Below, piece after piece: positions 1-29,324 of a DNA stretch of 29,324 nt. Numbering within the stretch: the first letter of the stretch is position 1; each line of letters opens with the position of its first letter. Location of the stretch: positions 1-29,324 of the IMG/VR virus record IMGVR_UViG_3300032046_000156; one strand, 5' to 3'. Position numbers and translations under genes: made by a program. The DNA is from a virus. The notes below the pieces were generated by a model. It made no database searches, was not told where the DNA came from, and was given only the letters and a program-made list of their open reading frames with translations.

Positions 1-1
1 T

Positions 2-727
2 GAATGTCATGGCGATTATGATACCGTCATGCGAGAGTTGAGTGATCCTGGTAAGTGCATTGCCTGTAAGTTTGCAACAGAGGGAAGAGATGTCCCGGTG
101 TCTATACCACAGAGACATTTTGTTACTCATATCCTGCGGTATACCACGAGTAATAAGGGAGAACTTCTCAAGCCGCTGTCTTTCAAGATACAGGCGTGGT
201 CATTCTCAAACGATAAGTTCAATATGCTGACTGAACGGCAGAAGAATCACGGCAAGCTTCGTGGAAAAGATTTGATCATCACCTGCACTGAGAAGAACTG
301 GCAGCGTTATGATATTGATGTGGCTGCTGGGCCGGCTTTGTGGTTGATGAGTCCAGAACTCAAGCAACGAGTTGGTGATATTTGGAAGACAGATCGTCAT
401 CTTGATATTGATAAGCTGTTATGCCGGAAGGTGGATGCTCAGCAGATGAAGGAGCTTGTTCAGAAGGTGATCACGAAAGCCCCTGCTGATATTCAGGCTG
501 AGGCGTTGGCTTCTGAGGTTGGATCGGCTTTAACCGAAGCCGATCTTGAGCAGTTGCTTGGTGGTATTGATAATAAGCAGCCCTTGTCTCCGCCGCAGCC
601 ATTGAAGGCGACTGGTGAGGTGGTTACTACTTTGCCTCCGGCAATACCTTCCGTTGGGCCAACTATTGGGCCGGCTGATCCAACAAAGGTAGTTTTGAAC
701 TTTGATGACATTCTGAATCTGAAGTAG
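2..727 (+). CDS. Probable zinc-containing ssDNA-binding protein, 5' end outside window
   Basis: The reading frame is open from base 2, so the gene begins upstream; the first internal ATG is at 29. The visible start contains a Cys-His pair followed by C-x2-C about 17 residues later (ECHG...KCIACK), resembling the zinc knuckle of T4 gp32-like single-strand binding proteins. The central part is mixed alpha/beta. The last 50 residues are a Pro/Thr/Gly-rich linker ending in an acidic-hydrophobic tip (NFDDILNLK), as in SSBs that recruit partners through an acidic tail. It sits just upstream of an HD protein, RuvC and RecA, which suits an SSB. This is inference: no decisive motif is visible because the N-terminus is missing. 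A different zinc-binding recombination protein is possible. Confidence 0.45.
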   Translation, partial: ECHGDYDTVMRELSDPGKCIACKFATEGRDVPVSIPQRHFVTHILRYTTSNKGELLKPLSFKIQAWSFSNDKFNMLTERQKNHGKLRGKDLIITCTEKNWQRYDIDVAAGPALWLMSPELKQRVGDIWKTDRHLDIDKLLCRKVDAQQMKELVQKVITKAPADIQAEALASEVGSALTEADLEQLLGGIDNKQPLSPPQPLKATGEVVTTLPPAIPSVGPTIGPADPTKVVLNFDDILNLK

Positions 728-737
728 GTGGTGCGAT

Positions 738-1457
738 ATGCTTTCCGTTGTAGGAGAACAAAAGCCGCAGGTGGAGTTTCCCTGCGGCCTTCATTTAGAC
801 GAGTATCCAAATGATAGGATACTTCAAGCACAAACTCAGAAGTGGTTTTATGAGCTTACTTGTTTGATTCGTGATAAGCATCGTCTAACGCAGTTTAATG
901 AGCTTACTAGCACTCTCAATAAGCTGGGGTATTTTGAAGCTCCGGCATCTCATAAGTATCATCTAGCCAAGAGGGGTGGTTTGTTGGTTCATCATGTTGG
1001 CGTAACTCTTGTTTTGATCCGTATGAAGCGATTGCTTTACCCAAAGATAACAGATGAAAGTTGTGTTATTGTAGGGTTGTTGCATGATGTAGGGAAGCTT
1101 GGTACGCCGGGAAGACCATATTATGATTCACGGGTTGATGTTAGCTGGAAATCAGGCGATCCATATGCCAAACAAGAGACGGGACCGCTAGCTCCTGTTT
1201 ACATGGGCGTGGCTGCTCGTTCTTTGGCTGTAGTCTCCAGCAAGATTGATTTGTCTACATGGGAAGCACAGGCGATCCTTTATCATGATGGCCAGTACAT
1301 TGATGATAATAGCGGTGTTAAGTTGAAGGAGACACCTCTGACCCTGCTTCTGCATCATGCTGATATGTGGACAGCTTTCCAGATTGAGCAGACATATCCG
1401 ATTTTGGATGAGCCGTTTACCTTTGTGGGGCATCGAGGTTGGAGCGAGGTCGAATGA
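738..1457 (+). CDS. HD-domain phosphohydrolase-like protein
   Basis: A 239-residue protein with the metal-binding pattern of HD-superfamily phosphohydrolases: HH at residues 85-86, the defining HD pair at 116-117 in a GLLHDVGKLG context, YHDGQY at 182-187, and HHAD at 206-209. These residues normally bind one or two divalent metals and hydrolyse phosphate esters of nucleotides or nucleic acids. The start ATG follows the previous stop by 10 bases and has an AGGTGGTG ribosome site. The stop overlaps the RuvC start as ATGA, so the two are translationally coupled. The substrate cannot be told from sequence; a dNTP/dNMP hydrolase or a 2',3'-phosphodiesterase are both plausible. The family call is firm and the function is open. 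Confidence 0.8.
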   Translation: MLSVVGEQKPQVEFPCGLHLDEYPNDRILQAQTQKWFYELTCLIRDKHRLTQFNELTSTLNKLGYFEAPASHKYHLAKRGGLLVHHVGVTLVLIRMKRLLYPKITDESCVIVGLLHDVGKLGTPGRPYYDSRVDVSWKSGDPYAKQETGPLAPVYMGVAARSLAVVSSKIDLSTWEAQAILYHDGQYIDDNSGVKLKETPLTLLLHHADMWTAFQIEQTYPILDEPFTFVGHRGWSEVE

Positions 1458-2089
1458 GGATTACAGGTATAGATTTGGCAAGTGTTCATTCGGCTATTTG
1501 TACCATAGAAGTTCCTGATCCGAAGGATTGGCACGATGATCCTTGGGAGCCGAAGAGTTGGCAAATTGTAGAGCTTGATTGGATAGATGTTCAAGAGGAT
1601 ACCACAGCTGCTCGAATTCAGGCAGCACACGCTTTTCTGCATGTGGTAGAGGAATATAAGCCTGAGCTAACCGTGATTGAGGATTATACGAGGCAGAGTA
1701 AGTCTTTTGATTCTTACAACGCCGCTGAGCTTGGTGGTATGACTAGATTGCTTATCTGGCAAGCACATCATCAAATGCTTTTTGTAGCTCCTATGCGGCT
1801 AAAGCAGTTTTTGCATAATCACGATAGGACACCTATACCCAAGGAAGCCGTGATGAAAGCCGTAGCTGAGTTTTTTGGGTATACGTGTTTGTCCTCAACA
1901 AGGAAGCATCGTGAGGATGCAACGGACGCCTTTGCATTAGCACAGTTAGGTAGGGCATTTTACATATATGAGAAGTATCCGACTATAGTTAAAGCGTCCG
2001 CTGCGGGTGCGATGTGTCTTTGGGCAAATCACAAGCAACGGAAGGTGTTGGTATCATTATGGGAGGATAGGGGTAAGCTTCGCTTATGA
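1454..2089 (+). CDS. RuvC-like Holliday junction resolvase
   Basis: A 211-residue protein with the RNase H-fold acidic tetrad of RuvC: D7 in MRITGIDLAS, E76 in TVIEDY, and D155 and D158 in HREDATDAFALA. RuvC dimers cut Holliday junctions symmetrically; in phages they resolve branched replication and recombination intermediates before packaging. I chose ATG 1454 because it forms an ATGA overlap with the HD gene stop and is preceded by GGAG; an in-frame upstream ATG at 1439 lacks this. The C-terminal 45 residues extend past the usual last helix. The stop overlaps the recA start as ATGA, giving a tight resolvase-recombinase pair. A related RNase H-fold nuclease is a less likely alternative. Confidence 0.85.
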   Translation: MRITGIDLASVHSAICTIEVPDPKDWHDDPWEPKSWQIVELDWIDVQEDTTAARIQAAHAFLHVVEEYKPELTVIEDYTRQSKSFDSYNAAELGGMTRLLIWQAHHQMLFVAPMRLKQFLHNHDRTPIPKEAVMKAVAEFFGYTCLSSTRKHREDATDAFALAQLGRAFYIYEKYPTIVKASAAGAMCLWANHKQRKVLVSLWEDRGKLRL

Positions 2090-3261
2090 AAGATAAACAG
2101 ATGTCGTTAGCAGAGGCCAAGCAGTTTGTAAGGCAGCATATCGAGAAAGAGGCCATAATCAATTTCAAAGAGGAAGATGTGCTGGCTATTCAATCCATAC
2201 CCTCTGGATCAATGCTGGTGGATAAGACTACTGGGGTTGGTGGAATACCTAGAGGACGGATGACGGAACTCTACGGCCTGCCTTCTTCAGGTAAGACGAC
2301 TTTGATGCTGCATACCTGTAAGAATGTGCAAGCAGATGGGCAAGGGATACTTTATCTCGATTTTGAACATGCTTTTAATCCAGGCTATGCTAGGTTGATC
2401 GGTCTTGATTTGTCAAGTGATCGGTTTATTCTTGTGCAGCCTGAGAGTTTTGAGTCAGGTATGGGGATAGCCGAGCTTTACATTAAGAATAATCTGGTAG
2501 GGCTTATTGTAGTGGATTCATTAGCAGCTATGGTGACACAGAAAGAATGGCAAGCTGAGGTGGGTGCTTCTGGAGTTGCAATATTGGCTAAGGCGATGGC
2601 ACAGGAGCTTAAACGTCTTAATAGCATGGTGAAGGATTCCAATGTTGCTATGATTTTTATTAACCATGTTCACGATGTGATTGAGACAGGGTTTGCAAAG
2701 AGGTCTGGGGCGAAGCGGACGACTACGCCTGGTGGCCGGGCGTTGAAGTTCTATGCGTCTTTGCGTATCGAACTGACAATGATTGAGAATATCAAGGGCA
2801 AGGTTATGAATGACGTGACTGGTAGCGTGGATGAGGGGTCTGTTGCTGTTAAAGTCAAGACCTTCATAGCAAAGAATAAGGTAGCAGCCCCCTTTGGCAT
2901 AGGATACTTCTACATCAGGCACAACTACGGTATTGATGAGGTCATGATAGCTGTGGATATAGCCATCAAGCGTAAGTTGATAGAACAGAAGGGGGCACGG
3001 TTTGCGTTGCCCGCTGCTCTTCTTGAGACGGTGGAGGAAGCCAAGTCCATCAACGGGATGGCACAGTTGTTGAGATATTTTATGGATAATCCTGTGATGA
3101 AAGAGCATCTTTTGGAAGAGGTGCGAAAAATTATAAAAATTGGAGGACAAGAAGTTGAAGAAGTTGGAGATGCTGAATCAGATGAGCCCGATCCTGAACT
3201 TAGCGGAGAGGAAAGTAGTTTGGAATCCTTCCCAAGTGAAGTTGACAGCAGCCTTGGGTGA
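2086..3261 (+). CDS. recA: RecA recombinase
   Basis: A 391-residue RecA-family strand-exchange ATPase. Walker A is GLPSSGKTT at 64-72, Walker B is the IVVDSLAAM segment near 142-150, and the DNA-binding L2 region contains TTTPGGRALKFYAS, close to the TTGGNALKFYAS pattern of bacterial RecA rather than T4 UvsX. It would form filaments on ssDNA and drive homologous pairing together with the nearby SSB-like, RuvC-like and SbcCD-like proteins. The C-terminal 35 residues are strongly acidic (EEVGDAESDEPDPE and onward), as in the regulatory tail of bacterial RecA. That tail is encoded in DNA that also encodes the start of the next gene in another frame. The start is an ATGA overlap with the resolvase gene. 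Confidence 0.93.
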   Translation: MKDKQMSLAEAKQFVRQHIEKEAIINFKEEDVLAIQSIPSGSMLVDKTTGVGGIPRGRMTELYGLPSSGKTTLMLHTCKNVQADGQGILYLDFEHAFNPGYARLIGLDLSSDRFILVQPESFESGMGIAELYIKNNLVGLIVVDSLAAMVTQKEWQAEVGASGVAILAKAMAQELKRLNSMVKDSNVAMIFINHVHDVIETGFAKRSGAKRTTTPGGRALKFYASLRIELTMIENIKGKVMNDVTGSVDEGSVAVKVKTFIAKNKVAAPFGIGYFYIRHNYGIDEVMIAVDIAIKRKLIEQKGARFALPAALLETVEEAKSINGMAQLLRYFMDNPVMKEHLLEEVRKIIKIGGQEVEEVGDAESDEPDPELSGEESSLESFPSEVDSSLG

Positions 3262-4198
3262 GGGACAAACAGATGGCAGCGTGAGTTCTCATCCCGTTAT
3301 AGCCCTTGGGGAAGATTTATACAATATTACAACAGAGGCATACGCTGATCTCTGTGGTCTCGCCGGGATACCGACGGCCTATGCGGGAAAAATCCCATTG
3401 GATATGATGATTCCTCATCTGGATTACCTGCTGGAGAAGAATGTGGGTGAGTTGAAGGCTATCTTTGATCCACCGAAGGGTGGTGTCCAGGGAAACGTTA
3501 AGGCTTTTGCCAAAGCGAATGCCATTCTTATTTCACCCTCGTTGGTTTTGGATGCTTTTGAGAAGGGGCTGGTGGTCGGCCACGGGATACATGAGGATTT
3601 GATTGAGTGGCAAGAGCCAATAGTTACTCTTGGACACGTAGTTCTTTCTGAGGTAGCTCCTTTTACATACACGCCTGAGCTCGGTGACGTTAGTGAAAAC
3701 GTTAAAGGTGGTGTGTATTTGAGCTTCTCCCCTATTTGCAAGGAAGCCTTTCAATTGACCACTTACATCTTGAGATTAGTATGCTCTAACGGCATGACAT
3801 CTCCTGATGTGACGTTCAAGTGGCATAGACATCATAATGCGGATGATCCTGCTGAGTGGTTGGTGGCGGCTTCTACTGAGGCAGCCAAGGCAGCACAGAA
3901 GGTTTCAGGGAAATTCTTTGGGACAAGAGATTACATTGTGGCCGGTCATTTAGCAGATGTGTTGGCATCGGTTTGTGATCGTTATCACGTTCAATCCGCC
4001 GTTCGTGAGCTTGTCATGGCACGATTGCTGAATGAGGGTGGCAATACTTTGTTTGATCTTGTGAATGCTATCACGTATGTGGCTTCCAATGTGCCGGAGG
4101 TAGTGGAGCATACGAAGTTGCGTGAGAAGCTCATGATGGTTGCTGGTGCATTAACGGAGCAACCGGAGATATGTCCATCTTGTCATCGTTTGAAGTAA
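3155..4198 (+). CDS. DUF932-like phage/plasmid protein
   Basis: Resembles the DUF932 family of phage and plasmid proteins, most clearly in the core YILRLVCSNGMTSPD, which matches the LRLVCTNGM block of that family. The biochemical role of DUF932 is not established; members often sit in replication or recombination neighbourhoods, as here. The start is uncertain: GGAGG at 3142-3146 is correctly spaced (8 bases) for TTG 3155, while ATG 3170 and ATG 3182 lack a good ribosome site. Any of these starts overlaps the end of recA, by about 107 bases for TTG 3155. The protein ends in CPSCHRLK, a single zinc-knuckle half with no visible partner. The family call is moderately strong. Confidence 0.7.
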   Translation: MKKLEMLNQMSPILNLAERKVVWNPSQVKLTAALGEGQTDGSVSSHPVIALGEDLYNITTEAYADLCGLAGIPTAYAGKIPLDMMIPHLDYLLEKNVGELKAIFDPPKGGVQGNVKAFAKANAILISPSLVLDAFEKGLVVGHGIHEDLIEWQEPIVTLGHVVLSEVAPFTYTPELGDVSENVKGGVYLSFSPICKEAFQLTTYILRLVCSNGMTSPDVTFKWHRHHNADDPAEWLVAASTEAAKAAQKVSGKFFGTRDYIVAGHLADVLASVCDRYHVQSAVRELVMARLLNEGGNTLFDLVNAITYVASNVPEVVEHTKLREKLMMVAGALTEQPEICPSCHRLK

Positions 4199-4210
4199 GG
4201 AGGATAACCA

Positions 4211-4381
4211 ATGTTCGCTTATGTGATAACAGTTTTGGTGATAGCGGCTTTTGGTTTGCTGGGCTCATGTATGACGTTTATGGTTGTTACGACTGATGAG
4301 GCGAGAGAACAGACGTTTGGGGTCGGTGTTTTTTCCTTGGGTTTGCTTATAGCCAGCATAAAAGCACTTTCTTGGGTTTAA
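4211..4381 (+). CDS. Small two-span membrane protein
   Basis: A 56-residue ORF with a near-perfect AAGGAGG ribosome site 8 bases before its ATG. Two hydrophobic segments are visible: about residues 2-26 (FAYVITVLVIAAFGLLGSCM and onward) and 38-56 (FGVGVFSLGLLIASIKALSW). A short polar, acidic loop (TTDEAREQT) lies between them. This predicts a hairpin inner-membrane protein. No family is recognised. It follows the DUF932-like gene by 12 bases and is likely co-transcribed with it. Small membrane proteins of this kind in phages can act in lysis, superinfection exclusion or anchoring of replication, but nothing here separates these. Confidence 0.6.
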   Translation: MFAYVITVLVIAAFGLLGSCMTFMVVTTDEAREQTFGVGVFSLGLLIASIKALSWV

Positions 4382-4393
4382 GAGATAGTGGGT

Positions 4394-4485
4394 TGGGTCG
4401 CTTGCTGAAGCTTACGCCTCGAACGTACTTCAGTCATTCGTTTTGCCTCCGAATACAAAGCAGGCGACCCACCTCCGAAAGGTGG
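4394..4485 (+). ncRNA. Candidate structured RNA / cis-regulatory leader
   Basis: A 13-bp stem (4394-4406, TGGGTCGCTTGCT, with 4459-4471; 12 Watson-Crick pairs and one G.U) closes a three-way junction. The first inner hairpin is 4407-4416 with 4424-4431 (8 bp with a 2-base bulge). The second is 4436-4440 with 4450-4454. A further hairpin, CCACCT 4469-4474 with AGGTGG 4480-4485, hides the AAAGGTGG ribosome site of the gene starting at 4490. It shares bases 4469-4471 with the large stem, so the two folds compete. CCTC(C)GAA occurs in all three loops. This looks like a riboswitch or translational control leader, but no known class was recognised and it is not a tRNA. Confidence 0.5.
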
Positions 4486-4489
4486 CGAT

Positions 4490-4819
4490 ATGCCTGATCT
4501 TATTTGTACAGGATGCGGTAAGCTAATAGTGAAGGGTCGAATAGACCCTAGTTTCTTTGAAGGCAATCCTTATCATTGGATAGAGATAGCTGACTGGTTT
4601 TTGATGTGGGAAGAGGTAGTGCGAATACAGTTGGGCAAGTTGGTTGTTGTGGCCGAGTCTGTTGGTGATGATTATTGGGAATGTTTGAGGTGCGGAAAGA
4701 CGATGCATCAGGGGCCAGGTGGCTGTAGTAATATCATTCAGCACCTTTATATGGAACATCTAATAGCTAGAGTACAGGTAGGGTATAACTGGATAGGTTA
4801 CCAAGAAGGACCGTGGTAG
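4490..4819 (+). CDS. Small zinc-knuckle protein of unknown function
   Basis: A 109-residue protein with an N-terminal C-x2-C (ICTGCGK, residues 6-9) and a second cluster near residues 75-100: CLRCGK, then a Cys, then QHLYMEH with two histidines, which resembles a C2H2 or C2HC finger. The sequence between is rich in aromatic residues. It likely binds zinc and perhaps nucleic acid. Its AAAGGTGG ribosome site is inside a predicted hairpin (see the structured element 4394-4485), so its translation may be regulated. The next gene, the Rad50-like N-terminal half, starts 4 bases after its stop. No family is recognised. Confidence 0.65.
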   Translation: MPDLICTGCGKLIVKGRIDPSFFEGNPYHWIEIADWFLMWEEVVRIQLGKLVVVAESVGDDYWECLRCGKTMHQGPGGCSNIIQHLYMEHLIARVQVGYNWIGYQEGPW

Positions 4820-4823
4820 ACTT

Positions 4824-5990
4824 ATGATACGAAAGATACGAATAGAGGGATACCAGAGCCTCAAGAGCGTAGAGGTAGAGCTTGGCCACTTTACGGTGAT
4901 TCTTGGTGAGTCTAATGTAGGCAAATCTGCATTGCTGCGTGCTGTCAAGGCATTGGTGGAAAATCAAACGGGTCTTGATGATTTTCTGACAGTTGGAGCA
5001 AAGGTATGCCAGGTAGAGTTGACTTTGGATGTTGAGGAAAATGTTCTGGGTGTCTTGTGGATAAAGAAAAAGAATGGAACTCAATATCTTGTTCATAGCA
5101 CAGCCGGCGACTCTATAGATAAGTTTGGAAAAGGTGTAGGTGTGCCTGTTGAGGTGACCAATGTTTTGAGGATGGAGCGGATAGAGTTTGCACCGGGGAT
5201 ACGTTTTGCACCTAATTTTCACGATCAATTCTCCACGCCATTTTTACTTGAGGAAACAGGCGGTAGGGTGGCAAAGATGCTGGGGGAGATGTCAGGTGTG
5301 AATTTGCTTTACAGGGCAACAGCTGAGGCTAATGTGAGGGCGAAGAGATTTCAACAGCTCGTGGAGTCACATGTCATAACTCTTGAGGCTTTGAAAGAAA
5401 AGTTGGCAACATATGAGTATATCCGTACTACTGGACCAAGACTTCAAGAGGCAAAGACACTACTGGCAGATGTTGAAAAAGATGCTAAGGCCCTTGCCTT
5501 GATGACTAAGTTCAGCATTGAGTGGATGAGCTGGCGGGGTACTAGCGATATGGCACATGTCCAGCAAGAGAGGCTGATGTCTATTGATGATGCTATATTG
5601 CCTTTAGAAGAGGCTTTGATGAATTTAGCCGATGTGAAGTTGATGAAAGGTGATTTGTTAGGCTGGTTGAAGATATCCCTTTATGCTAAGGATTGCGGTA
5701 AGGCTAAGGAGAAGATGTCAAAGCTCAACGCAGTTTCTTTTGGCCCCATTGAGGAACAAGCAAATGAGATTTTTGTGCTTCGTAAGACACGGGATGCTTG
5801 GAATAATGCACTTCATGCTGTTGATTATTGTGTAAAGTATGTTAAGGAGTTAAAGAAAGAGGCGGATCAAAGATTTCTGTGCTTGCAGTCTTTGGAAAAA
5901 GAATTGAAGATATGCCCGTACTGTGGTGCACTCTTGCATAAAGAAGGGGATAATTGTGATAGGGGTTGGGGAGATATAATAACTCCCTAG
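4824..5990 (+). CDS. Rad50/SbcC-like ATPase, N-terminal half ending at a hook
   Basis: The 388-residue protein begins like SbcC/Rad50/SMC ATPases (IRKIRIEGYQSLKSVEVEL), has Walker A GESNVGKSA at 28-36 and a Q-loop candidate near residue 135 (DQFSTPFLL). It then becomes mostly helical with charged heptad-like stretches (about 165-360), and ends with CPYCG at 364-368, matching the CxxC zinc hook that joins Rad50 coiled coils. The protein stops 20 residues after the hook. It has no ABC signature, Walker B or His-loop, which every active family member needs. These are present in the product of 10541-11191. It lies directly before the SbcD-like nuclease, its expected partner in processing DNA ends. 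A self-contained RecF-like protein is unlikely without Walker B. Confidence 0.75.
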   Translation: MIRKIRIEGYQSLKSVEVELGHFTVILGESNVGKSALLRAVKALVENQTGLDDFLTVGAKVCQVELTLDVEENVLGVLWIKKKNGTQYLVHSTAGDSIDKFGKGVGVPVEVTNVLRMERIEFAPGIRFAPNFHDQFSTPFLLEETGGRVAKMLGEMSGVNLLYRATAEANVRAKRFQQLVESHVITLEALKEKLATYEYIRTTGPRLQEAKTLLADVEKDAKALALMTKFSIEWMSWRGTSDMAHVQQERLMSIDDAILPLEEALMNLADVKLMKGDLLGWLKISLYAKDCGKAKEKMSKLNAVSFGPIEEQANEIFVLRKTRDAWNNALHAVDYCVKYVKELKKEADQRFLCLQSLEKELKICPYCGALLHKEGDNCDRGWGDIITP

Positions 5991-5998
5991 AGGCAATT

Positions 5999-6997
5999 AT
6001 GAAACTTTTACAACTTAATGACCCGCATCTTTCTGATAAAGCACCTTTACGTAGGACGGCGATCTATTTGGAAGAAGTGTTTGCAAAGCTGTATGAGGTG
6101 CGTGATATTGCTAATAGTTTGAATGTTGATGCTTTGGTGATCCCCGGAGATTTGTTTCATCAGAAGACAGCCACTAGGGTATCTTATTTTCTTACCATGC
6201 GTGTGCTGAAGTGGATAGCCGATGTTGGCAAGCCCATACTCGTTCTTCCAGGCAATCACGATCTTACTGACAATAATTTAAGTTCTTTGATCAAGCAGCC
6301 TTTAGGAATGGCACGGTTTATGTCTAATGTTATCTTCTTAGGCCCATATGATACGGAGTGGAAAGGTTATCATTTTTGGGGCGTGCCAGGGGTGATGACG
6401 GAATTTACAGTAGATAAGTTTTTTACTAAAACCCCGTGGCAGGATACAATTGTGGTGGCACATGGACCAATAGTGGTAGATGAGCGGCTTTATCCATACG
6501 AGGTAATTCGAGCAAAGGATATAGCCGGGAGAGCTTTTCTTGTTTTGTATGGTCATGTTCATACATCGATAGAACCCGTTATAATTAGCAGGCCGGCACC
6601 TTTTAGCCCTACGATGTTTGTGAATCCCGGTGCAATATCACGGGGTACAATAGGCGTAGATGATTTGAAGCGGACGCCCCAGGTGGCTATCATTGATATT
6701 GATGAAGAGCAGATAGGTGATCTGCTCGATGTAGTTGATGCTGATAAGATTTCTATGGGTGTAAAGGTTAGATATGTGCCCTTGAAAACAGCAAAACCTG
6801 TTGAAGAGGTATATCTATTGGAAGAGGTGCAGACAGAGAAAGAGCAAGCACAGTCTGTGGATGAGTTCCTGAGTAATCTTGTTGAAGCAAAAGTTGCAGT
6901 TGTAAGTAGAGAGTCTTTAGCCAAGGCAATAGATGAAGCCTCTGCACCGCAGGATATTCGAGATTTGGCTAGAGTAGTCTTAGAAGAGACAAATTGA
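5999..6997 (+). CDS. SbcD/Mre11-like nuclease
   Basis: A 332-residue metallophosphoesterase with the full set of calcineurin-type motifs: D8 and H10 (LNDPHL), D51 (PGDLFH), N86-H87-D88 (PGNHDL), H155 (VVAHGP), and H186/H188 (YGHVHT). With two Mn ions, Mre11/SbcD proteins act as dsDNA exonuclease and ssDNA/hairpin endonuclease, gated by the Rad50/SbcC ATPase. ATG 5999 has AGAGG 5 bases upstream; an in-frame ATG at 5966 lies inside the previous gene and would add an uncharacteristic leader. The last 90 residues carry acidic helices that may bind the ATPase coiled coil. It follows the Rad50-like N-half by 8 bases, consistent with one complex. Confidence 0.88.
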   Translation: MKLLQLNDPHLSDKAPLRRTAIYLEEVFAKLYEVRDIANSLNVDALVIPGDLFHQKTATRVSYFLTMRVLKWIADVGKPILVLPGNHDLTDNNLSSLIKQPLGMARFMSNVIFLGPYDTEWKGYHFWGVPGVMTEFTVDKFFTKTPWQDTIVVAHGPIVVDERLYPYEVIRAKDIAGRAFLVLYGHVHTSIEPVIISRPAPFSPTMFVNPGAISRGTIGVDDLKRTPQVAIIDIDEEQIGDLLDVVDADKISMGVKVRYVPLKTAKPVEEVYLLEEVQTEKEQAQSVDEFLSNLVEAKVAVVSRESLAKAIDEASAPQDIRDLARVVLEETN

Positions 6998-6998
6998 A

Positions 6999-7826
6999 AT
7001 GCGAATATCTTACTCAACATTACGATTGCTAGAGGCGTGTCCGTATCAATATTATTTGAAAACGGTAGAAGCTCCTGAGCGTCCTGACGCACGTAATTTC
7101 CTTGTTGGTGCAGTCTGTGATAATCTGCTTCAGGATTGGTATCGGGCAGGATGTTTACCCGGGTGGATGATGTCCCATGCTGAAGAATATTTTGAACGTT
7201 ATATTCGTAGAAATAGAATAGTGTGGCGGAAGCTTACACAGGAGACTTTAACTAGAGAGAAAGCAGTTGATGATCGGGCTGTGTTGTGGGGCAGGGTTGG
7301 TAAGGCTGTGCCTAAGATAGAGTCTACTATTGTCTTGATGGGACTCAATGATGCTAAGAATGTTGTTGCCCAGCGGCAGATATCTTTACCTATGCCTAAG
7401 ATAGAAGAGCACCAACTTACGGGGAAGTTGGATTTGTGGGATCGGGGCAAGCGTGATCTTTATGAGATGAAGGTGACTCAGGATGATGCTCGATTTGATC
7501 CAGATCAGTTGAAGTTTTATGCTCTTCTCATATGGCTTCAGGATCGAGAGGATGTTCATAATCTTTATTTCTTTGCACCTATTCGAAAGCAGCGTATAGT
7601 TCCCGTGCCATACAATAGAGCCGATCTTAGGATTGTTTTGGAGCGTTGTGCGAGGGGGATTTATTTGATAGAGAAAGGCAAGTTTGAACCCGTTGGCCGA
7701 GTTCAACAATGCCATTCTTGTGAGTTTAGGATGTCGGTATGCCCTTGTTGGGCTAATGCCACAGTGGTTTATACTGAACAAGGGGGCAAGAAATTGGCTT
7801 CCTTTGATTCTGCGTCAGGAGGATAA
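6999..7826 (+). CDS. Cas4/AddB-like PD-(D/E)XK nuclease with Fe-S cluster
   Basis: A 275-residue RecB-family nuclease. The N-terminal SYSTLRLLEACPYQYYL segment is typical of the PDDEXK_1 group; catalytic residues are in LTGKLDLWD (about 142-150) and YEMKVT (about 155-160), with a following Q in DQLKFYALL. Four cysteines are placed as in the Cas4/AddB/Dna2 iron-sulfur fold: C14, then C238, C241 and C248 (QCHSCEFRMSVCPCW; C250 is an alternative). Such proteins usually have ssDNA exonuclease activity. It starts one base after the SbcD-like stop, so a joint role in resecting ends is likely. The start at 6999 is the first ATG. Confidence 0.8.
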   Translation: MRISYSTLRLLEACPYQYYLKTVEAPERPDARNFLVGAVCDNLLQDWYRAGCLPGWMMSHAEEYFERYIRRNRIVWRKLTQETLTREKAVDDRAVLWGRVGKAVPKIESTIVLMGLNDAKNVVAQRQISLPMPKIEEHQLTGKLDLWDRGKRDLYEMKVTQDDARFDPDQLKFYALLIWLQDREDVHNLYFFAPIRKQRIVPVPYNRADLRIVLERCARGIYLIEKGKFEPVGRVQQCHSCEFRMSVCPCWANATVVYTEQGGKKLASFDSASGG

Positions 7827-7828
7827 AG

Positions 7829-8131
7829 ATGATGGATTGGCTTACGAAGCAAAAGGTAGCTAGGAGGCTTTTACAAGAGATTATTGAGATTGGTGAAGTA
7901 GCATCCATACTGGATATACAGGTTGATCTCCGCAATGGAATCTGCACTATTTCATTTACTTCTGTGAAGCCGAAGCAAGAACTCACGGATGTTGATCTTT
8001 CAGATTTGATACACCTTCTAATCATGAATCAGGACACCTTTGGGGCAAATGTTCAGAAAGGTTTGAAGGAGAAGCTGATAGAATTCCGAAAAAGTATGCG
8101 GGAAGCCGGGAGGTCTAGTGTTAGTGTTTAG
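7829..8131 (+). CDS. Hypothetical protein, 100 residues
   Basis: A real gene by context: its ATG lies 6 bases after an AGGAGG ribosome site, and the gene sits between the Fe-S nuclease and a coiled-coil protein. It is mostly helical at the N-terminus (WLTKQKVARRLLQEIIEIGE), then has a strand-rich middle (VDLRNGICTISFTSVKP) and ends in a basic helix. There are no cysteine clusters, signal peptide or membrane span. No family is recognised. Its position suggests a helper in the recombination block, which is only inference. Confidence 0.6.
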   Translation: MMDWLTKQKVARRLLQEIIEIGEVASILDIQVDLRNGICTISFTSVKPKQELTDVDLSDLIHLLIMNQDTFGANVQKGLKEKLIEFRKSMREAGRSSVSV

Positions 8132-8140
8132 GAGGGTAAG

Positions 8141-8386
8141 ATGGCTGATTTAGCTCTTGAGTTGAAGAAGCGTAAAGAGGAATTTGAGGCTGCACGGGAT
8201 AAGCTTAAGACAGCTGAGGCGAATGCAACTGTGGCTGATAGGCAGCTTGCTGAGATGGTGAAGGTAGCTAAGGCAGAATTTGGTGTTGAAACTCCAGAGG
8301 AGCTTGCGTTGTTGATACAATCAAAAGAAGCACAGGTTCAGGGTACACTTAAACAGGTCGGGGATATCTTGAACGCTGTGAAGTGA
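8141..8386 (+). CDS. Small coiled-coil protein
   Basis: An 81-residue protein with an AGGAGGG ribosome site. Residues 1-50 are a highly charged, alanine-rich helix (LELKKRKEEFEAARDKLKTA) with heptad spacing that predicts a coiled coil. A short second helix follows (ETPEELALLIQSKEAQVQ). No known domain is recognised. It is expressed from the same block as the nuclease and clamp genes, so it may be an oligomeric adaptor or a replication accessory protein, but the sequence alone does not say. Confidence 0.6.
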   Translation: MADLALELKKRKEEFEAARDKLKTAEANATVADRQLAEMVKVAKAEFGVETPEELALLIQSKEAQVQGTLKQVGDILNAVK

Positions 8387-8426
8387 GGGAAATATGGATA
8401 GAAAAAGTAAGGATTGGAGGAGACAG

Positions 8427-8828
8427 ATGGAATTTGAGATAGAGGTAAATGTTGGTGCACAGGTGTACGGTCGGCTGACCGAGAAAGGTGTAAAGGTGGC
8501 AAAAGATAAAGGTGAGGCGGTGAAGATTGAGGATATTGCTGGGGCGTTGTCTGTGTTTTCTTTGCAAATATCTACAGATCAGAAGACATTGCAGCCGGTG
8601 GGTGTAATGATATACTTGCCTACAGCAGGTACGCCTATACATATGTCTTGTGTGGAGTTTGAACTTTTGGTCAGGATGTATGAGCGGGGTAGGGTCAGAT
8701 TGGTTCAGGCTGTTGGGCAATCAAAGAAGGTGTCTAAGAAGCCAGATCAGTTTGAGCTTGGTTTAGGCAATGTGCCTAGTTCAGGTAATCTGGTAGAAGA
8801 CCTTCAGGCTGGGGGTACACAAGAATGA
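8427..8828 (+). CDS. Hypothetical protein upstream of clamp, possible clamp-binding peptide
   Basis: A 133-residue protein of unknown family. ATG 8427 has GGAGGAG about 6 bases upstream; an alternative in-frame ATG at 8394 with a weaker GAGGG would add 11 residues. The body is strand-rich (EFEIEVNVGAQVYGRLTEKG and LQPVGVMIYLPTAGTP). Near the C-terminus, after a basic linker, is QFELGL at residues 108-113, which fits the relaxed hexapeptide QxxLxL that binds the bacterial beta clamp. The stop overlaps the clamp start as ATGA, so the two are translated together. The clamp-binding idea is inference from a short motif. Confidence 0.6.
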   Translation: MEFEIEVNVGAQVYGRLTEKGVKVAKDKGEAVKIEDIAGALSVFSLQISTDQKTLQPVGVMIYLPTAGTPIHMSCVEFELLVRMYERGRVRLVQAVGQSKKVSKKPDQFELGLGNVPSSGNLVEDLQAGGTQE

Positions 8829-9952
8829 TTGAATTTGAGGTTAAGAAGTTTGTCCTTCAGTCTCTCCTTGAGAAGGCATTTGCTGTTGTACCTACTAAGG
8901 ATGTGATGCCTATCCTTAAGAACTTTCTATTGAAGTTAGAGCCTCCTGATCGGATTACAGTTGTATCTACGGATCAGGCTTTGACTTTGGTGGCAGGAAC
9001 AACAATGGCAAAAGTAAACGTAGCAGCACAGGTTTTGTTTCCTGGCGCAAAGCTTCTGGATATTGTGCGTTCTGCTGAAGATGCGGTTATGTTTTTTAAG
9101 ATAGACGGACTTACAGCGGAGATTAAGTGTGCCAAGTCTGTTGTTGGCTTGAAGCTGGCGGATTCTAAAGAGTATCCGATGATACCGGATACGGAGATTA
9201 TGAATTTGACAGATATCAATCGGCAGGCTTTCTTGGCAGCTGTGTCTCGTGTGTCTTCTGTGGCACCTACTGATACTTACCGTCCTCAGTTGAATATGAT
9301 CAGTATCACAGGTGGCAAAGTTCAAGCTTCAGACGGTGTTAGGTTTCATCAAGCAGATATTCCATATGCCGGGAGTCTTCAGATTCCTGTCAAAGCCACT
9401 ATTGATCTCCTGAAGTTTCTTAAGATGACTGAGGATGAGTTTGTACGTATAGGAGATACTGCGAACCATGTGGTGTTCAAATTTGGATCAGAAACGTTCA
9501 TAGCTTCGAAGCCAAATGTCGATTTTCCTGCACTTGATAAGGAGTTGCTTCAGCCGGCACTTATTACCAATGATCAGTGCTGCACGGTAGATCGGCAACA
9601 GTTGATTGATGGTATTAGGAGGGTGCGTGTGGCGGCGGATGAGGAAACGAATCTGGTGTACCTTTATCTTAAGGGAAGCAATATGACCTTGCGAGCAAGG
9701 GATAAGTTTGGGAATTATGCCATTCAGGAAATTGAGGTGACATACCTATACGGCGAGCGGCAGCTGGGTGTTAATTGGAGTCTATTTTTGACTACGTTGC
9801 ACTCTATTTCCTCTCCCACAGTGAGTATCTATCTTGGGATGGATACCAAGGCAAAGTTGTCCTCCTTGTTGCTCAAGGAGCAGGGATTTGTAGCTGTGCT
9901 TTCACAGATGCGTGTGAAAGAAGAGAAGCAGCAGAAAGTGAAGAGCGAATGA
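8825..9952 (+). CDS. dnaN: DNA polymerase III beta subunit (sliding clamp)
   Basis: A 375-residue protein with the length and three-domain layout of bacterial DnaN (about 366 residues). Family-like landmarks are KDVMPILKNFLLKL near residues 25-38, LADSKEYPMIPD near 107-118, and SDGVRFHQADIP in the second domain. It would form a dimeric ring on dsDNA that tethers the polymerase and other enzymes. The usual C-terminal LMPMR-like end is replaced by a charged tail (MRVKEEKQQKVKSE), although VLSQMR just before it may be the remnant of that element. No polymerase gene is in this window. The start and stop are both ATGA overlaps with neighbours. Confidence 0.9.
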   Translation: MIEFEVKKFVLQSLLEKAFAVVPTKDVMPILKNFLLKLEPPDRITVVSTDQALTLVAGTTMAKVNVAAQVLFPGAKLLDIVRSAEDAVMFFKIDGLTAEIKCAKSVVGLKLADSKEYPMIPDTEIMNLTDINRQAFLAAVSRVSSVAPTDTYRPQLNMISITGGKVQASDGVRFHQADIPYAGSLQIPVKATIDLLKFLKMTEDEFVRIGDTANHVVFKFGSETFIASKPNVDFPALDKELLQPALITNDQCCTVDRQQLIDGIRRVRVAADEETNLVYLYLKGSNMTLRARDKFGNYAIQEIEVTYLYGERQLGVNWSLFLTTLHSISSPTVSIYLGMDTKAKLSSLLLKEQGFVAVLSQMRVKEEKQQKVKSE

Positions 9953-10353
9953 CGATACAAAATGGCAATGAGAAGCTAAAGAAGAGTTCCGTTTCTATCA
10001 CGGTTAGTTCCTCAGATGATCTTATACCAGATTCCTTGTGTCATCTGGTATTCCGGCGTTTTTCTACGAAGACGATGGGGTATGGTGAGGGCTTGATCTT
10101 TGAATTCATCATTCTCAAGGGGGATTACGCCGGGCGGGAGGTGACGGGTATGGTGACTCGCAAAGAGCCTCTCACAGCAAAAAGCAAGGAATGGGTGTGG
10201 ATTAAGGCTTTGCTTGGGCGAGAGCCTCTTGATGGTGAGAGGGTGGATGAAGAGATACTTGTTGGCAAGGAAGCATTGGGGCATGTTGTCCAAGTAGTGA
10301 AGCGGGCAGGGACATACAATCGTGTGGATAAGCTGATCCCTGTAAGGAGATGA
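9949..10353 (+). CDS. DUF669-like phage protein (possible ssDNA-associated)
   Basis: A 134-residue protein whose ATG overlaps the clamp stop as ATGA; an in-frame ATG further upstream lies inside dnaN and is not used. The pattern LIFEFIILKGDYAGREVTGMV, then KALLGREPLDGERVD, then a 'GKEALGHVVQV...G.YNRV' ending, resembles phage DUF669 and similar OB-like proteins found beside recombinases and SSBs. I make this comparison from memory and it is weak. No enzyme motifs are seen. A role in replication or recombination is suggested by location between the clamp and the Rad50 C-half. Confidence 0.5.
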   Translation: MTIQNGNEKLKKSSVSITVSSSDDLIPDSLCHLVFRRFSTKTMGYGEGLIFEFIILKGDYAGREVTGMVTRKEPLTAKSKEWVWIKALLGREPLDGERVDEEILVGKEALGHVVQVVKRAGTYNRVDKLIPVRR

Positions 10354-10356
10354 GTG

Positions 10357-10551
10357 ATGTTTGAGGTTATCACTAAAGGAGATGTTGAGAGTACGGTTCA
10401 AGGGCAGTTCTTTCATCTTGATCCCAATCGGAGGTACAGGGCATATGCCACACACGTTTTTGAGGGTAGTACCGCCTTCTTGGTAGCTGATCATGTGTCA
10501 GGTGACTTTATGTGGCTAAATATGGAATTGTTCAAATCATGTGTCAGCTGA
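10357..10551 (+). CDS. Small hypothetical protein, 64 residues
   Basis: The ATG at 10357 has AAGGAG 7 bases upstream. The product is strand-rich (QFFHLDPNRRYRAYATHVFE, then STAFLVADHVSGDFMWLN) and may be a small beta-barrel. It has no recognised family. The end of the gene lies across one copy of a 22-base direct repeat and stops inside the second copy. If one 46-base repeat unit were deleted, this frame would run on into the Rad50-like C-half gene, which is reported as a separate observation. Confidence 0.6.
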   Translation: MFEVITKGDVESTVQGQFFHLDPNRRYRAYATHVFEGSTAFLVADHVSGDFMWLNMELFKSCVS

Positions 10552-10558
10552 CTTTATG
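10491..10558 (+). repeat. 22-base direct repeat pair at a gene junction
   Basis: Two copies, 10491-10512 and 10537-10558, each begin TCATGTGTCAG and end TGACTTTATG. They differ at one base (G at 10502 versus C at 10548) and are 46 bases apart. Both encode the peptide HVS(G/A)DFM, the first in the frame of the 64-residue protein and the second in the frame of the Rad50-like C-half. The second copy contains that gene's candidate starts (GTG 10541 and ATG 10556) and the stop of the previous gene. This looks like a small tandem duplication. Confidence 0.8.
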
Positions 10559-11191
10559 GAATATTCTATTGTTGCTGATGAGTTTGAAAAGGTCATGAAC
10601 GATTTCCTTATGGAGGTCGGGAAGGCTAGAGCTATATCTGATCAAGCTAAGCAAAGTCAAAAGGATATGGAGCAAGCACAGGGGCTTCATACTAAGTATG
10701 AGTTGGTCTCTCTTTTGTTTCAGAATATCTCTGAGCAGCAGCAAGCTGTTCTTATTGAGAAGATAGAGAGATTGGTTAGCTTGGGACTGAGATCAGTGTT
10801 TGAGGAGGATATGACATTCATCATAAAAATGCAGTCAAAAGCCGATCAGATGAATGCCTCATTCCGCTTGCGTGATGCAACGGGGCTGGAGACAGATATA
10901 ATGGATGCTAAGGGTGGTGGGGTAGCTGTTTTGGTTGGTGTGCTGTTGCAGATCGTGATGCTGACCCTGATGCGAGGTCGCTTGGCACAGGTTTTGTTTC
11001 TTGATGAGAGTTTCAGCCATGTATCTGATGAGTATGTTCCGAGGGTGGCTGTTCTGATGAATACTCTTGCCAATAAGCTAGGCATGCAGATAGTTTTGGT
11101 TACCCATCAGCCGGAGTTTTCAGAGGATGCAGATAAAGTATACCGGTTTGCCAAGAAGGATGGGCAGACTGTGGTAACTAAGATAAAGTGA
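10541..11191 (+). CDS. Rad50/SbcC-like ATPase, C-terminal half
   Basis: The 216-residue protein (211 from ATG 10556) looks like the C-terminal part of an SbcC/Rad50 or related ABC ATPase. It opens with a helical, coiled-coil-like stretch to about residue 80, then has a signature-like segment AKGGGVAVLVG (123-133), Walker B VLFLDESFSHV (151-161) with catalytic Glu, and a His-loop LVTHQPEF (H189). It has no Walker A. It would complete the ATP site with the Walker A half encoded at 4824-5990, probably as a heteromer. The start lacks a clear ribosome site and is probably coupled to the previous stop at 10549-10551. A stand-alone regulator is a less likely alternative. Confidence 0.75.
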   Translation: MSADFMEYSIVADEFEKVMNDFLMEVGKARAISDQAKQSQKDMEQAQGLHTKYELVSLLFQNISEQQQAVLIEKIERLVSLGLRSVFEEDMTFIIKMQSKADQMNASFRLRDATGLETDIMDAKGGGVAVLVGVLLQIVMLTLMRGRLAQVLFLDESFSHVSDEYVPRVAVLMNTLANKLGMQIVLVTHQPEFSEDADKVYRFAKKDGQTVVTKIK

Positions 11192-11228
11192 GGATAAATC
11201 TTTGTAGAATACGGAAGGGTAGGCCACG

Positions 11229-14069
11229 GTGAACTTAAAGTCACCTTTACAGATTAAGGAGTGGTTGGGCAATCATCAGCACGAGTTTGATATTCCGTGT
11301 GCTTGGTATGGTGATGAGCCAAATACGGTCAATGTTAAGGCATGGGAGGCGTATTCGCTGCGACATCTTGTGGCAGCGGCGTTTGGATACTCCTTTATGG
11401 GTAATCATGCTATCCCTCTTCTCTATGAGTTGTTTAATACAGCTCATCCCGGCAGTTGGTTAGCGGAGCGTATGTTTTTCACGAATAGCCATAGAGAAAC
11501 TGCTTTGCTAAAGAGATATGGGATGCCTTTCTTCTCTCTTGAATCTAAGCACGCAATGGGTGCATTCCATACGGTTGGGTTTACTGTAAATTGGATGCCA
11601 CAGGTTTTCAACGTGCATAAGATGTTGAAGTTTTCGGGTATACCGGTGTGGCGAGAGATTCGTGAACAAATGGAAGAGCCTTATCCCTTGATTCTCATGG
11701 GGTCAAATGCCAGCTGCAATCCGTTTGCTATGAAGTCTATGATTGATGTTTTTTGGCTGGGGGAGATAGAGGATGAGCCTGATAATCCAGGTTTCAAATC
11801 TGTTTGGTCAGATATAGATGATGCAATTCAAGCAGGGACTTTTTATACTAGGGAAGGTAGGGAGCAGTTGCTGCATCTTCTTTCATCTAAGTATGATTTT
11901 TTATTCATTCCCAAGATGGTTCATACTTTATGGCAGGTGGATACAGTAGGCTGTGGGGCAAACGAGAAGGAATATTTGGCTGTTGCGACGGTGCAGGGCT
12001 GGGCGGGGACACATGCTGATTGTAAAACAAGCTTCAAGAAGCATTATGTTCATGATTTGAACAACGCACAGCCACTTTTAGCACCTTTCGTATCTTATCT
12101 TGATACATCAATGGGGATAGGCAGTGTTGAGTCATCTCGTGGTTGTCCAGCACATTGCGTCTTTTGTTCATCGGGGCTGCGGCAAGGACCCTTTAGGGTG
12201 CGTGATGAGGATGAGCTGGTGGCGGCCTTTAAGATTAACGTTAAAGGTACAGGAACGAATAATGTAGCTCCGATTACTTTGGAGTATGGGGATTTTCCAA
12301 CAAAGAAGCGTTTGTTTAAGAGGATTGTGGAGGAGTGTTGTGATCAGCTTGCTTTGCTGTCTATTCGCACAGATGTATGGGAGAATGATCCTAATTTTGC
12401 TCAGGTGTTTACGCTTGGTGCTGGGGAGCAGGTAGCCCTCGCTGTTGAGGGAAACTCCCAGCGTTTGCGTACAGCTATGTCCAAGGGTTTAACTGAGGAT
12501 ATGATTTTGAATGCGGTGAATCATACGATAGCCGCAGGCATTCAGAGACTTAAGGTTTACTTGATTTCCGAGCTTCCCGGTGAAGTGGATGCGGATTTAG
12601 ATGAGATTATGATTTTGGCACGGAAGGTAGATGAGATACGTCGTCAGTATCAAAGTAAGATTCAGATTACCTTTTCTTGGACGCCTATGAATGTTCAAGC
12701 ATATACGCCTGTTCAGTGGTGTGCTGTTGGTGATCTTGATCAGAAGCGGCTATACGATCTCTTCAAGCCGCTGACTCAGGAGTTGAATATCACTTGTGCA
12801 TATGGAAAGAAGGCAGAGCGTAACATCAGGTATTTTATTCAATTGTGTGAATTAGCTGATTCCCGAATCTCTGATATGCTGTTGGAGGTGCTGGATGAGG
12901 TGGACACCGAATATCAGGGTGGTATTAGGAGAAATGTTTACGCTGTTTGTGATCGTAAATTGAAGGAGAGGGGCTTGTCTTGGCAGACATACTTTTGTGC
13001 CAAATCCTATGATTACGTTTTTGATTGGGATTGCATCTCTTTTGGGGTGTCCAAGGATTATCTTATACGGCAGCATGAGCTCATGACCAATGCTCTGCTC
13101 AATATGAATCAGGTGAATGCCCGTCCAGGCTATCTGACTAAGTTTGGCAAGTGCAATTATGGGTGTGATGGTTGCGGTGCTTGCTCTACTAAGGAGGAGA
13201 AGCTCCGTACCTTGTCATTATGGGATCAGGGGGATGATATCGATTTGTCAGAGACCAAGGTACGGGATGAGCGGTCGATAGCTGTGAAGTACCGTTTTAA
13301 TGCTTGGGTATCTTCAGGGAAGAGGTTTGTGACTAACGGCCATTGGAAGACGGCTATTCGTCGTGCAGCATATATGGCAGAGATTCCGATATCAAAATAT
13401 TCGATTAAGTTGGCTTCCGATGCACAGGATTACAAAGCTTGGACGGCGGGTAAGGAGCTTGTTGAGTTTGGGCTGACCAAGGAGATGAACTTGGGTGCAA
13501 AGGAAATGTCAAAGCTCCTTAATTTTAATTTGAGAGGGATAACCCTTTTGGATGGTGAGTTGTACGGGACGGACACAGAGCCTCTCCGTAAGACAATTGG
13601 TGTTTATTGGTATCAAATGGAAATTCAGGAGCGTGAGGATGTAGTACGCCGGGTGGCACACGACTTTCAGGAGCGTAAGCCGAAGACCTTGACGTTACTG
13701 CATGATGTTCATCGCAGGGGAATACGTCATGACGAGTATGATCTTTATAAGATGGTCAAGGATATCTGGTTTGCGAAGGAAGGCACACGGCTGGTGATGC
13801 ATATTTTGATCACAGGTAAAGCTACGCCATATGACGTTTATCGATGTCTGTTTGATAGGAAGTCTCCGGTAGTGTATCGATTCCCGGCAATACTTTTAGA
13901 TAGCTATGTGCGTATTGATGGATCGCAGGAGGGGTTTTACAGTACGGCATGTGAGGAGTGTGAGATGGTGCTCCCTGTTAATCCATTGGGACAGAGTACT
14001 TTCAAGGATCGTGAGTTGCCCTTGTGTCCGAAGTGTGCATCTCGCAAAAGGGGTGATTTCATTGCCTGA
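11229..14069 (+). CDS. Large radical SAM protein, TIGR03960/DUF2344-like
   Basis: A 946-residue protein starting at GTG with AAGGG and AGG upstream. Residues about 100-210 resemble the B12-binding-like N-domain of TIGR03960 proteins (FNVHKMLKFSGIPVWREIRE, then LILMGSNASCNP, then FWLGEIED). The radical SAM cluster motif is C306-x3-C310-x2-C313 (GCPAHCVFC). A second cysteine set is C642, C646, C649, C652 (CNYGCDGCGAC). Residues about 685-800 resemble DUF2344 (KYRFNAWVSSGKRFVTNGHW). The C-terminus adds a zinc ribbon (CEEC...CPKC). The family is of unknown function in bacteria and may modify RNA or protein; I infer none here. It precedes thymidylate synthase, so a nucleotide or base-modifying role is also possible. 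Confidence 0.75.
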   Translation: MNLKSPLQIKEWLGNHQHEFDIPCAWYGDEPNTVNVKAWEAYSLRHLVAAAFGYSFMGNHAIPLLYELFNTAHPGSWLAERMFFTNSHRETALLKRYGMPFFSLESKHAMGAFHTVGFTVNWMPQVFNVHKMLKFSGIPVWREIREQMEEPYPLILMGSNASCNPFAMKSMIDVFWLGEIEDEPDNPGFKSVWSDIDDAIQAGTFYTREGREQLLHLLSSKYDFLFIPKMVHTLWQVDTVGCGANEKEYLAVATVQGWAGTHADCKTSFKKHYVHDLNNAQPLLAPFVSYLDTSMGIGSVESSRGCPAHCVFCSSGLRQGPFRVRDEDELVAAFKINVKGTGTNNVAPITLEYGDFPTKKRLFKRIVEECCDQLALLSIRTDVWENDPNFAQVFTLGAGEQVALAVEGNSQRLRTAMSKGLTEDMILNAVNHTIAAGIQRLKVYLISELPGEVDADLDEIMILARKVDEIRRQYQSKIQITFSWTPMNVQAYTPVQWCAVGDLDQKRLYDLFKPLTQELNITCAYGKKAERNIRYFIQLCELADSRISDMLLEVLDEVDTEYQGGIRRNVYAVCDRKLKERGLSWQTYFCAKSYDYVFDWDCISFGVSKDYLIRQHELMTNALLNMNQVNARPGYLTKFGKCNYGCDGCGACSTKEEKLRTLSLWDQGDDIDLSETKVRDERSIAVKYRFNAWVSSGKRFVTNGHWKTAIRRAAYMAEIPISKYSIKLASDAQDYKAWTAGKELVEFGLTKEMNLGAKEMSKLLNFNLRGITLLDGELYGTDTEPLRKTIGVYWYQMEIQEREDVVRRVAHDFQERKPKTLTLLHDVHRRGIRHDEYDLYKMVKDIWFAKEGTRLVMHILITGKATPYDVYRCLFDRKSPVVYRFPAILLDSYVRIDGSQEGFYSTACEECEMVLPVNPLGQSTFKDRELPLCPKCASRKRGDFIA

Positions 14070-14151
14070 ACAGCCAACAAACCTGGCGGAATTGGTGCTG
14101 TCCCGTGCAAGAGAACGATATTGGCGGAGGAAATCTTATGATGAGAATTAA
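14062..14151 (+). CDS. Very small ORF between radical SAM and thymidylate synthase genes
   Basis: A 29-residue frame (MPEQPTNLAELVLSRARERY and 9 more residues) from TTG 14062, with AAGGGG 9 bases before it; GTG 14053 would add three residues. It overlaps the radical SAM stop and the thymidylate synthase start. It is basic and helical. It could be a leader peptide that couples translation of the two flanking genes. The evidence is only the ribosome site and the closed gap. Confidence 0.25.
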   Translation: MPEQPTNLAELVLSRARERYWRRKSYDEN

Positions 14152-14788
14152 TTATGTTGCGGCTTTGAACCTTCCTGAAGCATGGTGGATGTGTATGCGG
14201 GATGTTTTGGAGGTGGGTTTTGAGTATGCTAATGATAGGGGTAGTTTTGTTGGAGAGAAGAGGAAAGAGTTTGATCTGGCTGTGATCCAAGTTCAGCATC
14301 CAAGTATGCGGCCATTGGTACCAGATGTTCCAGAGGGAGTGCCTCCACCCACGAGTCAGGAGTATGTTGATGATTACCTTGCATACCTTATGACTAGCGA
14401 TAAGAAGCCGGATGAAGAATACTGCTACGGCATGTACCTCGAACCGCAGATTGATAAGATTATCCAGATGCTTAGAGTCACGCCTAACACCAATCAAGCG
14501 TACATGACTGTAGGTGATCCGAGTACCGTGAGTATGAAAGACCCGCCTTGCCTTAGAGGAATTCAGTGCCGGGTGCGTTATGGGGCGTTGCATTTCATAG
14601 TGTACTTCAGGTCATGGGATTTATGGGCAGGCTTCCCGTCTAATCTGGCGGGGCTTCAGATGATGAAGGAACACATGGCCGGGGAGATAGGTGTGGCAGA
14701 TGGTGAGATGGAGTGCCTTAGTGGTGGGTTACATTTATATGAGCACACTTGGGAACTTGCCAAGCGTGTGCTGAAGAGGGAGGAGTGA
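14138..14788 (+). CDS. Thymidylate synthase, archaeal-type
   Basis: A 216-residue protein matching ThyA-fold enzymes of the short archaeal type. The catalytic cysteine is C138 in KDPPCLRG, followed by the phosphate-binding YFRSWDLWAG (156-165), N169 in FPSNLAGL, and H199/Y201 in SGGLHLYEH. The enzyme methylates dUMP to dTMP with methylene-tetrahydrofolate. N169 is the base-reading asparagine; dCMP hydroxymethylases carry Asp there, so a uracil substrate is favoured, though dUMP hydroxymethylation cannot be excluded. ATG 14138 has GGAGG 7 bases upstream; ATG 14141 is adjacent. The stop overlaps the next gene as TGATG. It lies in one block with ribonucleotide reductase. Confidence 0.8.
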   Translation: MMRINYVAALNLPEAWWMCMRDVLEVGFEYANDRGSFVGEKRKEFDLAVIQVQHPSMRPLVPDVPEGVPPPTSQEYVDDYLAYLMTSDKKPDEEYCYGMYLEPQIDKIIQMLRVTPNTNQAYMTVGDPSTVSMKDPPCLRGIQCRVRYGALHFIVYFRSWDLWAGFPSNLAGLQMMKEHMAGEIGVADGEMECLSGGLHLYEHTWELAKRVLKREE

Positions 14789-15213
14789 TGCCTGTATACG
14801 ATTATGATTGTCCAAAATGTGAGCTAATAGAGGAGAAGCTGGTACAGGATTTTGAGCAGGTGATAAAGTGTATTAAATGTGGGGGGTTGATGACAAGGCT
14901 GTTTTCTCCACCTGATCCTACCAGACTGGGTGCTATTGATCCTGTGGCAGGACCTAAGAGAGCAGAACTTTGGCAGGCGTATAAGGATCATAAGATACGC
15001 TTTAGGGTTGATATGTTTGGGAATGATATGATAGAGGTGGTTGGTACGGGGGAGAGGGTATATTCTAATACCATGAACTATCAAAAGCTTCGTGAAGCAT
15101 ACAATCCTCCACCGCAACGTGATAGTGAGGAGAGAGAGATTCATAGGGATCATACGGGCCGGCGTATTTGGCCTGAGTCAACAAAGAAGAAATTCTTTGT
15201 GGGTGGTGGCTAA
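14788..15213 (+). CDS. FmdB-like zinc ribbon protein
   Basis: A 141-residue protein whose N-terminus (MPVYDYDCPKCELIEEKLV, then CIKCGGLMTRLFSPP) is the FmdB-type zinc ribbon: C8, C11, C28, C31. That family begins with MP-x-Y-x-Y-x-C and is usually annotated as a regulatory protein, though the function is unproven. The remaining 100 residues are charged and not recognised, ending in KKKFFVGGG. The ATG shares a base with the thymidylate synthase stop and has GGGAGGAG upstream. It may bind nucleic acid or a partner enzyme. Confidence 0.7.
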   Translation: MPVYDYDCPKCELIEEKLVQDFEQVIKCIKCGGLMTRLFSPPDPTRLGAIDPVAGPKRAELWQAYKDHKIRFRVDMFGNDMIEVVGTGERVYSNTMNYQKLREAYNPPPQRDSEEREIHRDHTGRRIWPESTKKKFFVGGG

Positions 15214-15247
15214 AAGACTATGAAATTTTGACTTGTGTTTTGAAAAA

Positions 15248-15265
15248 GGATAAGCTTTTTTATCC
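15248..15265 (+). other. Small hairpin before the ribonucleotide reductase gene
   Basis: GGATAA (15248-15253) pairs with TTATCC (15260-15265) around the loop GCTTTT, in the 74-base gap ahead of the reductase. The stem is AT-rich with only two G-C pairs, and no T-run follows it, so it is not a convincing terminator. It ends 7 bases before the AAAAGGAGG ribosome site and may weakly affect translation. Confidence 0.25.
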
Positions 15266-15287
15266 CATTTGGAAAAGGAGGCGATTT

Positions 15288-17942
15288 GTGGCTGTGACTG
15301 AGCAAGCCTTGCAATTACTCCAAGCAAGGTATTTTCTGAAGGATGAAACAGGGATACCTGTTGAAGATGAGGCCGCATTGTGGCAGAGGCTATCCAAGGC
15401 GATAGCGGCGGCAGAAGATACAGCTAAGAAAAGAGATCAGCGTCAAGAGGAGTTTTATACCTATTTATCAAGTCAGATGTTCTTGCCTAATTCTCCAACA
15501 ATTATGAACGCAGGCAAGAAGGGCGGACAACTTTCTGCATGTCAGCCTGCTGGTTCTTTTGTTTTTATGTATGATGGGCTGAGGCGGATAGAGAATCTTG
15601 GTTCATCAATAACTCGTGGTTATGGGGAGATAGAGTCTAAAATTACACGAGAGGTTTCAGAACTTGCTTGTGTAGAAACAGATATTTTTCCGCCGATCTA
15701 TTTCACACCAGACCATGAAATTAGAGTAGGAAGTAACCATAATGCACGTATTGGAACGGGAAGTGTGATTACACGTAAGGATGTGGTTTTGCATCAATTT
15801 GGACATCACCCAAAGTATTTTCTTCCTGCGGGTTCCCTTCTTAGGGGTGATTTATTGTATGTGCCTTTGTCAAAGTCATCTGTGCCTGTAAAGTATGCGG
15901 ATGGGGTGGAACTTACAAAGGAAATACTTGTTCTTTCATCTTGGTATGTTGGTAATGGTTGGCTTGGTTGGTATCAAACAAAATCTGGCCGTAAGCCAGG
16001 AACCATCTGTATTGCTTTAAGAGTAGGGCGTGATGGACAGGAAATACCAGAGTCTCTCCAAAATGCAATAAATTTTCTTGGTGTTCATTTTTCTTTGGAG
16101 AAGAATGGTCGTATAGTTCGTATTCATTCTTCAAAGATGGCACGTTGGCTGTATGCTCAATTTGGAAAAGGAGCACTTACTAAGCACATACCTGGATGGC
16201 TGTTTGATGTTTCCCGTGAGGATATGGAAGTATTTCTTGATGCATATCCAGATGGTTGGAAAGTTGGGGATAATCGCACCTGGTCAAGTACGAATGAATC
16301 ATTGTTTTGTAGTCTTGTTGTATTGAATTTGATGTGTGGGCGTAGAGGGCATTCATCTAAGGTAAAGAGATCAAAAACTGAGTTTCCCGGCACGAAGGCT
16401 AATGTATGGTATTTTCTTTGGTCTAAAAATACGGTGAGAAAGCACAAGGTATCTGATTTACGGGGCGCAAGTGAGCCATATGCTTTTGCTCGTGTTAAAC
16501 GGGTAAATTTGGAGAGGTGTGATACTCCTGTGAGGGTGTACAACTTTGAGACCACATCTCATCTTTATAATGCACTTGTGGAGGTTCATAATTGTTTTGT
16601 TGTTCCGGTGGAAGATAATATACAAGCCATCTTCAATGCAGTGAAGTTTGCGGCGTTGATTCATAAGACAGGGGGCGGCACGGGTTTTTCTTTCTCTAAG
16701 CTACGCCCGGCTGGGTCTATTGTGAATACCACCAAAGGCACGGCTTCAGGGCCTGTAAGTTTTATGCGGGTCTTTGATGCAGCAACAGGGGCGATCAAAC
16801 AGGGAGGTGTGCGTCGAGGGGCTAATCTTGGTTGCCTGAATGTGACTCATCCTGATATAAGGGAGTTTGTGACCTGTAAGCAGGATTTGTCCTCTTTCTC
16901 AAATTTCAATATTAGCGTAGGGGTCACTGATGTTTTTATGCGTGCGGTAGAGAGCAATGGCACGTATGATTTGGTTGATCCTTTTACACACCAGCGTACC
17001 GCACAGGATGCTCGTGAGGTGTGGGAGATAATTTGTCAAAGCATACACAAATGCGGTGATCCCGGGATTCTATTTCTTGATGAGATCAATCGGCACAATT
17101 TTGCACCTTGGCTAGGCAAGATTCATACCACTAATCCTTGTGGAGAGCAGCCTTTGCATGATTGGGGCTCTTGCAATTTAGGGAGTATTGATGTGTCAAG
17201 GATGCTCAAGGGTAGCCAGCTTGATTATGATGTACTCAAAGACGTGACACAGATGGCTGTTCGCTATCTGGATAATGTTATTACCTTGAATTCTTATCCA
17301 ATAGTGAAGATTAAGAATAAAGCCATGCTCTGTCGCCCAATAGGGCTGGGCATTATGGGCTGGGCTGATTTGCTTATCCGTATGGGTATTGATTATGATT
17401 CTGCGGCGGCTCTTGATTTGGCTGATGATTTGATGCGTCATTTGCTTCAATATGCACGAGAGGCGTCCAAAGGACTTGCTGAGGAGAAAGGACCATATCC
17501 CGGTAAAGAAAATGGGCATGCGAGAAATGCGACGTTGACCACGATAGCACCTACAGGCTCCCTGTGCATTATTGCCAATTGTTCTTCAGGTATAGAGCCT
17601 CTTTTTTCTGAGGAGTACACGAAGAAGATTATGGAAGGGGCTATCAACGTGGAGTTCAAAGCCCCTGATTCTAAGGGGAAGAAGATAAAGACTGCACATG
17701 ATATTCCAGTATCGGCTCATGTTCGTATGCAGGCAGCGTTTCAGAAGCATACGGATAATGCTGTGTCTAAGACAATCAACTTGAATGCCGGGGCAAAGGT
17801 TTCACAGATAGCCGATGCTATTTTCATGGCTTATGAGCTCAAGTGTAAGGGGATAACTTTGTTTCGTGATACTAGCAGGCAAGGTGTGCTTACCAAGAAA
17901 GCGGTGCAGAGTGAGTGTGATAGCGATCGGTGTTTAATTTAA
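15288..17942 (+). CDS. nrdJ: Class II-like ribonucleotide reductase, intein-interrupted
   Basis: The extein matches vitamin B12-dependent reductase: FLPNSPTIMNAG, then QLSA-C-FVVPVEDN, then AALIHKTGGGTGFSFSKLRP, then NPCGEQPL with the thiyl-radical cysteine at 17139-17141, and GSCNLGSI. Reduction of ribonucleotides to deoxyribonucleotides feeds phage replication. The C-terminus carries CDSDRCLI, a CX4C redox pair that would deliver electrons. GTG 15288 follows AAAAGGAGG by 6 bases and is preferred to the upstream TTG 15228. The precursor is 884 residues; after removing the 351-residue intein the mature enzyme is 533, short and without an N-terminal ATP cone. No NrdB-like subunit is in the window, which fits class II. 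Confidence 0.88.
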   Translation: MAVTEQALQLLQARYFLKDETGIPVEDEAALWQRLSKAIAAAEDTAKKRDQRQEEFYTYLSSQMFLPNSPTIMNAGKKGGQLSACQPAGSFVFMYDGLRRIENLGSSITRGYGEIESKITREVSELACVETDIFPPIYFTPDHEIRVGSNHNARIGTGSVITRKDVVLHQFGHHPKYFLPAGSLLRGDLLYVPLSKSSVPVKYADGVELTKEILVLSSWYVGNGWLGWYQTKSGRKPGTICIALRVGRDGQEIPESLQNAINFLGVHFSLEKNGRIVRIHSSKMARWLYAQFGKGALTKHIPGWLFDVSREDMEVFLDAYPDGWKVGDNRTWSSTNESLFCSLVVLNLMCGRRGHSSKVKRSKTEFPGTKANVWYFLWSKNTVRKHKVSDLRGASEPYAFARVKRVNLERCDTPVRVYNFETTSHLYNALVEVHNCFVVPVEDNIQAIFNAVKFAALIHKTGGGTGFSFSKLRPAGSIVNTTKGTASGPVSFMRVFDAATGAIKQGGVRRGANLGCLNVTHPDIREFVTCKQDLSSFSNFNISVGVTDVFMRAVESNGTYDLVDPFTHQRTAQDAREVWEIICQSIHKCGDPGILFLDEINRHNFAPWLGKIHTTNPCGEQPLHDWGSCNLGSIDVSRMLKGSQLDYDVLKDVTQMAVRYLDNVITLNSYPIVKIKNKAMLCRPIGLGIMGWADLLIRMGIDYDSAAALDLADDLMRHLLQYAREASKGLAEEKGPYPGKENGHARNATLTTIAPTGSLCIIANCSSGIEPLFSEEYTKKIMEGAINVEFKAPDSKGKKIKTAHDIPVSAHVRMQAAFQKHTDNAVSKTINLNAGAKVSQIADAIFMAYELKCKGITLFRDTSRQGVLTKKAVQSECDSDRCLI
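15540..16592 (+). mobile_element. Intein with degenerate LAGLIDADG endonuclease
   Basis: An in-frame 351-residue intein inside the reductase. It starts with Cys1 (CQPAGSFVFMYDGLRRIENL), has a block B T56-x2-H59 (FTPDHEI) and ends ALVEVHN before +1 Cys (CFVVPVED). Penultimate His350 and terminal Asn351 are intact, so protein splicing should work. The middle carries two weak LAGLIDADG-like segments: SSWYVGNGWL (intein 134-143) and FLDAYPDGW (232-240). The first has Asn where the catalytic Asp is expected, so the homing endonuclease may be impaired. Its insertion point is the catalytic cysteine of the reductase, a conserved site that tolerates no imprecise loss. Confidence 0.88.
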
Positions 17943-17952
17943 GGAGCAGGCT

Positions 17953-18525
17953 ATGACTAAAGATGTATTTAAGATTCAGACTGATGAGCGGGCAATGCTC
18001 CGTAAGAAGGGTATTATTTTGCTTTCTGGCGAGATAGCATATCCTACGGCTGAGGCTTTTGTGCAGGATATGCTTTTACTTAGTGGCCGAAGAGAGGTGA
18101 AGATTATTATCTCATCTCCGGGGGGCGAGGTGACAGATGGTCTCGCTATTATAGCGGCTATTAGGGAAGCACAGGGAAAGGGAACACTTGTGTGTGGGTC
18201 AGTTTATGGGCATGCGAGTTCAATGGCGGCTTTTATCTTGCAGTATTGTGATACTCGTGCTATGGATAAAGACGCTATTCTGATGGTGCATGGGGTCAAG
18301 GATTTTCAAGAGGGTGATATCAAGAACACTGAGATAGAGATAGCCTTATTGCATGATCTGATGCATAACCAAGCAAAGCAATTAGCCCTTCGGTGTGAGA
18401 AGAGCGGTGCAGATGATCAACTTCAAGATGAAGATTATTGGTATACCATTTTGACGGAGGATACACCACACTATTTTATGGCCGATCAAGCGTTGGCTGC
18501 TGGGTTGATAGATGAGATTGTTTAA
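17953..18525 (+). CDS. ClpP-like serine protease
   Basis: A 190-residue ClpP-family peptidase. Catalytic Ser90 lies in GHASSMAAF, His113 in LMVHGV, and a probable Asp170 in TEDTPHYFMADQALAAGLID. SSPGGEV (54-60) forms the oxyanion region. ClpP-fold proteases in phages often mature capsids or act on host proteins. This one lies between the ribonucleotide reductase and DnaX genes rather than after the portal, so a head-maturation role is less certain. The ATG has an AAGGAG ribosome site. The next gene overlaps its end by 14 bases. Confidence 0.85.
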   Translation: MTKDVFKIQTDERAMLRKKGIILLSGEIAYPTAEAFVQDMLLLSGRREVKIIISSPGGEVTDGLAIIAAIREAQGKGTLVCGSVYGHASSMAAFILQYCDTRAMDKDAILMVHGVKDFQEGDIKNTEIEIALLHDLMHNQAKQLALRCEKSGADDQLQDEDYWYTILTEDTPHYFMADQALAAGLIDEIV

Positions 18526-18706
18526 GACGTTTTTCATTGTGCTTATAGGACATTCTTTGATCTGCGATGTTGGGAGTTTTCTCCTTGGTCGTTTTACGAC
18601 TGTGGATTGGAAGCTTGCTATACCGATTGTGATATTAGGTGCCGTGGTTGTAACGTTTCTATTAGAGAAGCCGTGGAGAAAAGGAGATAAGAATGCTCAC
18701 TCTTGA
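18512..18706 (+). CDS. Small two-span membrane protein
   Basis: A 64-residue protein with two hydrophobic segments: about residues 5-25 (KTFFIVLIGHSLICDVGSFL) and 33-51 (WKLAIPIVILGAVVVTFLLE). The C-terminus is polar and basic (KPWRKGDKNAHS). It overlaps both the protease gene and the dnaX gene by 14 bases each, which suggests translational coupling. No family is recognised. Confidence 0.55.
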   Translation: MRLFKTFFIVLIGHSLICDVGSFLLGRFTTVDWKLAIPIVILGAVVVTFLLEKPWRKGDKNAHS

Positions 18707-19835
18707 TTATAGACCTATGCGGTTTTCTGATCTTGTTGGCCAGACAGCCATTTCTCGGATTCTTAGTTTGAAGATCATAGAGTATAAGAGTGCAATATCA
18801 GAAGATGTTAGGAAGAAGGTTATTCCTGCTGGTTTTTTGTTCAAAGGACCACGAGGGACAGGCAAAACGTCTACGGCGAGGATGGTAGCGATGGCTTTGA
18901 ATTGTGAGAGTAAGGAAGCAGAGCCGTGCTTGCGATGTCAATCGTGTGTATCCATTTTGAATGGTACGAAAACAGCGGTATTGGAGATGGATGCAGCCAG
19001 CAACGGCATGGTAGAGGATATTAGGAAGCTGCGTGAGAGTGTTATGTATGGGCATGATGGCTTGTACAAGGTGATTATTCTCGATGAAGCGCATAGCATA
19101 ACCAGCCAAGGCTTTAATGCTCTTCTAAAGCAATTGGAAGAGCCTAATGATTATGTTCTTTACATCTTAGTTACCACGATGCCTGAAAAGATTATTCCAA
19201 CGGTGCAGTCTCGTTGTATGCACTTTGATTTTAGACCTCTTACGCCAGGGGATATAGCAAAACGTTTGAAGTATGTGTGTACAAAGGAGAGCATCTCCTA
19301 CGATGCAGCGTCGCTTGATAAGATCAGTAAGTTTGTGAATGGTGGGATGCGGGATGCTTTGATGCTTCTTGATCAGATGCGGATATCCGGAAAGGTAGAT
19401 GTGCCTGCTTTTGATGAGCTATCTGGTGCGATTTCTGATGAGGCTATTTTCACTCTTCTTTATGCGGAGGTGGGGAAGGATTTGATTAAGGCGACAGAAG
19501 TCATGGAGACTACTTTGGCCGGGGTCAGTCCTTATGCTTTGATGGAGGCGATGGCAGTGTTTATTTTGCGAACATTGCGTGTGCTTGCTGGTGGTGAGGA
19601 TTATAGTCCATATCCGCAGAAGCTATCTTCAAATTTGAATAAGGATACCATGCATGCTTTGTTGAAAATTATATGGGATGTCCGTCAGTTGCGGACGGGT
19701 CGAGAGGATGATAGGACTACTCTTAATTTGGCGTTAGCCTTGATGTGCGAGAAGGGCAATCTTCAGGTGGTGGCAAAGAGCATGGATTTCCAAAAGAAGC
19801 TTTCTGCTAGTGAGATTGCTAATATCTTTTCTTGA
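18693..19835 (+). CDS. dnaX: DNA polymerase III gamma/tau subunit (clamp loader)
   Basis: A 380-residue AAA+ protein of the DnaX type: Walker A GPRGTGKT at 52-59, a zinc module with C71, C79, C82, C85 (CLRCQSC), Walker B ILDEAH at 129-134, sensor 1 LVTTMPEKI, and the SRC arginine finger at 173-175. It would open and load the DnaN ring encoded in the same window. The usual second small-subunit genes (holA, holB) are not seen here, so it may form its own loader or work with host subunits. The ATG has an AAAAGGAG ribosome site. Length matches the short gamma-like form without a long tau tail. Confidence 0.92.
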   Translation: MLTLDYRPMRFSDLVGQTAISRILSLKIIEYKSAISEDVRKKVIPAGFLFKGPRGTGKTSTARMVAMALNCESKEAEPCLRCQSCVSILNGTKTAVLEMDAASNGMVEDIRKLRESVMYGHDGLYKVIILDEAHSITSQGFNALLKQLEEPNDYVLYILVTTMPEKIIPTVQSRCMHFDFRPLTPGDIAKRLKYVCTKESISYDAASLDKISKFVNGGMRDALMLLDQMRISGKVDVPAFDELSGAISDEAIFTLLYAEVGKDLIKATEVMETTLAGVSPYALMEAMAVFILRTLRVLAGGEDYSPYPQKLSSNLNKDTMHALLKIIWDVRQLRTGREDDRTTLNLALALMCEKGNLQVVAKSMDFQKKLSASEIANIFS

Positions 19836-19860
19836 CAACGATGGACGAATTGGATACATT
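19832..19860 (+). promoter_or_regulatory. Candidate sigma70 promoter before packaging genes
   Basis: TTGACA at 19832-19837, a 17-base spacer, and TACATT at 19855-19860. The -35 box is perfect, the -10 box is 4 of 6. TTGACA contains the TGA stop of dnaX. The predicted start of transcription near 19867 would leave almost no leader before ATG 19870, placing the GAGG at 19861-19865 upstream of the transcript. It may therefore be coincidental or give a nearly leaderless mRNA. Confidence 0.4.
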
Positions 19861-19869
19861 TGAGGTAAG

Positions 19870-20529
19870 ATGGGTACTTCACCTGCTGAGTCTGATAGCA
19901 CTGCTGTGTCTTTGACTGCATCTAAGGCTGCCAATGCTGCTATACCCACAAAGAAGAGTAGAGCCAAGAAGCCAGAACTTATCAAACCGCTTCCTGAGCG
20001 TACTGTTAAGGCTATCAATAAGTGGAAAGCCTCTGTTCTTGAGCAGTTTTTAGGTATTGATAGTAGTCCATTAGCACAGATAGAAATCGATCGCTTTTTC
20101 TATCTGCTTCGTAGACTTAAAGAGATTGAGTGCGGTTGTTATAGCAATCCCCCACCTTGGTTTGTGGAGAGGGCGTGGGGATCAGAGATGCGTACCCTCT
20201 TTAGTTCTCTTCGAGAACAAGTTAGGCATGCTGAGTCCAGGTTGCGTACCCGTGATGTTTTGTGGCGTCAGGTAGGCTTGCTTCTTGTGGGGGAGATTAA
20301 AGACCCTGAGCTGTTGGGGAGGATTCTTACACGTCTGGAACAGGTACACGCCGGCAATCATGCGTATGATGATGGTGAGGTAAGGGTTGAAGAAGCCCCT
20401 GTTAAATTATTGTCACTTGGTGTTTCTCCCAATCTAGAGGATGCTGAAGCAGCAGAAAAAGCCATAGAAGAGGCAATGGAAGAACAAGAAAAAGAACAGT
20501 CTCAACCAGAGGAACCCGATGCCGAGTAA
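19870..20529 (+). CDS. Putative small terminase subunit
   Basis: A 219-residue protein called mainly from position: it overlaps the large terminase start by 11 bases, the usual place for a small subunit. The first 45 residues are Ser/Ala/Lys-rich and likely disordered, the centre (about 45-165) is helical (IDRFFYLLRRLKEIECGC, SSLREQVRHAESRLRTRD), and the end is strongly acidic (EEAMEEQEKEQSQPEEPDAE). A typical helix-turn-helix is not obvious. Small terminases recognise pac or cos DNA and form rings. The ATG has a GAGGTAAG ribosome site. A scaffold or other packaging protein is possible. Confidence 0.45.
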   Translation: MGTSPAESDSTAVSLTASKAANAAIPTKKSRAKKPELIKPLPERTVKAINKWKASVLEQFLGIDSSPLAQIEIDRFFYLLRRLKEIECGCYSNPPPWFVERAWGSEMRTLFSSLREQVRHAESRLRTRDVLWRQVGLLLVGEIKDPELLGRILTRLEQVHAGNHAYDDGEVRVEEAPVKLLSLGVSPNLEDAEAAEKAIEEAMEEQEKEQSQPEEPDAE

Positions 20530-22243
20530 TACTGCTGCTTCCATAGAGCAACAGGAACTGGATTCCTTTAAGAGGGACGTTCTTGATGTTCTCGATGATC
20601 ATCTTCATCAGAAAGCTAAGGATGATGCAGCAAGTGTTCAGTCACAGACTAAATCCGAATGGTTGACTATGGGTTTTACCGATGAAGAGAAGCAGCATTG
20701 GCATAAAGGGATACAAAGTCTAGAGTATTTTGCAGAGCATGTTTTCTCCGACTCATTTGTGGAAGAGTCATTTCATTTTGAGCTAAATTGGCATCATCGG
20801 CTTTGGTGTCGGGATATCCAGAGTTCTGAGAAGTGTTGTGAGATAGGACCACGATATTCACTGAAATCCACGATTTTTGGGTATTGCAATTCCATGTGGC
20901 GAATCGCTCGTTTGTTGAGGTATGGTATCTATGTTTCTTATTCAGACGATTTGGCTGAGAAGCATATTTCCAATATTAAGCAGCTAGTTAATCAGAATAG
21001 GTATTTCCGCAATTTCATAGATGGTAAGCCAAAGGCTGAGTCTGTGATTCTTTATCTGGTGGGTCCAAAGCACAGACGGATATCTCTTATCATGGAAGCT
21101 TATGGGTTGATGGCTTTCAAACGTGGTTTGCATCCTGATTGGGTTGTGGCGGATGACATCCTGCCTGATTCCAGGGAGAAGATAGTTACACCTATGGAGT
21201 TGAAGAAGATTGAGGATAGGGTGCAGGGTGAGTTGTTGAACCTAGCGAAGAAAGGTGGTTGGTTTGGGATAGCGGGGACGCCGCAAGACCCTAATGATAT
21301 TCTGCATATCCTCAAGAAGAATGATCAATTTAAGTGGCGTGCTTTGCCCGCCGAAACCAATTATGGCGTTGAGTGCAAGATAGAGGAGACAGGGGAAGTT
21401 TTGGATGTTTTGTGGTCAGTTTATGATAAGCCGTGGCTTCGAAATCAAGAAGAGGCAATCAAACACAAAGCGTACATGAGGGAGTTCATGTTGGAGCCGG
21501 CGTCCTTGTCTGAAATGTATTTTACACGGGCACAAATTGAGGAGCTTGAGACGGCTGTGTATTTCTACTCTTTAAGCAATCCACCAAGTATTCCGTCAGG
21601 GCATTTGGTTGTAGCCGGTCTGGATGTTGGGAAGAAGAGACATCCTTCACACCTATGTGTTTTTGATTACTACGGGGATACCTTTACCCAATTAGCATCT
21701 ATTTGGATTGAAGGCAATGATTATACTGCACAGGTAGACGAGGCGAATGATTACGTTGATAAGTTTGGCATAGATTCACTTTACTGGGATAACACTAGGA
21801 GTGAGCTAGAGGATAGGGGGTTGAACCCTGAAGTTTGTGAGCCTATTGTTTTTGGTGCACGGGATTCACCCAAGGTGAGGAGCAAGGTGAAGATGGCGAG
21901 TGCTTTTGAAGGGGTGGTTACAAAAGGAGCTATTTGTTTCCTGCCTGATAAGAGGCAGACGGATTCAATTTGTTCAGTTCGTAATGATCTCTCTGCACCC
22001 TCTACGGCAGAGGGACACGGCGATCCTTTTTTCAGCATAATGATGGCTGTGGCTGCGGCGGCTTCAGGACAGCATACGAGGACTAAAACCATTATGGATG
22101 CGCAGCAGATGTTTGATCGGAGAAACATTCATGCTAAGGCATTTGATGCGATAAGGAATGCTCGCTGGGGGTTCAATGAAGAGTGTGATAGATTTCGTGG
22201 TGAAGATCAGAAGAAAGGAACATCCGCATATCAGAACCCATAA
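20519..22243 (+). CDS. terL: Terminase large subunit
   Basis: A 574-residue packaging motor with an N-terminal ATPase and C-terminal nuclease. Walker A is the deviant GPRYSLKST near residues 110-118, Walker B is WVVADDI near 208-214, and a motif III candidate is AGTPQDPND near 254-262. The RNase H-fold nuclease begins with VAGLDVGKKRHP near 366-377, and other acidic candidates are DSLYWDN and GDPFF. It cuts and translocates DNA into proheads in concert with the portal just downstream. ATG 20519 overlaps the small-subunit candidate by 11 bases and has GAGG upstream. Confidence 0.85.
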   Translation: MPSNTAASIEQQELDSFKRDVLDVLDDHLHQKAKDDAASVQSQTKSEWLTMGFTDEEKQHWHKGIQSLEYFAEHVFSDSFVEESFHFELNWHHRLWCRDIQSSEKCCEIGPRYSLKSTIFGYCNSMWRIARLLRYGIYVSYSDDLAEKHISNIKQLVNQNRYFRNFIDGKPKAESVILYLVGPKHRRISLIMEAYGLMAFKRGLHPDWVVADDILPDSREKIVTPMELKKIEDRVQGELLNLAKKGGWFGIAGTPQDPNDILHILKKNDQFKWRALPAETNYGVECKIEETGEVLDVLWSVYDKPWLRNQEEAIKHKAYMREFMLEPASLSEMYFTRAQIEELETAVYFYSLSNPPSIPSGHLVVAGLDVGKKRHPSHLCVFDYYGDTFTQLASIWIEGNDYTAQVDEANDYVDKFGIDSLYWDNTRSELEDRGLNPEVCEPIVFGARDSPKVRSKVKMASAFEGVVTKGAICFLPDKRQTDSICSVRNDLSAPSTAEGHGDPFFSIMMAVAAAASGQHTRTKTIMDAQQMFDRRNIHAKAFDAIRNARWGFNEECDRFRGEDQKKGTSAYQNP

Positions 22244-22270
22244 GGAATTTATCATGTGTTTATGTAGTTG

Positions 22271-22279
22271 TGATAGAAT
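22271..22279 (+). promoter_or_regulatory. Candidate extended -10 promoter before portal gene
   Basis: TGATAGAAT is a TG-N-extended -10 box with 5 of 6 matches (TAGAAT). No convincing -35 is seen 16-18 bases upstream. It lies in the 69-base gap between terL and the portal gene, with a leader of about 27 bases that contains an AAGGAG ribosome site. Confidence 0.3.
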
Positions 22280-22312
22280 GGATCAAGGAATTGCTCAATA
22301 AGGAGTACAGCT

Positions 22313-25027
22313 ATGGCTAAAATATTGGGTTTTGAGGTGAGCAGAGCAAAGACGTCAGATGTAGCTGTTGATTTGGTGAAGTCTGCGGATAAGATTGATA
22401 GACGGGAGTTATCTCCTTCGGAGCAGTTGGTTTACGAGTTTCTGAAGAAAACGCAAACATCCCGTACCACGTATGTTGGTGTTGAGGATTTGGGGTTCAA
22501 AGCTCGTCAGCAGTTGTTTTATTCTCGTCGAGCAAGACTTGATAACCTGTATACCTTGGCATACGCTGTGACTCAGATTCGTACGGCTATCATGAATATT
22601 CGCAATGAGATATTTCGTCGAGGTTTTGATGAGTTCAAACCATCATTTTCTGTTAAATGTACTGATGAGGATTGTGGCAAGGAGTTTGAGGATAAGCGGG
22701 AAGCCTGTACCTGCGGGAGGCCAACTAGAGAGCCTGATCCAAAGCAGCTTGTGCATTTTGAGCGTTTGATGAAAGAGTGCAATACCTTTGGTCAGACACT
22801 TGAAGATGTGCTTCGAGAGTGCGAGGATGATCTTAATATTGCAGATGATTCCTTCTTGCTGTTGATTAAAGAATATGTTTTCAAAGAGGGTATTGATGAA
22901 GCTGTTTTGACTAAGATTGCACAGATAGTTCGTCTTGATCCCTGCAATTTGGAGTTTGATCTTGATACGAATGGTATTCCAGAGCGGGCACATTATATTT
23001 GTATTTTGCATCGGGATGATATGGAGCAGGCAAGAATAGCTCCATCTTTGACGGGTACACAGCCGCAAGTGCATCCAAACTATGGGATTGAGACCTCTGA
23101 AGAGGAGAAAGTAGAGCATATCTGCTCACAGTGCGGGCGGAAGATGAAGCCTGTGATGTATCGATATCTCTATCGGGGAAGATACAGATTCTACACCTCG
23201 GATGAGGTGCTTCATTGGAGCAAATACTCTCCGTCAAAGACGTATGGATACCCGGCAATTCTTTCAATATATGAAAAGGCAATGACAGCTCTTGGTATGG
23301 ATCGTTGGTTGTATGATTATTTTTATGAGAGGATTATTCCTCCGGGGGTCGTAGTTACGGTTACCGATGATCCTGATGGCTTGGATGCACGGATCAAAGA
23401 GCAGGAACTGAAGATGCGAGAAGACCCGCACCATGTGGCGTGGGTTGCTGTGTCTAAGAGGACGGGTCAAGGCAAGACGGAATTCGTTAAGTTTGGGTCG
23501 AATTTTGCAGAGATGGATTTCCAGCCGATCAACGATAGGGTTGGCGATGCAATTGCTGCTCAGTTTGGGGTGTCCCGTATCTTTATGGGTAATCCCGGCC
23601 AGCTTGGTGGAAGGGATACTTCAACAAATCAACTTGTTGTGATGTCTCGTGTGGTTGAGTCGGGTCAGAGAATTTACAATCAAAAAACTGTACCAAGGCT
23701 TCTTAAGGCTTTTGGCATAACCGATTGGAAGCTGGAGCTTTCAGTTCCTGATGTGAAGACTGAAGCAACTTTACTTGAAGAGGAATCTCGTAGGGTTAGT
23801 AATGCGGCACAGATGAATGCTATGGGGTTCAATGTGGAGCTCGCACCTAATGGCAAGTTTGTTTACAGCGGCAAGGCAGTTACACCTATGGAGCAACAGC
23901 AGATGGCGGCACAAAGTCAGATGGCTATGATGGGCGGTATGGGACAGCAGCCGCCTGGTGGACAGCCTGGGCAGGGTGGAGCTGGTGGGCAGCCTGGTGG
24001 GCAGCCTGGTGGGCAGCCTGGTGGACAGCCTGGACAGGGTGGAGCGGCTGGTGGGCCGGTACCTGATCAAGGTGGTGCACCTCCTTTATCAAAGAGTAAG
24101 GATAGATGGCGTGCAAAGCCGGATGAGGAAGAGGATGACGGGGAGACTGATCTTGAGAAGGCGTATAAAGGTGGGATAGAGGTACACCCAACGAAGCCTT
24201 ATCTTCACAGGCATATGGTGAAAGGACATCCCGGTTATCAGGAGATATACCATTCTGCTGAGGCAGCACATCGTACTGGTGAGCATAGTGTTGAGGGAGA
24301 GGCTGTTCAATATGGGCAGCCTTGGCATACAAAGATGGGTATTCGTATGACTGAGGGTGCTGGTTTTGATGCATATGATGGGCCAATGGGTCAGAAGCAT
24401 GTTAAGGCGGAGCTGTTTCCTTTTGGACAAGATTACGTTGTGAGGGTGTCGGATAATAAAGCAGCTTTCGCAAAGCATTTTCCGAAGGAATATGATGCTC
24501 GTAACTGGATACAAGCCATGTATGAACAGGGAACGTATGAACCCAAAGTTAAAGCTCAGCCTTTGGTAGGGGCAACTAAAGCTGATCGGCCAGCCGGCTT
24601 TAGAGGGGAGTTTGATTTAGAGCAAAAGGTAGGAAAGCCTGTTAAGGAGATGATGGATCAGCTCCCTACTGAGCATTTTCGTTTGGTTGAGGGGATAACT
24701 GAAAGAGAGCAGACTGCCGATGCTGAGTTTGTATTTGGTCGAATCACCCTAAATCGAAACATATCACCAGAGAAAGCAAAGGATATTGTTGCAGGATACA
24801 TTGGGGTTTATGCTGTTGAGGATTTTTTGGATGATCATTGGAAGGCTGCACAGGCGGGCAAGGCGAAGCTACCAACGCCCCAATCAGGACAAGGACTCAA
24901 GGAATTCAAAGGTGAGTGCTATCGCTTGTATGTTAATGATCCTGCTTTGCTGAAGCGTGTGAATAAGGAAGTTTATGAGACGCTTAAAGATAAGGTATTC
25001 AAAGGCATAGAGTTCAGGAGTACGTAG
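22313..25027 (+). CDS. Portal protein with zinc knuckles and long C-terminal extension
   Basis: A 904-residue protein. Residues 1-530 look like a phage portal: a helical stem region and a characteristic segment FMGNPGQLGGRDTSTNQLVV around residue 423-442. Portals form the dodecameric DNA channel at the capsid vertex. Inserted into it are C116, C121, C132, C134 and, later, H269, C271, C274, which look like zinc knuckles. Residues about 540-595 are a Gly/Pro/Gln repeat linker. Residues about 600-904 form an extra domain (for example HPTKPYLHRHMVKGHPGYQE) of unknown family. ATG 22313 has AAGGAG 8 bases upstream. It follows terL by 69 bases, the usual order. Confidence 0.75.
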   Translation: MAKILGFEVSRAKTSDVAVDLVKSADKIDRRELSPSEQLVYEFLKKTQTSRTTYVGVEDLGFKARQQLFYSRRARLDNLYTLAYAVTQIRTAIMNIRNEIFRRGFDEFKPSFSVKCTDEDCGKEFEDKREACTCGRPTREPDPKQLVHFERLMKECNTFGQTLEDVLRECEDDLNIADDSFLLLIKEYVFKEGIDEAVLTKIAQIVRLDPCNLEFDLDTNGIPERAHYICILHRDDMEQARIAPSLTGTQPQVHPNYGIETSEEEKVEHICSQCGRKMKPVMYRYLYRGRYRFYTSDEVLHWSKYSPSKTYGYPAILSIYEKAMTALGMDRWLYDYFYERIIPPGVVVTVTDDPDGLDARIKEQELKMREDPHHVAWVAVSKRTGQGKTEFVKFGSNFAEMDFQPINDRVGDAIAAQFGVSRIFMGNPGQLGGRDTSTNQLVVMSRVVESGQRIYNQKTVPRLLKAFGITDWKLELSVPDVKTEATLLEEESRRVSNAAQMNAMGFNVELAPNGKFVYSGKAVTPMEQQQMAAQSQMAMMGGMGQQPPGGQPGQGGAGGQPGGQPGGQPGGQPGQGGAAGGPVPDQGGAPPLSKSKDRWRAKPDEEEDDGETDLEKAYKGGIEVHPTKPYLHRHMVKGHPGYQEIYHSAEAAHRTGEHSVEGEAVQYGQPWHTKMGIRMTEGAGFDAYDGPMGQKHVKAELFPFGQDYVVRVSDNKAAFAKHFPKEYDARNWIQAMYEQGTYEPKVKAQPLVGATKADRPAGFRGEFDLEQKVGKPVKEMMDQLPTEHFRLVEGITEREQTADAEFVFGRITLNRNISPEKAKDIVAGYIGVYAVEDFLDDHWKAAQAGKAKLPTPQSGQGLKEFKGECYRLYVNDPALLKRVNKEVYETLKDKVFKGIEFRST
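23954..24058 (+). repeat. 12-base tandem repeat in portal linker
   Basis: Units of the form CCTGGTGG(A/G)CAG occur at 23954-23965, 23993-24004, 24005-24016 and 24017-24028, with related degenerate units between and after. They encode PGGQ repeats. The region keeps frame and is likely to vary in copy number by slippage. It marks the border between the portal core and the C-terminal extension. Confidence 0.85.
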
Positions 25028-25036
25028 GAGGGCTGA

Positions 25037-25546
25037 ATGGATTCTAATATTTGGGATGTAATGAAAGAACAAGAGGGCGGTCAAGCGGCACGTCCGGGAT
25101 TACAGAAGAAGTCTGTGCTGGTTCATCGGGGAGGCAAGGCATTTCAATCAACAAGGGATGTTCGTCCTGGCGAAGTTACGCCCGCTGCCGGGGCTTCTCC
25201 ACGGGCTGCTCCGAAGGTGGTTACTCCTGATGCCAAGATTATTGAGGAGAATGTTCATTCAATTTATGATAGTGGACCTGGAACAGGGGATAGGTATACT
25301 GTAGTTCTAAAGCCGTCAGCAGGGTGGGTAGCCAATTCAGGGCATCATGCTATGTTGGGGTTCAATGAAAACCCAACCCATCCACAGCATGGCGTCTCAC
25401 AGTTTTCTGAGGGTAAACTCGGTTCACATCTAGGGAAGCCGATTAAGTTTGAAGATTTGCCTCAAGATTTGCAGAGGCATGTTATAGGCAGGGTTGGTCC
25501 TGATAGTGATACGGTAAAGGATAGTTCAGGACCACATAGGGAGTAG
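25037..25546 (+). CDS. Hypothetical virion-region protein with shared VxVxR-GK module
   Basis: A 169-residue protein, ATG with GGAGG upstream. Residues 26-46 (SVLVHRGGKAFQSTRDVRPG) match a short module seen in two other genes of this block (26643 and 27382). A Pro/Ala-rich linker follows (47-75). The C-terminal half contains FNENPTHPQHG and GKPIKFEDLPQDLQRHVIG, a pattern I associate with small phage proteins near heads, without a known function. It lies between the portal and MuF-like genes. Cargo or head accessory roles are inference. Confidence 0.55.
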   Translation: MDSNIWDVMKEQEGGQAARPGLQKKSVLVHRGGKAFQSTRDVRPGEVTPAAGASPRAAPKVVTPDAKIIEENVHSIYDSGPGTGDRYTVVLKPSAGWVANSGHHAMLGFNENPTHPQHGVSQFSEGKLGSHLGKPIKFEDLPQDLQRHVIGRVGPDSDTVKDSSGPHRE

Positions 25547-25547
25547 G

Positions 25548-26594
25548 ATGGATATTAGAAGTTCAGATATAAAGGTAGGCGAACTCACTTCTGAAGGGCT
25601 TATCAAGGATATCAATGATCCTCGTTTGGCAGAGATTGCTAAGGATGTGCTGGAAAATGGGATTGAGATGCTGGATTATGTCTTTCATGAGGAATATAAG
25701 AGTGAGATGAGAACCAGTATTGTTACTCATGATGATGATGAGTATCCTATGGTTTTGTGGGGGCATTTGCATAAGCTAGGGTATGAGGTAGAGGATTTTC
25801 CATCGGAGGATGTTAAGGATTTGGAGAAATCCTCTGATAAGTTCGTTGGTATGGGTTACAAAATGACTGTGGCACTTCCATACGGGGCGAAGAAATATGG
25901 CCTGATCTTAGAGCAGCAGATTAGAAATACCCTTAAGTATGCTATTCAAAAGGCGATAGCTAAATGGAAGATGGGTATGACCATACATGAAATGGCCTCA
26001 CTGTATAATAAGCAATTGGATAAATGGTTGGATGATCTGCTAGGGAAACTTAAGCCTATGGCTTGGAATATTATGCAGACGGGTTTAGCCGGAACGGGGC
26101 TGAATGAGGAGCAGTTTAGCAATGCCCATAAGCTGGCAATGGGCTACCTTGAGGATAATCCGCACAGTATTTTGAACGCAGTTAAGACTTTGAATGAAAC
26201 ACAGAAGGCAGAGGCAATTAAGGTTTTAGATGAGGCTTTCAAGGGCGAGCTTCCGTGGGACTTGAAGCGTATTCGAAGTGAGATCATGGTCAGGGCTGAT
26301 GTGTCTGCAACACATGCTGAGTTGATTGCCCGTACGGAAATGACGAAGATAAGTAATATGGGTCGTATTTTTGCCTGGGAGAGCGATCCTTTGCGGGATG
26401 ATTATGATTATCATTACGTTCCAACGAGGGATTCTCGTACCAAAGGTGTCTCCTTAGAGCTTGCTGGTAATGGGCCGTATTCCTTTGATCAGATTAGGGC
26501 TTTGTGGTTGAATCCGGTGTCACCGACCACTGGTGAAAATGATGTCTTTAATAATCGTTGCGGTGTGACTAGGACACGCAAACGATCACTTTGA
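25548..26594 (+). CDS. MuF/SPP1 gp7-like head morphogenesis protein
   Basis: A 348-residue protein placed after the portal, as usual for MuF proteins. Residues about 245-265 contain RADVSATHAELIARTEMTKI, the helical IARTE-type core of the family, and the C-terminus has the PTRDSRTKG, GPYSFD and FNNRCGVTRT elements that align with the D-x-R and C-R tail of the domain. MuF proteins are minor head proteins, a few copies per virion, that travel with the portal. It has no C-terminal toxin fusion. The first 200 residues are mostly helical. It starts one base after the previous stop. Confidence 0.75.
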   Translation: MDIRSSDIKVGELTSEGLIKDINDPRLAEIAKDVLENGIEMLDYVFHEEYKSEMRTSIVTHDDDEYPMVLWGHLHKLGYEVEDFPSEDVKDLEKSSDKFVGMGYKMTVALPYGAKKYGLILEQQIRNTLKYAIQKAIAKWKMGMTIHEMASLYNKQLDKWLDDLLGKLKPMAWNIMQTGLAGTGLNEEQFSNAHKLAMGYLEDNPHSILNAVKTLNETQKAEAIKVLDEAFKGELPWDLKRIRSEIMVRADVSATHAELIARTEMTKISNMGRIFAWESDPLRDDYDYHYVPTRDSRTKGVSLELAGNGPYSFDQIRALWLNPVSPTTGENDVFNNRCGVTRTRKRSL

Positions 26595-26619
26595 CAGGGA
26601 TAACTCTTTGAGGTACGAT
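26591..26619 (+). promoter_or_regulatory. Candidate sigma70 promoter before 26643 gene
   Basis: TTGACA at 26591-26596, a 17-base spacer, and TACGAT at 26614-26619 (4 of 6). TTGACA contains the TGA stop of the MuF-like gene, as at dnaX. The expected transcript start near 26626 gives a leader of about 17 bases that includes GGGAGAAG, which lies at a fair distance from ATG 26643. Confidence 0.5.
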
Positions 26620-26642
26620 TAGAATCGGGAGAAGATCACTAA

Positions 26643-26990
26643 ATGGCACATGAGGTTGAGAAATGGTTGATCATTAAGGAGTTGACGGCTACGGACGATC
26701 ATCGATTACCAAAGCAGGTGACTGTACTCCGCAAGGGCAAGTCCTTCCACTCAATTGTTTATGTTCGTGGACCAGAAGTTGAGATGCCCAAAGCCAATCC
26801 TGAGAGGGTTGATAATTTAAGGAAGGTTTTAGAGCTTAAGAAGTCGCAAGACGTAGAGGGATTAGAGGTGACACCTGATATAGCCTCTCTTCTCGTAAGT
26901 GTGTATGATCATTTGAGTGAGGATGGGCAAAAGAAGTTTGAGGGTGTACCTTTACAGAGATTAGTAATGGCGGGAGATTCTAGGAGATAG
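26643..26990 (+). CDS. Hypothetical virion-region protein with shared N-terminal module
   Basis: A 115-residue protein. Residues 5-16 (VEKWLIIKELTA) match a helix also found in 27382 and 29054, and residues 25-45 (QVTVLRKGKSFHSIVYVRGP) match a strand module also present in 25037 and 27382. The rest is helical and charged (VDNLRKVLELKKSQDVEG). It is likely an abundant or accessory head protein in the same system as its module partners. No known domain is recognised. Confidence 0.55.
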   Translation: MAHEVEKWLIIKELTATDDHRLPKQVTVLRKGKSFHSIVYVRGPEVEMPKANPERVDNLRKVLELKKSQDVEGLEVTPDIASLLVSVYDHLSEDGQKKFEGVPLQRLVMAGDSRR

Positions 26991-27428
26991 ATGAGCCGGC
27001 TAAAGCCACCATCAATTGAAGATGTTTTACGTAAACCGAGAAGGAAAGTTAGTAAGCTTATATCAGCTGAGAAGCGGAAGCTGGCTCATTGGGCGTGGCT
27101 TGGTCGCAAGGGGTGGGTGTATGCTCGAAATCGTTATTATCTTCTTCATATTGCTAACCTCTCGTGTTCTTGGTGTGGTAGCCGAGAAAAGAGAGTTTGC
27201 GATCATAAGCTCCCTCGTGCGTTGGGCGGATCACATGATCTCAAGAATCTTCAAGTGCTTTGTGCAGTTTGTCATAGGATCAAGACTCGCTGGGATATGC
27301 GTTTTATCCGAAAATACAAGAAAACAGGGCGTAGAGTTTATGTTGAGCCATCGGGCTTCGCAGGGATAGGGGAGGGGAGCAATGTCGAGATTAGAGAAGG
27401 CAATACTGCTGAAGGAATTGTTAATTAA
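26991..27428 (+). CDS. HNH endonuclease
   Basis: A 145-residue protein with a complete HNH beta-beta-alpha-metal site: C59-x2-C62 (CSWCG), D71-H72 (VCDHKLPRALGG), N86 (KNLQ) and C91-x2-C94-H95 (LCAVCHRIKTRWD). The N-terminal 55 residues are basic and probably bind DNA. HNH proteins beside terminase genes help package DNA in HK97-like phages; here it is 5 kb downstream, so a homing or free-standing nuclease is possible. ATG has AGGAGA upstream. Its end overlaps the next gene by 47 bases. Confidence 0.85.
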   Translation: MSRLKPPSIEDVLRKPRRKVSKLISAEKRKLAHWAWLGRKGWVYARNRYYLLHIANLSCSWCGSREKRVCDHKLPRALGGSHDLKNLQVLCAVCHRIKTRWDMRFIRKYKKTGRRVYVEPSGFAGIGEGSNVEIREGNTAEGIVN

Positions 27429-28557
27429 GGCTGAGGGTGGGATGTTCCCTACTCCTGATAGCGGTGATGATGCACCGCTGAGCCACATTGAGGTTAAGCC
27501 TGCTCAGCCGGGGATTAAAGCTCCGCCTGGATATGCAGCTAAGGAAGTAATAGTTCATAGGAAAGGCAAGACTTTCAAATCGACACGATTCATTAAGATT
27601 GGGGAAGCTCCAAATAAAGAAGGCGTTGTTTTGAAGCCGCCGCAGACTGGCCATGTTAAGATAAAGCCAGAGGCTAATAAGAATGTTGATGATTATGGGG
27701 AGATAGCTCCATATCCTGTTCAGGAGGTTGGTGCTGGGAAGGCAAAGCCAGAGGAAGCTAAGGGGGAGGCTTGGGCAAAGGACGCTAAGAAACTTTATGA
27801 AGAGGGGAAGAAGAAACAGCCTGAGTATACTCCTGAAGAGGCTGGTGGTAAGCCAAAATCTGAAGGTAAGATGGATAACTTGTGGAATCGTACCGATGAG
27901 CTTCGTAATCTTGTCATGGACGTGATAGGTGGCTGTAAGGATGCTAACGCTATCGCTTATGGTCATGCCTTGTTGAATAATCCAGATACACCACATGGTA
28001 TGATGAAAGGACACGATCTTATCATTCAGCTTGTCTATATGCGAACCAATATGTCACATTGGAAGGGCGAGGAGGGCAAGGCAGCTCGTGCCCAGGTGGA
28101 TGCTTGGATTAAGGGTTTGCAGGCGGGGCAGGAGCCACCAAAAGTTGTGAAGGGGGCAGTGGCGGGAAAGGCTATGGATGTTGGGGTAGATTGGAATGTG
28201 AAGCCACCAAAACAGCAATGGACAACCATAGGGAAGAAGTGGAATGATACTCCTGAGAAGAAGAAGGCTATTCAGAAGGCTGTTAAGGAGATTGATTGGG
28301 TTAAGACTGAGGGTAATCCAAATATTAAGTTGCCTATGATGCCTGGAGAAGGTATTAAGAAGGTGATAGCTACGTTCCATATCCCAAAGGTATCGGCTTT
28401 GGGATGGGTTTCATTGCCGGGTTATCAGGCTTTTGGGAATAGAGCTTTGCTTGCTGTTGAAGGTAACTATCATAATGGTAGGGCTCGTATCTATGTTATG
28501 GACGCCGGGGATGAGCTAATTCCTGTTTATATGGAGCATTGGGATAATGGGCAGTAG
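27382..28557 (+). CDS. Hypothetical virion-region protein, 391 residues, shared module
   Basis: ATG 27382 follows GGGGAGGGGAG. Residues 4-17 (LEKAILLKELLIKA) and 56-75 (VIVHRKGKTFKSTRFIKIGE) repeat the module of neighbouring genes. A Lys/Glu/Pro/Ala-rich linker spans about 76-165, followed by a helical part (about 166-265, WNRTDELRNLVMDVIGGCKD) and a strand-rich end (GIKKVIATFHIPKVSALGWV, then ARIYVMDAGDELIPVYMEHW). No enzyme motif or known family is seen. It may be a cargo or scaffold-type head protein. It overlaps both neighbours. Confidence 0.6.
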   Translation: MSRLEKAILLKELLIKAEGGMFPTPDSGDDAPLSHIEVKPAQPGIKAPPGYAAKEVIVHRKGKTFKSTRFIKIGEAPNKEGVVLKPPQTGHVKIKPEANKNVDDYGEIAPYPVQEVGAGKAKPEEAKGEAWAKDAKKLYEEGKKKQPEYTPEEAGGKPKSEGKMDNLWNRTDELRNLVMDVIGGCKDANAIAYGHALLNNPDTPHGMMKGHDLIIQLVYMRTNMSHWKGEEGKAARAQVDAWIKGLQAGQEPPKVVKGAVAGKAMDVGVDWNVKPPKQQWTTIGKKWNDTPEKKKAIQKAVKEIDWVKTEGNPNIKLPMMPGEGIKKVIATFHIPKVSALGWVSLPGYQAFGNRALLAVEGNYHNGRARIYVMDAGDELIPVYMEHWDNGQ

Positions 28558-28726
28558 AACAGCGAGTGATATTGACAAGGTTCTTGTTGTTCATGATTTG
28601 ATGAAGGAATGGCATTGGCAAAGGAGAGAGAAGAAGCTTGAAGCCAAGAGAAGGCGTATAAAGAAGTCGGGAGCAGGGCTTAGGGATAATGTAAGGAATG
28701 CTCAACTAAAAAGGATGGTAAAGTGA
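28547..28726 (+). CDS. Small basic protein, 59 residues
   Basis: The ATG overlaps the end of the previous gene by 11 bases, with GGAG about 10 bases before it. The product is strongly basic from residue 20 onward (WQRREKKLEAKRRRIKKSGA), with an acidic-hydrophobic start (SDIDKVLVVHDLMKEWHW). It could bind nucleic acid. No family is recognised. It closes the gap between the 391-residue protein and the small membrane protein. Confidence 0.55.
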   Translation: MGSRTASDIDKVLVVHDLMKEWHWQRREKKLEAKRRRIKKSGAGLRDNVRNAQLKRMVK

Positions 28727-28765
28727 ACGAAGAGAAGCCTCCCAATTGCATCTTAAAGGAGAATG

Positions 28766-28993
28766 ATGAGCCGCCAAGCCATGAGAAAAGTATTGAAGCA
28801 TGCCTATGTAAACCTGCTTCAGATAGAGTATATGATTGGACTTATTGTAGCCTATTTTCTTGGATCAGAAAAATATTTACTCTGCGTAATATTCCTGATC
28901 CTGAGTGTTGTTTTAGGCTACATAACGGGATACCTTTATTGGACTTTGTTAGAGTCAAGTAATGGGAGAAAAGATCATGAATTGTCCTCCTGA
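28766..28993 (+). CDS. Small two-span membrane protein
   Basis: A 75-residue protein with AGGAG 4 bases before ATG 28766 (ATG 28763 is adjacent but too close). Two hydrophobic segments lie near residues 20-33 (IEYMIGLIVAYFLG) and 38-58 (YLLCVIFLILSVVLGYITGY), after a basic N-terminus (SRQAMRKVLKHA) and before a charged end (SSNGRKDHELSS). Such a protein near the head or tail block may be a holin-like or spanin-like element, but that is not shown. Another frame over the same bases is a shadow. Confidence 0.6.
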   Translation: MSRQAMRKVLKHAYVNLLQIEYMIGLIVAYFLGSEKYLLCVIFLILSVVLGYITGYLYWTLLESSNGRKDHELSS

Positions 28994-29051
28994 TAGGAAA
29001 GGTATTCTTCATATTCAAGAAACGGTTGTTGAAAAGATACGGGAGGGATAA
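28977..29051 (+). CDS. Very small ORF
   Basis: A 24-residue frame (MNCPPDRKGILHIQETVVEK and 4 more) with GGGAGA about 8 bases before its ATG. It bridges the membrane protein gene, which it overlaps by 17 bases, and the final gene, 2 bases later. It may be a translated linker that couples its neighbours; existence as a protein is uncertain. Confidence 0.3.
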   Translation: MNCPPDRKGILHIQETVVEKIREG

Positions 29052-29053
29052 AC

Positions 29054-29324
29054 ATGGGTGATGTTTTAAGAATACAACAATTTCTAGATAATAGGGATAA
29101 AGCGGCGGCGGCAAAGAAGAAGATTAGGGCTGTGCCGACTCAGTCTTCTCCTATTGCAAAAGCCTTATTGATCAAAGAGCTTTTGGAAAAGGGGATGCCT
29201 CTTGAGCCTTATGATAAAAAGAAGGATGATTACGCAACAGGGGATGCACCACCTCCTTATCCGGGATTTGGGAAGCATGGGGATGCACCTGATAAGGTGA
29301 TTGAAGCACAGATGGAACGTAAGC
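29054..29324 (+). CDS. Hypothetical virion-region protein, 3' end outside window
   Basis: The ATG has GGGAGGG 7 bases upstream; the frame is open to the window edge, giving 90 visible residues. After a basic stretch (DKAAAAKKKIRA) the helix AKALLIKELLEKGM (35-48) closely matches LEKAILLKELL of the 27382 product. It is followed by a Gly/Asp/Pro-rich segment with two GDAP copies, like the GDDAP of that protein. It thus belongs to the same module family. Function unknown. Confidence 0.55.
   Translation, partial: MGDVLRIQQFLDNRDKAAAAKKKIRAVPTQSSPIAKALLIKELLEKGMPLEPYDKKKDDYATGDAPPPYPGFGKHGDAPDKVIEAQMERK

Follow-up and report, generated by a model that had tools for sequence, protein, structure and literature searches.

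A Rad50/SbcC-type ATPase divided at the zinc hook, probably with a third coiled-coil partner, in phages and Bacillota

Introduction

The Rad50 proteins of P. furiosus, M. jannaschii and T. maritima and the SbcC protein of E. coli share an ABC/SMC-type head with Walker A, Q-loop, Walker B and H-loop motifs, a coiled coil carrying a CxxC zinc hook, and a gene for an Mre11/SbcD partner. A normal Rad50 chain has a single CxxC, at the apex of the coil, and both the serine of the signature motif and the aspartate of the D-loop are important in the canonical enzyme. The usual view of Rad50 is of an unbroken chain, with the hook linking its two lobes, and models of ATP signalling from head to rod assume this continuity. 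Phages have their own versions: T4 gp46 and gp47 (phrog_77 and phrog_100) form an SbcC/SbcD pair encoded near replication and recombination genes, in which gp46 is one chain of 560 aa. Separately made N- and C-segments of Rad50 co-assemble as a head in the crystal constructs 1f2t, 1f2u and 1ii8 (chains A and B in 1f2t and 1f2u), but these were engineered. Phage Pol III alpha and the RNA polymerase subunits of jumbo phages are other enzymes divided between genes, and the passages found on SbcC/SbcD in the same source call the pair near-universal and mention no split (PMC7824862). We found no literature on a split SbcC or Rad50 in a search limited to open-licence papers, so that a subscription paper could exist.

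Here, we describe a natural split of this kind, which affects a different enzyme from those just named. The window, by which we mean the whole analysed stretch of 29,324 nucleotides (IMG/VR record IMGVR_UViG_3300032046_000156), had been interpreted in a sequence-only reading as holding a Rad50/SbcC-type ATPase broken at the hook into two genes 4.5 kb apart. Relative to Rad50 and SbcC, the module has two chains in place of one, a degenerate signature (xxGGG, not LSGGE), a D-loop with VS in place of LD, a very short C-terminal coil, and an extra gene for a small coiled-coil protein, which we call S. The three corresponding PHROG families are listed as unrelated, with the C-half untied to Rad50 and S without a function.

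Results

Gene layout in the window

The window is viral, and carries RuvC, RecA/UvsX, clamp, clamp-loader, terminase and portal genes; scans for tRNAs and Rfam families gave no match in it. Upstream of the module lies a RecA/UvsX-like recombinase gene (2086..3261, + strand; phrog_97, 1.5e-57), and a recA neighbour is also seen beside host versions of the split module. The N-half (388 aa; 4824..5990, +; phrog_16465, 8e-27) is followed, 8 nt past its stop, by the ATG at 5999 of an SbcD/Mre11-like metallophosphoesterase gene (5999..6997, +; PF00149 at 1.9e-11, over the cut-off, and TIGR00619 sbcd at 3.7e-9, below it), in whose product NDPH, GDLF, GNHD, HG and GHVH motifs can be recognised by eye. 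The gene for a PD-(D/E)XK nuclease of Cas4/RecB type (6999..7826, +; PF12705, 2.6e-15) comes next; we treat it as a neighbour in the gene run and make no claim that it is a subunit. By inspection, a PD-(D/E)XK-like ORF also follows SbcD in the uncultured jumbo genome LR745208. The gene for S (81 aa; 8141..8386, +), with an AGGAGG ribosome site just upstream, precedes the C-half (216 aa; 10541..11191, +; phrog_15167, 2e-33), the GTG start of which is uncertain, with an ATG at 10556 as a possible alternative. All genes separating the two halves lie on the same strand, and the gap measures 4.55 kb, in agreement with the spacing first proposed.

Several neighbours deserve a remark in their own right. 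Directly after RecA, positions 3140-4198 encode a 352-aa phrog_1362 protein of unknown function with a C-terminal CPSC, and directly after the C-half, positions 11229-14069 encode a radical-SAM-like protein of 946 aa without a PHROG match. This phage also encodes a bacterial-type beta sliding clamp (8825-9952) and a gamma/tau-type clamp loader (18693-19835); in this window, as in LR745208, the clamp gene separates S from the C-half.

The two products are complementary halves of one Rad50 head

The N-half carries a Walker A motif (GESNVGKSA, residues 28-36) and a glutamine, Q135, at the Q-loop position. Its AlphaFold model has long helices from residue 146 to 360. CPYC follows at residues 364-367, and the chain stops 21 residues past the last cysteine, in agreement with the Walker A, Q-loop, coiled coil and terminal hook given in the sequence-only reading. 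The C-half opens with a helix (residues 2-87) and contains a GGG signature region (125-127), an LFLDE Walker B (152-156), an HVS D-loop (160-162) and an H-loop histidine, H189. The earlier description of this half held for Walker B, the H-loop and the absence of Walker A, while the signature region, although present, proved degenerate. That description had also counted the lack of hook cysteines in the C-half as an anomaly. It is not one, given that the single apex CxxC of a normal chain is kept by the N-half, and the inferred departure from normal dimerisation geometry is only partly right, as the hook is retained at the N-half C-terminus.

When single sequences were compared with Pfam, scores were modest (SMC_N 0.0085 for the C-half). 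Profiles built from relatives were far more informative: the C-half profile matched Rad50 structures first, namely their C-segments (3qkr_B, E 9e-16), and the N-half profile matched Rad50 N-terminal regions first (5f3w_B, E 1.1e-15). The AlphaFold 2 model of the C-half (pLDDT 95) had as its best solved Foldseek match 1f2u_D, a Rad50 C-segment, and that of the N-half (pLDDT 79) matched the Rad50 N-segments 9a9j_A and 1f2u_C/A, so that the best solved matches to this Rad50 head fold are Rad50 half-chains. Because the profile and fold matches are complementary, we conclude that the two products are complementary halves of one Rad50 head. The N-half profile also detects T4 gp46 (4e-6), and the SbcD-like profile detects gp47 (5e-10).

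These assignments give an identity to existing families. PHROG 16465 (“exonuclease”) is the N-half family (53 of 53 members match) and PHROG 15167 (“ATPase”) the C-half family (61 of 61), while 15 of the 34 members of PHROG 18563, of unknown function, match S. Defence ATPases (Lamassu LmuB, GajA and PtuA) were considered as candidates and rejected, the PADLOC matches being weak, partial and mostly confined to the Walker A region or the coil; no defence gene set was seen beside the operons that were read.

The split recurs and its position is conserved

When each half from the window was used as a single-protein query, scans of viral contigs found nothing. By tblastn, distant relatives were found in the isolate phages Magritte, vB_BboS-125, Tunturi_5 and Mvi-JY20 and in LR745208, and two scans of viral contigs with three-member alignments yielded 93 loci, in which a profile survey identified 79 C-half, 73 N-half, 69 SbcD-like and 63 S ORFs. 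The non-redundant set from viral contigs and phages comprised 67 C-halves and 61 complete N-halves. Since Rad50 structures top the profile matches and the split recurs in dozens of genomes, chance resemblance can be ruled out; the search of phage genomes for the same split, suggested in the sequence-only reading, thus finds it in dozens of distant phages.

All 61 complete N-halves have a GxxxxGK[ST] Walker A, with G28, G33, K34 and Q135 invariant in the alignment. In 56 of them a CxxC lies 7-25 residues from the C-terminal end, which implies that the gene ends at the zinc hook; the remaining five, Magritte's among them, have no clear CxxC. N-halves without any CxxC (Magritte type) occur at L003:8001-9053, L101:10001-11062, L095:9989-11074 and L072:9764-11053, where the hook seems to have been lost while both halves persist. 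Among C-half relatives, D155, E156 and H189 are invariant (61 sequences) and the Walker B DE pair is present in 65 of 65 parsed. An LSGGE-type signature with its serine is not found: nearly all have xxGGG (GGG in 56/65), a change of serine to glycine. Likewise, the LD of the D-loop is replaced, mostly by HVS or something similar.

The two halves travel together. An N-half was detected in 22 of the 23 C-bearing records of at least 95 kb, and a C-half in 27 of 30 N-bearing records, the three exceptions being records of 31-64 kb. Within the surveyed loci, no ORF was matched by both N- and C-profiles, and none thus has both ATPase lobes in one polypeptide. A complete Rad50 gene elsewhere in the phage genome would have refuted the original proposal; none was found in 27 related phage and viral records with the full SbcC profile, phrog_77, which returned only separate pieces; the window itself represents no more than 29 kb of its phage.

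The distance between the halves ranges from adjacency to tens of kb. In the window, the SbcD-like gene lies beside the N-half only, as had been noted, but elsewhere it is found between N and C, after C, or fused to N. Three phage records encode the SbcD-like nuclease and the N-half, in this order, as one protein of 707-772 aa ending in a CPTC or CPLC hook (L045:6678-8987, L048:7120-9243 and L056:7015-9333). An Mre11/SbcD partner is thus present in the surveyed loci, and its relatives show metal-binding motifs, with GNH in 46 of 55 and a GHxH-type motif in 43 of 55. One contig labelled as an uncultured archaeon has the order recA-N-D-C, D being the SbcD-like gene (L106:841-6471); its D groups with a phage sequence, so the contig may be a virus.

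A small coiled-coil protein accompanies the halves

S was identified in 29 of 30 module-bearing records, although a few records show none, and it was not found in T4 or SPO1. Its subfamilies (from host operons, firmicute phages, actinophage-type records and phages with the fusion) align with one another by profile at E-values of 2.6e-5 to 2e-11, against 0.0079 or worse for coiled-coil controls. The window's S matched the actinophage-type profile at 1.4e-6 and the firmicute-phage profile at 2.2e-5 (coil controls 0.07 or worse), but failed as a single sequence to reach the fused-type group, and its own family link has a single-sequence basis. Pfam and PHROG matches that would make S a scaffold or a tropomyosin were set aside as generic coil matches.

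The lengths of the coils suggest what S might do. The N-half coil varies from about 130 to 350 residues, whereas C and S stay short throughout, the C coil being constant, which rules out a rod made simply of two matching strands. In the shortest forms the C coil (~60 residues) plus S (~75) equals the N coil in length, and for this reason we propose that S stands in for the distal descending arm. S is thus inferred to be, probably, a third subunit packed on the coil, most likely replacing the missing distal part of that arm. From sequence alone, a conserved break in mid-S (GVxPEE) would also allow a hairpin form.

It is also possible that the Rad50 pair is real and that S is something separate, such as an accessory factor of DNA replication that happens to be encoded nearby. 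S is a plain coil with no named family, its gene adjoins that of the sliding clamp, or is close to it, in the window and LR745208, it is scattered in actinophage-type records, and in the window and many of those records it is not adjacent to C. Against this, in 19 phage loci S ends no more than ~120 nt from where the C-half begins, and the two often overlap; moreover, in every host operon that we read S sits between N and C with no clamp gene present. We therefore regard an independent S as unlikely, while giving it more weight than any other alternative.

A chromosomal operon in Bacillota

A genome scan revealed the order recA-D-N-S-C-rny, surrounded by cinA, ymdB and miaB, in the chromosomes of Shouchella, Halalkalibacterium, Halalkalibacter and Seinonella; in Peptoniphilus the order is recA-D-N-S-C-miaB. 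Of 299 genomes sampled from the order of S. miscanthi (Shouchella), 18 carried a C-half, and the operon arrangement was present in 10 of 10 further carrier loci that were read.

A one-piece SbcC was found in 262 of the 299 genomes. It went undetected in 13 of the 18 carriers and in 24 of the 281 non-carriers (odds ratio 28, p 1e-9, uncorrected for phylogeny). Two candidates were scored per genome in these searches, which can only inflate SbcC absence among non-carriers. A second check of the absence with phrog_77, in which just some of the candidates were scored, gave matches that we took for ORFs of SMC length, ABC ATPases or the split genes, with two unclear in one genome (G052). One of the 13 carriers without a detectable one-piece SbcC, the Bacillales genome G174, has a 504-aa SbcC-like ORF (C1:1628846-1630291) that covers much of phrog_77. 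Sutcliffiella and Brevibacillus fulvus have a normal SbcC, and their split copies group with phage copies. In a tree of SbcD-like proteins, host copies form one group (96/76) beside phage sequences; its branches are long, it leaves out the window's own D, and we use only that single host clade from it. Taken together, it appears that the split module replaces the normal one-piece gene in some bacterial chromosomes.

The same data bear on the idea that the phage halves poison or regulate host SbcCD by inserting into host Rad50 dimers. Phages are known to inhibit host SbcCD, as in the case of N15 TelN (PMC12624138), and the changed signature and D-loop could yield a dead partner. However, the module brings an SbcD that looks intact and that some phages even join to the N-half, and the chromosomal operon occurs in bacteria that mostly have no one-piece SbcC to poison, which leaves this idea very improbable.

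Discussion

Sequence and fold, a conserved split point, co-occurrence and synteny, fusions and host operons all support a Rad50/SbcC-type ATPase that is split at the hook. We are confident, though short of certain, that this is a split, probably three-part, Rad50-type ATPase, whose halves assemble in trans and work with the Mre11-like nuclease; the assembly, the activities and the role of S are inferred. The N-half would supply Walker A, the Q-loop, the ascending coil and, at its far end, the zinc-hook cysteines, and the C-half the base of the descending coil, the signature, Walker B, D-loop and H-loop. Two N- and two C-chains could then form an engaged Rad50-like dimer sandwiching two ATP molecules, in which the hook could still join two N-chains via zinc. 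The ATP-bound dimer may gate the adjoining SbcD/Mre11-like nuclease at DNA ends or hairpins, and the processed ends would feed RecA-dependent recombination. That the module works like Rad50, within the same superfamily, is inferred from anatomy and context. As the signature serine and the D-loop aspartate are both replaced, its handling of ATP may differ, and because these residues and the one-chain architecture are lacking, we do not file the module as a single-chain Rad50/SbcC.

The sequence-only reading overlooked the small third partner, the altered signature and D-loop and the operon in bacterial chromosomes. A further possibility, which we consider evenly balanced between right and wrong, is that a natural three-part Rad50 (N, S and C, with altered signature and D-loop chemistry) forms an Mre11-Rad50 class of its own, one that spread among phages, moved into Bacillota chromosomes next to recA and there took the place of canonical SbcC, leaving the cell with no other Rad50. 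If a hook-cut Rad50 serves as the cell's only SbcC, as it apparently can, then the covalent link between the lobes is dispensable. The module would also offer a natural system in which either arm, the hook and the third coiled-coil subunit can be varied independently. With it, three PHROG families acquire a function, as does a run of poorly named genes that neighbour recA in alkaliphilic bacilli.

Could the halves instead be single-domain fragments or remnants of ATPases, with no relation to each other, functions of their own and only generic ABC similarity to Rad50? The weak single-sequence family scores point that way, as do N and C genes that are sometimes tens of kb apart. Nevertheless, both profiles match Rad50 first, neither half alone holds a full ATP site, the co-occurrence of N and C is near-obligatory and their ends are conserved at the hook, and we give this explanation scarcely any credence beside that of one Rad50-type enzyme divided between genes.

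Split-intein proteins occur in phages and the window's ribonucleotide reductase looks intein-bearing, yet two ways of restoring a single chain, rejoining through a split intein or a mistake of assembly or sequencing that broke an intact gene, can be dismissed for practical purposes. An N-half tail of 7-25 residues past the hook leaves no space for part of an intein, a judgement made without an intein profile; moreover, kilobases separate the genes, and independent genomes, isolate phages included, show the split again. That reductase large subunit (15228-17942, 904 aa) has a PHROG match only in its second half (452-902), and residues ~150-450 look like an intein insertion. AP2 domains occur in homing endonucleases, and homing-type elements are known to split other phage genes. 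In Bacillus phage vB_BboS-125, an AP2-domain gene (L004:11035-11607) lies between the N-half and S, which is only a hint that the split in this lineage arose via an AP2 homing element.
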